64,000 bases of DNA from Lutibacter flavus (GTDB lineage: Bacteria > Bacteroidota > Bacteroidia > Flavobacteriales > Flavobacteriaceae), in contig NZ_FZNX01000004.1 of the NCBI RefSeq assembly GCF_900188355.1, positions 248,001 to 312,000 on the forward strand, written 5' to 3'. The notes under the pieces are model-generated. The model saw only the letters and a program-made list of their open reading frames with translations, was not told the origin of the DNA and made no database searches. Shown piece by piece: positions 1 through 64,000 of the stretch (the first letter of the stretch is position 1; each line of letters starts with the position of its first letter). The translations under genes were made by a program, and so were the position numbers.

Positions 1-81
1 CATAAAAGGTTTTTATCATTTTGATTTTTAGCTTTAATAATGGCTAATATCAAATAGTTTAACTGAATTAATACATTTTTT

Positions 82-3000
82 ATGATAAATAAAATCATTG
101 ATTTTTCAATCAATAACAAATTCATTATTGGTTTGCTTACGCTTACCATTATTGGAGCAGGTATTTGGAGTATGACCAAAGTACCTATTGATGCCGTTCC
201 AGACATTACAAATAATCAAGTACAAGTAATTACACAGTCCCCGAATTTAGGGACAGAAGATATTGAACAAATAATCACCTATCCTGTGGAGGTTGCAATG
301 AGTAACCTTCCAAATGTTGAAGAAATTCGTTCAATTTCACGTTTTGGTTTATCAGTTGTTACCATTGTTTTCGATGACGATATGGGAACATATCTACCTC
401 GTCAATTAGTAGCAGAAAAACTAAATGAAGTAAAAGAACAAATCCCTGAAGGTTTTGGAGAACCTAAAATGGGTCCTATTTCAACAGGATTAGGTGAAAT
501 ATATCAATATACATTAAAAGTAAAACCAGCGTTTAAGGATAAATATTCAATTTCCGATTTACGAACAATGCAAGATTGGATAGTACAACGCCAAATGGCA
601 ATGGTTGATGGTGTTGTAGAAGTAAATGCTATAGGTGGAAAAATAAAACAATACGAAGTAGCTGTTGATCCTAACGATTTAAAGTCGATAGGTTTAACTA
701 TTGCTGATGTATTTGAAGCTCTTGAAGCAAATAACCAAAATACTGGTGGTGCTTATATCGAAAAAAATCATCAAGCTAATTTTATTCGTGGTGAAGGATT
801 GGTGCGTAGTTTAGAAGATATTAAAAAAATTACGGTAAAAACAGTTAATAATATTCCTGTTACTATTAATGATATTGCTACAGTACAATTTGGTGCTGCC
901 ATTCGTTACGGTGCTTTAACACAAGATGGTGAAGGCGAAGTTGTGGGTGGTTTGGTAATGATGCTTAAAGGAGCTAATTCCAATGATGTGATAGACAATG
1001 TGAAGGAAAGAATGGAGCTAATTCAAGAATCTTTACCTGAAGGTGTAGTTATTGAACCGCTTTTAGATAGAAGCAAATTAATAGGCGAAACAACTTCTAC
1101 TGTTGCAACTAATCTTACTGAAGGTGCATTAATTGTAATATTTGTACTAATCTTCTTGTTAGGTAATTGGCGTGGTGGTTTAATCGTTGCATCAACCATT
1201 CCATTGTCCTTATTATTTGCATTTATCTTAATGAATGTTTTTGATGTTTGGGCTAACTTAATGAGTTTAGGAGCAATCGACTTTGGTATTATTGTGGATG
1301 GTGCTGTTATTATAGTTGAAACTACGGTATTCTTAATCGCATCACAAATACTTAAAAAGAAAAAGTTATCCTCAAAAGAACGTGATAGCATAGCATCTTC
1401 AGCATCTAAAAAAATGATGAATGCAGCTTTTTTTGGTCAGTTGATCATCCTTATAGTATTTCTACCAATTTTAGCCTTACAAGGTATTGAAGGTAAAATG
1501 TTCAAACCAATGGCGTTAACCTTTATTTTCGCTATGATTGGCGCAATGTTACTTTGCCTAACCTATGTGCCAATGATGTCTGCTTTAATTTTAAGAGTTC
1601 CTAAATCAGATAAAAAATCATATGGTGATAAATTTGTGCATTGGGTAGAAAACAAATACCAACCATTATTAGAAAAAGCCTTGCAAAAAGGAAAACTTAT
1701 AATTGGTGTTGCGATAGGACTATTTGCACTAGCCGTCTTTATGTTTACACGAATGGGCGGAGAATTTATTCCACAACTCGATGAAGGTGATATTGCTTTT
1801 CATGCTATTTTAAAACCTGGTAGTTCACTTACAGAAACTATTGAAACTACCACTAAAATAGAGCAAATTGTAAAATCAAAATTTCCAGAGGTTGATAAAA
1901 TTGTAAGTCGTATTGGTGTAGCCGAAATACCAACAGACCCAATGCCGATGGATTTAGCGGATGTATTTGTAATTCTGAAACCTAAAAGCGAATGGACAAC
2001 AGCTGAAACAAAAGATGAATTGATTGATAAAATGAAAGAAGCGGTTGAAATCGTTCCTGGTGTAAATTATGAGTTTACACAACCTATCGAAATGCGTTTT
2101 AATGAATTGCTCGAAGGAGTTAGAGAGGACATTGCAATTAAACTCTATGGAGAAGACATTGACATCCTATCTCAAAAAGCTGAAGAAATAGCTAAAATTA
2201 TTGCAGGTACTGAAGGTATTGGCGATATGAAAGCAGAAGCTACTACAGGTTTACCACAAATGACCATTGTTTACAATAGAAATAAATTAGCACAATATGG
2301 GCTTCAAATAAACAACCTCAACAAAATGGTGCAATCGGCATTTGCAGGAGGAAACGCTGGTGTGATTTTTGAAGGTGAGAAACGTTTTGATTTGGTAGTA
2401 CGTCTCAACGCTCAAAACCGAAAAGACATTACCGACGTTCAAAATTTGTTTATCAACTTGCCTTCAGGTGCTCAAATTCCTCTACGTGAAGTTGCTGAAA
2501 TATCCTATAAAGCAGGACCTATGCAAATAAGCAGAGATAATACAAACAGAAGAACTTATGTAGGTATTAATGTAAGAGGCCGTGATGTAAAATCACTAGT
2601 TACAGAGTTAAAATCAAAATTAGATGCGCAATTAGAATTACCATCAGGTTATTTTATTCGTTATGGTGGTGCTTTCGAAAATCTAGAACGTGCTAGTAAT
2701 CGTTTACAAACAGTTGTACCTATTGCATTATTACTCATTTTTATCTTAATATACTTTGCCCTAAAATCCTTACCGCAAACATTAATGATTTACATCGCAA
2801 TTCCTATGGCAACCATTGGTGGTGTTATAGCTTTATGGTTACGTGATATGCCATTTAGTATATCAGCAGGTGTAGGTTTTATTGTCCTATTTGGTGTTGC
2901 AGTTTTAAATGGTTTAGTAATGGTAAGTGGTCTAAACGAGTTAAAGGATGAAGGTGTAACCAATTTAAAAGACAGAATATTAGAAGGTACAAAAAGAAGA

Positions 3001-4416
3001 ATCAGACCTATTATGTTAACAGCATTTACAGATGTTCTAGGTTTCCTACCAATGGCTGTTTCTGCTTCAGCTGGTGCAGAAGTACAACGTCCATTAGCAA
3101 CTGTAGTTATTGGTGGCTTGTTAACCTCTACCTTACTAACTTTATTTGTATTACCTATATTATACCATTGGGTAGAAAATAATTCTTTAAAATTTAAGAT
3201 GAATAAAAAGGCGGTAATAGCTACAGCTTTATTGGTATTTACATTAGCCATTCCAACACAGGTAATTTCACAAGAGAAAATAAATACGCTTCCCAAAATT
3301 TCTTTAGACGAAGCTGTTAAATTATCGAAATTCAACTACCCTCTTTTAAAGCAAAAACAATTAGAAATTACAAAGCAACAAAAACTAAAAGCTGCGGCTT
3401 ACGATTTTGGAACAACGGAAATTTTTACAGGTGGAGAAGAAATTAACAAAGAAAATGGAATATATACCACTATTGGTTTTGGTCAATCCGACATAGACAT
3501 ATTTGGGATAGGTGCAAAAAAACGATTACAGGAACAACGTATTCAATTAGCACAAAAAGCCTATCAATTATCTGAATTGGAATTAGAATTGGAAGTAAAA
3601 AAAGCGTGGGCATATTGTTACCAAATGAAAAGAAAATACAATCTTTTTTATGAGCTAGATGCAATTTACACCAACTTTGAACAAGCAGTAGCTTTAAATT
3701 ATGAAGTAGAAGCGATTTCAAAATTAGAGTATTCGGCAGCTAAAAACCAAGCTTTACAAATACAAAGTAAAAAAGCACAAGCTTATAGTGATTATATAAT
3801 TGCATTACAGCAATTAAATCTATGGTTAATTTCAGAGGAACTCTATACCGTTTCAGATGAGTTTAAAGCTAGTTTGGATACTGACAATAATACTTTTCAA
3901 ATTGAACAACATCCTTTATATAGCATATCACAAAATAGAGTAAGTGAAGCAGAAGCAAATTTCAAAGCTGCTAAAACAAATAATTTACCTAAATTCAATC
4001 TGCAAGGTGGTTTACTTAAAGTTGAAGGTAATTCAGGGTTTTATAGCTATCAAGCTGGTATTTCAATCCCCTTTTTATCCGGCACTAACAAAGCCCAAAT
4101 AAAAACGACTAAAATAGAAAAGGAAATTGCTGAAACAAATCTGCAATTCAAAAAAAGGGAAGTACAATCGAAATATGTACAAGCACGCGAGAATTATAAA
4201 AAATGGAAAGCTACTTGGGAGTTTTATAAAAATAAAGTACTCGTAGTAACAAAAGAACAAAAATCGGGTGCTTTATTGGCATACAAAGAAGGGGAAATTG
4301 ATTATACGGCATTTACGCAATTGATAAAAGAAGCCATTCAATCTGAACTAGAAGCGCAAGAAGCATTAATCAATTATTTACAAAGTACATTTCAATTACA
4401 ATTTTTTAATCAATAA
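82..4416 (+). CDS. CusA/CzcA-type heavy-metal RND pump fused to a TolC-like outer membrane factor
   Basis: This 1444-residue protein joins an inner-membrane proton-driven metal exporter (about residues 1-1035) to an outer membrane efflux protein (about 1065-1444). The RND half has the heavy-metal-exporter proton-relay motif in TM4, with D400, D406 and E413 in the order of CzcA, and an N-terminus with the family's KVPIDAVPDITNNQVQV pattern. Residues 1040-1064 (MNKKAVIATALL...VISQ) look like a complete signal peptide, so the fusion probably arose by loss of a stop codon between a pump gene and a channel gene. An independent start at 3199 is possible. Such fusions are familiar in Bacteroidota. 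The adaptor gene follows after 4 bp, giving a tripartite system. Neighbours suggest Zn/Cd/Co-type metals rather than copper, but the sequence does not settle the ion. Confidence 0.93.
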   Translation: MINKIIDFSINNKFIIGLLTLTIIGAGIWSMTKVPIDAVPDITNNQVQVITQSPNLGTEDIEQIITYPVEVAMSNLPNVEEIRSISRFGLSVVTIVFDDDMGTYLPRQLVAEKLNEVKEQIPEGFGEPKMGPISTGLGEIYQYTLKVKPAFKDKYSISDLRTMQDWIVQRQMAMVDGVVEVNAIGGKIKQYEVAVDPNDLKSIGLTIADVFEALEANNQNTGGAYIEKNHQANFIRGEGLVRSLEDIKKITVKTVNNIPVTINDIATVQFGAAIRYGALTQDGEGEVVGGLVMMLKGANSNDVIDNVKERMELIQESLPEGVVIEPLLDRSKLIGETTSTVATNLTEGALIVIFVLIFLLGNWRGGLIVASTIPLSLLFAFILMNVFDVWANLMSLGAIDFGIIVDGAVIIVETTVFLIASQILKKKKLSSKERDSIASSASKKMMNAAFFGQLIILIVFLPILALQGIEGKMFKPMALTFIFAMIGAMLLCLTYVPMMSALILRVPKSDKKSYGDKFVHWVENKYQPLLEKALQKGKLIIGVAIGLFALAVFMFTRMGGEFIPQLDEGDIAFHAILKPGSSLTETIETTTKIEQIVKSKFPEVDKIVSRIGVAEIPTDPMPMDLADVFVILKPKSEWTTAETKDELIDKMKEAVEIVPGVNYEFTQPIEMRFNELLEGVREDIAIKLYGEDIDILSQKAEEIAKIIAGTEGIGDMKAEATTGLPQMTIVYNRNKLAQYGLQINNLNKMVQSAFAGGNAGVIFEGEKRFDLVVRLNAQNRKDITDVQNLFINLPSGAQIPLREVAEISYKAGPMQISRDNTNRRTYVGINVRGRDVKSLVTELKSKLDAQLELPSGYFIRYGGAFENLERASNRLQTVVPIALLLIFILIYFALKSLPQTLMIYIAIPMATIGGVIALWLRDMPFSISAGVGFIVLFGVAVLNGLVMVSGLNELKDEGVTNLKDRILEGTKRRIRPIMLTAFTDVLGFLPMAVSASAGAEVQRPLATVVIGGLLTSTLLTLFVLPILYHWVENNSLKFKMNKKAVIATALLVFTLAIPTQVISQEKINTLPKISLDEAVKLSKFNYPLLKQKQLEITKQQKLKAAAYDFGTTEIFTGGEEINKENGIYTTIGFGQSDIDIFGIGAKKRLQEQRIQLAQKAYQLSELELELEVKKAWAYCYQMKRKYNLFYELDAIYTNFEQAVALNYEVEAISKLEYSAAKNQALQIQSKKAQAYSDYIIALQQLNLWLISEELYTVSDEFKASLDTDNNTFQIEQHPLYSISQNRVSEAEANFKAAKTNNLPKFNLQGGLLKVEGNSGFYSYQAGISIPFLSGTNKAQIKTTKIEKEIAETNLQFKKREVQSKYVQARENYKKWKATWEFYKNKVLVVTKEQKSGALLAYKEGEIDYTAFTQLIKEAIQSELEAQEALINYLQSTFQLQFFNQ

Positions 4417-4420
4417 GACA

Positions 4421-5623
4421 ATGAAAAATAGATTATATAAAATCCTAACTATAGCAATAATAGTCATTTTTAGTACTGCCTGTGGCAATAAAGAAAAACA
4501 CAACGTGAATAATGATCATTCACAAAATAAAGAACCTAAAACTGAAGTAAACAAAGAACACGATGAGGAAGAAGTAATGCTCTCTCAACAACAGTTTGAA
4601 GCACTTAAAATGAAAACTGATACGCTTACATTACGAAATATGAGTGGCTATATTGAAGTGAATGGTTCCTTAGAAGTACCACCACAAAATGAAGCTGCTA
4701 TAACTTCTGTTGTAGGTGCTAATGTAGTAGCTATTAAAGTCATTGAAGGCGACAAAGTAAATAAAAATCAAGTAGTAGCATACCTTTCACATCCTAATAT
4801 TATAAAACTTCAAACAGATTACTTAAATGCCTATAGTAATAGTGTTTTTCTAAAAAAAGATTATGAACGTCAACAAAAATTATATGATGCTGGTGTAGGC
4901 TCTGGTGCTAATTTCCAAAAGGCTGAAGCAGAATACAATGCTTCAAAAGCAATGGTTAATGGTTTGACAGCGCAATTGCAATTACTAAATATCAATACAG
5001 CTTCAATTCGCAATGGCTCAATTGCCCAACAAATCACTTTGCGCAGCCCAATTGAAGGCTTTGTACAAAAGGTAGAGGTGAAAATTGGCCAATATGTTGA
5101 GCCTCAAACCGACTTATTTGAAATTGTAAATACAAAATACGTACACGCAGATTTTATGGTTTTTGAGAAAGATGTGTATAAAGTAAAAAAAGGACAAAAA
5201 GTTAGCTTTATGGTACAATCAATACCCAATACGGAATTAACAGCAACCATAAATTCAGTAGGAAAAACTTTTGAAGACAACCCTAAGGCAGTTCACCTGC
5301 ACGCAGAAATAGAAAATAAAATAGGAAACTTAATTCCAGGAATGTATATTCAAGGTAAAATACAAGTTAAAAGTGCCCAAACAAAAGCATTACCTGAAAG
5401 TGCTGTCATCAATGATGGAGATAAATTTTATGTTTTCTCTGTAGAAAAAGAAAATAACAAATGGAGCTTTAAACCTATAGAAGTATTTATTGGTGAAAAA
5501 AGTGATAATTGGGTGTCAATTAAATTTGCTGAAGAGGTAAAAGCAAAAACAAAATTTGCTTATAATAACGCCTACTACCTCATTGCTGAAATGAAAAAAG
5601 GTGAAGCTGAACACGAACATTAA
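4421..5623 (+). CDS. Periplasmic adaptor lipoprotein of the RND metal efflux system (CusB/CzcB type)
   Basis: The 400-residue membrane-fusion protein bridges the pump and outer membrane channel encoded immediately upstream. It begins with a lipoprotein signal peptide (lipobox STAC, lipidated C21), followed by a His/Glu/Lys-rich stretch (residues 23-50) that could loosely bind metal. A lipoyl-like half-motif, an alpha-hairpin (about 130-185), a second lipoyl half and beta-barrel domains follow, as usual for HlyD/CusB adaptors. The C-terminus is also His/Glu-rich (EAEHEH). It starts 4 bp after the pump and ends 2 bp before the Fur-like gene, so the three are probably co-transcribed. The assignment is firm; the transported metal is not shown by the sequence. 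Confidence 0.92.
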   Translation: MKNRLYKILTIAIIVIFSTACGNKEKHNVNNDHSQNKEPKTEVNKEHDEEEVMLSQQQFEALKMKTDTLTLRNMSGYIEVNGSLEVPPQNEAAITSVVGANVVAIKVIEGDKVNKNQVVAYLSHPNIIKLQTDYLNAYSNSVFLKKDYERQQKLYDAGVGSGANFQKAEAEYNASKAMVNGLTAQLQLLNINTASIRNGSIAQQITLRSPIEGFVQKVEVKIGQYVEPQTDLFEIVNTKYVHADFMVFEKDVYKVKKGQKVSFMVQSIPNTELTATINSVGKTFEDNPKAVHLHAEIENKIGNLIPGMYIQGKIQVKSAQTKALPESAVINDGDKFYVFSVEKENNKWSFKPIEVFIGEKSDNWVSIKFAEEVKAKTKFAYNNAYYLIAEMKKGEAEHEH

Positions 5624-5625
5624 TT

Positions 5626-6039
5626 ATGGAAACAATAGAACAAATACTAGAATCAAAAAACATACGCGTTACTGCAATGCGTATGTTAATTTATAAGTTC
5701 CTAGTAGAAAAAGAGGTTGCAGTAACATTGAGTGATATAGAAAATGCTTTTGAAAAAGCAGATAGAACTACCTTATACCGTACAATTAAAACTTTTGAAG
5801 AAAAAGACATTGTCCATCAAATTGATGATGGCACAGGAATAACAAAGTATGCACTGTGTGAAAAGGATTGTAATTGTGAAATTGAAACTGATTTGCATTT
5901 GCACTTTCATTGTACAAACTGTAACAAAACTATTTGTCTAACGGAAAACAAAATTCCGAAAATAACAGTTCCTGATGGTTTTATTTCAGAAAATGTAAAC
6001 TTAGTGGTAAAGGGTATTTGTGATAAGTGTAGTGGATAA
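5626..6039 (+). CDS. Fur-family metal-responsive transcriptional regulator
   Basis: At 137 residues it has normal Fur-family length. It has an N-terminal winged helix (about 1-80, with the family pattern DRTTLYRTIKTFEEKDIVHQ) and a C-terminal metal-binding dimerisation half. The regulatory half holds a His-rich metal site (DLHLHFHCTNC, about residues 87-97) and a second Cys pair (CDKC, about 131-134); together these form a probable structural Zn(Cys)4 site. It starts 2 bp after the adaptor gene, so it is presumably part of the efflux operon and controls it in response to metal. Whether it senses Zn, Fe, Mn or peroxide cannot be read with certainty; efflux-operon context favours a Zur-like or other divalent-metal sensor. 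Confidence 0.9.
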   Translation: METIEQILESKNIRVTAMRMLIYKFLVEKEVAVTLSDIENAFEKADRTTLYRTIKTFEEKDIVHQIDDGTGITKYALCEKDCNCEIETDLHLHFHCTNCNKTICLTENKIPKITVPDGFISENVNLVVKGICDKCSG

Positions 6040-6106
6040 TAATTGCACTTCCATTGCATTGATTTTTATAACAATTTTGTAATAACAAAAGTTAAAATAA
6101 GAATCA

Positions 6107-6691
6107 ATGTATTTATTTATGTACTTAATAGTTTATTTCTTACTTGTCTTTGTATTAAGGTCTTTACTACTTTGGAAAAAAACGGGGATAAATCCCTTAA
6201 CCTTCAACAAAACAGATGATGCACACGGTTATAATGGTAAAATATTTTCAATAATTTCTTTTTTGGAGCTAATCGTTGTAAGTATTTATGCTTTTAAAAT
6301 TGAATGGTACAAGTATTTACTTCCTTTTTGGTATTTAGAAAATGACACTTTATCTAAAGTAGGTTGGGGATTTTTAATTATTTCTCTAATCGTAGTTTGG
6401 ATTGCTCAATCACAAATGGCTAATTCGTGGAGAATTGGGATAGATGAGAAAAACAAGACAATATTAATAACAAAAGGATTATTTTCAATTTCAAGAAACC
6501 CAATTTTCCTTGGAATTATAATTGCTAATATTGGGCTGTTTCTGTTAATTCCAAATGCCTTTACACTATTAGTAATCTCATTATCCACAACAAGTATCAA
6601 CACACAAATAAGACTAGAAGAAGCATTTTTAAAACGAGAATTTGAAAATGAATATTTAGAGTATTTAAAAAAGGTAAGACGTTGGATATAA
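6107..6691 (+). CDS. ICMT/PEMT-like integral membrane methyltransferase family protein
   Basis: The 194-residue protein has four to five hydrophobic helices. Its C-terminal half matches the isoprenylcysteine carboxyl methyltransferase / phospholipid methyltransferase superfamily: a G-[LI]-[FY]-S-I-S-R-N-P motif (about 124-132) and a terminal EEAFLKREFENEYLEYLKKV...W motif that forms the SAM-binding end. Bacterial members are often found in metal-resistance islands beside RND and P-type pumps, but the methylated substrate is unknown in most cases. It stands 67 bp after the Fur-like gene, with an AT-rich gap that may hold its own promoter. The family call is good; the function is open. Confidence 0.82.
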   Translation: MYLFMYLIVYFLLVFVLRSLLLWKKTGINPLTFNKTDDAHGYNGKIFSIISFLELIVVSIYAFKIEWYKYLLPFWYLENDTLSKVGWGFLIISLIVVWIAQSQMANSWRIGIDEKNKTILITKGLFSISRNPIFLGIIIANIGLFLLIPNAFTLLVISLSTTSINTQIRLEEAFLKREFENEYLEYLKKVRRWI

Positions 6692-6754
6692 ATATTAATA
6701 ATTAAAGTAATAATTTTAAAAAGATATAAAGTAATCGGTATAAAAAGAAAATTA

Positions 6755-6961
6755 ATGAAAACGATTTTAAAATCAGAAATCACTTGTCCTAATTGTGGTC
6801 ATAAAAAAGAAGAAGATATGCCAACAAATGCTTGTCAATTCTTTTATGAATGTGAGAATTGCAAAACAGTTCTCAAACCAAGAGAAGGTGATTGTTGTGT
6901 GTATTGCTCATATGGAACAGTTCCTTGTCCACCAATTCAACAAAACAAAAGTTGTTGTTAA
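6755..6961 (+). CDS. Small GDCCVxC-domain cysteine-rich protein
   Basis: This 68-residue protein is recognised by its eponymous GDCCVYC motif (about residues 45-51) and a CPNCGHKKEEDMPT start. It has nine cysteines: a CPNC and CENC pair resembling a zinc ribbon, the GDCCVYC core, and a CPP...SCC end. Members of this small family are commonly encoded beside mercury or zinc/cadmium resistance genes. The role is unknown; metal binding or delivery to the pump is a reasonable inference. It lies 11 bp upstream of the P-type ATPase. A degenerate copy of its C-terminal half lies at 8954-9065. Confidence 0.88.
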   Translation: MKTILKSEITCPNCGHKKEEDMPTNACQFFYECENCKTVLKPREGDCCVYCSYGTVPCPPIQQNKSCC

Positions 6962-6972
6962 AACAAAACTTG

Positions 6973-8925
6973 ATGAAAAAGAAGAAAGTTATTTTAAGAG
7001 ATTTAAAACCCAAATCTAAAGATGAACACAGTCACGATGATGGTCATAATCACGGGAGTACATCAAATAGTTTAAAAGCCTATGTTCCTGCAATCATAAG
7101 TTTTACAATGCTTATTATTGGAATAGGATTAGATTATTTCGATGTTTCCTTTTTTAAGGATTGGATTCGTATTGCTTGGTACAGTATCGCATATTTACCT
7201 GTAGGCTTTCCAGTAATCAAAGAAGGCTGGAAAAGTATTAAAAAAGGGGATTTCTTTACAGAGTTCTTTTTAATGTCTATTGCTACTATTGGAGCATTTG
7301 TCATTGGAGAATATCCAGAAGGGGTTGCAGTAATGTTGTTTTATGCAGTAGGTGAATTATTCCAAAATGCAGCGGTCAATAGAGCAAAAGGAAATATCAA
7401 AGCATTATTGGATGTTCGCCCAAAAGAAGCCAATGTGTTTCGTGATAGTGATTACACGAGTGTTTCGCCAGAAGATGTAAATATTGGAGAGAAAATTCAA
7501 ATTCGTGTTGGTGAAAAAATTCCATTGGATGGTATTTTATTATCTGAAAAAGCATCTCTAAACACCGCAGCATTAACAGGCGAGAGCAAACCAGATTCAA
7601 TTCAGAAAGAAGCAAAGGTGTACGCAGGTAGTATTAATTTAGAAAGCGTTATTGAAGTTGAGGTAACCAATAAGTTTGAAGACAGTTCTATTGCGAGAAT
7701 ATTAGACTTGGTTCAAAATGCTACAGCACGTAAATCTAAAACAGAATTATTTATCAGACAGTTTGCTCGTATTTACACACCAATTGTTGTGTTTTTAGCT
7801 ATTGGTGTTACTTTTATACCTTACTTTTTTGTAGATGATTATGTCTTTAGAGATTGGTTATACAGAGCATTAATTTTCTTGGTAATATCTTGTCCTTGTG
7901 CGTTAGTGATTTCAATTCCATTAGGTTATTTCGGTGGATTGGGAGCAGCTTCAAAAAATGGAATCTTATTTAAAGGTGCTTCATTTTTAGATGTAATGAC
8001 CAAAATAAATACTTTGGTAATGGACAAAACAGGTACAGTTACCAAAGGTGTTTTCAAAATCAAAGAAGTAAAAGCAATCGATTGGAATGAGACCGAATTT
8101 ATGCAATACTTAATGGCGATGGAAGAGCAATCCACACATCCAATTGCAAAAGCAATTTTAGAGTATAAAGCAGAAGGAGAAGATTTTGAAACACAAGACG
8201 TTTCTGAAATTGCAGGTAAAGGTTTAAAAGGTATTGTAAATGGTAAAACAGTTTTAGTAGGAAATAAAGCCTTAATGACTACCAATAATATTGATGTTCC
8301 ATCTGAAACGGAATCTATTGTAGAATCTATCGTTTTGGTAGCAATCGAAAATCAATTTGTAGGTTATGTGGTCATAGCAGATGAATTAAAGAAGGATGCC
8401 AAAGAAACGATTACTGCGTTACATAAAGTGGGTATCAAAAATATTATGATGCTTTCTGGTGACAAGGATTCCATTACGCAACAAGTAGCTAAAGAGTTGA
8501 ATATTGAAAATGCTAAAGGTGGTTTACTACCAGAAGATAAATTGAATGAAGTTGAAATTTTAAAGAAAAATCCCGAAAATAAAGTAGCTTTTATTGGTGA
8601 TGGTATTAACGATGCACCTGTTTTAGCAGCAAGTAACGTTGGTATTGCAATGGGTGGTTTAGGTAGTGATGTGGCTATTGAAACAGCAGATGTTATTATT
8701 CAAACAGACCAACCTTCAAAAGTTGTTAGAGCTATTAAAATAAGTCGTTCTACACGAAAAATTGTTTGGCAGAATATCATTTTAGCATTTGGTGTTAAAG
8801 TCATTGTACTGATTTTGGGAGCAGGTGGTTTGGCAACAATGTGGGAAGCAGTTTTTGCAGATGTAGGAGTGGCTTTATTAGCAATTTTAAATGCAGTTAG
8901 ATTACAAAGAATGAGTTGGGATTAA
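6973..8925 (+). CDS. Heavy-metal-translocating P1B-type ATPase (Zn/Cd/Pb class)
   Basis: The 650-residue protein exports soft divalent cations using ATP. I start it at the ATG at 6973, not at an upstream in-frame TTG overlapping the preceding gene, because the ATG leads into a His-rich N-terminus (HSHDDGHNHG, residues 19-28). Landmarks: TGES actuator loop (202-205), CPC membrane metal site (307-309), DKTGT phosphorylation loop with D351, an HP motif (389-390) and GDGINDAP hinge (542-549). D630 in the last membrane helix matches the conserved Asp of ZntA-type pumps, which points to Zn, Cd or Pb rather than Cu. No N-terminal CxxC metal-binding domain is present; the His-rich tail may replace it. 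Confidence 0.95.
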   Translation: MKKKKVILRDLKPKSKDEHSHDDGHNHGSTSNSLKAYVPAIISFTMLIIGIGLDYFDVSFFKDWIRIAWYSIAYLPVGFPVIKEGWKSIKKGDFFTEFFLMSIATIGAFVIGEYPEGVAVMLFYAVGELFQNAAVNRAKGNIKALLDVRPKEANVFRDSDYTSVSPEDVNIGEKIQIRVGEKIPLDGILLSEKASLNTAALTGESKPDSIQKEAKVYAGSINLESVIEVEVTNKFEDSSIARILDLVQNATARKSKTELFIRQFARIYTPIVVFLAIGVTFIPYFFVDDYVFRDWLYRALIFLVISCPCALVISIPLGYFGGLGAASKNGILFKGASFLDVMTKINTLVMDKTGTVTKGVFKIKEVKAIDWNETEFMQYLMAMEEQSTHPIAKAILEYKAEGEDFETQDVSEIAGKGLKGIVNGKTVLVGNKALMTTNNIDVPSETESIVESIVLVAIENQFVGYVVIADELKKDAKETITALHKVGIKNIMMLSGDKDSITQQVAKELNIENAKGGLLPEDKLNEVEILKKNPENKVAFIGDGINDAPVLAASNVGIAMGGLGSDVAIETADVIIQTDQPSKVVRAIKISRSTRKIVWQNIILAFGVKVIVLILGAGGLATMWEAVFADVGVALLAILNAVRLQRMSWD

Positions 8926-8953
8926 TCTGATTGTTTATTTTTTTTTAAGAAAT

Positions 8954-9065
8954 TAATGTAAAAGAGTAAAACAATTCTCAACCAAATCAAGGTGATTGCT
9001 GTGTGTATTGTTCATACGGAACTGTACTTTGTCCACCAATTCAAGAAAATAAAACTTGTTGTTAA
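8954..9065 (+). pseudogene. Degenerate partial copy of the GDCCVxC gene
   Basis: Read in the frame ending at the TAA at 9063-9065, this stretch gives GDCCVYCSYGTVLCPPIQENKTCC. That is nearly identical to the C-terminal part of the protein encoded at 6755-6961. Weaker nucleotide similarity to that gene continues upstream to about 8954, but the copy has at least one single-base deletion and an in-frame stop, and no start codon. It is a decayed paralogue placed between the P-type ATPase and the CDF-like transporter. Duplication of gene 6755-6961, or an older neighbour lost by recombination, would both explain it. Confidence 0.8.
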
Positions 9066-9070
9066 TTATT

Positions 9071-9865
9071 ATGAAAAAAACAATATTTGAAATTACCAAA
9101 ATGGATTGTCCTTCAGAAGAAAACCTAATCCGAATGAAATTGTATGGAATTTCCGAAATAGCTAATTTGAAATTTGACATACCTAATCGAAAATTGACAG
9201 TTTTTCATACTGGAGAAATAGATCTCGTTGAGAAATCAGTTATTGATTTAAATTTAGGAGGAAAGAAGATTTCAACTGAAGATACTGAACAAGTAAATTT
9301 CGAAGAAAACAAGAGTCAAAAGAAATTGCTCTGGTCTGTACTTATCATAAATTTTGCCTTTTTTATTATTGAAATGACAACTGGAATTATTTCAAAATCA
9401 ATGGGCCTTGTTGCTGATAGTTTAGATATGCTAGCAGATAGCTTTGTTTACGGAATTAGTCTGTTTGCAGTTGGAGGAACAGTGATAAAGAAAAAACGGA
9501 TAGCAAAAATAGCAGGCTATTTCCAAATTACATTGGCAGTTATTGGCTTTATTGAAGTATTAAGACGATTTTTTGGAGAGGAAAAATTACCCAATTTTTC
9601 AACAATGATTATTGTTTCGATTTTTGCATTAATCGCAAACGGAATTTGCCTTTACATTTTACAAAAATCAAAAAGCAAAGAAGAAGCACATATGAAAGCT
9701 AGTATGATTTTCACTTCAAACGATGTGATTATCAATTTAGGTGTTATTTCAGCAGGGCTGTTAGTAAACTGGTTAAACTCTTCTAAACCTGATTTAATTA
9801 TTGGTACAATTGTTTTTGTGTTAGTAATTCAAGGAGCCTTTCGAATTTTAAAATTGAGTAAATAA
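9071..9865 (+). CDS. CDF-like cation transporter with an N-terminal HMA-like domain
   Basis: The start is the ATG at 9071, 5 bp after the stop of the decayed GDCCVxC copy; an in-frame start at 9056 would add five residues and overlap that remnant. The 264-residue protein has a ferredoxin-like N-terminal domain (about 1-75) carrying MDCPSEE, which resembles the metal loop of HMA domains but lacks the second cysteine. Four to six membrane helices follow. The motif DSLDMLADS (about 115-123) matches the metal-binding Asp pattern in TM2 of cation diffusion facilitators. Divalent metal export is the likely role, in line with the neighbouring pump genes. It lacks the long C-terminal cytoplasmic domain of classical CDFs. 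Confidence 0.82.
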   Translation: MKKTIFEITKMDCPSEENLIRMKLYGISEIANLKFDIPNRKLTVFHTGEIDLVEKSVIDLNLGGKKISTEDTEQVNFEENKSQKKLLWSVLIINFAFFIIEMTTGIISKSMGLVADSLDMLADSFVYGISLFAVGGTVIKKKRIAKIAGYFQITLAVIGFIEVLRRFFGEEKLPNFSTMIIVSIFALIANGICLYILQKSKSKEEAHMKASMIFTSNDVIINLGVISAGLLVNWLNSSKPDLIIGTIVFVLVIQGAFRILKLSK

Positions 9866-10582
9866 AAAAACTTACTTTTTGCCTTTGCGCTTTTAAATCC
9901 GTTTCCATAAGAATAAACACAACAAACCACAAACATCCGTGCAGGTAATAAGGTGTTCGCAATACGTTCCATTTAGTTCCATAAAACATAATTATAAGGG
10001 TAACCAATAATAAGTGTCATCAAATGTTTGTATAAAATTAATAATTTAAACGATGTAATGATATAGAGGCTTTTACCAAGAAAATATTATCAATGAATTA
10101 CAATGATAAAATATTGTAATCATCGCAGCTATTTACCCCCTTTAGTTTAGGGTGTTAATCAAATTTTTATCTATCAACGCATACATACACAATTCACTCA
10201 AGACAAAGGGTAGGAGTATTAGTATCTTTAGATTATGGCGAAATATTAACTATACTGCTCTGGAGCGATTATTTGTGGGGTATTGCTCATTTGTTTTACC
10301 TTGAATGACATAATAACAATTGGAGTAATAACAGTTTTGTCTTCCATAGTAATTAAATTTCGAATGCCAAATAATTATAATAATTAGAGGTCAAAATTTA
10401 ATTATAAAATAAAACTTGCCTGTCAAACTGAGAATCAAGAACTAATCAAGATTTTATTCTTATGAAAAACAACCATAACTTAAAAAAAACAAACTTTAGA
10501 GGAATTGGAGGATTAAATTTCAATTGTAATTTTATAATAAGATTAAGTAATTAAACTGTAAATTTTTTATGACGAGTCATTT
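9866..10582. other. 717-bp gap without a confident gene
   Basis: I see no convincing intact gene. About 10245-10387 reads on the + strand as a hydrophobic segment (GAIICGVLLICF, then ITIGVITVLSSIVI) ending at a TAG, with a stop shortly upstream and no start codon; it may be the tail of a lost membrane protein. A 30-codon frame at 10462-10554 starts with ATG and is Asn-rich (MKNNHNLKKTNFRGIGGLNF); I would not call it a gene without homologues. The gap is typical filler between cargo and integrase in such elements. Confidence 0.5.
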
Positions 10583-11914
10583 CTAAAAATTTATAACACT
10601 ATCTAAAGCTTCATCTGCTTCTTTATGAATAAAGTTGGCTTGATAGTTAAGTGTTGTTTTCAAGTCGCTATGTCTATATAATTTTTGCAACATTAACGGG
10701 TGTATTCTATCTCCCGCAATATTACCAAAACTATGTCTAGCAATATGGTTAGTTAGATTTTTTTTGATATTACATTGAAGTGCAATTCTCTTTAAGTATT
10801 TATTGAATAGTTTTGTTGCATTTCTTGTTTTAATAAAAATATCTTCTGTATTATTGGAATCAGTATTTTGTAAAAAAGGAAAAACATAACCGTTATTTTG
10901 TTTACGGTTTTCCTTATAATTTTCTAGAATAACAGCTGCTTTATCAGGAATTTTTAAACTTATTGGTTTTTCATTTTTATTCATAACATAAAAAAGTCGA
11001 TTATTTTTAAAATCGGACCATTTTAATTGAACAATATCAGAAATGCGAATACCTGCAAAATAGAATGCTATAAGCCAAACATTGTGAGTGTGCCAAATTG
11101 AAGACAATTTTTCAAAATTTAAAGTTTCAATACGCTCAATTTCTTCTATAGTTAACCCAATTTTATTACTTGATCCTATTCTGATTTTCTCCTTTTCATT
11201 GGCAAAGGGATAAAACTTAGCACCAATATTGTTTTCTTTTATTGCTATGTTAAATAGGGTACGAATAAAAATAAGTTGATTTGAAATTGTTCGAGTTTTT
11301 TGTTTTAGATATATGGTGCAAAAACTTTTATATTTTTTTATAAAGGTTTCATCAATATCTTGGAAATTTAGGGTTTTATTTTTTTCAAAATACTCAACAG
11401 CATTCAGAAGATTAAACTCGTGTTTTCTACCTTTACTGATTCTTTCTTTTCTACGGTTCTTTATAGCATTTATTACATCTGTTTTTTTTGAGGAGCTTTT
11501 TAAATTAACAAATTCTTCTATGTTATAAAGAATGGATAATTCTGATTTTGCAACTGAAAATATATTTTGATTATATTTGTTTTCAATTCTTTCTGCAGCA
11601 ACTGCAAAAAATGATTTTTGCCCACCTAGACCTACAACTTTCTTTTTTAGCTCTTTACTGGAAATTCGATTATATACGTCGAAAGAAATATCATTGGCTT
11701 CAGTCATTTTTTTTAATAAATAATTATTAAGCTTTTTAGAATTGGGGTGTGAACGTTTAACTCTACATTTCTCCTCATCCCAATCTTTTTCTAAAACATA
11801 TTGACCAATAAAACAATAGTTAGTTTTGTAATCTTGACTAATTCGTAATGCTAAAGGAGCGGTACCATCTTTCCGTTGCTTATTTTTTCGTCTAACAATT
11901 TTTATTGCTGCCAT
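10583..11914 (-). CDS. Tyrosine-type site-specific integrase (Bacteroidota phage-integrase type)
   Basis: The 443-residue recombinase would integrate and excise the element. An N-terminal arm-binding domain (about 1-75), a SAM-like core-binding domain (about 100-230) and the catalytic domain (about 250-440) are visible. The catalytic set is R290 (in FAGIRISDIVQLKW), a lysine in the beta-hairpin (K313 or K316), H390 and R393 (NHIARHSF), H415 (YRHSD) and nucleophile Y424 (TTLNYQ). All are present, so the enzyme looks active. It reads away from the tRNA fragment about 250 bp to its right, a common arrangement for tRNA-targeting integrases. ATG at 11912-11914 is the start. Confidence 0.95.
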   Translation of the reverse strand: MAAIKIVRRKNKQRKDGTAPLALRISQDYKTNYCFIGQYVLEKDWDEEKCRVKRSHPNSKKLNNYLLKKMTEANDISFDVYNRISSKELKKKVVGLGGQKSFFAVAAERIENKYNQNIFSVAKSELSILYNIEEFVNLKSSSKKTDVINAIKNRRKERISKGRKHEFNLLNAVEYFEKNKTLNFQDIDETFIKKYKSFCTIYLKQKTRTISNQLIFIRTLFNIAIKENNIGAKFYPFANEKEKIRIGSSNKIGLTIEEIERIETLNFEKLSSIWHTHNVWLIAFYFAGIRISDIVQLKWSDFKNNRLFYVMNKNEKPISLKIPDKAAVILENYKENRKQNNGYVFPFLQNTDSNNTEDIFIKTRNATKLFNKYLKRIALQCNIKKNLTNHIARHSFGNIAGDRIHPLMLQKLYRHSDLKTTLNYQANFIHKEADEALDSVINF

Positions 11915-11952
11915 AAAATTAATTTTGAGTAGAATAAATAATAATTAAAAAA

Positions 11953-12064
11953 GGGGTACAGAATTTATCTTCTTAATATTTTTGAATTTTCACATATTCT
12001 TAAGAATTATACTATGTAAAGATAATAAAATAATTTAAAAAGGGGTACAGAATAGGTACAGAAT
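11953..12064. repeat. Three direct repeats of GGTACAGAAT beside the integrase gene
   Basis: Copies of GGGGTACAGAAT stand at 11953-11964 and 12042-12053, both preceded by an A-rich run. A shorter GGTACAGAAT follows immediately at 12055-12064. They lie between the integrase start and the tRNA fragment. By analogy with lambda-like and CTn systems these could be arm-type integrase sites or excisionase sites. They could also be operator sites for the integrase promoter. The repeat is directly visible; the role is inferred. Confidence 0.6.
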
Positions 12065-12167
12065 AGTTTGATTCTAGATGGTTTTAATTGAGTATGAATA
12101 AAATTTACAATTAGTTAATACATTGATAATGAAGTAAAAAGATAAAATATGGTGTAAAGATGTCAAA

Positions 12168-12212
12168 GCTCATAACCCGAAGGTCGCTGGTTCGAGTCCA
12201 GTCCCCGCTACT
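12168..12212 (+). other. Attachment site: 3' part of tRNA-Met (anticodon CAT)
   Basis: The sequence runs from the anticodon loop (CTCATAA, CAT at 12171-12173) through the 3' anticodon stem, variable loop and T arm (TTCGAGT loop at 12191-12197), then the 3' acceptor strand CCCCGCT and discriminator A. The 5' acceptor strand, D arm and 5' anticodon stem are missing; the sequence upstream is unrelated AT-rich DNA. A displaced tRNA 3' end next to a tyrosine integrase is the standard product of integration into a tRNA gene, so this should be an att core of up to about 45 bp. The intact gene should lie at the element's other end. Confidence 0.85.
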
Positions 12213-12217
12213 AACTT

Positions 12218-12246
12218 AGCTTCATAGAGATATGAAGCTTTTTTTA
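12218..12246 (+). terminator. Rho-independent terminator of the tRNA-Met transcription unit
   Basis: An 8-bp perfect stem (AGCTTCAT at 12218-12225 with ATGAAGCT at 12232-12239) encloses a 6-nt loop and is followed by a run of T. It lies directly after the tRNA 3' end, so it is probably the original terminator of the chromosomal tRNA gene, left on the right side of the integration. Confidence 0.85.
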
Positions 12247-12313
12247 TGCTTAACAATATGTATTAAAATTAGTATCTTTATTTTTTTCATATTTAAAATT
12301 AAAGACTTCTATT

Positions 12314-13057
12314 ATGTTAAGACCAATCCTATTTATTTTTGTGCTTTTCTTTTTTAAATATACCTATGGTCAAAACGAAATTTATGAACTTCGGGTTTAT
12401 GAAATGGAATTTTTTAAGCCAGCTAATATATTGCATGATTATTTTGAAAAGGCGCTTATTCCCGCTTTAAATCGTGAAGGTGTAAACAATGTTGGAGCAT
12501 TTGAAGAATCGGGTGAAACTTTGCCAAAGAAAATATACTTATTGATATCTTATCAAAATATGCAAGCGCATCAAGATGTTACAGATGCCTTAAAAAATGA
12601 TACTCAGTTTAAATTAGACGCACAAACGTATTGGGAAACACCATCAGAAAAGACTCCGTTTAAGCGAATTGAAAGTATATTTATTAGGTCTGTTTCAGGA
12701 TTTCCTAATTTAGATAAACCAGCAGATGATTCGGAATTTTTTGAATTACGCATTTACGAAAGTCATAATGAAGATGCGCTTCGTAGAAAAGTAAAAATGT
12801 TTAACGATAGTGAGTTTGCCATTTTTAATGATGTAGGACTTAATACCGTGTTTTTTGGTGAAAACATTTCGGGTAATCAAATGCCTTGCTTAACATATTT
12901 ATTAGCATTTAAGAATAAGGAAGAACATGAAAAAGCTTGGTCTAAGTTTGGCCCACATCCTGAATGGCAGCGAATTGTTAAACTAGAAGAGTATAAGAAT
13001 GCGATGAATGATATTTCGCGTATATTCTTGAAACCTTTAACATATTCACAATTATAA
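12314..13057 (+). CDS. Exported NIPSNAP-family protein
   Basis: The 247-residue protein has a signal peptide (MLRPILFIFVLFFFKYTYGQ) and two NIPSNAP-like repeats, starting at YELRVYEMEFF (about residue 24) and FELRIYESHNE (about 143). NIPSNAP domains are dimeric alpha/beta barrel-like folds; bacterial exported members are mostly uncharacterised. It is the first gene to the right of the integration site and stands alone, before the HTCS gene. A TATCTTTA at 12273-12280, about 34 bp upstream, resembles a Bacteroidota -7 box, without a clear partner at -33. The family call is good; its function and any link to PUL 1 are unknown. Confidence 0.82.
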   Translation: MLRPILFIFVLFFFKYTYGQNEIYELRVYEMEFFKPANILHDYFEKALIPALNREGVNNVGAFEESGETLPKKIYLLISYQNMQAHQDVTDALKNDTQFKLDAQTYWETPSEKTPFKRIESIFIRSVSGFPNLDKPADDSEFFELRIYESHNEDALRRKVKMFNDSEFAIFNDVGLNTVFFGENISGNQMPCLTYLLAFKNKEEHEKAWSKFGPHPEWQRIVKLEEYKNAMNDISRIFLKPLTYSQL

Positions 13058-13293
13058 CAAGTTTCATTATTATAACTCTTAAAAAAATTGTTGAATTTTT
13101 TTAAATCAGCTATTTTAAAAAAGGTATTTTTCACATAATTAGTTTATATGAATTTTGGTAAATAATACTTTCATTTCAAACTTTATTTTTAGAATCTAAA
13201 AAATTAAAATTTTTAGTTATTCAGATAATTAATGAATTATTTAGGTTTCTAAGCTAAAACAAGATATTTTTGAAAAGTCTTTAATTTTAAAGT

Positions 13294-16200
13294 TTGAAAA
13301 CTAAAATTTTGTTTTTTGCTATTTTAACTTCACTTGTTATTTCATGCAATAATAAACAAGCATCAATTGATTTAAGTATAACTCCATCAAACCTTCAATT
13401 AGATGTTAATGTTGAAATTAACGATACTACCAATTTAAATTTTGAAGAATCACCAAAAAATTTAGAGGTAAATTATTTTATTGAACAATTAGATAATACC
13501 AAAGGACTTTCCAACAGTTCTGTAAATACCATATTTCAAGATTCTGAAAACTTACTTTGGATTGGTACTTGGGACGGTTTGAATAGATATGATGGAGGTA
13601 ATTTTAAAATATTTAGACCTGAGTTAGCTAATGAGAATAGCCTGAGTAATCAGGTTATATTAAAAATTGGAGAAGATAATAAAGGTCAAATATGGGTATT
13701 AACAATGCATGGCATAAATAGATATGACAAGAAAAATGATATATTTAAACGCTTTTACTTTTCTAGAAAAAACGACCCTCCTTTAACAGAATCTGAATTC
13801 AATATTGCTTTTGATGCCTCAAAAAGGGTGTTCTGCATGGTAAAGGATTGGGGAATTGGTTTTTTTGATGGTACTAATTTTCAATTGTTGAAAGCTAATA
13901 AACTTCCTAAGAACTCAGTTAAAAAAATGGAGTTCCTTTCAACGGGTGAATTATTGATTTTATTTGAAAACAACCAATTGTATAAGGTAGTTCTTGATAC
14001 AATTGAAGATAAGATTACCATTTTGCAAGTAGAATTGGTCTTGGATAATATTAGAGAATTTGGAATCTTGACAAATCAAAAAATTTGTATCATTTCAAAT
14101 ACAGAAGATTTCGAAATTTTTTCATTGCAAGACAAAAGCAAACAAAAAATAAATGGAACAGGTCTTCAAAAAATAATTGGGCAAACAACGGAAGGTGTTG
14201 TGGTTTCGAATAAATCAGACTATTTTTTAATTAACAACACAGGAGCTACAATTGATAAATTGTGGTTGAAGCATCTGAAAAATCAAAAAATAACAACATT
14301 AACGCAGGGAAGCGAAAATATTATTTGGACTGGTACTGATGGTGATGGAATTTTTAAAATGTATCCACTTAGAAAGTCATTCAATTTAATTTCAAAAACA
14401 AAAGTACCTGAATTGGATGGCGGTATTGTTAGGTCTTTTCTGAAAGATGAAGGGAATTCTTTTTGGGTTGGAACAAAGGGAAAAGGGTTATTCCGATTTC
14501 CTTATAATTTTTATGAAAATTTAAATGAACCTTTACAACATGAAACTTTTAATGAAAGTAATAGCTTAATAAATAATGCAGTATTCTCACTTTCTAAAGG
14601 AAAGGATAACTTAATTTTTATAGGAACTGATGGCGTTGGAATTACTATTTATGATTTAAAAAAATCTAAACTTATCGATTGGTTAGAAATTGAAGGCAAT
14701 GAGAAATGCGAATTATTTAAATCCACGTATGCAATATATCAAGATGAAAACGGATTTATATGGCTTGGAACTAATGGTTATGGAATGATTCGTTTTAAAA
14801 TTGAGCGTTCTGGTGATAAATTAAAGGTAACTGACTTTAAAAGATATCTTGCAGATAATGGTTTAGACGGATCAATAAGTAGTAATATAATTTACTCCAT
14901 AGTTCCAAAAAATGAACATGAACTTTGGATAGGGACAAGGCTAGGTGGTTTAAATCTTTTTAATAAAGAGTCAGGATTGTTTAAAGCATATAAAAACAAT
15001 AAGAATAATCAAAAAAGTTTATCAAGCAATGATATTTTATGTTTAAATATTGATTCCAATGACAGACTTTGGATAGGTACAAGTTTTGGATTGAATTTAT
15101 TGGAAGATTTTGAAAAAGAAGATAAGGCCGTTTTTAAAAGTTTTACGGTAAAAGAAGGGCTTCCAAATAATACAATTCATGGAATTGTTTCCGATAAAAA
15201 ATCCAATCTTTGGATAAGTACAAATTTTGGATTGTCTAATTTCATAGTTGATAAATCTAAATTTATCAATTATACAACAAATGAAGGTTTACAAAATAAC
15301 GAATTCGCAGATGGAGCCTATTATCAAGATCTTAAATCAGATTTTGTTTTTATGGGTGGTATAAAAGGATTTAATTATTTTTTACCTTCAAAAATTGAGG
15401 AATCTACCGTTGTTCCAAATATTCTTATTGATAAAATTAGTGGACAAAATCAAGAAGTTCCTTATTATCAAGGTTTGGTAGTTTCTCCAAATTCAAAAAT
15501 AGTTCCTTCTATTGTATTAGAGCACAATCAAAATTTTTTTGATGTCGAATTGGCTGCTTTGACTTTCATAAATAGTGAAAAATGCGAGTATTCTTATAAA
15601 TTGAATAATTTTGATGAGGATTGGAAGACAATTAACAACCGAAGAATTATTTCCTTTACAAATGTTCCAAAAGGAGCATATTCATTATGGATAAAGTGGT
15701 CAAATAGTGATGGTGTTTGGAGCCAGCCAGTTCACGCAATTGATATTCGTGTGAATCCCGTTTATTGGCAGTCAACCGTAGCATTTATGCTATATGCGAT
15801 CTTATTAATTCTTTTTATTCTATTTGTATTAAGTTATTATAATAAGCAACAATCTCTTAGGCAAAATATTATTTTTCAAAAAAGAGAAGAAGAAATACAT
15901 CAAAACAAACTTAATTTTTTTACAAACATTGCCCATGAATTTCAAACCCCTTTAACATTAATTGTAGGTCCTGTTCAAAAACTTTCTGAATCTATAGATA
16001 TCAATGAAAAAAATAAGCGATTTATTAAAATGATTCAACGCAACTCATCTAGATTACTTTTTTTAACCCAGCAATTACTTGAATTTAGAAAGGCTGAATC
16101 TGATTATTTGGAAGTAAGTGTAAAACATTTTGACCTTGTAAATTTAGTGGAACAGATAGCAGAGTTATTTGATGAGTGGGCCTTACAAAAAAATATTAAT

Positions 16201-17502
16201 TACAATTTAGAAATACCACCAGAATTAGAAGGTTGGTTTGACAAAGATAAAATTGAAAAGATAATTTTTAATTTGCTGTCTAACGCTTTTAAATACACAC
16301 CTGATAATGGTAAAATTAATTTAGAATTTTTTATTGAAGGTATTCAAACAAAAGTGCTGAATATAAAAGTAGTTAATTCGGGAAAGGGAATCCCAAAAGA
16401 TAAATTAGATTCAATATTTGATCGATTTTTTTTAGCAGACAAAACTGGAGGAGCACCTAGCGATTTATTCAGAACGGGTATTGGGCTATCATATATAAAA
16501 AAATTGGTTACTGTATTAAAGGGAAGGGTAATTGCTGATAGCAAAGAAAATAAACATACAACTTTTAGAGTCTTGTTACCTTGTGGTAAAGATGCTTTTA
16601 ATGATCAGGAATTAGATAATGAAGAAACACAGATATTAATTTCACATCACCTTCAAAATATTCTTGAAGATTCTTATGGAGATGCTGAAGATACTTTTAA
16701 TAAAGTTTCAACACTTGAGGCTATTTTAAATAGAAGAAAAGTAGTATTAATTGTTGAAGATGAAAAAGAAATACAAGCGCTACTCAATGAAATGTTAAAA
16801 GAAGAATATAAAATTCTAACAGCATCTAATGGAGTTGAAGCATTGGAAATTGTTCAGTCTAATATTCCCGATATTATTATTAGTGACGTAATGATGCCAG
16901 AGATGGACGGTTTGGAACTTTGTAGGAAAATTAAAAAGAATATTAAAACATGTCATATTCCCTTTATTTTACTTACAGCTAAGAGCTCTGTAATACATCG
17001 TATTGAAGGATTAGAGAGTGGCGCAAATTCATACATTCCAAAGCCTTTTTATCCTGAACATTTACTAGTAAGAATTCAAAAATTATTAGAAGAAAAAGAA
17101 CTGATTCAAAATCATTTTAAAGAAGGAACGTTTGATGAAAATTTAACGAGTCTTCCAGTTCAACCAGACGAAAAAGATTTTATGCAACAACTACTGGATT
17201 TAATTCAGTCAAATATTAATAATGAAAATCTACAAAGTTCTTTTTTAGAAAAAGAATTAGGAATGAGTAGTTCTCATTTATATCGAAAAATTAAGCAATT
17301 ATTCGGTTTTTCTCCTGGAGATTTAATTCGCACTATTCGATTAAAACACGCTGCAGAATTGTTACAAAAAAGTACCCTAACGGTTTCGGAAGTTTGTTAT
17401 AAATCAGGCTTTAATAATCGATCCTACTTTTACAGAGAGTTTAAAAAGATGTATGACATCACTCCAAAAAATTACCAAATAAAATATAAATCCACTTTTT
17501 AA
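13294..17502 (+). CDS. Hybrid two-component system sensor/regulator (HTCS) of PUL 1
   Basis: This 1402-residue protein combines sensing and transcription control in one chain. Order: signal or lipoprotein leader (lipobox VISC, C18), two-component-propeller repeats (about 60-740), Y_Y_Y domain (about 750-820), one membrane helix (about 826-848), HisKA with H881 in AHEFQTPLTL, HATPase (about 990-1110), a response-regulator receiver with D1198 in SDVMMPEMDG, and an AraC-type helix-turn-helix (about 1300-1402). It should bind an oligosaccharide in the periplasm and activate the susCD operon downstream. The start is TTG: an in-frame stop lies just upstream and no other start preserves the leader. 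The leader cysteine is odd for an HTCS, which usually has a plain signal peptide. Confidence 0.93.
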   Translation: MKTKILFFAILTSLVISCNNKQASIDLSITPSNLQLDVNVEINDTTNLNFEESPKNLEVNYFIEQLDNTKGLSNSSVNTIFQDSENLLWIGTWDGLNRYDGGNFKIFRPELANENSLSNQVILKIGEDNKGQIWVLTMHGINRYDKKNDIFKRFYFSRKNDPPLTESEFNIAFDASKRVFCMVKDWGIGFFDGTNFQLLKANKLPKNSVKKMEFLSTGELLILFENNQLYKVVLDTIEDKITILQVELVLDNIREFGILTNQKICIISNTEDFEIFSLQDKSKQKINGTGLQKIIGQTTEGVVVSNKSDYFLINNTGATIDKLWLKHLKNQKITTLTQGSENIIWTGTDGDGIFKMYPLRKSFNLISKTKVPELDGGIVRSFLKDEGNSFWVGTKGKGLFRFPYNFYENLNEPLQHETFNESNSLINNAVFSLSKGKDNLIFIGTDGVGITIYDLKKSKLIDWLEIEGNEKCELFKSTYAIYQDENGFIWLGTNGYGMIRFKIERSGDKLKVTDFKRYLADNGLDGSISSNIIYSIVPKNEHELWIGTRLGGLNLFNKESGLFKAYKNNKNNQKSLSSNDILCLNIDSNDRLWIGTSFGLNLLEDFEKEDKAVFKSFTVKEGLPNNTIHGIVSDKKSNLWISTNFGLSNFIVDKSKFINYTTNEGLQNNEFADGAYYQDLKSDFVFMGGIKGFNYFLPSKIEESTVVPNILIDKISGQNQEVPYYQGLVVSPNSKIVPSIVLEHNQNFFDVELAALTFINSEKCEYSYKLNNFDEDWKTINNRRIISFTNVPKGAYSLWIKWSNSDGVWSQPVHAIDIRVNPVYWQSTVAFMLYAILLILFILFVLSYYNKQQSLRQNIIFQKREEEIHQNKLNFFTNIAHEFQTPLTLIVGPVQKLSESIDINEKNKRFIKMIQRNSSRLLFLTQQLLEFRKAESDYLEVSVKHFDLVNLVEQIAELFDEWALQKNINYNLEIPPELEGWFDKDKIEKIIFNLLSNAFKYTPDNGKINLEFFIEGIQTKVLNIKVVNSGKGIPKDKLDSIFDRFFLADKTGGAPSDLFRTGIGLSYIKKLVTVLKGRVIADSKENKHTTFRVLLPCGKDAFNDQELDNEETQILISHHLQNILEDSYGDAEDTFNKVSTLEAILNRRKVVLIVEDEKEIQALLNEMLKEEYKILTASNGVEALEIVQSNIPDIIISDVMMPEMDGLELCRKIKKNIKTCHIPFILLTAKSSVIHRIEGLESGANSYIPKPFYPEHLLVRIQKLLEEKELIQNHFKEGTFDENLTSLPVQPDEKDFMQQLLDLIQSNINNENLQSSFLEKELGMSSSHLYRKIKQLFGFSPGDLIRTIRLKHAAELLQKSTLTVSEVCYKSGFNNRSYFYREFKKMYDITPKNYQIKYKSTF

Positions 17503-17540
17503 TTATATTAACATACTGTTAGTTAAATAGTTATAATTGA

Positions 17541-17596
17541 GTGTACATTATTGGTGAGATAGTGTACATGGTTAATTGTACTATCTCTTAGTTTTG
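17541..17596 (+). promoter_or_regulatory. Candidate HTCS operator (two GTGTACAT repeats 21 bp apart) and -7 box
   Basis: GTGTACAT occurs at 17541-17548 and 17562-17569, in direct orientation with 21 bp between starts, which is two turns of the helix. Further TGTAC words stand at 17577 and 17595. TAGTTTTG at 17589-17596 fits the Bacteroidota -7 consensus TAnnTTTG; I see no good TTTG at -33, as expected for an activator-dependent promoter. The site lies between the HTCS gene and susC. AraC-type HTCS outputs bind spaced direct repeats, so this is a sensible operator candidate. Pattern seen; binding inferred. Confidence 0.55.
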
Positions 17597-17656
17597 TACT
17601 ACATCGTTATAGTGAGTAACTTAATGAGACCTTAATTTAACCAAATAATTAAAACA

Positions 17657-17707
17657 ATGAAAAAAACAAATCTATTTATGAACCAATTAAATACATTATT
17701 ATGGTAA
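17657..17707 (+). other. 16-codon leader frame overlapping the susC start
   Basis: ATG at 17657 opens a frame reading MKKTNLFMNQLNTLLW that stops at 17705-17707, overlapping the susC ATG (17701) in another frame. It could be a coupled leader peptide or chance. It also looks like a normal signal-peptide start, so a one-base shift, by mutation or sequence error, might have separated it from susC. Confidence 0.25.
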
Positions 17708-20700
17708 AAAAACATTTTATTTATAACTTGTTATTTGTTGCAATGTTACTTTTTGGAAGTTCGTTAATTGCACAAACAATTACAGGTGTGGTAACCGATG
17801 CTTCTGGTGCCTTGCCAGGAGTAAATATAGTAGAAAAAGGAACTAATAATGGAACTTCAACTGATTTTGACGGAAAATATACACTAACAAGTGTAACAAC
17901 AAATCCAATTTTAGTTTTCAGTTATGTAGGATATATAAAAAAAGAGGTTCCTGTAAATGGAATGAGCCAAATTGATGTTGTTTTACTTGAAGATTCACAA
18001 TCATTGGATGAAGTTGTACTTGTTGGATATTCATCAAGAAAAAAATCTACCTTAACGGGAGCTGTTTCAATAGTTGATATGGCGGATCTTGAAAAAACAA
18101 GGGTTACAAATGTTGCTCAAGCCTTGCAAGGGCAAGTAGCAGGTGTACAAGTTACCTCAAGTACTGGTGCGCCTGGTGATCCTATTGAAGTTAGAATTCG
18201 TGGGGAAGGAACAATAGGAAATAACAATCCATTATATGTAGTGGATGGAATTCCGTCAAGGGATATCAGTTTTTTAAATCAGGCAGATATTAAAACAATG
18301 ACAGTTTTAAAAGATGCTTCGGCTGCTGCAATTTATGGATCAAGAGCTTCTGGTGGTGTGGTGTTGATTACTACAAAAAGTGGGGTAGTAGGAAAAACAA
18401 GTATTGATGTAAGTTATTTTACAGGAATGCAAAACGCCTCGAATCTTCCAAACATGTTAAATGCAGAACAGTACATGAATACTGTCGAAAAAGCGTGGAA
18501 CAATTCAGACAGGTCAGGTAACAATCCATATACTGCAGATAAAGGTAGAGCTGATTTTTCTAATACAGACTGGTTAAATGAATTGTTTGAAACTGGAAAA
18601 TCTCAAAATTTACAATTAACAGCTAGTGGAGGTAGTGATAAAGTTCAATTCTTAATGTCTTTGGGTTATTATGGACAAGATGGAATTGTAGTTTATGACA
18701 ATGATAAATACCAAAAATTAAATTATAGAACTAATATAAATGCCAATATAACTGATCGTTTCAAAATTGGAACAAATCTTCAGTTATCATATGCTACACA
18801 AGATAAATTATCTTCAAAAGGAGATGCGCCAGGTATTATAAGACATGCATTGTTAAGACCTCCAGTAATTGGAGTTTACAAAGATGTAAATGACCCTACT
18901 TATTCTGTGGAGGATCCATTTACGGATTTACCATTTTATGTACATAATGATAGAGATAATGGAGGATGGGAAAGTGATAAATATGAATGGGCTTCAAATC
19001 CTATTGCATTAGCCTATTTTACGGATGATGTTAGAAAGGATTTTAGAACATTTGGAAATGTGTATGCAGAATATTCTTTTTTGAAAGATAAAGAGTTGAA
19101 ATTTAGAACCAACATTGGGGTTGATTTATCATTTATTCATAACAAATCGTTTGGAGAAAATTATGGTGATGACGATGGTGGAGGTAATGATACCGATCAA
19201 GGATTGGGAAGACAAAATCGACCAAATAATTTGAATGAAGAAAGAGGTGAATCACGTACAATTACTTTCAACAATACCTTAAATTATACTAAAGTATTTA
19301 ATGATAAACATGACCTGAGTTTACTTGCAGGAACTGAATTTATTGATAATTACAGTTCTTCAATTGGTGCTAGCAGAGCTCGTTTTGATATTACAGATGA
19401 TACATTTAGATATATTGATTACGGTGGTACATCTGCCGATTTATGGAATGGAGGAAGTGCATCAGAATGGTCATTGTTTTCTTTGTTTGGATCAGCTTCT
19501 TATGTGTTTTCTGACAAATATATGGTTACAGCAAATATGAGAGCTGATGCTTCTTCACGTTTTTCAGAAAAGAATCGTTGGGGATATTTCCCTTCTGTTT
19601 CTGCTGGATGGAAAATCTCGGATGAAGACTTCATGAAAGATGTTAATTGGATCTCTAATTTAAAATTAAGAACAGGTTGGGGTAAATTGGGGAACCAAGA
19701 GATTGATAATTATGCTTTTTTAACTTTAATTAGTCAAACAGATGGTAAAGTTGTGGTGAATCGTTATGGAAATGAGGATTTAAAATGGGAAAGTTCTGCA
19801 TCAACAAACATTGGTGTTGATTTAGGTTTATTAAACAATAAATTGGCCATAACTGCAGAATATTTTGTAAAAAATACAACGGATATTTTATTGCCAATTG
19901 GTTTGCCAAGTATTGTTGGAAATGTAGCTCCTACTATTGTAAATGCAGGAGAAGTTAGCAACAAAGGATTTGAACTTTCTGTAAATTATAGAAATTCTGA
20001 CAAAGAATTTAAATACAGTGTGAATGCAAATTTAGGAACATTGACTAACAATGTTGAAAAATTGCATCCAAATGTACCTAGCCTTATTGGGCAGGTAACA
20101 AAAACAGAAGTAGGGCAATCCTTAAATGCTTATTATGGATATAAAATGGTTGGGATATACCAAAATCAGAATGAAATTGATAGCTATTTAGGTGGTACAT
20201 TAAATCCTAATGTAAAACCTGGGGATATTAAATTTGAAGATTTAAATAATGATGGGATAATCAACTCTGACGACAGAAAATTTATTGGAAGTCCAATACC
20301 TGATCTTACTTATGGAATTTCTTTTTCATCATCATATAAAGATTTTGATTTTTCTTTTCTTTTTCAAGGTGTAGAAGGAGTAGACAGATACAATGATGCA
20401 AAAAAAATATTAGATTATGATACGCGTCCTTTTAATTATACTACAAATATTTTAGGAGCTTGGGATGGTGAAGGAAGCAGTAATACAATACCTAGAGTTG
20501 CATTTGAAGACAATGGAAGTAGCAAAGTATCTAGTATTTTTGTAGAGGATGCATCTTATCTTCGACTTAAAAATGTTGAAATTGGATATACTTTAAAACC
20601 TATAAAGGGCATTCAGGACGTTCGCTTTTATGTATCTGGTCAAAATCTATTTACATCAACAAATTATTCAGGATTAGATCCAGAATCAACAGATTTAATG

Positions 20701-20760
20701 GATATGGGAACCTATCCGTCATCAACTTCGGTTTTGTTTGGCGTAAATCTTAAGTTTTAA
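17701..20760 (+). CDS. SusC/RagA-family TonB-dependent oligosaccharide transporter (PUL 1)
   Basis: The 1019-residue outer membrane protein has a signal peptide ending at LIAQ, a CarboxypepD_reg-like domain (about 25-105), a plug domain (about 115-225, with LKDASAAAIYGSRASGGVV) and a 22-strand barrel. It ends in the usual aromatic residue (GVNLKF). It should form the import channel for the oligosaccharides of PUL 1, with the SusD partner as lid. SusD starts 19 bp downstream. Transcription probably depends on the HTCS encoded upstream, through the repeats at 17541-17569. Substrate specificity cannot be read from the sequence. Confidence 0.96.
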   Translation: MVKKHFIYNLLFVAMLLFGSSLIAQTITGVVTDASGALPGVNIVEKGTNNGTSTDFDGKYTLTSVTTNPILVFSYVGYIKKEVPVNGMSQIDVVLLEDSQSLDEVVLVGYSSRKKSTLTGAVSIVDMADLEKTRVTNVAQALQGQVAGVQVTSSTGAPGDPIEVRIRGEGTIGNNNPLYVVDGIPSRDISFLNQADIKTMTVLKDASAAAIYGSRASGGVVLITTKSGVVGKTSIDVSYFTGMQNASNLPNMLNAEQYMNTVEKAWNNSDRSGNNPYTADKGRADFSNTDWLNELFETGKSQNLQLTASGGSDKVQFLMSLGYYGQDGIVVYDNDKYQKLNYRTNINANITDRFKIGTNLQLSYATQDKLSSKGDAPGIIRHALLRPPVIGVYKDVNDPTYSVEDPFTDLPFYVHNDRDNGGWESDKYEWASNPIALAYFTDDVRKDFRTFGNVYAEYSFLKDKELKFRTNIGVDLSFIHNKSFGENYGDDDGGGNDTDQGLGRQNRPNNLNEERGESRTITFNNTLNYTKVFNDKHDLSLLAGTEFIDNYSSSIGASRARFDITDDTFRYIDYGGTSADLWNGGSASEWSLFSLFGSASYVFSDKYMVTANMRADASSRFSEKNRWGYFPSVSAGWKISDEDFMKDVNWISNLKLRTGWGKLGNQEIDNYAFLTLISQTDGKVVVNRYGNEDLKWESSASTNIGVDLGLLNNKLAITAEYFVKNTTDILLPIGLPSIVGNVAPTIVNAGEVSNKGFELSVNYRNSDKEFKYSVNANLGTLTNNVEKLHPNVPSLIGQVTKTEVGQSLNAYYGYKMVGIYQNQNEIDSYLGGTLNPNVKPGDIKFEDLNNDGIINSDDRKFIGSPIPDLTYGISFSSSYKDFDFSFLFQGVEGVDRYNDAKKILDYDTRPFNYTTNILGAWDGEGSSNTIPRVAFEDNGSSKVSSIFVEDASYLRLKNVEIGYTLKPIKGIQDVRFYVSGQNLFTSTNYSGLDPESTDLMDMGTYPSSTSVLFGVNLKF

Positions 20761-20779
20761 TATTTTAAAAGAATTATTT

Positions 20780-22267
20780 ATGAAAACAATATATAATAGT
20801 ATAATCTTAGTATTCTTAATTGCAACTTTTATAAGCTGTAATGATGAATTAACACAGGATCCAATAGGGCTACTTACCTTAGACCAGATTGATGCAAACC
20901 CTACAATAAATACGTTAGAATCTTCAGTAAGTTCATCATACCAACTTCTTGCAAGTAGTTTGAATCTTATTGGAAATTGGGATTGGGACGGAGGAGCAGT
21001 GCTTAGAAATGATTTTATTTTACAAGACATTGCTTCTAATGATATGAATAAAAAATGGAATCCAGATGGTGATCAGGCTTGGATGGATGAATTAAGTAAT
21101 TTTAGTTTTACTCCTTCCAATGGAGCATTTAACGGAATTTGGTTGTATGATTATGAAGGTATCAATAGAGTGAACCTTGCCATAAGTTATTTAACAAATA
21201 CGGAAATAACTCAAATGGTTGGAATTAGTGATTCTAGAAAAAATCAACTATTAGGAGAAGCTTATTTTTTACGTGCTTTTTACTATTTTGATTTAGTGAA
21301 TAATTTTGGTGATGTACCATTATTAACAGCACCTTTACAGTCATTTGAAGAAGCTTTTGATGTAGCGGTTAGAGTACCGTCTGATGAAATTTGGATTCAA
21401 ATAAATGCTGATTTATCTGAAGCTAAAACATTATTACCAAATACTAAATATCCAGATCCGTCACAACCATGGAGAGTTTCAAAGGGAGCTGTTATTGGTT
21501 TGCAAGCTAAAGCAGCATTGTATAATGAAAACTGGTCTGAAGTAGTTTCATTGGTATCTGAATTGGAAGCACTTGGTTTTTACAGTTTAAATGCAAATTA
21601 TTTCGATAGTTTTGATGTAAGTAAAGAATTTTCTGACGATGAGGTGATTTTTGCGTATGATCACGTTTCTAGTCAAAACCCACGAAACGGTAACGGACTT
21701 TGTGCCTTAGTCGGTTGGGGATTTATAGCTCCAAGTGATGACTTTATAAATTCTTTTGAAGCAAATGATCCAAGGTTATTGTATACCGTAGATGTACCGA
21801 ATCAAAATGTTTCAAAAATTTTAGGAAATACTGTTGGGGATAACAAAGGGAATGACGATTCACCAAGCAATAAAATATTTATGCGGTATGCAGATGTGCT
21901 ACTTTGGAAGGCAGAAGCTTTAAATGAAAATGGAGACTATGCTGGTGCAGTTGCAATAATCAATCAAATAAGATCAAGAGCAAGAACCAGTCCTACTGCA
22001 GATGGTTCTATGATTCCTGCAGGAACATTGCCAAACAGAGGAAGTTCAACAAGTGCCTCAGAAATTAAAGGGTGGTTAATGCATGAAAGAAGAGTAGAAT
22101 TGGGCTTTGAGTCTCAAAGATTTAACGATTTAAAAAGATGGGAAACGGCAAAAACAGTGCTGACTTCACTTGGAAGAAATTTTCAAGACCATAATTATGT
22201 ATACCCAATTCCACAAGGGGAAGTCGATAAGTCTGGTGGAACAATTACGCAAAATGTTGGTTATTAA
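20780..22267 (+). CDS. SusD/RagB-family surface glycan-binding lipoprotein (PUL 1)
   Basis: The 495-residue protein has a lipoprotein leader with lipobox FISC (C20). The TPR-rich SusD fold shows in the N-terminal half (GEAYFLRAFYYFDLVNNFGDVPL, about 155-177, the family hallmark) and at the C-terminus (LMHERRVELGFESQRFNDLKRW, about 435-456). It forms the lid of the SusC channel encoded just upstream. The paired genes are followed by a strong terminator at 22309-22350, so susCD can form their own transcript. Which glycan it binds is not evident. Confidence 0.96.
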   Translation: MKTIYNSIILVFLIATFISCNDELTQDPIGLLTLDQIDANPTINTLESSVSSSYQLLASSLNLIGNWDWDGGAVLRNDFILQDIASNDMNKKWNPDGDQAWMDELSNFSFTPSNGAFNGIWLYDYEGINRVNLAISYLTNTEITQMVGISDSRKNQLLGEAYFLRAFYYFDLVNNFGDVPLLTAPLQSFEEAFDVAVRVPSDEIWIQINADLSEAKTLLPNTKYPDPSQPWRVSKGAVIGLQAKAALYNENWSEVVSLVSELEALGFYSLNANYFDSFDVSKEFSDDEVIFAYDHVSSQNPRNGNGLCALVGWGFIAPSDDFINSFEANDPRLLYTVDVPNQNVSKILGNTVGDNKGNDDSPSNKIFMRYADVLLWKAEALNENGDYAGAVAIINQIRSRARTSPTADGSMIPAGTLPNRGSSTSASEIKGWLMHERRVELGFESQRFNDLKRWETAKTVLTSLGRNFQDHNYVYPIPQGEVDKSGGTITQNVGY

Positions 22268-22308
22268 TATGTTTAATAAATAAACATTAAGTTTGGTAAA
22301 TAGTCTTT

Positions 22309-22350
22309 AGAGAAGTAGTTAATTTTTTAATTACTACTTCTCTTTTTTTT
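22309..22350 (+). terminator. Rho-independent terminator after PUL 1 susD
   Basis: A 10-bp perfect stem (AGAGAAGTAG at 22309-22318 with CTACTTCTCT at 22334-22343) is followed by eight T. An additional AT-rich inner stem is possible. It separates susCD from the catabolic run starting with GH130, implying either partial read-through or a separate promoter in the 50 bp before 22402. Confidence 0.85.
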
Positions 22351-22401
22351 ATTAACCTAAAAACACTTTTGTATATTACAAAATACTAAATTAAGATAGA
22401 T

Positions 22402-23451
22402 ATGACAGATATTGCAAATCGATATAAACAAAATCCTTTATTAGCTCCCAAAGATTTAAAACCTAGTAATGATAACATGATTATTGAATGTTTATTGAAT
22501 CCTGGAGTATTTGAATTTAATGGGCAAATTGGTCTTTTAGTGCGTGTAGCAGAAAGGACAGTTCAAAATGAGGGAATGCTATCTGTTCCTATTTATAACA
22601 ACAAAGGAAGTATTGAAATTTTAAACTTTAAGTTAGATGATCCGAAATTAGATGCTTCAGATGCAAGAGTCATCAACTATGATGGAATGGATTATTTAAC
22701 AACAATTTCTCATTTAAGATTGCTTTTTAGTGAGGACGGAATTAATTTTAAAGAATCAGAAGAATATCCTTCCATTTTTGGTGAAGGAGATTATGAGTCC
22801 TTTGGAATAGAAGATTGCCGGGTTTCTAAAATAGATAACACCTACCATCTTAGCTATACAATGGTTTCACCAAATGGTGTAGGGGTAGGCTTAAGAACAA
22901 CTAAGAATTGGAAAAGTTTTGAGAAAAAAGGAATGATTTTTAGTCCACACAATAAAGATTGTGCCATTTTTGAAGAAAAAATTAATGGAATGTTCTATGC
23001 TTTGCATAGACCTAGTAGCCCTGAATTAGGAGGTAATTACATATGGTTAGCAGAATCACCAGATGGTGTTCATTGGGGGAATCATAAATGTATTGCCAAA
23101 ACACGTGAAGGAAAGTTTGACAGCAAACGATTAGGGGCAGGAGCTGCACCCATAAAAACAGCAAAAGGTTGGTTAGAAATCTACCATGGTGCAACGACAG
23201 AACATAGATATTGTTTAGGTGCTATATTATTAGATTTAAAGGATCCTTCAAAAGTAATTGCAAGATCAGAAGAACCTATTATGGAACCAATTGCGGACTA
23301 TGAACAAACTGGATTTTTTGGAAATGTAGTTTTTACAAATGGTCATAAAGTAGATGGAGATATCGTAAACATATATTATGGAGCATCAGATGAATTTGTT
23401 TGTTCGGCGAGTTTTTCAATTAATAAAATTTTAAAAACACTAGAACAATAA
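22402..23451 (+). CDS. Cytosolic GH130-family mannoside phosphorylase or mannosidase
   Basis: The 349-residue protein has the five-bladed propeller signature of GH130, with the catalytic-region motif GIEDCRV (D138), then HNKDCAIF, LHRPS and ENIYYGASD-type blade motifs (here NIYYGASDE near the C-terminus). GH130 enzymes cleave beta-mannosides, by phosphorolysis (beta-1,4-mannosyl-glucose, beta-1,2-mannobiose) or hydrolysis. There is no signal peptide, so it acts in the cytosol on imported material; a phosphorylase is favoured by that location but is not proven. Related proteins are sometimes misnamed 'pesticidal protein Cry7Aa' in databases. The stop overlaps the start of the MFS gene by one base. 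Confidence 0.9.
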   Translation: MTDIANRYKQNPLLAPKDLKPSNDNMIIECLLNPGVFEFNGQIGLLVRVAERTVQNEGMLSVPIYNNKGSIEILNFKLDDPKLDASDARVINYDGMDYLTTISHLRLLFSEDGINFKESEEYPSIFGEGDYESFGIEDCRVSKIDNTYHLSYTMVSPNGVGVGLRTTKNWKSFEKKGMIFSPHNKDCAIFEEKINGMFYALHRPSSPELGGNYIWLAESPDGVHWGNHKCIAKTREGKFDSKRLGAGAAPIKTAKGWLEIYHGATTEHRYCLGAILLDLKDPSKVIARSEEPIMEPIADYEQTGFFGNVVFTNGHKVDGDIVNIYYGASDEFVCSASFSINKILKTLEQ

Positions 23452-24704
23452 TGAGGAAATTAGGAGGAGTAGGATTAAAAGATTTTACAAGAAGTGCAAA
23501 AATATTGATACTTACAAATACAATTTATGCCTTTGTACTTCCTGTGATTGATATATTTGTAGCATCTTATATTATGAGAAATTCAAATGATCCATCAAAA
23601 GTTATTTTATATCAATTGGCTATTTATGCGGGTATTCCAATTACATTTTTTATAAATGGCTATTTATTAAACAAAATTAATATCAAAAGATTATTTTCTT
23701 TGGGAATGATTTTAAGTGGTGTTTCTATGGTTTTTATGATGTCTTTGAAAGAAATTAATTATACAGGAATAGCGATAGCTGGTTTAATTATGGGAATGTC
23801 TTTTGGTTTATATTGGGCAAATAGAGATTATTTAGTGCTTGCAACAACTAAAGATAAAACTCGAAATTTTTATTATGGCTTAGAAACATTTTTGTATACA
23901 ATTATTGCATCTGTTGTTCCAGTAATGATTGGTTGGTTTTTAATAAGTGGAAATGAGGGTGAAGGTAAAGTTGCCAATGATGGTGTTAATGCAGCTTACA
24001 AGGTGATTACGACCATTGTTTTTGGAATCACAATTTTAGCTTCCATTGTTTTTCATTTTGGAAAATATGAAAAACCCAAGAGTGAAAAATTTTTATATTT
24101 TACATTCCATAACCTCTGGAAAAAAATGCTGCAATTGGCTGTTTTAAAAGGATTGGCGCAAGGGTTTATAGTTACTGCGCCCGCAATGTTGATGATGAAA
24201 TTCTTTAATTCTGAAGGAGCATTAGGTTCGGCAATATCTATTGGGGCAGTTATATCAGCGGTAATAATGCTTATTTTAGGTAAAATATCTAAACCAAAGC
24301 ATAGATTAATAATATTCTCTGTAGGACTTATTTGTTTTTTCTTAGCATCATTTTTTAACGGGCTTCTTTTTAATACAACAGGTGTTATCATATTCATGTT
24401 TTTATTATTAATAGCAAGACCTGTACTGGATATTGCGTATTTCCCAATTCAATTAAAAGTGATAGATATACTTTCAGAAATAGAAAATAGAAATGAATTT
24501 TCTTATATTTTAAATCATGAGTTTGGTTTATTTGTAGGTCGTTTTATTGGAGCCAGCACTTTTTTGGTGATCGCTTTTTATATAAATACTGACATTGCTT
24601 TAAGATATGCATTATTGATTATTGGGGTACTTCAATTACTCTCAATACTTATAGCTAAACAATTAATAAAACAACAAAATACACTTATAAATGAGCGTAA
24701 ATAA
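23451..24704 (+). CDS. MFS transporter of PUL 1
   Basis: The 417-residue inner membrane protein has about 12 predicted helices and a loop with NKINIKRL between helices 2 and 3. It does not carry the clear sugar-porter or GPH signatures seen in the two MFS genes of PUL 2, so it belongs to another MFS subgroup. It is translationally coupled to GH130 (ATGA overlap) and overlaps the next gene by 14 bp. The context says it brings the saccharide cleaved by GH130 into the cytosol. Substrate unknown. Confidence 0.82.
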   Translation: MRKLGGVGLKDFTRSAKILILTNTIYAFVLPVIDIFVASYIMRNSNDPSKVILYQLAIYAGIPITFFINGYLLNKINIKRLFSLGMILSGVSMVFMMSLKEINYTGIAIAGLIMGMSFGLYWANRDYLVLATTKDKTRNFYYGLETFLYTIIASVVPVMIGWFLISGNEGEGKVANDGVNAAYKVITTIVFGITILASIVFHFGKYEKPKSEKFLYFTFHNLWKKMLQLAVLKGLAQGFIVTAPAMLMMKFFNSEGALGSAISIGAVISAVIMLILGKISKPKHRLIIFSVGLICFFLASFFNGLLFNTTGVIIFMFLLLIARPVLDIAYFPIQLKVIDILSEIENRNEFSYILNHEFGLFVGRFIGASTFLVIAFYINTDIALRYALLIIGVLQLLSILIAKQLIKQQNTLINERK

Positions 24705-26439
24705 TAGATATAAAAATATTTTTTTTGGAGTTAGTTATAGTTTATTTCTAATTGCCTGTAGTCCATCTAAATTTGACATAGCATCACCTGTTCAGCAAGA
24801 ATCAATTCATAGAGTTGAAGAGATGCCAAATTTACCACAACCATTTAAAATTCTTGATTTCAATGAAATGGCAAAGAATTATGACAAGTTGGTATATGAC
24901 CCTAATCAAACAGGTGAGTACTGGCCATTAATTTGGAAAGATAATTCTCGTAAGAATATTGATCAAGAAACGTTTGGGATCTATACGGCTATGGGAGATG
25001 TTAGGCAAGGAACTGAACATTATGAAGGTATTTTTCACGAGTCTTTAGCGAGCATAGGATCTGTTTTAGGAGGTAGTTTAGTAGGTATTGATAAATCTCA
25101 ACAAAATGGAGAAAACTATGTTGGAATGCTGAAAAATTATTTCAATTCGGAAACAGAATGGAATATTATGATGAATAATACGTGTCCTGAAGTTGCTCAA
25201 TTAGGAGGAGGTTATGCAAGAGATTGGTGGTACGATGTATATCCAAATGTCATGTTTTATGCAGTAGCTGATTTTTACCCAGAAGAAAAAGGGTATGAAC
25301 CAAGACTTCGCTCTGTTGCCGATAAATTTTATGAAGCTAATGCTGTATTAGATGGGAATTATGCTTATTCCTTTTTTAATTATGCAACTATGGAGCCTAC
25401 AAAAAATTGGATTTGTGCACAAGAAGATGTTGCTGCAGGTCACGCGTTTGTATTATATTCAGCATATCAAAAATTTAAGGAGCCTAAATATTTAGAAGGA
25501 GCAAAATCTTCTTTGGAAGCACTTTTAAATCAAAAGGAGAATCGATTTTATGAAATATTAATGCCATTTGGAGCTTATGTTGCAGCAAGATTGAATGCTG
25601 AGCAAGGAACTAACTATGATTTTTCAAAAATATTAGACTGGACTTTTGATGGTTCATCTGTTTGCAGAGAAGGATGGGGAGTTTTGGTAGATAATTGGAA
25701 TGGTTATGATGTTTCAGGTATTGTTGGAAGTACTGTTGACCATGGAGGATTTGGATTCTTAATGAACACCTATGATACCATGTGGCCGTTAGTTCCTATG
25801 GTACGTTACGATCAACGGTATGCAAATACTATTGGGAAATGGATGTTAAATGCAGCCAATGCATCTCGTTTATTTTACCCTAATGAAATTCCAGATAAAC
25901 ACCAAACTATTCCTGAAGAGAAACATCATACTAAAGGTGTAATAGCTTATGAAGGTCTTATAAAAAAAGCACATTATGAGCAATACGAGCATCTTGAAGC
26001 TCCGGTAGCAATTGGAGATGGAATGCATTGGAATAAAGACAATCCAAAAGTATCTCAATTTAGTGTTTATGGAAGCGGACATGTTGGAATTGCAGGTGCA
26101 ATTATTTCTAAAACCAATGTGGAAAACATTCTTCAATTAGATTTATTGGCAACTGATTTTTACAAAGAAAAAGCCTTTCCATCTTACTTATATTACAATC
26201 CAAACCCTGAAGAAAAGGAAGTAACAATTAATACAGGAGAACAAGAATTTAAGATTTATGATGCCATTAAAAGAGCGTTTATTGCTAAAAATGTAAAAGA
26301 TAGTTTTACTTTTAAAATAAGTAAAGAAAACTCATCTTTGTTAGTTTTAGTTCCTCAGGATGCTGAAATTTTAGAAAAAGACGGAAAATTATATGCCAAT
26401 GATATTGTAATTGACTATAGATATTCAGAAGAAAACTAA
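24691..26439 (+). CDS. Lipoprotein of unknown family, probable (alpha/alpha)-barrel carbohydrate-active enzyme
   Basis: I do not recognise a named family for this 582-residue protein. It has a lipobox (LIAC, C23), so it should sit in the periplasm or on the surface. The middle (about 100-430) is helical and rich in aromatic/acidic motifs typical of (alpha/alpha)6 toroid glycosidases and lyases: GGGYARDWWYDVYPN (about 171-185), NWICAQEDVAAGHA (about 240-253), SSVCREGWGVLVDNWNGYD (about 328-346) and VGSTVDHGGFGFLMNTYD (about 350-367). A small beta domain closes the chain (about 495-582). It overlaps the MFS gene by 14 bp and sits among GH130, GH32 and GH13 genes, so a glycan-cleaving role is likely. 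It could be a member of a family unassigned in CAZy. Confidence 0.7.
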   Translation: MSVNNRYKNIFFGVSYSLFLIACSPSKFDIASPVQQESIHRVEEMPNLPQPFKILDFNEMAKNYDKLVYDPNQTGEYWPLIWKDNSRKNIDQETFGIYTAMGDVRQGTEHYEGIFHESLASIGSVLGGSLVGIDKSQQNGENYVGMLKNYFNSETEWNIMMNNTCPEVAQLGGGYARDWWYDVYPNVMFYAVADFYPEEKGYEPRLRSVADKFYEANAVLDGNYAYSFFNYATMEPTKNWICAQEDVAAGHAFVLYSAYQKFKEPKYLEGAKSSLEALLNQKENRFYEILMPFGAYVAARLNAEQGTNYDFSKILDWTFDGSSVCREGWGVLVDNWNGYDVSGIVGSTVDHGGFGFLMNTYDTMWPLVPMVRYDQRYANTIGKWMLNAANASRLFYPNEIPDKHQTIPEEKHHTKGVIAYEGLIKKAHYEQYEHLEAPVAIGDGMHWNKDNPKVSQFSVYGSGHVGIAGAIISKTNVENILQLDLLATDFYKEKAFPSYLYYNPNPEEKEVTINTGEQEFKIYDAIKRAFIAKNVKDSFTFKISKENSSLLVLVPQDAEILEKDGKLYANDIVIDYRYSEEN

Positions 26440-26491
26440 AAATTTATAATTAGGAAGAGGTTGTATAATCTCATTATTAAAAAAGTTGAAT

Positions 26492-28957
26492 ATGTTGAAA
26501 AAAAATACCAAATATCAAATTTTCTTTTTCTTTTTTTTCATTGGAACAAGCATTTTTAGTCAAAATATCAAATTAAAAGTCATCGGAAATGAACAGCAAG
26601 GGTTTAGTGTAGATATTTACAACGGCAATCAGTTATTGTTACATAATACAGAAGAGTTTTCACTAAAAGTTGCAAATCTAGATTTAAGTGAAACAACCGA
26701 AATTGCTGCTTGGAAAGGTTCTGAATGGATAGGAAATGAGCATCAAATAAAATTATCAAAAACAACTTATTTGTCAGATTTTGATTTGAACTTATTAATT
26801 ACGGTTACATATGAAGTTATTAATCAAAATGTAGTTAAAAAAACAGTTGATTTATTTCAATCAGGTATTCCAACTTTGTATTTTACATTGGAAGAAACTT
26901 CAAAACCAGCAGAAGCACCTTCAAAATATGTAACTTTTGAGCACGATGATTTTCCAGGAGGTTTCGCTCACGAAATGAATCCATCAGCAGGTTTTGTAAC
27001 TCCAAATAATTTAGTGGTTGGGTTTTTAATGGATGCGGGTTATAAAAATCACTATACAAGAACAACCAGGCGTCGTTTTAACGGACATGGTGGTGGATTT
27101 GTAGGTATGAGAATGCTACCTGATCCTGCATTAGTAGAAGTAGCAACATTGTTAGAAAGAAAAAACAACCAACATTTTATCAAACAAACATTTGGAGAAC
27201 TATACAATTTAGATACCAGTAAAGAAATGGTTTTAAAGCTTGAGGATGCTTATAAAAATGTTGGAGAGGTTATTATTAACAAAAACGCAGATATAATTAC
27301 ACTTAATGGTGAATCTTCTAATCGCTCAGGAATTGAATTTATAACGCCTTTAACAGACCAAAAAATATATACAGTTTCTTTCTTAGCTAAAGGAAATTCT
27401 CCAATAGCCGTAAAACTTTTTAGAAATAAGAACGGCATAAAAACCGTGGAATTGGAACATGGAATTAAATACATTGATCAATTTCCAATTCAAGAAAATG
27501 AATGGACACTTTTTAAAGGAAGTATTATGGTTCCGTATATAGAGCACGATAGTGTTTCTATGTTTATTGGATCTCAATCAGGAAAAAAATATTCCCTTCA
27601 AATTAAAGATTTACAGATTGTTGAACATCAACCTTTAATACAGCCCTATAATAAAATGAATATGGGAGAGAAGGTAACTAAAACTACCTATGTTTTTGTG
27701 GAACCTTGGGTAAATCATCACGATTTTGTAATTTCTTCACAGGCTCGTTTAGCCGAAGCTAAAGAATTTAAAGGAAGTTTGATAGAGAAAATGTTATATG
27801 CAAATTTCAATATGCTAACTTGGATTACTTCTATACATGATTTTACACCGTTGAATGTGCCTAATATGAACTATGCACCTGATATGTACAATAGAGATTC
27901 ATTTTTTTCGATAGTTTCAAGTTATAATGAAGAATTGAATCTTGAAATATGGAATCAATGGGCAAAAACTCAAAACGAAAAAGGTGCCATAGCAACCATT
28001 ATAACACCATATATGGGTACTGTGGAATTTAAAGACAACGAGGCAACCATTCAATTTTTAATTTGGGCAATGATGAACAAAAGACGTTTTGGCGTAACAC
28101 TGCCAAGAGAGAAAATTGATAAAGCGGTTTCTTATGTACTAAATGAATTTGATGAGAATAGAGATGGTATATGTTCTTCTCATTTTACCTTAAGTCAAAT
28201 TGACATCAATGAATACAATCCAAAAACAAGTGATTTAGCTGTAAACCAAGGAATGTTTGCTATTGCGCTTCGTACCATCAAAGAGTTGGGGTATGATATT
28301 TCAGATTCATATTTGGAAAAAGCTGAAAAAGCATATTTAGACTTTTATGATACAGCAAGAAAGCATATGGTGTTTGACAAAGAATATCCGGATATTATAA
28401 CTTTTACGGACTTAGAACCGGAATTTTTTTCTTTGTGGTTATTTAACAGGCCTATGTTAACTGATGAGATGGTAATTAATCATCTCGAACAAACTCCAAT
28501 TCTTAATAAAGTTTCAAACTCACCTTTTCCAGAATATGGAACAACAGCTCCGGTATGTATAAGATTAACAGATGATGAAAAAGGATATGCTTATTTAACT
28601 TCAGATTATCAGCCTTTTAGAGAGTTTGGAGTATCTAATTATAAAAATGGAGCTAGAGATGGGATGTATTACAACGGTGGAAGTTGGATGCGTGCTGAAT
28701 ATTGCGGATATGTTGTTGGTTTAAGACACGGATGGAAAAAAGCAGAAGCACTTATGGAAAATAGGGCTTGGGCTGAAATTAATCTAAATCCCAATTGGCC
28801 ATATAGCAAAGAATTTATTCCAACAAAATGGGAGACAACAGATTCTTGGTGGCCATCAACACGTGGATTATGCTGGAACGTTTTTATATTGATGGCTAAT
28901 GAGGTTGCTGGATTTCGAACTCCAGAAATGGATCCTGATTTTTCAAAATTTAATTAA
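26492..28957 (+). CDS. Large exported protein of unknown family, probable glycoside hydrolase
   Basis: The ATG at 26492 gives a signal peptide ending near IFSQ; a TTG 6 bp upstream is less likely. The 821-residue chain begins with beta-rich sequence (about 20-400). A helical domain (about 415-810) follows, with APDMYNRDSFFS (about 464-475), SDLAVNQGMFAIALRTIKE (about 577-595), YYNGGSWMRAEYCGY (about 728-742) and TTDSWWPSTRGLCWNVF (about 784-800). That layout, a beta-sandwich followed by an (alpha/alpha)6 barrel, recalls GH15/63/65/78-like enzymes, but I cannot assign a family. It sits 12 bp before the GH32 gene in the same reading frame, with only a stop and four codons between. Periplasmic glycan cleavage is the likely role. 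Confidence 0.68.
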   Translation: MLKKNTKYQIFFFFFFIGTSIFSQNIKLKVIGNEQQGFSVDIYNGNQLLLHNTEEFSLKVANLDLSETTEIAAWKGSEWIGNEHQIKLSKTTYLSDFDLNLLITVTYEVINQNVVKKTVDLFQSGIPTLYFTLEETSKPAEAPSKYVTFEHDDFPGGFAHEMNPSAGFVTPNNLVVGFLMDAGYKNHYTRTTRRRFNGHGGGFVGMRMLPDPALVEVATLLERKNNQHFIKQTFGELYNLDTSKEMVLKLEDAYKNVGEVIINKNADIITLNGESSNRSGIEFITPLTDQKIYTVSFLAKGNSPIAVKLFRNKNGIKTVELEHGIKYIDQFPIQENEWTLFKGSIMVPYIEHDSVSMFIGSQSGKKYSLQIKDLQIVEHQPLIQPYNKMNMGEKVTKTTYVFVEPWVNHHDFVISSQARLAEAKEFKGSLIEKMLYANFNMLTWITSIHDFTPLNVPNMNYAPDMYNRDSFFSIVSSYNEELNLEIWNQWAKTQNEKGAIATIITPYMGTVEFKDNEATIQFLIWAMMNKRRFGVTLPREKIDKAVSYVLNEFDENRDGICSSHFTLSQIDINEYNPKTSDLAVNQGMFAIALRTIKELGYDISDSYLEKAEKAYLDFYDTARKHMVFDKEYPDIITFTDLEPEFFSLWLFNRPMLTDEMVINHLEQTPILNKVSNSPFPEYGTTAPVCIRLTDDEKGYAYLTSDYQPFREFGVSNYKNGARDGMYYNGGSWMRAEYCGYVVGLRHGWKKAEALMENRAWAEINLNPNWPYSKEFIPTKWETTDSWWPSTRGLCWNVFILMANEVAGFRTPEMDPDFSKFN

Positions 28958-28969
28958 AAAAGTAATAAA

Positions 28970-30586
28970 GTGAATAAAATTAAAGCATGGTTTGTTACGG
29001 TAGCAATAGTAGGGTTCGTTTTATTTACTTTAACAAAGTGTACCAATTTTACTGAAGACAAAAAAACAGTTTCACAAAAAATGGATAGGAAATATACTGA
29101 AGAAGAATTGTATAGGCCAAAATTTCATTTTACACCTAAGCAAAACTGGATGAATGATCCAAACGGTATGTTTTACCTTAATGGAAACTATCATTTATTT
29201 TTTCAACATTACCCTGATTCTGCTGTTTGGGGACCCATGCATTGGGGACATGCAATTAGCACAGATTTAGTAGCATGGAAAGAACAGCCAATAGCATTAT
29301 ATCCAGATGAAAAAGGCTATATTTTTTCAGGAAGTGCTGTAGTAGATATTAATAATACATCTGGCTTTTCAAGTGGTTCAGAAAAACCTGTGATAGCCAT
29401 GTTTACTTATCATGATCCTAAACTGGAAAAAGAAGGTAAAATTGATTATCAAAGTCAAGGAATTGCATATTCTTTAGATGAAGGTATAACATGGGCTAAA
29501 TATTTGGGAAATCCTGTTATAAAAAATCCAGGAATTAAAGATTTTAGAGATCCAAAAATTAGTTGGGATACTATTCATAATCAATGGGTTTTGGTATTAG
29601 CAGCAGGAGATAAATCAATGTTTTATAGTTCTAAAAATTTAAAAGACTGGAAATATTTATCAAATTTCGGCAAAGATATTGGAGCTCATGGAGGTGTTTG
29701 GGAATGTCCTGATTTTTTTCCTATGACTGTGGACGGAACCAATGAAATAAAATGGGTTTTAATTCAAAGTATTGTTTCTGGGGGACCTAATGGAGGAACT
29801 GGAACGCAATATTTTGTTGGAGATTTTAATGGTAAATCTTTTATTCTGGATCCCTTTTTTAAAAAGGACTTAGTTAATGAAAATGTATTTTGGATTGACT
29901 ATGGGAGAGATAATTATGCGGGAGTTACTTGGTCAAATATGCCTGAGAAAGATGGTAGAAAGTTGTTTTTAGGGTGGATGTCAAATTGGGAGTATGCAGA
30001 AAAAGTGCCCACTAACAAATGGCGCAGTAGTATGACAATTGTGCGAGAGCTTAAATTGGTTAAAAATGATGATCACTACAGAATAACATCACAGCCAGTT
30101 AAAGAAATAAATAATTACATTTCAAAATCAATTAAGAAAGGTGATTTTAATGTTGAAGGTGAAACAGTACTTATTACTAAACCAGAACTTGACTTTTCTA
30201 GTTTAGACATTCATTTTAAAATTAAGGATTTACAGAAAGATATTTACACTTTTTCGTTTTTTAATGCTGTTGGAGATTCTTTGAAATTTGGAGTTAACAA
30301 TAAAGAAAAATTCTTCTTTCTTGATAGAATGAAATCAGGAAATATTTCCTTTTCAGATAAATTTGCACCAATAATTTCAATTGCTCCAATTAAGGAAGAA
30401 TTAAAAAATATTGATATTAGAGTACTTTTGGATAAAACTTCAATTGAAATATTTTACAATAATGGAAAAACCGTTATGACAGAACTGTTTTTTCCGAAAA
30501 AACCAATTGAGGCTTTTTCTGCTAAATCTGAAAATTTCAATATTGAATTTGAAGGTATGACTATTAACCAGCTAAAGTTTGACTAA
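28970..30586 (+). CDS. GH32-family beta-fructosidase lipoprotein
   Basis: The 538-residue enzyme cleaves fructofuranosides such as sucrose, levan or inulin oligosaccharides. Catalytic landmarks of GH32 are all present: nucleophile D63 in NWMNDPNG, the transition-state stabiliser in FRDPK (D194) and acid/base E245 in WECPDFF. The propeller is followed by a C-terminal beta-sandwich (about 390-538). A lipobox-like LTKC (C24) suggests anchoring in the periplasm or on the surface. The start is GTG, 12 bp after the preceding stop. Exo- versus endo-action and levan versus inulin preference are not evident. Confidence 0.94.
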   Translation: MNKIKAWFVTVAIVGFVLFTLTKCTNFTEDKKTVSQKMDRKYTEEELYRPKFHFTPKQNWMNDPNGMFYLNGNYHLFFQHYPDSAVWGPMHWGHAISTDLVAWKEQPIALYPDEKGYIFSGSAVVDINNTSGFSSGSEKPVIAMFTYHDPKLEKEGKIDYQSQGIAYSLDEGITWAKYLGNPVIKNPGIKDFRDPKISWDTIHNQWVLVLAAGDKSMFYSSKNLKDWKYLSNFGKDIGAHGGVWECPDFFPMTVDGTNEIKWVLIQSIVSGGPNGGTGTQYFVGDFNGKSFILDPFFKKDLVNENVFWIDYGRDNYAGVTWSNMPEKDGRKLFLGWMSNWEYAEKVPTNKWRSSMTIVRELKLVKNDDHYRITSQPVKEINNYISKSIKKGDFNVEGETVLITKPELDFSSLDIHFKIKDLQKDIYTFSFFNAVGDSLKFGVNNKEKFFFLDRMKSGNISFSDKFAPIISIAPIKEELKNIDIRVLLDKTSIEIFYNNGKTVMTELFFPKKPIEAFSAKSENFNIEFEGMTINQLKFD

Positions 30587-30603
30587 AAGAAATAATTTAA
30601 TAA

Positions 30604-32241
30604 ATGAGCAACCTAAAACTAACGGTATTAATTTTATTCATAGGCACCATGTTATCTTGTAATGAAGAAAGAGCAATTGTGTTAGAAAAAACTTGGTGGA
30701 AAGAGACTGTTTTTTATGAAATTTACATGCCTAGTTATAAGGATAGTAATGGTGATGGTTTTAGTGATTTTAAAGGGTTGACTTCAAAATTAGATTACAT
30801 TCAAAATTTAGGAGTTAAAGGTATTTGGTTAACACCATTTCTTCAATCACCAAAAGTAGATAATGGATATGATGTTTCAGATTACTACAAAATTGACTCA
30901 ACGTATGGCTCATTAGAAGATTTTAAATTGTTCTTAAATGAAGCTCATAAAAAAGATATTAAAATAATTATGGATTTAGTGGTAAATCATACTTCCACTG
31001 AATCAAAATGGTTTCAGGAGTCAAAAAAATCAAAAGAAAATCCATATAGAGATTACTATATTTGGAAAGATGAACCAAATAACTGGGAATCATTTTTTGG
31101 AGGATCAGCTTGGGAATTGGACAATACTACAAACCAATATTATTACCATCAATTTGATGTAAAAATGGCTGATCTTAATTGGGAAAATCCAAAAGTTGTT
31201 GAAGAAATTCAAGAAGTAGTGCGATTTTGGTTGAAGTTAGGAGCGGATGGATTTCGATTGGATGTTATAAATTTTTTAACAACTGATGGAATCAATTTAA
31301 ATAATCCAATAAATGAAAAAGGAGAACAGGAGCATCTATATGATATCAATCAAAAAGGTGTAAAAGAAGCCATGAAAATAATGCGGGAAACAGTAAGTGA
31401 ATTTGACAATCGCTTTATTGTTGGTGAAATAGGAAGTGATAAAATTGAGGTATTAAAACAATATCAGGGAACGGAATTATTAGATGTAGTATTCAATTTT
31501 AATTTTGGGAGCATAAAAGAATTTTCAGCAAAACGTGTTTTTGACGAATTGCAAAGCATGGAAAAAAATATGACTAATTTCCCAACGTTATTTTTTGGAA
31601 GCCATGATATGCCTCGTTTAATAAGTAGATTGGCAGAAAACAACCCTGAAAGAGCCGAATCATTAGCCGCATTAATGATTACGGCTAAAGGCATTCCATT
31701 TATTTATTACGGAGAGGAAATTGGAATGGAAAATATAAAAGCCAATTCAATTGATGAAATTAAGGATGTTCAAGGTCGTACACATTATAATTTGTCTAGA
31801 GAAAAAGGTGATTCTGAAGAAAAATCTTTAAGAGTTGGAAATGAGAATAATAGAGATAAATCCAGAAGTCCAATGCAATGGAATGATACTGAATTTGCTG
31901 GTTTTTCAAATATTGCTCCTTGGATTAAAGTAAATTCAAACTATAAACATACAAATGTTACTAGTTTGGAGAAAAATGAAAATTCAATTTTGAATACCTA
32001 TAAAAAATTGATTGCTTTACGAAATTCTCAACCAGTTTTTCAATACGGTAACTATGAGGAATTATCTATTTCAAACAATTGTATATTTTTTATTAGAGAA
32101 TATCAAGGAGATAAGGTTAAATGTTACTTTAATTTTAGCGAATCTTCAATAAAAATTGAATTAAACTTCAATGAAAAAGTACTATTTGGAGAAACAACAA
32201 TTCACCCAAATAATTATTTAATAGTAAAAATAATTAAGTAA
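30604..32241 (+). CDS. GH13-family alpha-glucosidase/alpha-amylase lipoprotein
   Basis: The 545-residue enzyme has a lipobox (MLSC, C19) and the GH13 conserved regions: DLVVNH (I), GFRLDVINF with nucleophile D220 (II), VGEIG with acid/base E275 (III) and GSHDMPR with D335 (IV). Region IV has Ser where most relatives have Asn (NHDxPR). MADLNW (about 188-193) fills the position of the QPDLN element common in oligo-1,6-glucosidase and alpha-glucosidase groups. A short C-terminal beta domain closes the chain. It would hydrolyse alpha-glucosides, possibly including sucrose-like units, next to the GH32 gene 17 bp upstream. Confidence 0.92.
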   Translation: MSNLKLTVLILFIGTMLSCNEERAIVLEKTWWKETVFYEIYMPSYKDSNGDGFSDFKGLTSKLDYIQNLGVKGIWLTPFLQSPKVDNGYDVSDYYKIDSTYGSLEDFKLFLNEAHKKDIKIIMDLVVNHTSTESKWFQESKKSKENPYRDYYIWKDEPNNWESFFGGSAWELDNTTNQYYYHQFDVKMADLNWENPKVVEEIQEVVRFWLKLGADGFRLDVINFLTTDGINLNNPINEKGEQEHLYDINQKGVKEAMKIMRETVSEFDNRFIVGEIGSDKIEVLKQYQGTELLDVVFNFNFGSIKEFSAKRVFDELQSMEKNMTNFPTLFFGSHDMPRLISRLAENNPERAESLAALMITAKGIPFIYYGEEIGMENIKANSIDEIKDVQGRTHYNLSREKGDSEEKSLRVGNENNRDKSRSPMQWNDTEFAGFSNIAPWIKVNSNYKHTNVTSLEKNENSILNTYKKLIALRNSQPVFQYGNYEELSISNNCIFFIREYQGDKVKCYFNFSESSIKIELNFNEKVLFGETTIHPNNYLIVKIIK

Positions 32242-32277
32242 AAACGTAAATTAAATTTATAATAATATATAGAAAAC

Positions 32278-33249
32278 ATGCAATTATATCCCTTAAAATT
32301 TCAACCAGTTTACAGTTATCGTATTTGGGGTGGAGATAAGTTAAAAACAGTTTTAAATAAAAATTATAAAGAAGATTCTATAGGTGAATCCTGGGAAATT
32401 TCTGATGTGCCTGAAAATGAAACTGAAGTAGCAGAAGGATTCTTAAAAGGCCAAACCTTAAAACAATTGATGAAGAAGTTTAAAGGTGATTTTGTTGGAA
32501 ATAAAGTATATGATATTTTTGGAAATGATTTTCCTCTATTGATAAAATTTATTGATGCAAAAACACCATTATCTATTCAAGTGCATCCCAGTAATGCATT
32601 GGCAAAAGAACGTCATAATTCATTTGGAAAAAATGAAATGTGGTATGTGATGCAGGCTGAAGATGAAGCAGAATTGATAGTTGGTTTTAATCAGAAAGTT
32701 GAAAAAGAAGTATATGTGAAGCATCTAAATAATGAAACCTTAACTGAGATTTTAAATATTGAAAAAGTTAAAAAAGGAGATGCATTTTATATTCCAACAG
32801 GTAGAGTTCATGCGATAGGAGCAGGTGTTTTATTGGCTGAAATTCAACAAACATCTAATATTACATATCGAATTTACGATTATGATCGAATAGATGCTAA
32901 GACTGGAGAAAAGAGAGAATTACACACAGATTTAGCAATTGATGCAATTGATTTTAATTTTTACGACAGCTATAAAACAAACTATACTAATAAAATAAAT
33001 AGTTCTAGTGAATTAGTTTATTCACCTTATTTTAAAACCAATATTATTACTGTAAAAGGCGTATTAGAAAAAGACTATACAAATCTGGATTCATTTGTGA
33101 TTTATATGTGTGTGGAAGGTGTTTTCAGTATTCAAAGCAATAACAGATTATACAATTTAAAAACAGGTGAAAGCATATTGTTACCGGCAACTACAAAGCA
33201 ACTGAAAATTGAATCAGGCAGTGCAGTTTTACTAGAAATTTATTTATAA
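32278..33249 (+). CDS. manA: Class I mannose-6-phosphate isomerase
   Basis: The 323-residue cytosolic cupin enzyme interconverts mannose-6-phosphate and fructose-6-phosphate. Zinc-site residues are visible: H103 in QVHP (101-104), E120 in KNEMWYVM and H178 in GRVHAIGAG. The short length is that of the compact bacterial class I type. It is the last gene of the PUL 1 run, 36 bp after GH13. It would feed mannose freed by the GH130 pathway into glycolysis, which supports a mannose-containing substrate. A kinase for mannose or fructose is not in the window. Confidence 0.94.
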   Translation: MQLYPLKFQPVYSYRIWGGDKLKTVLNKNYKEDSIGESWEISDVPENETEVAEGFLKGQTLKQLMKKFKGDFVGNKVYDIFGNDFPLLIKFIDAKTPLSIQVHPSNALAKERHNSFGKNEMWYVMQAEDEAELIVGFNQKVEKEVYVKHLNNETLTEILNIEKVKKGDAFYIPTGRVHAIGAGVLLAEIQQTSNITYRIYDYDRIDAKTGEKRELHTDLAIDAIDFNFYDSYKTNYTNKINSSSELVYSPYFKTNIITVKGVLEKDYTNLDSFVIYMCVEGVFSIQSNNRLYNLKTGESILLPATTKQLKIESGSAVLLEIYL

Positions 33250-33420
33250 AAGAATACCTACAAATCTAAATTATTACTTTTTTAATTCTTAAAGTTTAGC
33301 CTTTAAATTGTAAGCTCGATTATTAGATTGATTCTAAAAACGGGTTTAAGTTGAAGCTTTAAAATATATTTACTATAAAAATTGTATTATTGTACTTATA
33401 CTTTTTTTAATGAATTCAAT

Positions 33421-36231
33421 ATGAAATTAAGTAAATTATATTTCTCCATTGCACTACTATTTATTTTTCAATTTTGTGTGTTTGCTCAGGAATTACCTCC
33501 AATAGAAAATTATTCACAGGAAGCATATGGAGCCCAAAATCAAAATTGGGCTATTTCTCAAACTGATAATAAAAATATATATGTTGCAAATAACAGTGGT
33601 TTATTAGAGTTTAATGGTTCCAAATGGCGTTTATATCAATCACCAAATAATACCGTAATGCGTTCTGTAAATGTTAGTGATAATAAAATTTACACGGGTA
33701 GTTATATGGAGTTTGGTTTTTGGGAAAAAAATGATTTTGGTAGTTTAGCCTATACTTCATTAAGTGAAACGTTAAGTGTGCCATTAGTAGAAGAAGATTT
33801 TTGGAATATAATTGATTATGATAATTGGATATTGTTTCAGTCATTAAATAGAATTTACATTTATAATACTGTAAATAAATCTTTTAATATTATTAATTCA
33901 AAAACGCGACTTCCAAAAGTTTTTAAAGTTGATAAGAGTATTTATTTCCAAAAAATTAATGAAGGTGTTTTTAAAATTGAGAATGGAGAGCCGGTTTTGG
34001 TTTCTGATCATACAATTTTAAAGAACAATATTTTAGTAAATGTTTTTAAAGTGGATGACTTAGTTTTATTGCAAACACAACAAAAAGGGTTTTATTACTT
34101 AGAGGAAAATAAATTGTTAAAATGGGATATTTCTTCCAATGATATTATTTCTAATGTTTTTGTTTATAGTAGTTTGCAATTGTCAGATGGGAGTATAGCG
34201 CTTGGAACAATTTCCAATGGGATTTATAGATTGGATATAAATGGAAATGTTTTAAGTCAAATAAATCAGGAAAAAGGGCTAAATAATAATACAGTTTTAG
34301 CTATGTATGAAGATAGAGATCATAATCTTTGGCTTGGTTTAGACAATGGTATTAGTGTAATAAATTATAATTCTCCATTTGCAATATATAACGATTTTAA
34401 AGGTAAATTAGGTTCTGTTTATACGTCTGCCATATATAATGATAATTTGTATTTAGGAACAAATCAGGGGCTGTTTTATAAAAAATTGGGTAATAAGGGT
34501 GATTTTAATTTTATTGATAAAACAGATGGACAAGTTTGGTGTTTAAAAGTTTATGATAACACGCTTTTTTGTGGCCATAATAAAGGAACTTTTGTAGTAA
34601 AAGATGATAAGGTTTCTTTAATAACTGACATTATGGGTACCATGGAAATAAAATCGGTAATGAATAATAAGAACCTTTTAATTCAGGGTTATTATAATGG
34701 ACTTAATGTGTTGGAAAAAGTAAATAATAGTTGGAAATTTCGAAATAAAATAGCAGGTTTTGATCCAACCAGTAGATTTTTCGAATTTACAGACAATGGA
34801 AGTATTTTGGTAAATCATGAATATAAAGGTGTTTTTAAACTTAAGTTAAATAAAGATTTTTCAAAAGTTTTGGATTATACTATTGTAAATAGCGCTCCTA
34901 AAGGACTCAAGTCAACAATTTCTAGTTATAATAATGAAATATTATACGCTTCTAATAATGGTATATTTAAGTATAATAATGAAAAAGAGGTATTCAAAAA
35001 AGATTCTGTTCTTACAGAAGATTTTTTGAAAAATGATGAATTTGTTTCTGGTAAACTAATAGTAGATGATAAAACAAATAAGCTTTGGGGTTTTACGGAT
35101 AAAAGCATTGTGTATTTTACTCCAGGTAAATTAAACGATGATTTAAAAAGCACAAAAATATTTTTACCAGCTTCTTTGAGAAGAAATATTGCAGGCTTTG
35201 AAAGTATGATTCATTTAAACGATCAGTTCTATCTTTTTGGAACTACCAGAGGGTATATTATTTTAAATCTGGATAAATTAAATAATTCTAATTTTGAAGT
35301 AACAATAAATTCAATCGAAAAAAGCACCATCGATAGTGAAAAAATCCCCATTTCTTTAATAGAAAAAAGTAAACTTAAATCAATTGAGAATAATTTAGAT
35401 TTTACATTTAGTGTTCCGGAATTTGATAAATATACTCAGATAAATTTTCAATATCAGTTAGAGGGTTTTTATGATAACTGGAGTGAGTGGAGTACCGATT
35501 CTGAAGTGTCTTTTAAAAACTTGCCTTATGGAAATTATACTTTTAAAGTAAATTCTCAAATAGGAAATAATGTATCCAATAATATTGCAACATATTCTTT
35601 TACTATTGAGCGTCCGTGGTACCTATCTAATAAATTTATACTGGTTTACTCGATTATATTTATCGGGTTGTTTTTATTAATTCATGCGCTATACAGATAT
35701 TATTATTCAAAGCAAAAAAAGACGCTAATGGATAAAAAGCAGCGTGAATTTTTTATGGTTCAATTAGAAAGTGAGAAAGAGATTATGAAATTAAGGAATG
35801 ATAAGCTACAACATGAAATTGATAGCAAAACAAGAGAGCTTTCATCATCAACAATGAGTAATATTAAAAAGAATGAACTATTAAATAAAATTAAAGAAGA
35901 ATTATCTTTAATTAAAGATAAAGACAGAGTTAAGCCTGTTCTAAAAATTATTAATAACAATCTTACTAAAAATAATGATTGGCAAATGTTTGAAGAAGCA
36001 TTCAATAATGCCGATAGCGATTTTTTGAAAAAAGTAAAAAGTGTTCATCCGTCTTTAACCCCAAATGATTTACGTTTATGTGCATATTTACGTTTAAACT
36101 TATCATCTAAAGAAATAGCTCCATTGTTAAATATTTCCACTCGAAGTGTTGAGATAAAAAGGTATAGGCTTAGAAAAAAAATGGAGTTAAATCATGAAAA
36201 GAGTCTCGTTGAGTACATTTTGGAGATTTAA
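33421..36231 (+). CDS. Membrane-spanning sensor-regulator with LuxR-type HTH (PUL 2)
   Basis: The ATG at 33421 gives a proper signal peptide (ending FAQ); an in-frame ATG at 33382 would add 13 residues that spoil it. The 936-residue protein has beta-propeller repeats (about 25-630), a Y_Y_Y domain (about 640-725), one membrane helix (about 737-758), a coiled coil (about 770-850) and a C-terminal LuxR-like HTH (about 870-936, LNLSSKEIAPLLNIS). No histidine kinase or receiver is present, so a periplasmic signal must pass directly to the cytosolic DNA-binding end. It precedes susC of PUL 2 and should control it. Confidence 0.9.
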   Translation: MKLSKLYFSIALLFIFQFCVFAQELPPIENYSQEAYGAQNQNWAISQTDNKNIYVANNSGLLEFNGSKWRLYQSPNNTVMRSVNVSDNKIYTGSYMEFGFWEKNDFGSLAYTSLSETLSVPLVEEDFWNIIDYDNWILFQSLNRIYIYNTVNKSFNIINSKTRLPKVFKVDKSIYFQKINEGVFKIENGEPVLVSDHTILKNNILVNVFKVDDLVLLQTQQKGFYYLEENKLLKWDISSNDIISNVFVYSSLQLSDGSIALGTISNGIYRLDINGNVLSQINQEKGLNNNTVLAMYEDRDHNLWLGLDNGISVINYNSPFAIYNDFKGKLGSVYTSAIYNDNLYLGTNQGLFYKKLGNKGDFNFIDKTDGQVWCLKVYDNTLFCGHNKGTFVVKDDKVSLITDIMGTMEIKSVMNNKNLLIQGYYNGLNVLEKVNNSWKFRNKIAGFDPTSRFFEFTDNGSILVNHEYKGVFKLKLNKDFSKVLDYTIVNSAPKGLKSTISSYNNEILYASNNGIFKYNNEKEVFKKDSVLTEDFLKNDEFVSGKLIVDDKTNKLWGFTDKSIVYFTPGKLNDDLKSTKIFLPASLRRNIAGFESMIHLNDQFYLFGTTRGYIILNLDKLNNSNFEVTINSIEKSTIDSEKIPISLIEKSKLKSIENNLDFTFSVPEFDKYTQINFQYQLEGFYDNWSEWSTDSEVSFKNLPYGNYTFKVNSQIGNNVSNNIATYSFTIERPWYLSNKFILVYSIIFIGLFLLIHALYRYYYSKQKKTLMDKKQREFFMVQLESEKEIMKLRNDKLQHEIDSKTRELSSSTMSNIKKNELLNKIKEELSLIKDKDRVKPVLKIINNNLTKNNDWQMFEEAFNNADSDFLKKVKSVHPSLTPNDLRLCAYLRLNLSSKEIAPLLNISTRSVEIKRYRLRKKMELNHEKSLVEYILEI

Positions 36232-36255
36232 TTACTGCTACAAAATTAAAAGCTA

Positions 36256-36276
36256 CCACAACATTGCCACAACATT
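36256..36276. repeat. Adjacent direct repeats CCACAACATT upstream of PUL 2 susC
   Basis: CCACAACATT occurs at 36256-36265 and again at 36267-36276, 11 bp apart, about one helical turn. They lie 25 bp after the regulator gene and 236 bp before susC. They could be a binding site for the LuxR-type regulator, but the distance to susC is long. Seen as a repeat; function inferred. Confidence 0.4.
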
Positions 36277-36511
36277 TGGCCAACTACAAGGTTTTAGTTA
36301 ATTTAATTTAACATTTTTTTAAGATTTATAAAGCGTCTTAAAAAATTATGGAAACTACTGTAAACACTGAAAGAAGTGTGCTATTTTAATCGTAAACTAT
36401 GGTAAATTAATAGTGCTATATTTAATTAATGTATGTTTTTTGTATAGGTAGCTTTTTAAAAGTGAGCTAAAATTAGTAGTAGTTTTATATAAACTTAATT
36501 CAATAATTTAT

Positions 36512-39500
36512 ATGAAATCAATTTTAATATCAATTTTTTTATGTTTTGTCAGTATTTCGATATACTCACAAACAAATGAAATTAAAGGTACTATTTCTGA
36601 TAGAAATGGTACCCCACTTCCGGGAGTCTCAGTTATTCAAAAAGGGACATCTCTTGGAACTACGACAAATTTTGACGGTGAATTTGCTTTATCTAACATT
36701 AATATGGGAGAGACCTTAGTATTCTCTTATATTGGTTTTTCAACAAAGGAAATTGTTGTTGCAAATTTTGAGCAATTAAATGTAGTTTTAGATGAAGACA
36801 CTCAAAACCTAGAAGAAGTAGTAGTTGTAGGTTATGGTGTTCAAAAAAAGACCTTAATAACAGGTGCTGGTGTTAATGTAAAAGGAGAAGATATTGCGGC
36901 TCTTAATACAGGAACAGCAATGCAAGCCTTGCAAGGAACAACAGCTGGTGTTAGTATTACTAGAGATAGTGGTCAGCCTGGTGCTGGTACCAGAGTAACC
37001 ATTCGTGGTTTAGGTACTATTGGAAACTCAAACCCATTATATATTGTTGACGGTGTTGCCGTTGGTAATATTGATTACTTGAGTTCATCCGATATTGAAA
37101 CTATTGATGTACTTAAAGATGCTGCTTCTGCTGCTATTTATGGTTCTCGTGCTGCAAACGGAGTTGTTTTAGTTACAACAGTGAAAGGTAGAAAAGACAG
37201 TCCTGCAAAAATAAGTTTTGATAGCTATTATGGTGTTCAAAATATCTACAAAAACTTAGACCCGTTAAATGTACAAGAGTATATGTATATTATGGATGAA
37301 GGTCGCGTTAATGATGGTTTAGCTCCAAATAATTGGGAAGCGATGCTTCAGAATAATGACTGGTTAAGACAAAATTATCCAGGTCTTGACGAACAGTATG
37401 GCCAAGAAATTTGGGATAGAGTACAAAACGGTTGGGAAGGAACTAACTGGATTGATGAAATGACCAGCCAAGATGCTCCAGTTCAAAATTATGCGTTAAA
37501 CATAACTGGTGGTAGTGAAGATATTATTTATTCATTAGGTGTTTCGTATTTGGATCAAAAAGGTATGATTGGTGGAGATATTACCAACGCAGGTTATAAA
37601 AGATTAACTACAAGGTTAAATACTCAAATGGTATTAAAAAAGAATGATGAACATGCCATTATAACTGTAGGTGAAAACTTTACATATACAAATGAAGAAA
37701 ACAGAAGTGTTGCAACTGGTAATATTTATTGGAATGATTTACACAATGCTTTAGTTCAAAATCCTTTTATGCCGGCATATTGGCAACAGTCTATTGATAG
37801 CAATGTTAATGAATTTGGATTTTCACCAACTTTAGAAGGTATTGCTGTAGGTCAAACAAATCCTTTAGCAGTAATGTATTATCGTCATAATTACAATTCT
37901 GGAAAAGGAAACAAAATAATAGGAAACGTATTTTTAGAAGTTGAACCAATAAAAGATTTAAAATTTAGATCTTCTTATGGTATTGATTCTTGGTTTGGAC
38001 ATAGCAGATCAATGAATCCAACTTATGGATTAGGAAGATTATACAGCGATGATGTAAATGGTGCTCAACAAAGTCAATATCTTGGAAATAACTATACTTG
38101 GACAAATACAGTTTCTTACAAGCGCCAATTTGGGGATCACCAAGTTGATGCATTGATTGGTACGGAATTACTTCAAAATCAAATTAATACTGAGGTTGGT
38201 GGTTCAAGAAATAATTTATTATTCCCAGGGCAATCACAGTATGCATATATTAACAATACTGAAAGTCCAGAATCTATTAATGATATAAATACCTGGGGAG
38301 CTGATTGGGCTGCCGGTGGTGGAGGTTTAATGTCGTATATGGCAAGAGCTCAGTACAATTACAAAGAAAAATATTTAATGTCTGCAACTGTTCGTGCTGA
38401 TGGTTCATCCAATTTTGCGAAAGGAAATAGATGGGGTACTTTTCCATCATTCTCAGCAGGTTGGATTCTAACAAAAGAAGACTTTATGGAAAGTACTTCA
38501 AATATTATAGATTTTGCAAAGGTTAGAGCAAGTTGGGGACAAAATGGAAATCAATCAATTGATAACTTCATTTATTCAGCTCAAATTAAATATGCATTTC
38601 CAGGATATTTCTTTGGTGATACAAAACCTGTGTCTGGAACAACAGCATACCCTGAAAAAGTTGTAAATCCTGATGTTACTTGGGAAACTTCAGAACAGTT
38701 AAATATTGGTTTTGATGTTAATTTATTAAATTCAAGATTGGGAGTAACATTTGATTGGTATAACAAAACAACTAAAGATTGGTTGCTAGTGGCTCCAATT
38801 CAAGGAACAGCAGGTGCTGGTGCTCCATTTATTAATGGTGGAGATATTGAAAATAAAGGTGTTGAGCTTGTTTTAAATTGGAAAGATAAAATTGGAGATT
38901 TCAAATATGGAGCTACCTTAACAGGAGCACATAATAAAAACACAGTAACCCGTATTGCAAATACTGATGGTTCTATTTTAGGCCCAAGTCATGTATTATC
39001 ACAAGGAACTTCTTATATTTCAAGAGTACAAGTTGGGCAACCAATTGGATACTTTTACGGATTTAAAGCGGATGGTATTTTACAAAATCAAGATGAAGTT
39101 GATGCTTATGTAACTCCAAGTGGAACTCCGTATTTTGCAGACCAACGTCCGGGAGATGTTCGTTTTGTGGATCAAAATCAAGATGGTGCAATAGATGAAA
39201 ACGATAAAGTATTTTTAGGGGATCCAAATCCAGATTTTGAAATGGGTCTTCAATTAAATTTTGCTTATAAAGGCTTCTATGCAAATACAACATTAACTGG
39301 AAAATTTGGAATGCAGGTAATGCAATCATATAGATCATTTGCAGATAATTTTACGCAAAACTATACTTCTGATGTATTTAATCGTTGGCATGGTGAAGGA
39401 ACATCTAATACAATGCCACGTCTAAGTTCTTCATCTAATAGAAATACAAATTTTATTTCTGATATATTTATGCACGATGCTGATTATTTAAGAATTAATA

Positions 39501-39724
39501 ATTTAACTTTTGGATATGAATTTGGAGATATGCTTGCTGATTTTCAAGAAATTTCAAATGCAAAATTATATGTTGCTGTAAGTAATTTACATACGTTTAC
39601 AAAGTATGACGGAATGGATCCTGAGGTACGTTTTGGACACGACGCAAGTTGGGCTTCAGGTGTAGATCTTGGATTATATCCACAGGCTAGAACAGTGATG
39701 TTTGGATTAAGTGTTGATTTTTAA
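36512..39724 (+). CDS. SusC/RagA-family TonB-dependent transporter (PUL 2, beta-glucan)
   Basis: The 1070-residue outer membrane transporter has a signal peptide ending YSQ, a CarboxypepD_reg-like domain (about 25-105), a plug (about 115-225, with LKDAASAAIYGSRAANGVV) and a barrel ending in an aromatic residue (GLSVDF). It is paired with the SusD gene 19 bp downstream. The surrounding GH16, GH17, GH128 and GH149-like genes make beta-1,3-gluco-oligosaccharides the likely cargo. It is only moderately similar to the PUL 1 SusC. Confidence 0.96.
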   Translation: MKSILISIFLCFVSISIYSQTNEIKGTISDRNGTPLPGVSVIQKGTSLGTTTNFDGEFALSNINMGETLVFSYIGFSTKEIVVANFEQLNVVLDEDTQNLEEVVVVGYGVQKKTLITGAGVNVKGEDIAALNTGTAMQALQGTTAGVSITRDSGQPGAGTRVTIRGLGTIGNSNPLYIVDGVAVGNIDYLSSSDIETIDVLKDAASAAIYGSRAANGVVLVTTVKGRKDSPAKISFDSYYGVQNIYKNLDPLNVQEYMYIMDEGRVNDGLAPNNWEAMLQNNDWLRQNYPGLDEQYGQEIWDRVQNGWEGTNWIDEMTSQDAPVQNYALNITGGSEDIIYSLGVSYLDQKGMIGGDITNAGYKRLTTRLNTQMVLKKNDEHAIITVGENFTYTNEENRSVATGNIYWNDLHNALVQNPFMPAYWQQSIDSNVNEFGFSPTLEGIAVGQTNPLAVMYYRHNYNSGKGNKIIGNVFLEVEPIKDLKFRSSYGIDSWFGHSRSMNPTYGLGRLYSDDVNGAQQSQYLGNNYTWTNTVSYKRQFGDHQVDALIGTELLQNQINTEVGGSRNNLLFPGQSQYAYINNTESPESINDINTWGADWAAGGGGLMSYMARAQYNYKEKYLMSATVRADGSSNFAKGNRWGTFPSFSAGWILTKEDFMESTSNIIDFAKVRASWGQNGNQSIDNFIYSAQIKYAFPGYFFGDTKPVSGTTAYPEKVVNPDVTWETSEQLNIGFDVNLLNSRLGVTFDWYNKTTKDWLLVAPIQGTAGAGAPFINGGDIENKGVELVLNWKDKIGDFKYGATLTGAHNKNTVTRIANTDGSILGPSHVLSQGTSYISRVQVGQPIGYFYGFKADGILQNQDEVDAYVTPSGTPYFADQRPGDVRFVDQNQDGAIDENDKVFLGDPNPDFEMGLQLNFAYKGFYANTTLTGKFGMQVMQSYRSFADNFTQNYTSDVFNRWHGEGTSNTMPRLSSSSNRNTNFISDIFMHDADYLRINNLTFGYEFGDMLADFQEISNAKLYVAVSNLHTFTKYDGMDPEVRFGHDASWASGVDLGLYPQARTVMFGLSVDF

Positions 39725-39743
39725 TTTAAAATAAAAGAAGATA

Positions 39744-41450
39744 ATGAAAAAAGTAATATATTTTATAGCTTTCGTAGGCATGGTTTTTATAACCAGCTGT
39801 GAGAAAGATTTAGATACTAAAAACCTATATGGAAAAAGTTTAGAGAGTTATTATAAAGCTCCTAAAGACATTGAGGAAGCAATGGCTGGTGTATATAATG
39901 CAATATATACTGCAAATGTACATAGTAATGAATCTTTAGCTGCAAACTTAATGTCAGATATGATGTTAGGTGGTGGTGGACCAGATGATAAATCAGCGAA
40001 ATGGGTAGATAATTTTGAAGACCCTGCTGAAGATACATATCGTGATATGTGGACACAATGTTATAATGGAATTTCAAGAGCAAATGCCATAATTGAGAAA
40101 ACTGCTGAAGCTGACTTTTCAACGTTTTTTGATACTCCGGAACTAGCTGAAGAATTTAAAAATCAAGCTATTGGAGAAGCATTATTTATGAGAGGATTTT
40201 TCTATTTTAGATTGGCTAAATTCTTTGGAGGTGTGCCGCTAATTATTGCACTTGATACTCCTAGAGATGCTCCAAGAGCTTCTTACCAAGAAACTTTTGC
40301 TCAAATTGCGTCAGATTTAAAACAAGCAATTGAAACAATGCCAGAAAAATCTTTTTCAGAGATTCCTACGTCTGATTATGGACATACAAATAAATGGATA
40401 GCTGAAGCTTATATGGCACGTGTATATTTATTCTACACAGGATATATGACAAATATGATGGGGCAATCAACTGATGTATTACCATTAGTTGATGGCGGTA
40501 CTTTAAGTGCTTCTGATGTAACAGCTTATTTAGATGATTGTATTAGTAGAAGTGGATATCAATTAACACCTGATTTTAGAAACTTATGGCCATATTCTTA
40601 TGTGAACACAAGCGCAGGTACTTCTGCATTGCCTTGGGCAGAAACTGAAGGTTTAGCTTGGGTTGGTCAAGATGGACATTCTCCAACTTTTGGATCAGGA
40701 AATTATGAAACTATGTTTGTTCAACGGTTTTCTTTTGGAGACTGGGGATGGGATAATGGAAATATTTATACAAATAGATTAGCCTTGTTTACAGGTATTC
40801 GTGGAAACTCAATGACTCCTTTTGGTGAAGGATGGGGTTGGGGTACTATAAATCCTAAATTATGGAATAGTTGGGATGATAACGACCCAAGAAAAGTAGG
40901 TTCTATTCTTGAATTAGGGAATAGTGATCAAGGAACTGGGAATTATCAAGCAGATAAAGGAGATCACGAAACAGGATTCTTTAATAAAAAATACATTGCT
41001 ATTCAACATCAAGATCCTGAAGGAGCTACCAAAGGAATGTTTGTACAATTATATAACTGGGGTAATGCTGATATGCAATTAATGCACGCACAAGACTTTA
41101 TTTTTATGCGTTTTGCTGATGTATTACTAATGCATTCTGAAATTACAGGTACTGCAGAAGGTTTAAATGCTGTAAGATCTAGAGCAGGATTAGATGCTGT
41201 AGGATATTCCTTAGAAGCTTTAAAGCAAGAACGTATGCATGAATTAGCATTTGAAGGTTTACGTTGGTTTGATATCGTTCGTTGGGGAGATGTTGAGACT
41301 GCGTTTAACAGTACTATTAATGTAAGAAATTCTGGAATAGATGCTACTTATAAAGCGAACTATAGAGCAGAAACAAAAGGCTTGGTGCCAATCCCAGAAA
41401 CAGAAATGAGATTAGCCAATGGTGTTTACGAACAAAACCCTGGGTGGTAA
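39744..41450 (+). CDS. SusD/RagB-family glycan-binding lipoprotein (PUL 2)
   Basis: The 568-residue protein has a lipobox (ITSC, C19). SusD hallmarks are present: GEALFMRGFFYFRLAKFFGG (about 148-167) and a C-terminal LKQERMHELAFEGLRWFDIVRWG stretch (about 493-515). It closes the SusC channel encoded just upstream. Context suggests binding of beta-1,3-glucan chains such as laminarin. It is longer than the PUL 1 SusD, with Trp- and Gly-rich insertions (about 290-350) that may contact sugar. Confidence 0.95.
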   Translation: MKKVIYFIAFVGMVFITSCEKDLDTKNLYGKSLESYYKAPKDIEEAMAGVYNAIYTANVHSNESLAANLMSDMMLGGGGPDDKSAKWVDNFEDPAEDTYRDMWTQCYNGISRANAIIEKTAEADFSTFFDTPELAEEFKNQAIGEALFMRGFFYFRLAKFFGGVPLIIALDTPRDAPRASYQETFAQIASDLKQAIETMPEKSFSEIPTSDYGHTNKWIAEAYMARVYLFYTGYMTNMMGQSTDVLPLVDGGTLSASDVTAYLDDCISRSGYQLTPDFRNLWPYSYVNTSAGTSALPWAETEGLAWVGQDGHSPTFGSGNYETMFVQRFSFGDWGWDNGNIYTNRLALFTGIRGNSMTPFGEGWGWGTINPKLWNSWDDNDPRKVGSILELGNSDQGTGNYQADKGDHETGFFNKKYIAIQHQDPEGATKGMFVQLYNWGNADMQLMHAQDFIFMRFADVLLMHSEITGTAEGLNAVRSRAGLDAVGYSLEALKQERMHELAFEGLRWFDIVRWGDVETAFNSTINVRNSGIDATYKANYRAETKGLVPIPETEMRLANGVYEQNPGW

Positions 41451-41477
41451 TATTAATAACTTAATAAAATTAGAGAT

Positions 41478-42275
41478 ATGAAAATTTATAAAATAATAAG
41501 TCTTTTATTTGTAGCACTTTTGCTGACAGTTTCAGCTTGTGATACAATAGTTGAAGAGGAATTTTTGAAAAACACTACAGATGTTGCTGGAGTTGAGTTA
41601 ATAGCTACTCAAAGTACGCCTGGTGGAAATAAAATTACACTAGATTTAGTAACGCCAGGTATTAATGGTTATTGGGATTATAATTTAGGTAAAGCCCTAA
41701 CGGATAAAGTAACATTTATTTATCCTATCCCTGGAACTGCTACATTTACTTTTACAGGAACATTAGGAGCTGAATTCTTTTCTAAAACAATTGATGTACA
41801 AATTGACCAGTTAGACAATGCTTTAGATCAAGATTGGTACGATTTAGTTAGTGAAGACACGGCAGCTGGTAAAACATGGGTGTTTGATGGAGGTCCTAAT
41901 CCTGACGGTAGAATGTGGTGGTTTATGTCTGCTCCTGGTAGTACAGATAATGCATGGTCACTATGGTGGAATGCAGGTGGAGACTGCTGTCCTCCTGGAG
42001 ATGCAGCTGGAAAAATGCATTTTGATTTAGATGGCGCAGCCAATTTCACTCATTATGGAGATGCTAGTAGCAGTGCAAGTGAATTAGGAAGTTTTGTGTT
42101 GGATGTTGCAAACCAAACCTTAACTGTAAGTGGAGCTAAAATGCTAGGTTCAGATGCAGGTAATGCGGATGGAGTGTATTCAATTGTTGAACTTACTGAA
42201 GACAAAATGGTTCTTTATTTAAGCAATAGTGAAACATACGGAACTGGTTGGACATTTGTTTTTGTACCTGAGTAA
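41478..42275 (+). CDS. Small surface lipoprotein, putative glycan-binding protein
   Basis: The 265-residue protein has a lipobox (VSAC, C21). A predicted small beta-domain (about 25-115) is followed by a Trp/Gly-rich domain (about 120-265) with MWWFMSAPGSTDNAWSLWW and GGDCCPPGDA. Aromatic-rich beta proteins directly after susD are usually surface glycan-binding proteins (SGBP), which hold the polymer near the SusCD complex. I do not recognise a named family. It lies 27 bp after susD, and a terminator follows at 42371-42400, making it the last gene of the susC-susD-SGBP unit. Confidence 0.72.
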   Translation: MKIYKIISLLFVALLLTVSACDTIVEEEFLKNTTDVAGVELIATQSTPGGNKITLDLVTPGINGYWDYNLGKALTDKVTFIYPIPGTATFTFTGTLGAEFFSKTIDVQIDQLDNALDQDWYDLVSEDTAAGKTWVFDGGPNPDGRMWWFMSAPGSTDNAWSLWWNAGGDCCPPGDAAGKMHFDLDGAANFTHYGDASSSASELGSFVLDVANQTLTVSGAKMLGSDAGNADGVYSIVELTEDKMVLYLSNSETYGTGWTFVFVPE

Positions 42276-42370
42276 ATGAATTTTAAAGGTTCTTTATTTA
42301 AATATAGAATTCCTGTAAAGGAAAATTACTTTCTTTTTTAGATAGTCCTTTTTTTATTGTTAAAATGATA

Positions 42371-42400
42371 AGAGGGTAAATATTTACCCTCTTTTTTTTT
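42371..42400 (+). terminator. Rho-independent terminator between SGBP and GH16 genes
   Basis: A perfect 22-nt palindrome (42371-42392, half-site AGAGGGTAAAT) is followed by a run of T to 42400. It splits PUL 2 into a susC-susD-SGBP unit and the enzyme unit starting with GH16. The 31 bp left before the GH16 ATG include GCATTTTTG, a poor match to a -7 box. Confidence 0.85.
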
Positions 42401-42431
42401 AAATTAATAAAGCATTTTTGTTAAAAATAGT

Positions 42432-43547
42432 ATGAAAAAAAGTTTCAAATATTATAAATTAATTACGGTATTTGGGTTAGCCTTATTATTGCTATTTTCT
42501 TGTGGAGGTGGTAATGAAGACGATCCAATTATTGAGCAGGTTCCTGAGAAGGTTGTTCCATCAAATTTAACCCTATCAATTACATTGGAAGGTGTAAATG
42601 AAAATAATCCCGAAGGGGATGGGTCAGGAATCATTAAGTGTGTTGCCAATGCGACAGATGCAATTTCATACGAATTTAGATTTGGGAATGGAGATACGGT
42701 TACTAATTCAACAGGAACTGTTGAGTATACTTATTCGCAAAGAAGTACAAACTCTTATTCAGTTTATGTTTATGCATATTCCAAAACAGGTGATTTTATT
42801 AATTCTTTCCAACAGATTAAAGTTTATGTGGCGCGTCCGGAATTTAAAGATTTAGTTTTTTCTGATGAATTTGATACAGATGGAAGCCCAGATGATTCTA
42901 AGTGGGGTTATGATATTGGAAGAGGAGATAATGGTTGGGGAAATGGTGAGAAACAATATTATACTAATAGAAGTGAGAATGTAATTATTGAAGAAGGTAT
43001 GTTGAAGATAACAGCCAAAAGAGAAAATTATGAAGGTGCTGAATATACTTCAACAAGGATGTTAACAGAGGGTAAATTTGATTTTACTTATGGAAAAGTT
43101 GAAGTAAGAGCAAAATTACCAATAGGTGAAGGTACCTGGCCAGCAATTTGGATGTTAGGTTCAAATATAAGAACTGCTGGATGGCCTGCTTGTGGAGAAA
43201 TAGATATTATGGAACATTGGGGGCATAATCATGGAAATGTTCAAAGTGCAATGCATACTCCGTCTAGTTTTGGGAATACAACAAATCACGGTGCACAATA
43301 TTTAGCTGACGTATCAACACAATTTCACGTGTATGTAGTTGAATGGGATGATCAGGAAATTGTGTTTTCAGTTGATGGAAAGGAACATTATAAATACAGT
43401 CCGGCTTTAAAAAATAGCGAAACCTGGCCGTATACTGCAAATCAATTTTTAATTTTAAATGTTGCTATGGGTGGTAGTTGGTTTTCTATCGACCCAAATT
43501 TTGTGGCGTCCACATTGGAAATAGATTATGTTAGAGTTTATCAATAA
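42432..43547 (+). CDS. GH16 laminarinase-type endo-beta-1,3-glucanase lipoprotein with PKD-like domain
   Basis: The 371-residue enzyme has a lipobox (LFSC, C24), a PKD/Ig-like domain (about 45-135) and a GH16 domain (about 140-371). The catalytic motif GEIDIMEHWG gives nucleophile E256, D258 and acid/base E261. The inserted residue between D and E is the bulged form found in laminarinases and related beta-1,3(4)-glucanases, as opposed to kappa-carrageenase or xyloglucan types. It should cut laminarin at the cell surface. It opens the second transcription unit of PUL 2. Confidence 0.94.
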   Translation: MKKSFKYYKLITVFGLALLLLFSCGGGNEDDPIIEQVPEKVVPSNLTLSITLEGVNENNPEGDGSGIIKCVANATDAISYEFRFGNGDTVTNSTGTVEYTYSQRSTNSYSVYVYAYSKTGDFINSFQQIKVYVARPEFKDLVFSDEFDTDGSPDDSKWGYDIGRGDNGWGNGEKQYYTNRSENVIIEEGMLKITAKRENYEGAEYTSTRMLTEGKFDFTYGKVEVRAKLPIGEGTWPAIWMLGSNIRTAGWPACGEIDIMEHWGHNHGNVQSAMHTPSSFGNTTNHGAQYLADVSTQFHVYVVEWDDQEIVFSVDGKEHYKYSPALKNSETWPYTANQFLILNVAMGGSWFSIDPNFVASTLEIDYVRVYQ

Positions 43548-43658
43548 AAAATTAAAAATGTGTGCGTTAGACTAAATTTAGTTTAATGCTTTTAATGAAA
43601 CAACTAAAAACTTTTGAAGATGTATAACCATTTTAAGCATCGTAGTAAAACAATTAAT

Positions 43659-45164
43659 ATGAATTTTAAAAATTTTATTAAAAATAGTTCAATGTTTTTA
43701 ATACTACTTTTTTTAATTGGTAGTTGTGGAGAAAAACAACAGGAAAACAATGATAAATTACTCATAAGCAACGAAGAGAAAGTTGCTAATTTACAAATAA
43801 CTAAAAGTGCAGTTTATTCAACCACTGCAACGAGTGATGTTAAATTGCAATTAACGTCTCAAAATTTGTCATTTTCTAATTTTAATCAGCCATTAGAAAC
43901 CGAAGCGTCAATATTTATAAATACTTCAAAATTACATCAAACATTTTTGGGTATTGGGGCGGCTTTAACTGATGCTGCTGCTGAAACTTTTTATAAATTG
44001 GATAATGAGCAGCAAAAACTTTTTATGGAAGCTTATTATAGTGTTGATAAAGGGATAGGTTATTCTTTAGGTAGAACCATTATTCATAGTTGTGATTTTT
44101 CAAGTGGAAGTTACACTTATATTGAAGAAGGTGATTCAGATTTAAAAACTTTTAGTATTGAACATGATAAACAATTTCGTATTCCATTTACAAAATTAGC
44201 AATTGAAGCGGCAGGAGGAGAGCTAACAATGTACGCAAGCCCTTGGAGTCCGCCATCGTTTATGAAAACGAATGGAGAAATGTTAAATGGGGGTAAATTA
44301 AAACCAGAATTTGCTCAATCTTGGGCTAATTACTACACAAAATTTATTAAAGCATATGAAAGAGAAGGTATTCCGATTTGGGGTTTAAGTGTTCAAAACG
44401 AACCAATGGCTACTCAAATTTGGGAATCTTGTATTTATACTGCTGAAGAAGAGCGCGATTTTGTTAAAAATTATTTAGGACCAGCTTTAGAAAAAGAAGG
44501 TTTAGCTGATAAAAAATTAATTGTTTGGGATCATAATCGTGATTTATTATTTGAGCGCGCAAATGTTATTCTTAGCGACCCGGAAGCAAGTAAATATGTT
44601 TGGGGAACTGGTTTTCATTGGTATGAAGATTGGAAAGATGGAACTCCAATGTATAAGAATGTTGATGCAGTAAATGATGCATTTCCAGATAAAAAATTAA
44701 TTTTTACTGAGGGGTGCAATGAAAAATATGATGTATCAAGAATTGAAGATCCAAAATTAGCAGAACGCTATGGAAAAGCAATGATCAACGATTTTAACAA
44801 TGGAACCGTTGCTTGGACTGACTGGAATATATTGTTAGATGAAACCGGAGGCCCAAATCATGTAGGTAATCTTTGTTTTGCACCTGTTCATGGAGATACT
44901 CAAACTGGAAAATTAACATTTACCAATTCGTATTATTACATCGGTCATTTCTCAAAATTTATTCGACCAGGAGCGAAGAGAATTTCAACAGGAACTACGG
45001 CAAATCATTTAAGTGCAACTTCATTTAAAAATATAGATGGAAGTATAATAATTGTTGCTTTAAATGAAAGTGACAAAGCAATTGATTATATGCTTACGGT
45101 TGATAAAAAAACGACTAATTTAAATATGTTAGCTCGTTCAATACAAACAATTGTTTTGAACTAA
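43659..45164 (+). CDS. GH30-family beta-glucosidase/beta-1,6-glucanase lipoprotein
   Basis: The ATG at 43659 is chosen, as it opens directly on a lipoprotein leader (IGSC, C23); an in-frame TTG 45 bp upstream would bury it. The 501-residue enzyme has GH30 features: GIGAALTDAAAETFYKL (about 98-114), SPWSPPSFMKTNGEM, acid/base E248 in SVQNEP and nucleophile E351 in FTEGCNE. A C-terminal beta-sandwich closes the chain. In laminarin PULs GH30 enzymes (subfamily 1 or 3) take off beta-1,6-glucosyl branches; subfamily is not decided here. Confidence 0.92.
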   Translation: MNFKNFIKNSSMFLILLFLIGSCGEKQQENNDKLLISNEEKVANLQITKSAVYSTTATSDVKLQLTSQNLSFSNFNQPLETEASIFINTSKLHQTFLGIGAALTDAAAETFYKLDNEQQKLFMEAYYSVDKGIGYSLGRTIIHSCDFSSGSYTYIEEGDSDLKTFSIEHDKQFRIPFTKLAIEAAGGELTMYASPWSPPSFMKTNGEMLNGGKLKPEFAQSWANYYTKFIKAYEREGIPIWGLSVQNEPMATQIWESCIYTAEEERDFVKNYLGPALEKEGLADKKLIVWDHNRDLLFERANVILSDPEASKYVWGTGFHWYEDWKDGTPMYKNVDAVNDAFPDKKLIFTEGCNEKYDVSRIEDPKLAERYGKAMINDFNNGTVAWTDWNILLDETGGPNHVGNLCFAPVHGDTQTGKLTFTNSYYYIGHFSKFIRPGAKRISTGTTANHLSATSFKNIDGSIIIVALNESDKAIDYMLTVDKKTTNLNMLARSIQTIVLN

Positions 45165-45196
45165 TTTCAAAATAGAACTGTTAAAAGATTTTAAGT

Positions 45197-46735
45197 ATGT
45201 CAAAAAAAGTAGTATTTATAGCATTTGTAGTTTCTTTAGGAGGATTTTTATTTGGGTTTGATGCAGGAATTATTTCAGGTGTTATGTCTTATGCAGGGCC
45301 AGAATTTAATTTAAGCGATGGTCAAATGGGATGGGTAGTAAGCTCTCCTTCTTTTGCAGCAATGATTGCCATGTTGATTTCAGGGAGATTGAGTGATATA
45401 ATTGGTCGAAAAAAAATATTAATTGCAGTAGCGTTTTTATACGCCATTTCGGCATTAGCTTCGGCTTATGCATCTTCGTATGAAATGCTATATATAGCTA
45501 GGATGATTGGTGGTTTGGCATTTGGAGCAGCACTTATTTTAGCACCTACCTATATAGCTGAAATTTCTTCGGCAGAAAATAGAGGAAAACTAGTTTCAAT
45601 TCAACAATTAAATATAGTACTTGGTTTTTTCGCTGCTTTTTTAAGTAATTATTATTTCAATAAATTAAACACATCTGGAAACTCCTTTTTGACCGACGAA
45701 AATGTTTGGAGATGGATGTTGGGTGTTGAATTTATTCCAGCAATATTATATTTTTTATTTATGTTTTTTGTACCTAAAAGTCCACGTTGGTTGTGTTCAA
45801 AAGGAAAATTACAGGAAGCTAAAGTCGTGTTAAATAAACTATATGGTGAGCAATTAGCAAAAGTTGAAATTGAATCGATTGAAAAAAATATTAATGAAAG
45901 CCAGAAACAAGAAAAAGTTTCAATAATGGAACTTTTAAAACCGTCGTTACGATTTATCTTAATTGTTGGTTTGGTGTTGGGTATATTACAACAAATAACA
46001 GGTATTAATGCTGTTTATTTTTATGCTACTTCTATTTTTAAACAAACAGGTATTGGAACAGATGCTTCTTTTGCCTCTGGAATATTATTGAGTTTAACTA
46101 CGGTATTTTTTACTATCATTGCAATATTCTTAATTGACAAAATGGGAAGAAGACCCTTGTTATTAGTAGGAATAGCAGGAATAGCGATTAGTTTATTGGT
46201 ATGTGCTTATGGTTTTAACCAAGCAACTTATCAATTAACTTCAAACGAAATTGCACAATTTGAAAATATTGAAGCTGGTAAATTAACCGCTGTTGCAAAC
46301 AAGGTTTATGACAATGATATCGATTTTAAAAACGATATGAAATCAGCTCTTGGAAATCAAGTATATGCTAAAAATGAAGGAGCAATTTTAGAGGCGGCAA
46401 CAAATATAAATGCAACCTTGGTACTAATTGGTATTTTAGGTTTTATTGCCTGTTTTGCATTTTCTTTAGGCCCAGTAATGTGGGTAATGCTGTCAGAACT
46501 ATTTCCTAATAAATATAGAGGTTTAGCAATTGGAGTAATCGGCTTTGTAAATTCATTTATAAGCTGGGTTGTACAGCAAGTATTTCCTTGGGAATTATCA
46601 AACTTTGGAAACGCTATGAGTTTCTTAATATTTGGAGTTATTGCGGTACTTGGGTTCTTTGTTTTACTAAAAATATTACCTGAAACCAAAGGAAAATCAT
46701 TAGAACAAATTGAATTAGAATTAGTAAAAAATTAG
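45197..46735 (+). CDS. Sugar-porter-family MFS transporter
   Basis: The 512-residue inner membrane protein has 12 helices and the sugar-porter signatures: GRLSDIIGRKK after TM2, PKSPRWL before the central loop, QQITGINAVYFYA in TM7, DKMGRRPL and PETKGKSLEQIE at the end. Family members such as XylE and GalP import hexoses or pentoses with protons. In this operon, glucose released by GH3 and GH30 in the periplasm is the likely cargo. It has an insertion (about 345-400) between TM9 and TM10, as often seen in Bacteroidota members. Confidence 0.93.
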   Translation: MSKKVVFIAFVVSLGGFLFGFDAGIISGVMSYAGPEFNLSDGQMGWVVSSPSFAAMIAMLISGRLSDIIGRKKILIAVAFLYAISALASAYASSYEMLYIARMIGGLAFGAALILAPTYIAEISSAENRGKLVSIQQLNIVLGFFAAFLSNYYFNKLNTSGNSFLTDENVWRWMLGVEFIPAILYFLFMFFVPKSPRWLCSKGKLQEAKVVLNKLYGEQLAKVEIESIEKNINESQKQEKVSIMELLKPSLRFILIVGLVLGILQQITGINAVYFYATSIFKQTGIGTDASFASGILLSLTTVFFTIIAIFLIDKMGRRPLLLVGIAGIAISLLVCAYGFNQATYQLTSNEIAQFENIEAGKLTAVANKVYDNDIDFKNDMKSALGNQVYAKNEGAILEAATNINATLVLIGILGFIACFAFSLGPVMWVMLSELFPNKYRGLAIGVIGFVNSFISWVVQQVFPWELSNFGNAMSFLIFGVIAVLGFFVLLKILPETKGKSLEQIELELVKN

Positions 46736-46738
46736 ACA

Positions 46739-48073
46739 ATGATTAAAAATAAATTAAAAACCATAGTTTCAATTGTTATTTGTATCACAGTCTTTGTTGG
46801 TTGTAATTTAAAGCAAACAAAAATAGAAAAAGCGATGGTTGACAATAACGAACCTGCAAAAGTTGAGTTGAAAAAAGAGGAAGGAAAGTTTCAGTTATAT
46901 GTAAACAATGAGCCTTTTTATATCAAAGGAGCAGGACTTGAATTTGGACAAATTGCGTCAGTTGCAAAACATGGAGGGAATTCTTTTAGAACATGGAGAA
47001 CAGAGAACGGACAACAAACTGGGAAAGAAGTATTGGATGAAGCTCAAAAAAATGGTTTAATGGTAACTATGGGAATTGAAGTAGCCAGAGAACGCCATGG
47101 TTTTGATTATAACGATTCAATTGCTGTAAAAGAGCAATTTGACAGAATTAAACAAGAGGTAATAGCTTTAAAAGACCATCCTGCTTTATTTATTTGGGCA
47201 ATTGGGAATGAACTCAATTTACGTGCAACAAATCCTAAAGTTTGGGATGCTGTTAATGATATTTCAAAAATGATTCATGAAGTTGATCTAAATCATTTAA
47301 CCACTTCAACGTTAGCTGGAATTTCTCAACGTGAAATAGATTTAATTAAAGAACGATGTACAGATTTAGATTTACTTTCTGTGCAGATGTATGGTAAAAT
47401 AGTTGAATTACCTCAGCAAATTAAAGATTTTGGTTGGGATGGACCTTATATGGTTACAGAATGGGGAGCAACTGGACATTGGGAAGTTCCAAAAACAGTA
47501 TGGAATGCACCAATTGAAGAAAATAGCACATTAAAAGCAGCGAATTACTTAAAAAGATATAAAGTAGCAATTGAGGCTGATTCGTTACAATGTGTTGGTT
47601 CATATGTGTTTTTATGGGGACAAAAACAAGAACGTACACCAACTTGGTATGGCGTGTTTTTAGAAGATGGGAAAGAAACTGAATCTGTTGATGTAATGCA
47701 TTATATATGGAATGGAACTTGGCCCGAAAACATAACACCGCAAATTGAGTTATTTACCATCAATAATAAAACTGCATATGAAAATGTAGTTTTAGAAGCT
47801 AATACAGCATATTTGGCAAGTTTGAAAGTTAAGGATTTTGAAAATGATCAATTAAATTACCGTTGGGAAATTTTACAAGAAAGTGCTGATTTACAAGATG
47901 GTGGAGATTTTGAAAATAGACCAGAAGCAGTTGAATTCACTGTTGTAAGTGATAAAGATGGTAAATTAAAATTTAAAGTTGCTGCTGAAAAAGGAGCGTA
48001 TAGATTGTTTGGGTATGTTGATGATGGGCATGAACATGCTGCAACAGCTAATATTCCATTTAAAGTAAATTAA
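46739..48073 (+). CDS. Clan GH-A beta-glucanase lipoprotein with C-terminal Ig-like domain (GH158-like or GH2-like)
   Basis: The 444-residue protein has a lipobox (FVGC, C22). A TIM barrel (about 45-330) holds acid/base E158 in WAIGNELN and nucleophile E241 in VTEWGA, as in retaining clan GH-A enzymes. An Ig-like domain (about 335-444) follows. Automated pipelines tend to name such proteins GH2 TIM-barrel. A two-domain barrel plus Ig layout in a laminarin PUL also fits GH158 endo-beta-1,3-glucanase; I cannot decide between them from the sequence alone. It starts 3 bp after the sugar porter. Confidence 0.78.
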   Translation: MIKNKLKTIVSIVICITVFVGCNLKQTKIEKAMVDNNEPAKVELKKEEGKFQLYVNNEPFYIKGAGLEFGQIASVAKHGGNSFRTWRTENGQQTGKEVLDEAQKNGLMVTMGIEVARERHGFDYNDSIAVKEQFDRIKQEVIALKDHPALFIWAIGNELNLRATNPKVWDAVNDISKMIHEVDLNHLTTSTLAGISQREIDLIKERCTDLDLLSVQMYGKIVELPQQIKDFGWDGPYMVTEWGATGHWEVPKTVWNAPIEENSTLKAANYLKRYKVAIEADSLQCVGSYVFLWGQKQERTPTWYGVFLEDGKETESVDVMHYIWNGTWPENITPQIELFTINNKTAYENVVLEANTAYLASLKVKDFENDQLNYRWEILQESADLQDGGDFENRPEAVEFTVVSDKDGKLKFKVAAEKGAYRLFGYVDDGHEHAATANIPFKVN

Positions 48074-48147
48074 AGATAAAAAGGATAGAATATATAAAAC
48101 TGTTTATAAAATTTCAATAAGGGTTTTAGATTAAAATTGAACACAAT

Positions 48148-51100
48148 ATGAGTAAACAACATACAATGTATATAGGAAATAAGGAAGCTTCTTTTGAGGC
48201 AAATGAAGTAAAAGGAAAGTTAGTAATAGCCGGGGAAGAAAGCTATTACAAGATTTCGAATGTTGACGAAATGAGACCTTTTTTTATGAGTATTGTTAGT
48301 AACTCAAACCATTGGATGTTTATATCCAGTAATGGTGGATTATCTGCAGGTAGAAAAAATAGTAACAATTCATTGTTTCCTTATTATACCGATGATAAAA
48401 TAACCGAATCGGCTGAAATTACAGGAAGTAAAACAATTGTTCAGGTTCATGTTGAAGGCAAAACATATTTATGGGAACCATTTTCAAAAAGATATGAAGG
48501 TGTTTATAAAATAACCAGAAATTTATATAAAAACAACTTTGGAAACAAAGTGATTTTTGAAGAAATTAATCACGATTTAGGAGTTACCTATAAGTACCAT
48601 TGGAATTCAAGTGACAAATTTGGTTTTGTAAAAAAATCAACATTGGTTAACAATACCGGCAAATCAATCCAGCTTACCGTATTAGACGGTATCCAGAATA
48701 TATTGCCTTATGGTGTTTCAGCAGATTTGCAAAATGCAAGTAGTAATTTAGTTGATGCTTATAAAAAATGTGAATTGGAAGCAGATTCAGGATTGGGAAT
48801 TTTTGCTTTAAGTGCCATTATTGTAGATAAAGCGGAACCTAGCGAAGCATTAAAAGCAAACATAGTTTGGTCTTTTGGAATTGAAAATCCAACGTATTTA
48901 TTGTCATCTTTACAATTAGATAATTTTAGAAAAGGAAAAGCAATAAAACAAGAAGTTAATGTAAAGGCAGAAAAGGGCGCTTATTTTACGTGTACTGATA
49001 TAACCTTGCAACCTGAAACTGAAAAATCTTGGATGATGATGGCCGATGTAAATCAAAGCATAGTTTCTATTAATAAAATTAAAGAGTCAATTAAAAATGA
49101 AAAAAATCTGATTGAAATTGTTCAACAAGATATTGATAATGGTACTAAAAATTTAAAAGAACTTGCTGGAAATTCAGATGGTTTACAGTTAACAGATGAT
49201 AAATTAATTAATACTAGGCATTTTGCAAATACACTTTTCAATATTATGAGAGGTGGTATTTTTGATGATAATTATAAAATTGAAAAATCGGATTTTATAA
49301 AATACATGGCGAACGCCAATAAAAAAGTACATAAGAAAAAAGGAAATATTTTAGAAGGACTTCCAGAAGAATTTACACTTAGTTATTTAAAAGAATTGGC
49401 AGAAAACGATCTGGATAAAAATTTTAAAAGGCTTTGTATTGAATATATGCCGTTGAAATTTAGCAGACGACACGGAGATCCAAGCAGACCTTGGAACAAA
49501 TTCTCTATCAATACAAGAAGTGAAGTTGATGGCTCAAAAATATTGGACTACGAAGGGAACTGGAGAGATATTTTTCAAAACTGGGAAGCGTTGGCACACT
49601 CATATCCAGAGTTTATTGAGAGTATGATTCATAAGTTTTTAAACGCCACAACATTTGATGGTTACAATCCTTATCGTGTTACAAAAGATGGTTTTGATTG
49701 GGAAACAATTGAGCCAGACAATCCTTGGTCATATATTGGATATTGGGGAGATCATCAAATTATTTACTTATTAAAGTTTTTAGAATTTATTGAAAAGCAT
49801 TATCCAGCTAAATTAGTAAGCTACTTTAATCAAGAGCTTTTTGTATACGCAAATGTGCCTTATAAAATAAAAAGTTACGATGCTATTTTAACAAACCCAA
49901 AAGATACTATTGAATTTGACCTTGAACTAGATGAAGATATCAATAGAAAAAAGAAAGAATTAGGAGCCGATGGAGCCCTGTTAAGGGATGAAAATTACTT
50001 TATTTATAAAGTGAATTTAGTTGAGAAATTATTGGCAACAGTATTGGCAAAAGTGTCAAATTTTATTCCTGAAGGTGGTATTTGGATGAATACTCAAAGA
50101 CCTGAATGGAATGATGCGAATAATGCTTTAGTAGGAAATGGAGTTTCAATGGTTACATTGTATTACTTGCGTCGTTTTTTAAATTTCTTTAAAGAAATTG
50201 TTTCAAATGCAACTATAGATGAGGTTGAAATTTCAGAAGAATTAGCATTATTTTTTAATGAAGTATCGGCAACTTTAGTCAATAACAGACAATTATTAGA
50301 TGGAAAAATTTCAGATATTGATAGAAAAACGGTATTAGATGGCCTTGGAAATGCTGGAAGTAATTTTAGAACTTCTATTTATGAAAATGGATTTTCAAGT
50401 AATAAAGAAATTATTTCAAAAAAGGCACTTTTAAATTTTACAAAAATAACCCTTCAATTTATTGATCATACAATTGCAGCGAATAAAAGAGCAGATAATT
50501 TGTACCATGCATACAATTTGATGACGGTAAAAAACGAACGAGAAATAGCAATCTCATATTTACCTGAAATGTTAGAAGGTCAGGTAGCGGTTTTAAGTTC
50601 AGGTTATATTTCAGGAAAGGATTCTTTAGAGCTTTTAGATGCATTAAAAAGTAGTGCATTATTTAGAGAAGATCAATACAGTTATATTTTATATCCTAAC
50701 AAAGAATTGCCAAGATTTAGTGATAAAAACAACATTTCTGCTAAAAAAGTTGAAGAATCATTATTGTTGCAGGAGCTTTTAAAAGAAGGAAATACCCAAG
50801 TTATAGAAAAAGATGTGCTAGGAAATTATCATTTTAATGGAAATTTCAATAACGCAAATAGTCTTAAAACAGCACTTTCACAATTGCCAGAAGAAAAATA
50901 TCAATTGCTTGTAGAAAAAGACTCAAAATTAGTGTTGGATATTTTTGAAGAAATTTTTAATCATAAATCATTTACTGGAAGATCTGGAACTTTCTTTGGT
51001 TACGAAGGGTTGGGTTCTATTTATTGGCACATGGTTTCTAAATTGTTATTAAGTGTTCAGGAAACCTGTTTGATGGCTGTTTCAAATAAAGAAAGTGAAG

Positions 51101-51612
51101 TTACTATTGGTAAATTGTTAGATCATTATTACGAAATTAACGAAGGAATTGGGGTGCATAAATCACCTGAATTGTATGGTGCATTTCCAACAGATCCATA
51201 TTCTCATACTCCAGGTGGAAAAGGAGCGCAACAACCAGGAATGACAGGACAGGTAAAAGAAGATGTTTTAAGTAGATTTGGTGAATTAGGAGTTTTTGTA
51301 AAGGAAGGGAAATTACTGTTTAATCCTCGTTTGTTAAGAAAAAGAGAATTCTTAATAGAACCAAAAATTTTCGCATATACCTCTATTCATAAAGAATTAA
51401 AAGAAATTGAATTGGAAAAAGATTCACTTTGTTTTACGTATTGTCAAATTCCAGTTATCTATAAATTAGCTGAGCAAGATGGATTAAAAGTAGTTTTAAA
51501 TGAAGGTCAAAATCTTAAATTTGAAGGCTTAAATCTTGATTTAGAAATAAGTAAAAAGGTTTTTGAAAGAACAGGAGAAATTAGTCAAATCGTAGTGTAT
51601 TTAGCTAAGTAA
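48148..51612 (+). CDS. Large cytosolic GH149-like beta-1,3-glucan phosphorylase
   Basis: The 1154-residue protein has no signal peptide. An N-terminal beta-sandwich (about 1-320) leads through a helical linker to an (alpha/alpha)6-barrel (about 350-1060) and a C-terminal beta-region, the layout of GH94, GH149 and GH161 inverting phosphorylases. Motifs include YEGNWRDIFQNWEALA (about 471-486), NPWSYIGYWGDHQ (about 525-537) and EGLGSIYWHMVSKL (about 953-966). Length and the beta-1,3-glucan context fit GH149, with GH161 as the alternative. It would turn imported beta-1,3-gluco-oligosaccharides plus phosphate into glucose-1-phosphate, saving ATP. Family assignment is from memory of the pattern, not a search. 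Confidence 0.72.
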   Translation: MSKQHTMYIGNKEASFEANEVKGKLVIAGEESYYKISNVDEMRPFFMSIVSNSNHWMFISSNGGLSAGRKNSNNSLFPYYTDDKITESAEITGSKTIVQVHVEGKTYLWEPFSKRYEGVYKITRNLYKNNFGNKVIFEEINHDLGVTYKYHWNSSDKFGFVKKSTLVNNTGKSIQLTVLDGIQNILPYGVSADLQNASSNLVDAYKKCELEADSGLGIFALSAIIVDKAEPSEALKANIVWSFGIENPTYLLSSLQLDNFRKGKAIKQEVNVKAEKGAYFTCTDITLQPETEKSWMMMADVNQSIVSINKIKESIKNEKNLIEIVQQDIDNGTKNLKELAGNSDGLQLTDDKLINTRHFANTLFNIMRGGIFDDNYKIEKSDFIKYMANANKKVHKKKGNILEGLPEEFTLSYLKELAENDLDKNFKRLCIEYMPLKFSRRHGDPSRPWNKFSINTRSEVDGSKILDYEGNWRDIFQNWEALAHSYPEFIESMIHKFLNATTFDGYNPYRVTKDGFDWETIEPDNPWSYIGYWGDHQIIYLLKFLEFIEKHYPAKLVSYFNQELFVYANVPYKIKSYDAILTNPKDTIEFDLELDEDINRKKKELGADGALLRDENYFIYKVNLVEKLLATVLAKVSNFIPEGGIWMNTQRPEWNDANNALVGNGVSMVTLYYLRRFLNFFKEIVSNATIDEVEISEELALFFNEVSATLVNNRQLLDGKISDIDRKTVLDGLGNAGSNFRTSIYENGFSSNKEIISKKALLNFTKITLQFIDHTIAANKRADNLYHAYNLMTVKNEREIAISYLPEMLEGQVAVLSSGYISGKDSLELLDALKSSALFREDQYSYILYPNKELPRFSDKNNISAKKVEESLLLQELLKEGNTQVIEKDVLGNYHFNGNFNNANSLKTALSQLPEEKYQLLVEKDSKLVLDIFEEIFNHKSFTGRSGTFFGYEGLGSIYWHMVSKLLLSVQETCLMAVSNKESEVTIGKLLDHYYEINEGIGVHKSPELYGAFPTDPYSHTPGGKGAQQPGMTGQVKEDVLSRFGELGVFVKEGKLLFNPRLLRKREFLIEPKIFAYTSIHKELKEIELEKDSLCFTYCQIPVIYKLAEQDGLKVVLNEGQNLKFEGLNLDLEISKKVFERTGEISQIVVYLAK

Positions 51613-51621
51613 AATTAATTT

Positions 51622-53910
51622 ATGAAAAAACTAATTTCTTTAACAATTATAGCCTCACTAATTTTTAGTTGTGATAAACAACAACCAAAAAACGTTTTAA
51701 AAATGGATAATGAGCGTATAATAGAAAAGAAAGTAGATTCATTGTTGTTAAAAATGACCTTAAATGAAAAAGTAGGTCAAATGTTAAATATAGGTTTGCC
51801 TTCTATTTTGAAAGGGGATTATTGGGATGAACGCGATAGTGCGGAATTTGATGAAAAAAAGTTTCAAAAGTTTATAGTAGATTATGGGGTTGGATCTATT
51901 CATAATACACCGCAGTATTTAGCTGGTAGAGGTGAATGGTATAAAATTGTAAAAAAAATACAAGATGCAAGTTTAAAAAATACGCGTTTGGGAATTCCTG
52001 TACTTTACGGAATTGACAATATTCATGGTGCTAATTATATAAAAGGATCTGTACTTTTTCCACATCAAATTGCCTTGGCTGCAACTTGGAATAGAGAACT
52101 TTCAGCAACTAATGGAGAAATAACTTCTTATGAGTCAAGAGCAGCATCTTTACCTTGGAATTTTAATCCAAATATTGACGTAGCTATAAATCCGTTATGG
52201 GGCAGAATTTCAGAAAGTTTTGGAGAAGATCCTTACTTGATTTCAGAAATGGGAGTGGCTTATTTAAAAGGTTCTCAGGGCGAAAATCTTCAAAATATTG
52301 AAAGTTCTGCAGTTTGCTTAAAGCATTTTATTGGCTATGGAGCAGGAAGAAATGGTAAGGACAGAGCAAATGCCATTATTCCTGAAAATAGTTTACGACA
52401 GTATTTTATTCCACCATTTAAAAAAGCAATTGATGAAGGAGCTGTGAGTGTTATGATTAGCTCTAATGCTGTAAATGGTATTCCTTGTCATATTAACAAA
52501 CACTATATAACTGATATTTTAAAAGGAGAATTAGGATTTAAAGGCGTTGTGATATCAGATTTTAGTGATGTAGAATTTTTGATTGAAGCACATGAAGTTA
52601 CTACGAGCAAGCGTGAAGCAACAAAAATGGCTGTGAATGCGGGCTTAGACATGCTGATGAATCCTTATGATATTGATGTGGTGGATTATATTGTTGAAAT
52701 GGTTGAAAATAACGAAATATCAATGGAAAGAATTGATGATGCTGTTACGAGAATACTAAACCTCAAATTTCACTTAAATTTATTTAATAAACCATATAAC
52801 AATCCAAAGGATTTTCCTGATTTTGGAAGTGAAAAGCATATAGCAGCAAATTACAATTCAGCTGCTGAAGCTATTACTTTATTAAAAAATAATAAGGCTG
52901 TTTTACCTTTAGAAAAAGGAAAGAAAATATTGGTAACTGGTTATGCAGCAAATTCTATGAATTTGTTAAATGGAGCTTGGTCTAGAACCTTTTTAGGTCA
53001 GGATACAAAGTACAATGATCCAAGTAAATTAACCATTTTAAAAGCTATTGAAAAAGAAGTTGGAGCCAAAAATGTAACCTATGTTGAAGGAACCAATTAT
53101 ACCGAAGATATAAATACTTCAAAAGCTGTTTCACAAGCTAAAAATGCAGATTATATTGTTGTTTGTATTGGAGAATTACCTGCAACAGAAAAGCCTTCAG
53201 ACATCAATGAATTAGACTTGCCAAAAGCACAACAAGAACTAGTAAAAAAGTTAGCAATTTATAAAAAACCAATCATTTTAGTAATGGTTCAAGGGCGTCC
53301 AAGAATTATAAGAGAAATTGAGCCGCTTGCAGATGGTATTTTAATGGGCTATTATCCAGGTCAAGAAGGTGGGCGCGCAATTTCAGATGTGTTATTTGGG
53401 CACATCAATCCAAGTGGAAAATTGCCTTACACATATCCAAAATATTCGGGGAATGCGGTAACATATTATCATAAAAAAGCAGATATAAGAGATGTAAATT
53501 GGGGTTATGATGGCTTTTATACACAGTTCGAATTTGGACACGGGCTTTCGTACACCTCTTTTGAATATTCAAACTTTGTGATTGAACAAGATACTTTATC
53601 AGGAGATGAAGCATTAAAAATTTCAGTTTCAATTAAAAATACTGGAAATCGAGAAGGAAAAGAAGTGGTTCAATTGTATTTAAAAGACTTAGTAGCATCT
53701 GTAGCACCAGATTCAAAAAGACTGATTCGCTTTGAAAAAATAAATTTACAACCTAATGAAACCAAAACCATTGAATTTACAATTCAATCAGCAGATTTGA
53801 AATTTATAGGAATGGACAATACTTGGACAGTTGAAGAAGGAGAATTTGAACTTCAAATAGGGGGCAATCCAAAAGAATTATTTAAAAAACAATTTTATTA
53901 TAAAGAATAA
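51622..53910 (+). CDS. GH3-family beta-glucosidase lipoprotein
   Basis: The 762-residue enzyme has a lipobox (IFSC, C17), the GH3 N-terminal barrel (about 45-390), the C-terminal alpha/beta domain (about 410-640) and a fibronectin III-like domain (about 675-755). Nucleophile D313 sits in VVISDFSD, where many relatives have SDW. The KHFIGYG motif is also present. It should release glucose from non-reducing ends of beta-gluco-oligosaccharides in the periplasm. It begins 9 bp after the phosphorylase gene and ends 5 bp before the GH17 gene. A second, different GH3 lies at 56831. Confidence 0.93.
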   Translation: MKKLISLTIIASLIFSCDKQQPKNVLKMDNERIIEKKVDSLLLKMTLNEKVGQMLNIGLPSILKGDYWDERDSAEFDEKKFQKFIVDYGVGSIHNTPQYLAGRGEWYKIVKKIQDASLKNTRLGIPVLYGIDNIHGANYIKGSVLFPHQIALAATWNRELSATNGEITSYESRAASLPWNFNPNIDVAINPLWGRISESFGEDPYLISEMGVAYLKGSQGENLQNIESSAVCLKHFIGYGAGRNGKDRANAIIPENSLRQYFIPPFKKAIDEGAVSVMISSNAVNGIPCHINKHYITDILKGELGFKGVVISDFSDVEFLIEAHEVTTSKREATKMAVNAGLDMLMNPYDIDVVDYIVEMVENNEISMERIDDAVTRILNLKFHLNLFNKPYNNPKDFPDFGSEKHIAANYNSAAEAITLLKNNKAVLPLEKGKKILVTGYAANSMNLLNGAWSRTFLGQDTKYNDPSKLTILKAIEKEVGAKNVTYVEGTNYTEDINTSKAVSQAKNADYIVVCIGELPATEKPSDINELDLPKAQQELVKKLAIYKKPIILVMVQGRPRIIREIEPLADGILMGYYPGQEGGRAISDVLFGHINPSGKLPYTYPKYSGNAVTYYHKKADIRDVNWGYDGFYTQFEFGHGLSYTSFEYSNFVIEQDTLSGDEALKISVSIKNTGNREGKEVVQLYLKDLVASVAPDSKRLIRFEKINLQPNETKTIEFTIQSADLKFIGMDNTWTVEEGEFELQIGGNPKELFKKQFYYKE

Positions 53911-53915
53911 AAGTG

Positions 53916-55184
53916 ATGATGAATTTTATAAGAATAGGAATTTATTTTAGTGTATTAACTGTGTTGTTTTCTTGTGCTAAAAAACCAAAAAAAATAGAAA
54001 CAAATTTAACAGCCGCTGATATTTTAGGAAATCCTGAATATTTGGCAATTTCTTATGGAGGTTATCGGGAAGTAACACGTGATGTTCAACCTACTATTCC
54101 TGAGTTGAAAGAGGATATGAAAATTTTGGCAGCTATGAATGTCAAAATATTAAGAACTTACAATGTTCATTTAGCACAAGCTTCAAATTTATTGGCAGCA
54201 ATTAGTGAGTTACAAAAAGAAGATCCAACTTTTGAAATGTATGTGATGCTGGGCGCTTGGATTGATTGTAAAAATGCATGGACAGAATTAGAACCAGATC
54301 ACAATTTAGAAAGCGAAAGAAACGCTGTTGAAATAAAAACAGCTGTTGAATTGGCAAATAAATATCCGGAAATTGTAAAAATAATAGCCGTTGGAAATGA
54401 AGCTATGGTAAAATGGGCAGCAAGTTATTATGTGCAGCCAAGTGTAATTTTGAAATGGGTAAACCATTTACAAGAACTAAAAAAGAAAGGAGAACTTCCT
54501 TTTGATTTATGGGTAACAAGTTCTGATGATTTCGCATCTTGGGGAGGCGGAGATACTAGCTATAGAACACCAGATTTGGAAAAATTAATTAAGACAGTTG
54601 ATTATGTTTCAATGCATACGTATCCGATGCATAATACCTATTACAATCCTCAATTTTGGGAAGTTCCGGATAATGAAAAAGGTTTTACCGATTTAGAAAA
54701 AGTAGATGCAGCTATGTTACGTGCCCTTGAATTTGCAAAAAAACAATATCAAGATGTTTCAGCGTATGTAAAAAGTATAGATTCAACCAAAACAATTCAT
54801 ATTGGTGAATCTGGCTGGACAACAATCTCAGATGGTCATTATGGAAAGGAAAGTTCAAGAGCTGCAGATGAATACAAAGCCGGTTCGTATTATAAAATGA
54901 TGCGCGAATGGACGAACGTAGAAAAAATTTCATTATTCTACTTTGAAGCTTTTGATGAACAATGGAAAGATTCCGGAAACCCTATTGGTTCTGAAAATCA
55001 TTTTGGCTTAATCAATTTAAAAGGACAAGCAAAATATGCAATTTGGGAATTGGTTGATGCAGGCGTTTTTGAAGGGTTAACTAGAGATAGTATAGTTATT
55101 ACCAAAACATATAATGGAGATAAAAATGCATTGATGCAACACGTATTAGTGCCTCCTTCAGCAAGTGAAAAAGAAGAAAAATAA
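53916..55184 (+). CDS. GH17-like beta-1,3-glucanase lipoprotein
   Basis: Three start codons stand in a row (GTG 53913, ATG 53916, ATG 53919); I take 53916. The 422-residue protein has a lipobox (LFSC, C20) and a TIM barrel of GH17 type, with acid/base E162 in VGNEAMVKW and nucleophile E298 in GESGWTT. It shares blocks with the two cytosolic genes at 60289 and 61192 (for example SYGGYRE and YVMLGAWID here against CYSGFRE and KVMLGAYIV at 61192), so the three are paralogues. Surface or periplasmic cutting or transglycosylation of beta-1,3-glucan is expected. Confidence 0.87.
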   Translation: MMNFIRIGIYFSVLTVLFSCAKKPKKIETNLTAADILGNPEYLAISYGGYREVTRDVQPTIPELKEDMKILAAMNVKILRTYNVHLAQASNLLAAISELQKEDPTFEMYVMLGAWIDCKNAWTELEPDHNLESERNAVEIKTAVELANKYPEIVKIIAVGNEAMVKWAASYYVQPSVILKWVNHLQELKKKGELPFDLWVTSSDDFASWGGGDTSYRTPDLEKLIKTVDYVSMHTYPMHNTYYNPQFWEVPDNEKGFTDLEKVDAAMLRALEFAKKQYQDVSAYVKSIDSTKTIHIGESGWTTISDGHYGKESSRAADEYKAGSYYKMMREWTNVEKISLFYFEAFDEQWKDSGNPIGSENHFGLINLKGQAKYAIWELVDAGVFEGLTRDSIVITKTYNGDKNALMQHVLVPPSASEKEEK

Positions 55185-55287
55185 AGAAGATTACATTTAT
55201 TTATAAAAATTCAATAATACGCTATGAAATTGTAAACTAAAAATAGTTAAATAAACCAAACCAAACCAAAACTTAAAACCAAACAAG

Positions 55288-56733
55288 ATGAAACATTTTA
55301 AAATAGCACCTGAAGATATTGTTCCCTTAGGCCAGAAATTAGCATTTGGGTCAGGGCATTTAGCCAATCAATTATTTCCTGCCGCTTTAGGTGTTTTTAT
55401 GGTTGTGTTGGTAATGTCTTTAGGAATGAATCCAGTTTTAGCTGGTTTGTTAGGTGCATTACCTAGATTTTTAGATGCACTTACTGACCCAATTATGGGG
55501 TTTATTTCAGATAATACAAAGTCCAAATGGGGTAGAAGAAAACCTTATATACTTGTAGGTAGTGTTATTTCTGGAATTGCATATATGATTATGTGGCAGT
55601 TAAATCCTGAGGATTCTGAAATGTATAATTTCTTTTATTTCTTGGTTGTATCCATTTTCTTTTACATAGGTTATACCATTTTTGCAACACCATTAATTGG
55701 TTTAGGTTATGAAATGACACCCGATTATAACGAGCGTACTCGGTTAATGGCAGTGTCACAATTTATGGGGCAAATGGCCTGGGTAATTGCACCTTGGTTT
55801 TGGGTTATTATTTACGATCAATCGTTATTCGAAAGCGCGCCTGAAGGAGCTAAAGTAATGGCTATTTGGGTTGGTGGTTTGTGTATGGTTTTAGGAATTT
55901 TACCTGCGCTATTCAACAAAGAAATGGAAGTTGATAAAAGTAAATTGAAAAACCTTTCAAAGAGCGAATTGGCAGCAAATACAAAAGAGTTTATAAGAGG
56001 AATTTTATTAACTCTTAAAAATAAACAGTTTATGAAATTGTGTGGAGCTACGTTCTTTATTTTTAATGGATTTCAAACAATTGCTCAGTTTTCCTTCTTT
56101 ATAATTGTTTATTATTTATTTCAGGGAGATACAGATGCCGCTGGTTCATGGCCTGCTTGGTTTGGAACTGTAAGTGCTTTAGCTACCATGTTTTTAGTAA
56201 TTCCTGTTGTTACCAAAATTTCTGAAAAAATAGGAAAACGAAAAGCTTTTGTAATCGCTACTTTACTTTCAATTGTAGGTTATCTTTTAAAATGGTGGGG
56301 ATTTAACCCTGCAAATCCTTGGTTAATGTTTATGCCTATCCCTTTCCTTTCTTTTGGTATTGGTGGATTGTTTACATTAATGATGTCAATGACAGCAGAT
56401 GTCTGTGATTTGGACGAATTAAACAACGGAGAACGTAGAGAAGGAATGTTTGGTGCTGTATATTGGTGGATGGTAAAACTAGGAACAGCATTGGCAATGC
56501 TTACAAGTGGTGTTGTTTTACAATTGGTTGGTTTTGATGAAAGCATTAAAGTTCAATCAGTAGAAACGATTACCAATTTGCGTTTAGCAGATATAATTAT
56601 ACCTATAGTTGCTGCTTTAATTGCCATAATTTTAGTTTGGCGGTATAATATAACAGAAGAGCGGGCTCGTGAAATAAAAGAAGCATTAGATAAGCGTCGT
56701 GCAGAACTGAAGTTAGAAGAAGTAAAGAAATAA
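55288..56733 (+). CDS. GPH-type MFS symporter (glycoside-pentoside-hexuronide family)
   Basis: The 481-residue inner membrane protein has 12 helices and the GPH pattern: FLDALTDPIMGFISDNTKS after TM2, with WGRRKPYIL following, and CDLDELNNGERREGMFGAVY in the second half. GPH members import di- and oligosaccharides with cations. Next to the cytosolic phosphorylase and cytosolic GH17 enzymes it is the best candidate to bring laminari-oligosaccharides into the cytosol. The 100-bp gap before it holds short AAACC tandem units (about 55253-55270). It is the third MFS gene in the window, each from a different subgroup. Confidence 0.9.
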   Translation: MKHFKIAPEDIVPLGQKLAFGSGHLANQLFPAALGVFMVVLVMSLGMNPVLAGLLGALPRFLDALTDPIMGFISDNTKSKWGRRKPYILVGSVISGIAYMIMWQLNPEDSEMYNFFYFLVVSIFFYIGYTIFATPLIGLGYEMTPDYNERTRLMAVSQFMGQMAWVIAPWFWVIIYDQSLFESAPEGAKVMAIWVGGLCMVLGILPALFNKEMEVDKSKLKNLSKSELAANTKEFIRGILLTLKNKQFMKLCGATFFIFNGFQTIAQFSFFIIVYYLFQGDTDAAGSWPAWFGTVSALATMFLVIPVVTKISEKIGKRKAFVIATLLSIVGYLLKWWGFNPANPWLMFMPIPFLSFGIGGLFTLMMSMTADVCDLDELNNGERREGMFGAVYWWMVKLGTALAMLTSGVVLQLVGFDESIKVQSVETITNLRLADIIIPIVAALIAIILVWRYNITEERAREIKEALDKRRAELKLEEVKK

Positions 56734-56830
56734 AATGAGTCTTTTAATTTTTTGAAGGCTGACTTTATTGATTACTATAAAAGATTAAAAACCTCCTATT
56801 TATTTTCGAATAAATACTTAAAGAATAAAT

Positions 56831-59188
56831 ATGAAAAAAACAGTATTAATTTCATTCTTAGTGTTAATTACTATGAATTTAAAAGCGCAAACTCAACAAG
56901 AAATTGACATACAAAACAAAATAACGCAGTTGATTTCTCAATTAACTATTGAAGAAAAAGTAGCATTATGTTCAGGTCGTGATGATTGGAGTACAATGCC
57001 AATTGAACGATTAGATATTCCTTGGATTTGGTTATCTGATGGTCCTCATGGTTTACGTCGTGCACCAGCAACCAATAAACCAGGTTATGGAGATCAGTTG
57101 CAGGCAACTTGTTTTCCTACGGCATCAGCTCTTGCTGCTACTTGGGATTTAGATTTAGTATATAAAGTTGGTCAAACGCTCGGAGAAGAGTCACAAACCC
57201 AAAATGTAAATGTATTATTAGGCCCTGGTGTAAATATCAAACGTTCTGTTTTAGGTGGTCGAAATTTTGAATATTTTTCTGAAGACCCAATCTTATCTGG
57301 TGAAATGGGAGCTGCATTTATTAATGGAGTCCAAAGCCAAGGAGTGGGAACTTCTTTAAAACACTTTACGGCTAATAATGTTGAAACGATGCGTATGTAC
57401 AACAACTCTAATATGGACAATCGTACCTTACATGAAATTTATTTAACACCTTTTGAAATTGCAGTAAAAAAAGCACAACCTTGGACGGTAATGGCTTGTT
57501 ACAATAGAGTTCAAGGTGAATACGGAACCCAAAGTTCATTTTTGTTAACCGATATCCTAAAAAAAGATTGGGGTTTTAAAGGAATTGTAATTTCAGATTG
57601 GTTTGCGGTTATTGATAGAGTTGAAGCAATGAAAGCAGGGATGCATATTGAAATGCCTAAAGTAAGTCCGGTAAATAATGCCATTACAGTGGAAGCTATT
57701 AAAAATGGCGAATTAGATATTGCAGTTGTTGATGCCTTAGTAAAAGAAATATTAACGGTTGTTTTTAAAGCAAAATCATTTCAAAAAGAAGGGGTGGAAT
57801 TAAATGTTGAAAAAGACCACGCATTCGCAAGAAAAGTGGCTTCTGAAGCTGCTACTTTATTGAAAAATGAGAATGATATATTACCGATTTCAAAAGATAA
57901 ATATAAAAAAGCCGCTATTATTGGTGAGTTTGCTGCTGCACCGCGTTACCAAGGAAATGGAAGTTCACAAGTTCGACCAACCAAACTTGACAATGCCTTA
58001 GAGATTATTAAAAAGGAATATGGGAACGATATTGAAATAACCTACGCTCAAGGATATAATTTAGCTGATGATAATGATTTTTCATTAATAAATGAAGCTA
58101 AAAAAGTAGCTTCAGAAGCAGATGTTGTTTTGGTATTTGCAGGTTTGCCATTGCAATATGAATCAGAAGGAATTGATAGAACGCATATTAATATGCCCCC
58201 ATCTCATAATAAATTAATTAGTGAAATAGCTGTTGTTCAAAAAAACACAGTAGTTGTTCTTACAAATGGAAGCGCAGTTACTATGCCTTGGTTAAACAGG
58301 GTTTCTGGTGTATTAGAAACTTGGCTAGGAGGTCAAGCTGGTGCTGGTGGAATTGCAGATGTTTTATTTGGAAAAGTAAATCCTTCAGGAAAATTAGCAG
58401 AAACATTTCCAATGTGTTTAGAGGATACTCCTGCATTTTTTAATTTCCCAGGAGAACAAGGAGATGTGCTTTATGGCGAACGAATTTTTGTTGGATATCG
58501 TTATTATGATGGAAGAAAAATTGAACCGTTGTTTCCTTTTGGATATGGTTTATCGTATACTTCTTTTGAATACAGCGATTTAAAAATGTCTTCAAAAAAC
58601 ACTACGGATAAAGAAGGTTTAACTGTGAGTATGACAGTTAAAAATACAGGAAAAGTTAAAGGTAAAGAAATTGTTCAATTGTATGTTTCAGATACAAAAA
58701 GCACCTTAAAACGACCTGAAAAAGAATTAAAGAAATTTGTAAAAATTGAACTGAAACCAGATGAAGAAAAAACAGTGAGCTTTAAATTAGAAAGTCGTGA
58801 TTTTTCTTATTTTGATGCAAAAAGAAATATGTGGATTGCCGAAAGTGGTGAGTATGTTATTTCAGCAGCAGCTTCTTCTCGAGATATAAAATTGTCTGAA
58901 ACTGTTAATTTACAATCAACACAAATAGTTCCTCTAGCATTTGATGAATATACCTTTTTTCTAGAATACTGGAATAATAAACAAACGCGTAAAATTTTAA
59001 TGGAATATTTTCCAAATTGGATTAGAGGAATTGTTACCGAAGGCGATGAAGCTGAAATAAGAGAATACCAAGGTTTTATGGTAGAACATCCATTAATTAA
59101 ATACCCATACATTACGCATGGAGAAATAACTCATGAACAAGTAAAAGAGTTGGTTGAAAAATGTAAAGGGTTAACATATACTCCATAA
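56831..59188 (+). CDS. Exported GH3-family beta-glucosidase
   Basis: The 785-residue enzyme has a plain signal peptide (ending LKAQ), so unlike the first GH3 it is not lipid-anchored. The domain order is barrel (about 35-330), alpha/beta sandwich (about 345-560), with fibronectin III-like domain (about 600-670). Nucleophile D256 lies in VISDWFA; KHFTANNVE provides the KH motif. The C-terminal extension (about 690-785) is rich in charged residues and is seen in bglX-like relatives with long tails. It probably hydrolyses beta-linked gluco-oligosaccharides in the periplasm, with different chain length or linkage preference from the GH3 at 51622. Confidence 0.93.
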   Translation: MKKTVLISFLVLITMNLKAQTQQEIDIQNKITQLISQLTIEEKVALCSGRDDWSTMPIERLDIPWIWLSDGPHGLRRAPATNKPGYGDQLQATCFPTASALAATWDLDLVYKVGQTLGEESQTQNVNVLLGPGVNIKRSVLGGRNFEYFSEDPILSGEMGAAFINGVQSQGVGTSLKHFTANNVETMRMYNNSNMDNRTLHEIYLTPFEIAVKKAQPWTVMACYNRVQGEYGTQSSFLLTDILKKDWGFKGIVISDWFAVIDRVEAMKAGMHIEMPKVSPVNNAITVEAIKNGELDIAVVDALVKEILTVVFKAKSFQKEGVELNVEKDHAFARKVASEAATLLKNENDILPISKDKYKKAAIIGEFAAAPRYQGNGSSQVRPTKLDNALEIIKKEYGNDIEITYAQGYNLADDNDFSLINEAKKVASEADVVLVFAGLPLQYESEGIDRTHINMPPSHNKLISEIAVVQKNTVVVLTNGSAVTMPWLNRVSGVLETWLGGQAGAGGIADVLFGKVNPSGKLAETFPMCLEDTPAFFNFPGEQGDVLYGERIFVGYRYYDGRKIEPLFPFGYGLSYTSFEYSDLKMSSKNTTDKEGLTVSMTVKNTGKVKGKEIVQLYVSDTKSTLKRPEKELKKFVKIELKPDEEKTVSFKLESRDFSYFDAKRNMWIAESGEYVISAAASSRDIKLSETVNLQSTQIVPLAFDEYTFFLEYWNNKQTRKILMEYFPNWIRGIVTEGDEAEIREYQGFMVEHPLIKYPYITHGEITHEQVKELVEKCKGLTYTP

Positions 59189-59238
59189 TAGAGAAAAATT
59201 ATTGTATGAAATATCTGAAGTGAAAATTGAATAAAAAT

Positions 59239-60285
59239 ATGAACTTTAAAATACAATCTTACTTTTTAATACTTATTTCTATTGTGTTACTTTCTTGTGA
59301 AAAAAGTAATAAAAAAGAGGTTGTTACAATTTCTGGTCGACAAATATTGGTAAATGAAATTCCGTATGTAATTAAAGGAATCTGTTATCACCCGGTTCCA
59401 AAAGGAAGTGATCAACGAAGTTTCAATAATTTATCGGAAGATTTAGCTTTAATGGTTGAAGCTGATATCAATACTATTCGTGTTTATGAACCAATTGAAG
59501 AAAAAGCTATTTTAGATGAAATAAATGCAGCTGGGCTCAAGGTTATTATTGGTTTTGGATTCAACCAAAATGGAAATTTTGATATCCTTTCAGGCTCATT
59601 TATAGATTACATAAACACTTATAAAAATCACAAAGCCATATTATTTTGGGAATTAGGGAACGAATATAATTACCATCCAGAATGGTTTGATGGTGATATA
59701 AAAAACTGGTATATAGCTTTAAATAATGCTGCTGATTTAATTCATAAAACAGATAAAAATCATCCAGTTGCAACTGCACATGGAGAATTACCTGATGAAC
59801 AAGCGCTTTTGTTAGCTGAAAATATTGATGTGTGGGGAATAAATATTTATCGATGGGACAATCCAGAAAGTATTTTTCCTGAATGGAGTGCTGCAAGTTC
59901 TAAACCAATGTATTTTTCTGAAGCTGGAGCAGATAGTTATATGACCATTTCAAAAGATAGTTATAACCAAGGTTTAAATGAAAGAGCTCAGGCTGATGCT
60001 ACCAAGAAAATTTTGAAAGGAGCTTTTAGTGCTCCCGATATATGTTCAGGCGTAACCTTATTCGCATTTGTTGATGAATTGTGGAAAGCCGGAAATAATG
60101 ATATGCTTGACCCTGGAGGTTGGGCTCCAAATAGTAGTGGAGTTCCTTATGATGGAACCCCAAATGAGGAGTATTGGGGAGTTGTAGATATTGATAGAAA
60201 TAAGAAAGAAGCTTACCATATAGTGAAAGAAATTTATAAAAGTGTTTCTCATAAAAGTAGAAGTACAAGAGATTTAAAACCATAA
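59239..60285 (+). CDS. Clan GH-A glycoside hydrolase lipoprotein
   Basis: The ATG at 59239 is preferred over a TTG 12 bp upstream. The 348-residue protein has a lipobox (LLSC, C20) and a single TIM barrel of GH2/GH5 kind, with acid/base E142 in WELGNEYNYH and nucleophile E228 in FSEAGADSY. No beta-sandwich domains flank the barrel, so it is not a classical GH2. An N-terminal VSGRQILVNEIPYVIKGICYH-like pattern matches the first strand of many clan GH-A beta-glucanases. The substrate is probably a beta-gluco-oligosaccharide, by context; the family number is open. It ends 3 bp before the next gene. Confidence 0.75.
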   Translation: MNFKIQSYFLILISIVLLSCEKSNKKEVVTISGRQILVNEIPYVIKGICYHPVPKGSDQRSFNNLSEDLALMVEADINTIRVYEPIEEKAILDEINAAGLKVIIGFGFNQNGNFDILSGSFIDYINTYKNHKAILFWELGNEYNYHPEWFDGDIKNWYIALNNAADLIHKTDKNHPVATAHGELPDEQALLLAENIDVWGINIYRWDNPESIFPEWSAASSKPMYFSEAGADSYMTISKDSYNQGLNERAQADATKKILKGAFSAPDICSGVTLFAFVDELWKAGNNDMLDPGGWAPNSSGVPYDGTPNEEYWGVVDIDRNKKEAYHIVKEIYKSVSHKSRSTRDLKP

Positions 60286-60288
60286 AAG

Positions 60289-61173
60289 ATGTCAGTTAGA
60301 AAAGAAAAAATATTATCCTTAGCAGGAATAAACCACGAGAACAAATCCAAAGAAGAATTACAAAGTTTTTTTTCAAAGGCTTTAAATAATGGAATGCATG
60401 GTTTATGCTTTAGTCCTTATGAAGAAGGTCAACAACCAGGTGATATTATTACAGAAGAACAAATAAGAAGAAGAATGGAAATTATCAAGCCATATACAAA
60501 ATGGATTCGATCTTTTTCTTGTACTGATGGAAATGAATTAATTCCACAAATAGCACATGAATATGGTATTAAAACCTTAGTTGGTGCTTGGTTAGGTAGT
60601 GATGATGAAATTAATAAAAGGGAAATCGCGAATCTTATTAAGATAGCCAAAAAAGGATATGTTGATATTGCTGCCGTTGGGAATGAAGTTATGTACAGAG
60701 GTGACTTAACAGAAGAAGAATTATTGGCATTTATAAATGAAGTTAAAGAAGCTATTCCTGAGATTCCTGTAGGATATGTTGATGCTTATTACGAGTTTGA
60801 ACACCGTCCAAAAATTACGGAGGCTTGTGATGTGGTGCTTGCCAATTGTTACCCTTATTGGGAAGGCTGTAAATTGGAGTATTCTTTATTATATATGAAA
60901 GATATGTACCGTAGAGCGATGAGCGCTGCAAATGGAAAAAAAGTGATTATCACAGAGACAGGTTGGACAAATAAAGGGCAAGTTTTTCATGGAGCTGTTC
61001 CCTCATTTGAAAACGCTATGAAATATTTTATTAATACCCAACAATGGTCTGAAGCAGAAGATATTGATGTGTTCTACTTTTCATCGTTTGATGAGTCTTG
61101 GAAAACGGGAGCTGAAGGAGATGTTGGCGCATATTGGGGTATTTGGGATAAAGATGAAAATCTTAAATACTAA
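60289..61173 (+). CDS. Cytosolic GH17-like enzyme 1
   Basis: The 294-residue protein has no signal peptide or lipobox. It is a compact GH17-type TIM barrel with acid/base E133 in AVGNEVMY and nucleophile E223 in ITETGWTN. FSPYEEGQQPG near the N-terminus matches YSGFREGQKPG of the next gene, so the two are tandem paralogues. It lies 3 bp after the clan GH-A gene and 18 bp before its paralogue. A cytosolic beta-1,3-glucanase or transglycosidase acting on imported oligosaccharides alongside the GH149-like phosphorylase is the natural inference. Confidence 0.85.
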   Translation: MSVRKEKILSLAGINHENKSKEELQSFFSKALNNGMHGLCFSPYEEGQQPGDIITEEQIRRRMEIIKPYTKWIRSFSCTDGNELIPQIAHEYGIKTLVGAWLGSDDEINKREIANLIKIAKKGYVDIAAVGNEVMYRGDLTEEELLAFINEVKEAIPEIPVGYVDAYYEFEHRPKITEACDVVLANCYPYWEGCKLEYSLLYMKDMYRRAMSAANGKKVIITETGWTNKGQVFHGAVPSFENAMKYFINTQQWSEAEDIDVFYFSSFDESWKTGAEGDVGAYWGIWDKDENLKY

Positions 61174-61191
61174 TTAGATTACTACAACTAA

Positions 61192-62127
61192 ATGAATTAT
61201 ATAAAAGAATTAGATATAGAACCAGGGAAAGCAATTTGTTATTCTGGGTTTAGAGAAGGACAAAAACCAGGAGGATCTTATCCAAGTTATGAAGAAATAA
61301 AAGAAGATCTTCTTATGCTTCAAAATCATTGGAAATATATTCGATTATATGATTGTGATCAACATTCCGATATTGTTTTAGAAGTAATTGAAAAGGAGAA
61401 ACTCAATTTTAAAGTAATGCTTGGGGCTTATATTGTAGCCGAAGTCAATAATTTTGGATGCCCTTGGGGAGGTTCTTACTCAGAAGAGCAATTAATTGAA
61501 AATAAGAAGATGAATTTGGTTCAAATTCAAAAATTAATTCGATTGGCAAATCAATATCCAGATATTATATTTTCTTTATCTGCAGGAAATGAAGCATGTG
61601 TTGACTGGACAGATCATTATGTACCTGTTCAAAGTGTTATTGATTATGTGAAAATAATTAAAAAAGGAGCTAAGCAACCCGTTACTTTTTGTGAAAACTA
61701 TGTTCCTTGGATTGATAAGTTAAAAGATTTGGTTGAAGAAGTTGATTTTATATCTATTCATACTTATCCGGTTTGGGAATATAAGAAAATTCATGAAGCG
61801 TTGGAATATACAAAAAGTAATTACCATACTATTGCTGATAGATATCCAAACAAACCAGTAGTAATAACAGAAGCAGGCTGGGCAACCAATTCTAATGGAA
61901 GAGGTATTTGTCCAAGTAATGTAAGTGAAGAATTGCAAGAAATTTATTACAATGATTTGGTTAACTGGTGTTTAGAAGAAAATATTTTAACGTTTGTTTT
62001 TGAAGCTTTTGACGAGCCTTGGAAGGGATCGGCCGAACCACTTGAGCCTGAAAAACATTGGGGTTTGTTTACAGTAGATAGAAAACCTAAACTGGTAATG
62101 AGAAAACTTTTTTCAAATTTATTATAA
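61192..62127 (+). CDS. Cytosolic GH17-like enzyme 2
   Basis: The 311-residue protein also lacks an export signal. Its GH17-like barrel has acid/base E134 in SAGNEACVDW and nucleophile E227 in ITEAGWAT, with FVFEAFDEPWKG near the end, as in the lipoprotein GH17 at 53916 (FYFEAFDEQWKD). It is closer in these blocks to the lipoprotein than to its tandem neighbour. It ends the tight enzyme run of PUL 2, ahead of a terminator-like hairpin at 62258. Role as for its neighbour. Confidence 0.85.
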   Translation: MNYIKELDIEPGKAICYSGFREGQKPGGSYPSYEEIKEDLLMLQNHWKYIRLYDCDQHSDIVLEVIEKEKLNFKVMLGAYIVAEVNNFGCPWGGSYSEEQLIENKKMNLVQIQKLIRLANQYPDIIFSLSAGNEACVDWTDHYVPVQSVIDYVKIIKKGAKQPVTFCENYVPWIDKLKDLVEEVDFISIHTYPVWEYKKIHEALEYTKSNYHTIADRYPNKPVVITEAGWATNSNGRGICPSNVSEELQEIYYNDLVNWCLEENILTFVFEAFDEPWKGSAEPLEPEKHWGLFTVDRKPKLVMRKLFSNLL

Positions 62128-62163
62128 TTTAGAAGAACTAATATTTTAATTGAAACTAGATTT

Positions 62164-64000
62164 ATGATACACAACAGCAAATTTTTAAAATTAATTTTAA
62201 ATAATTTGTTGAAACCTATTTGTTATTTTTATAATAAAGTTTGGTTAATTAAAAAAACGGGAGTATTCCTGCTCCTGTTTTTTTTTATTTTGCATATTAA
62301 TTCCCAAACAAAAAGTTATAAAAGAGGTGTTGCATATGGATATCATTCTATAAATGATATGCAAAATTTTTCTTCAACTATTTCTTGGTGGTATAATTGG
62401 GCTTCAGAACCGGATAGTGCAATTAAAAATACGTATCAAAACTATGGCGTCGATTTCACGCCAATGGCTTGGAATGCTCAAGGAATTAGTAATGTTAATG
62501 CTTGGGTAAATCAAGATTCAAATGTAAAATATATTTTAGGTTTTAACGAACCCAATTTTATAGACCAGGCAAAAATGACGCCTACCGAAGCGGCAGAAGC
62601 TTGGATAGAATTTCAGGAAATTGCTGAATCAAATAATATAAAAACAGTTGGTCCAGCCGTAAATTATTGCGGTGATTGTGTTGAAGAAAATGGAACAACT
62701 TACAATAATCCTTTTGCATATTTGGATAGTTTTTTTGTTGCTTGTACCGATTGTAATGTTGATTATATCGCATTGCATTGGTACGGCAGCGGAAATTCAA
62801 TTGTTGGATATGTAAATGAGGCTAGAAAATATAACAAACCAATTTGGGTTACAGAAATTGCTTCCTGGGATTCTTCAAATCCAGTCCAGAATGTGGAGGA
62901 ACAAAAAAAGTATTTAGCTGGGACTATTAACTTTTTAGAGCGTAATCCAGATGTGTATCGCTATTCTTGGTTTATTGGAAGAACAAATTCTGGCCCAAAT
63001 GTATATCCCTTTATAGATTTATATGGAGCTGATGGTGAACTAACAGAATTGGGTGAAGTGTATACGAAAATACCTGTATATGACGCAAATTATAACTTTC
63101 AAATTCCTGGAAAAATTGAGGCTGAAGAATATTATTTAATGAATGGTTTGTTTGCCGAAATCACTGAAGATACTAATGGATTTTTAAATTTAGGATGGAC
63201 AGATAATAACGATTGGGCTGAGTATAAAATAAATGTTTCAGAAAGTGGAACTTATAAAATTGCAGCACGAATAGCTGGAACAAATACTGGGGTTATAGAT
63301 GTTCAAGTTGATGGGATATCTGAAGTAATTATGAATACTCCAGCCACTGGAGGTTGGCAGAATTGGCAAACTATTTCAAATGAAATTCAACTTACTGAAG
63401 GAGAACATATTTTAAAAATACTTATAAAAGATGCGGGTTTCAATATTAATTGGATAGATATTTATAAAAAAGGAGTAATTCAATCAGATAATTTTAATAT
63501 TGAAGTTATTGGAGAAACTTGTCCGGATAAAAATAATGGAAAAATAAGTATTAAAACCAATGAAACTTATAATTATAATGTTAATATAGATGGTGTAAAC
63601 TATCCATTTACATCTAATAAAACAATTGAATATTTAGCTCCTGGCTTCTATAATATGTGTATTACAATTTCAGACAGTACATTTGAGCAATGTTACACTA
63701 TTCAACTCCCTGAATCGAATTTAGTTGCAGGTAAAGCAACTGTAACTTCAAAAATTGTAACTATTGAAATGACACAAGGAACTGGTCCTTTTGATGTTTT
63801 AGTAAACGATGAAAATGTTATAAATTCAGCTGATTCTAAATTTAATATTGAGGTAAAACATGGTGATATAATTCATGTGAAATCCTCTAAAACATGTGAA
63901 GGTGTCTTTTCAAAAACTGTTGATTTATTTAACGAGATTATTGCCTACCCAAATCCAACAAATGGGCAATTTGAAATTAGCACGCCACTAGACCAAAAAG
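62164..64000 (+). CDS. GH128 beta-1,3-glucanase with CBM6 and T9SS sorting tail (cut by window end)
   Basis: An open frame runs from ATG 62164 to the window end (612 codons, no stop). A signal peptide ends near HINSQ. A GH128-type barrel (about 55-300) shows WWYNWA, acid/base E129 in GFNEPN and nucleophile E231 in WVTEIA. A CBM6-like domain (about 316-437, KIEAEEY...NWIDIYKKG) follows. Then comes a flavobacterial linker starting near GETCPDKNNG and the start of a type IX secretion tail (YPNPTNGQFEI, about 592-602). It should be exported by T9SS and cut beta-1,3-glucan outside the cell. TTG 62206 is an alternative start. Confidence 0.88.
   Translation, partial: MIHNSKFLKLILNNLLKPICYFYNKVWLIKKTGVFLLLFFFILHINSQTKSYKRGVAYGYHSINDMQNFSSTISWWYNWASEPDSAIKNTYQNYGVDFTPMAWNAQGISNVNAWVNQDSNVKYILGFNEPNFIDQAKMTPTEAAEAWIEFQEIAESNNIKTVGPAVNYCGDCVEENGTTYNNPFAYLDSFFVACTDCNVDYIALHWYGSGNSIVGYVNEARKYNKPIWVTEIASWDSSNPVQNVEEQKKYLAGTINFLERNPDVYRYSWFIGRTNSGPNVYPFIDLYGADGELTELGEVYTKIPVYDANYNFQIPGKIEAEEYYLMNGLFAEITEDTNGFLNLGWTDNNDWAEYKINVSESGTYKIAARIAGTNTGVIDVQVDGISEVIMNTPATGGWQNWQTISNEIQLTEGEHILKILIKDAGFNINWIDIYKKGVIQSDNFNIEVIGETCPDKNNGKISIKTNETYNYNVNIDGVNYPFTSNKTIEYLAPGFYNMCITISDSTFEQCYTIQLPESNLVAGKATVTSKIVTIEMTQGTGPFDVLVNDENVINSADSKFNIEVKHGDIIHVKSSKTCEGVFSKTVDLFNEIIAYPNPTNGQFEISTPLDQK
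62258..62287 (+). terminator. Terminator-like hairpin inside the GH128 signal-peptide codons
   Basis: CGGGAG (62258-62263) pairs with CTCCTG (62272-62277, one G-U) across an 8-nt loop, flanked by seven A and followed by nine T. This is a good Rho-independent terminator for the operon that ends at 62127. It falls within the codons for the GH128 signal peptide, where the T-run also encodes Leu/Phe of the hydrophobic core. Confidence 0.6.

Follow-up and report, generated by a model that had tools for sequence, protein, structure and literature searches.

This study concerns two adjacent genes, referred to as P1 and P2, in a 64,000-nucleotide stretch of the Lutibacter flavus genome (contig NZ_FZNX01000004.1, positions 248,001 to 312,000; hereafter the window, meaning the whole stretch analysed). 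Both genes belong to a PUL whose components and residues of interest are as follows.

13294..17502, + strand: HTCS, hybrid two-component sensor-regulator (Pfam Reg_prop, Y_Y_Y, HisKA, HATPase_c, Response_reg and HTH_18)
17701..20760, + strand: SusC-like TonB-dependent receptor (Pfam)
20780..22267, + strand: SusD-like lipoprotein (NCBIfam SusD model, under its cut-off)
22402..23451, + strand: GH130, predicted cytoplasmic beta-1,2-mannobiose phosphorylase (Pfam, 1.1e-48)
23451..24704, + strand: MFS transporter, putative importer of the P1 product (Pfam MFS_1)
24691..26439, + strand: P1, exported lipoprotein-like protein (582 aa), family unplaced, putative depolymerase of beta-1,2-mannan (ORF, GH130 neighbourhood)
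25039..26019, + strand: span of the candidate catalytic acids of P1, E117/E288/E421/D443 (invariant in 33/33 P1 sequences)
25039-25041, + strand: E117 of P1, candidate catalytic acid
25552-25554, + strand: E288 of P1, candidate catalytic acid
25951-25953, + strand: E421 of P1, candidate catalytic acid
26017-26019, + strand: D443 of P1, candidate catalytic acid
26492..28957, + strand: P2, 821-aa exported protein with a beta-rich N half, a CBM-like stretch and a helical C half, possibly accessory (ORF, low-confidence model)
28970..30586, + strand: GH32 (Pfam; similar gene in 2/31 P1 loci)
30604..32241, + strand: GH13, oligo-1,6-glucosidase-like exported lipoprotein (Pfam; PDB 1uok, 403 bits)
32278..33249, + strand: mannose-6-phosphate-isomerase-like cupin (Pfam)

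The first-pass annotation's reading of this region as a PUL proved correct; the PUL comprises HTCS, SusC, SusD, GH130, MFS, P1, P2, GH32, GH13 and a phosphomannose-isomerase-like cupin. Both ORFs are intact (P1, 24691-26439; P2, 26492-28957), lie tightly packed between the MFS (23451-24704) and GH32 (28970-30586) genes as it had described, and contain in their translations the motifs it had quoted. The P2 ORF opens at a TTG at position 26486 (26486-28957, 823 aa) and the next ATG, at 26492, yields the 821-aa protein, whose N terminus, read from the translation, is signal-peptide-like. Inspection of P1 revealed a lipobox-like LIAC, and a lipobox is frequent among P1 proteins.

Among 199 genomes of the family, 7 have a P1 homologue, as do 19 of 395 from the phylum; P2 homologues occur in 3 of the 395 (the window's own genome being counted each time) and in five named loci. 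Because close relatives of both exist elsewhere, P1 and P2 are considered real genes. Outside Bacteroidota, P1 was looked for in plasmid records and viral contigs; no further relatives were found in the viral contigs searched. The set of 31 P1 loci used below excludes G127 (weak match, 19.8 bits) and L006 (at a contig edge). Within Bacteroidota the P1 family comes in two sizes, an exported form of about 580 residues and a form of about 1,050 residues with LamG and a T9SS tail. Six of the 13 long forms were scanned: Laminin_G_3 was above cut-off in 6/6, and Por_Secre_tail was matched in 6/6 and above cut-off in 5/6. Short and long forms occur together in one cluster at L062 and L146. Separate LamG proteins are encoded in L055, L061 and L062.

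Seven acids (D65, E117, D134, E288, E421, D443 and D489) are invariant in the 33 P1 sequences. The motif GGGYARDWWYDVYPN, proposed earlier as a conserved block of P1, held in its core (D178 and W179 in 32/33, W180 and Y181 in 33/33), whereas its GGGYA part is absent from the long forms. D178 falls within the E117-D443 span. Judged from conservation, the catalytic acids of P1 are probably to be sought among the candidates E117, D178, E288, E421 and D443.

By comparison with Pfam, NCBIfam and PDB sequences, neither protein could be assigned to a known family, as the first-pass annotation had stated. Against Pfam, P1 remained below threshold (C5-epim_C, 15.9 bits, cut-off 23.3) and P2 reached 19.6 bits with CBM_4_9 (cut-off 25.9); neither gave any NCBIfam match up to E 1, and the best match to PDB sequences was only E 0.043. 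Weak hmmscan matches to C5-epim_C (PF06662), all under the cut-off, were obtained for 11 of 27 P1 members (best E 3.1e-4); the P1 of G125 scored 21.7 bits. Profile comparison with hhalign gave P 3.5e-4 for P1 against C5-epimerases, spanning 43 columns only, and P 0.0074 over 161 columns against AGE epimerases (PF07221), a family unmatched by hmmscan in the 27 members at E 1; seven unrelated families gave P 0.1 to 0.28. Since the unrelated pair P2-SusC reached P 0.0041 in the same comparison, the AGE value taken alone is within chance. PF10091, which we used as a proxy for GH144 (endo-beta-1,2-glucanases of alpha/alpha fold), had no match in the 27 members at E 1 and an hhalign P of 0.098, and no relationship between P1 and P2 was detected by profile comparison (P 0.21).

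The structure prediction and Foldseek searches proposed for both proteins were run with AlphaFold models built from 5-row alignments, which were of low confidence (mean pLDDT 39.5 for P1; 34.7 for P2), and neither model found a match at E 0.001 or better. Non-significant matches of P1 included GH76, GH88, cellobiose 2-epimerase and mannose isomerase among the 50 listed of 745. For the helical toroid previously suggested for both proteins, the hmmscan, profile and Foldseek comparisons give weak hints in P1, which may adopt an alpha/alpha toroid followed by a beta domain at the C terminus. The P2 model has a beta-rich N half followed by a helical C half.

The window GH130 scored 166.3 bits with Pfam Glyco_hydro_130 (cut-off 26) and stayed under the NCBIfam equivalog cut-offs for BtaManbiosPhlase and beta-1,2-mannobiose phosphorylase (419 vs 550 and 201.4 vs 450 bits). 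Its closest PDB sequences are Uhgb_MS (524 bits, 64.9 % identity) and then Lin0857 (333 bits); the title of PDB entry 9erh reads, in fragment, 'in complex with 1,2-beta-ma'. Lin0857 is described as a beta-1,2-mannobiose phosphorylase, and Uhgb_MS is named a mixed-linkage mannoside synthase whose products include beta-1,2-mannobiose among others; the same source describes zobellia_231, from a marine flavobacterium, as a beta-1,3-mannooligosaccharide phosphorylase (PMC8950772). Lysine K199 of BT3780 has been tied to beta-1,2 specificity (PMC4599007). In an alignment of GH130 members longer than 250 residues, the NKD column holds a lysine in 30/32 GH130s, MAFFT placing this column off the lysine taken as K199 of the hydrolase.

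A GH130 gene lies within the retrieved stretch of 29 of the 31 P1 loci, the two exceptions being interrupted by a contig end, and the order GH130-MFS-P1 is kept in 19/19 window-type loci. Close GH130 orthologues (at least 66 % identity and at least 530 bits, the next best being 133 bits) occur in 9 of the 199 family genomes; these include all seven P1 genomes (one-sided Fisher p 1.6e-11, relatedness ignored), and two of the nine carry no P1. As P1 is nearly always found beside a mannoside-finishing GH130, it may be the missing first enzyme in beta-1,2-mannan breakdown. The earlier choice between mannans, fructans and alpha-glucans as substrate can accordingly be narrowed, the P1 neighbourhood pointing to beta-1,2-mannosides.

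In the smallest cluster seen, L040, the run of HTCS (interrupted by the stretch end), SusC, SusD, GH130, MFS and P1 gives way to a housekeeping gene, a class I tRNA synthetase, so that no exported candidate enzyme other than P1 is visible there. The smallest P1 clusters are known from retrieved stretches, some of which miss the regulator end. At L042, a divergent P1 accompanies a GH130 that matches 3qc2/5a7v at 549-561 bits, with SusC, SusD, a ROK-family protein and an MFS between the two; 3qc2/5a7v correspond to BACOVA_03624 and BT3780, proven beta-1,2-mannosidases (PMC4599007). Elsewhere, a GH13-like gene is present in 8/31 P1 loci and a GH2 gene in 8/31, every one of the latter with a long form, where GH2 could share the work.

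Taken on sequence and gene context, we favour with modest confidence the reading of P1 as a secreted or periplasmic glycoside hydrolase, a putative endo-beta-1,2-mannanase-like enzyme that would convert beta-1,2-mannan or -mannooligosaccharides into short pieces, chiefly mannobiose. The HTCS would sense the glycan and SusC/SusD would carry its chains into the periplasm, where the short form of P1 would cut them; the LamG/T9SS form of about 1,050 residues would cut outside the cell. The MFS protein may then take up the P1 product, GH130 would convert it with phosphate into mannose-1-phosphate and mannose, and the isomerase-like protein would pass mannose to central metabolism. P2, GH13 and GH32 would be optional, probably trimming other sugars on the natural glycan.

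Another beta-mannoside, e.g. a beta-1,3-linked one or a mannose-containing mixed heteroglycan, with a GH130 of matching specificity, is an unlikely substrate, even if beta-1,3 and mixed specificities exist among GH130 enzymes (PMC8950772) and GH13, GH32 and P2 hint at a heteroglycan in some clusters. Uhgb_MS and Lin0857 are the nearest relatives among solved GH130s, P1 is paired in L042 with a GH130 of another, distinct clade that is also proven to be beta-1,2-specific, and the smallest clusters contain no further sugar enzyme within the stretch seen. The best weak similarities of P1 are to epimerases rather than hydrolases, as seen in the C5-epim_C matches, the AGE profile and the epimerase and isomerase among the listed non-significant Foldseek matches, so that P1 might be an AGE/C5-epimerase-type epimerase or isomerase editing mannosides before phosphorolysis, with depolymerisation taking place elsewhere or being unneeded. 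We regard this as improbable: P1 carries an export signal and in many cases a lipobox, its long form wears the depolymerase-like dress of LamG and T9SS sorting domains, the C5-epimerase likeness is confined to 43 columns, and the smallest clusters would be left without any depolymerase.

We give the lowest probability, a very low one, to P1 being a lyase acting on polysaccharides or a glycan-binding protein devoid of catalysis, as might be suspected of a lipoprotein encoded near SusD and without a catalytic family match in Pfam, NCBIfam or PDB sequences. The seven invariant acids speak against this reading; a mannose homopolymer lacks the uronic acid needed as a lyase target, and the separate LamG proteins of L055, L061 and L062 are likelier binders.

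For P2, an accessory protein of uncertain role, we weighed an alpha/alpha six-hairpin exo-glycosidase that trims the same glycan at its side chains or termini, an identification to which we give slightly less than an even chance. The beta-rich then helical halves of the low-confidence model are consistent with it, as are the YYNGGSW block, which aligns non-significantly with an NGG-W block in the c10 proteins (GDE_C/GH94-like), the presence of 7 of the 10 known P2 genes in P1 clusters, and L059, where P2 occurs without P1 near GH130 and GH2 genes. However, L060 has P2 without such neighbours, no Foldseek match of P2 reached E 0.001, and the c10 profile gave P 0.017 only; kinship with the c10 proteins was not adopted because the unrelated SusC profile scored better. 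Among nine P2 members, CBM_4_9 was sub-threshold in 6/9 and nothing else was matched in Pfam at E 1, i.e. no GDE_C, GH94 or GH116.

Compared with known systems, the depolymerase proposed here would act ahead of the cytoplasmic GH130 finishing class of the Lin0857, Uhgb_MS and Teth514_1788/1789 systems, to which the window GH130 belongs. The Thermoanaerobacter cluster differs, by the description in PMC4264767, in having ABC transport, GH5 and two hypothetical proteins. The enzymes of the BT3780/BACOVA_03624 yeast-mannan PULs, a close relative of which pairs with P1 in L042, are exo-acting and take beta-1,2 caps off alpha-mannan (PMC4599007); the target of the P1 cluster, by contrast, would seem to be the beta-1,2 chain. 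GH144 enzymes, of alpha/alpha fold, have a job comparable to that proposed for P1, with a beta-1,2-linked chain as substrate, but show no sequence or profile relation to it. The C5-epimerase C-terminal domain and AGE epimerases resemble P1 weakly in helical stretches of the profile, but P1 is exported, clusters with GH130 and stays under the curated cut-offs.

Enzymes finishing beta-1,2-mannosides are already known, and we found none making the first cut in a beta-1,2-mannan chain in the literature searched. Beta-1,2-mannosides are reported from Candida, some bacterial O-antigens and trypanosomatid reserves (PMC4264767); no beta-1,2-mannan source was found for the habitat of these bacteria. 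A marine euglenozoan source was considered and dropped because the Diplonema paper reports paramylon (PMC10161547).

We tentatively propose, as a suggestion nearly as likely to hold as to fail, that P1 founds a new GH family for beta-1,2-mannan depolymerisation, an activity for which no enzyme is described in the literature searched, and forms with GH130, MFS and SusC/D a compact, mobile pathway for storage-type mannan in which the short form, in the periplasm, and the long form, once secreted, would act in series. If true, such a dedicated depolymerase would provide a tool for preparing and analysing beta-1,2-mannosides, make sense of a group of Bacteroidota clusters that lack annotation, and imply that the habitat of these bacteria holds a beta-1,2-mannan source not yet recognised.

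The two exported proteins P1 and P2, for which no family had been assigned, are encoded in a PUL whose genes are ordered in the window as follows.

starts 13294: HTCS
starts 17701: SusC
starts 20780: SusD
starts 22402: GH130
starts 23451: MFS protein
24691-26439: P1, 582 aa, intact gene
26486-28957: P2, intact gene (823 aa counted from TTG, 821 aa from the next ATG)
starts 28970: GH32
starts 30604: GH13
starts 32278: phosphomannose-isomerase-like cupin

Both proteins scored below the curated cut-offs of Pfam and NCBIfam, in agreement with the first-pass annotation, which had placed neither in a known family. Single and profile searches against PDB sequences retrieved no match better than E 0.043, i.e. 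a hyaluronate lyase carbohydrate-binding domain aligned with P2 residues 257-316.

Of 199 genomes sampled from the window's family, 7 encode P1, as do 19 of 395 phylum genomes (the window's own genome being included in both counts). P1 was also detected in one more class genome (G773) and in two of 72,556 plasmid records; both plasmids come from Persicobacteraceae, and their annotation calls the short form hypothetical. This short form (568-592 residues) mostly carries a lipobox-like N terminus, with a plain signal peptide in some members. Thirteen long forms (1,032-1,083 residues) are known, ten of which share 34-39% identity with the window P1; Laminin_G_3 was found in all six scanned, as was Por_Secre_tail, which exceeded its cut-off in five of them (once by 0.3 bits) and fell below it in L049. 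Seven acidic residues (D65, E117, D134, E288, E421, D443 and D489) are invariant over 33 sequences, and D178, located in a motif proposed by the first-pass annotation as a possible catalytic site, is present in 32 of them.

Gene neighbourhoods were compared over 31 P1 loci, i.e. those of seven family genomes (window included), 17 more phylum genomes, G773, the two plasmids and L002-L005; a 19.8-bit match in G127 was excluded. GH130 was present within the stretch examined in 29 of them, the other two being L043, which starts at a contig end (16 kb covered), and L052, whose whole contig spans 11.6 kb. The order GH130-MFS-P1 was conserved in all 19 loci harbouring a P1 of window type. A window-like SusC was found in 21 of the 31 loci, GH13 and GH2 in eight each, P2 in seven and GH32 in two. 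Among the 199 family genomes, nine carry a close GH130 orthologue, and these include every genome with P1 (Fisher p 1.6e-11, relatedness ignored). In the remaining two (G014 and G127), neither P1 nor the MFS partner occurs within the stretch examined; G127 has a SusC-like gene ~5 kb away. Long-P1 clusters among L043-L052 also contain GDE_C/GH94-like proteins (seven loci), GH2 proteins with mannosidase-type Ig domains (eight loci) and, in several cases, ABC importer genes. The long P1 of L045 adjoins a secreted protein of 1,358 aa (3475-7551), in which five LamG stretches plus a T9SS tail were identified; in L046, a homologue of this protein likewise adjoins the long P1.

Among PDB sequences, the window GH130 is closest to Uhgb_MS (524 bits, 64.9% identity; PDB entry 9erh, whose title reads as far as '1,2-beta-ma'), followed by Lin0857. 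According to the available part of PMC8950772, Uhgb_MS is a mixed-linkage mannoside synthase whose products include beta-1,2-mannobiose, and Lin0857 is a beta-1,2-mannobiose phosphorylase. Independently, a divergent P1 in L042 shares its gene run with a GH130 that matches BACOVA_03624 and BT3780, alongside SusC, SusD and proteins of the ROK and MFS families; BACOVA_03624 and BT3780 are both described as beta-1,2-mannosidases in the available part of PMC4599007. Two different GH130 clades thus partner P1 and appear to have the beta-1,2-mannosidic linkage in common, which is our strongest argument on the substrate and suggests a beta-1,2-mannoside.

The helical toroid proposed for P1 in the first-pass annotation is in keeping with weak profile similarity to C5-epimerases (P 3.5e-4) and AGE epimerases (P 0.0074), and with the GH76, GH88, cellobiose 2-epimerase and GH9 cellulase toroids that recur among the 50 Foldseek matches listed out of 745, but no match reached E 0.001; GH27/GH13 enzymes also recur among these 50, over aligned spans of ~60-70 residues. 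The AlphaFold model has a mean pLDDT of 39.5, its best parts being residues 251-280 (helical) and 511-570 (beta). A predicted alpha/alpha toroid followed by a C-terminal beta domain is the likely architecture. The same epimerase similarities, together with weak matches of C5-epim_C to 11 of 27 members, would also suit a sugar epimerase/isomerase of AGE or C5-epimerase type, a reading that we regard as improbable. LANC_like weakly matched 4 of the 27. Comparisons with PF10091 (P 0.098), the GDE_C/GH94-like proteins (P 0.38) and seven unrelated families (P 0.1 to 0.28) were weaker, and caution comes from a control in which P2 queried against an unrelated SusC profile gave P 0.0041. Since this control lay at chance level and stretches were cut, our confidence was slightly lowered for beta-1,2-mannan cleavage by P1 and for the role of P2, and slightly raised for the epimerase.

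P2 is known from ten loci (window, L002-L006, L056, L057, L059 and L060), seven of which are P1 clusters; L006 is cut, and the L006 and L057 copies are incomplete. L059 combines P2 with two GH130s and GH2 genes, without P1 in its stretch; L060 has none of P1, GH130 or GH2 in its stretch, and both source genomes were absent from the P1 matches of the 395-genome search. The window and Labilibaculum copies share 90% identity for P2 but just 54% for P1; this far greater similarity of P2 in distant hosts is a sign that it has probably been transferred separately from P1. The position of P2 in the cluster also varies by species (L057; L002/L005). A sub-threshold CBM_4_9 stretch occurs in six of nine members. 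In the model (pLDDT 34.7), a beta-rich part gives way to a helical one around residue 407; a putative accessory exo-glycosidase is a tentative assignment, with chances a little short of even.

A tyrosine recombinase (10583-11914, minus strand; Arm-DNA-bind_5 and phage integrase domains) lies just upstream of the PUL, which together with the plasmid copies hints that the P1 cluster is mobile; ARAGORN found no tRNA genes in the window. A second PUL (36512-62127), which has one gene each for GH16 and GH30, a pair for GH3 and three GH17-like genes, of which two score slightly below cut-off, looks like a laminarin/beta-1,3-glucan locus and encodes a 1,154-aa protein (48148-51612) without Pfam match at 1e-5.

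The L040 stretch begins inside the HTCS gene and continues with SusC, SusD, GH130, MFS and P1; the next genes encode a class I tRNA synthetase and a DksA-like protein. L041, L038 and L058 look similar, being flanked by glycosyltransferase, chaperonin, peptidase or cyclase genes (part of the flanking genes scanned), and the annotated cluster of plasmid L061 comprises HTCS, GH130, MFS, P1, SusC, SusD and a LamG protein. In such clusters, no exported candidate glycan cutter other than P1 was seen within the stretches covered. No endo-beta-1,2-mannanase was found in the literature on beta-1,2-mannan enzymes, which was thinly covered for subscription papers and preprints and, for '2-mannanase' papers, through titles and the beginnings of abstracts. 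On balance, we somewhat favour P1 as a predicted glycoside hydrolase that would cut beta-1,2-mannan and feed GH130. Short and long P1 occur together in single clusters (L062 and L146), as expected if one form acts extracellularly and the other in the periplasm, a localisation that we infer, like the order of steps.
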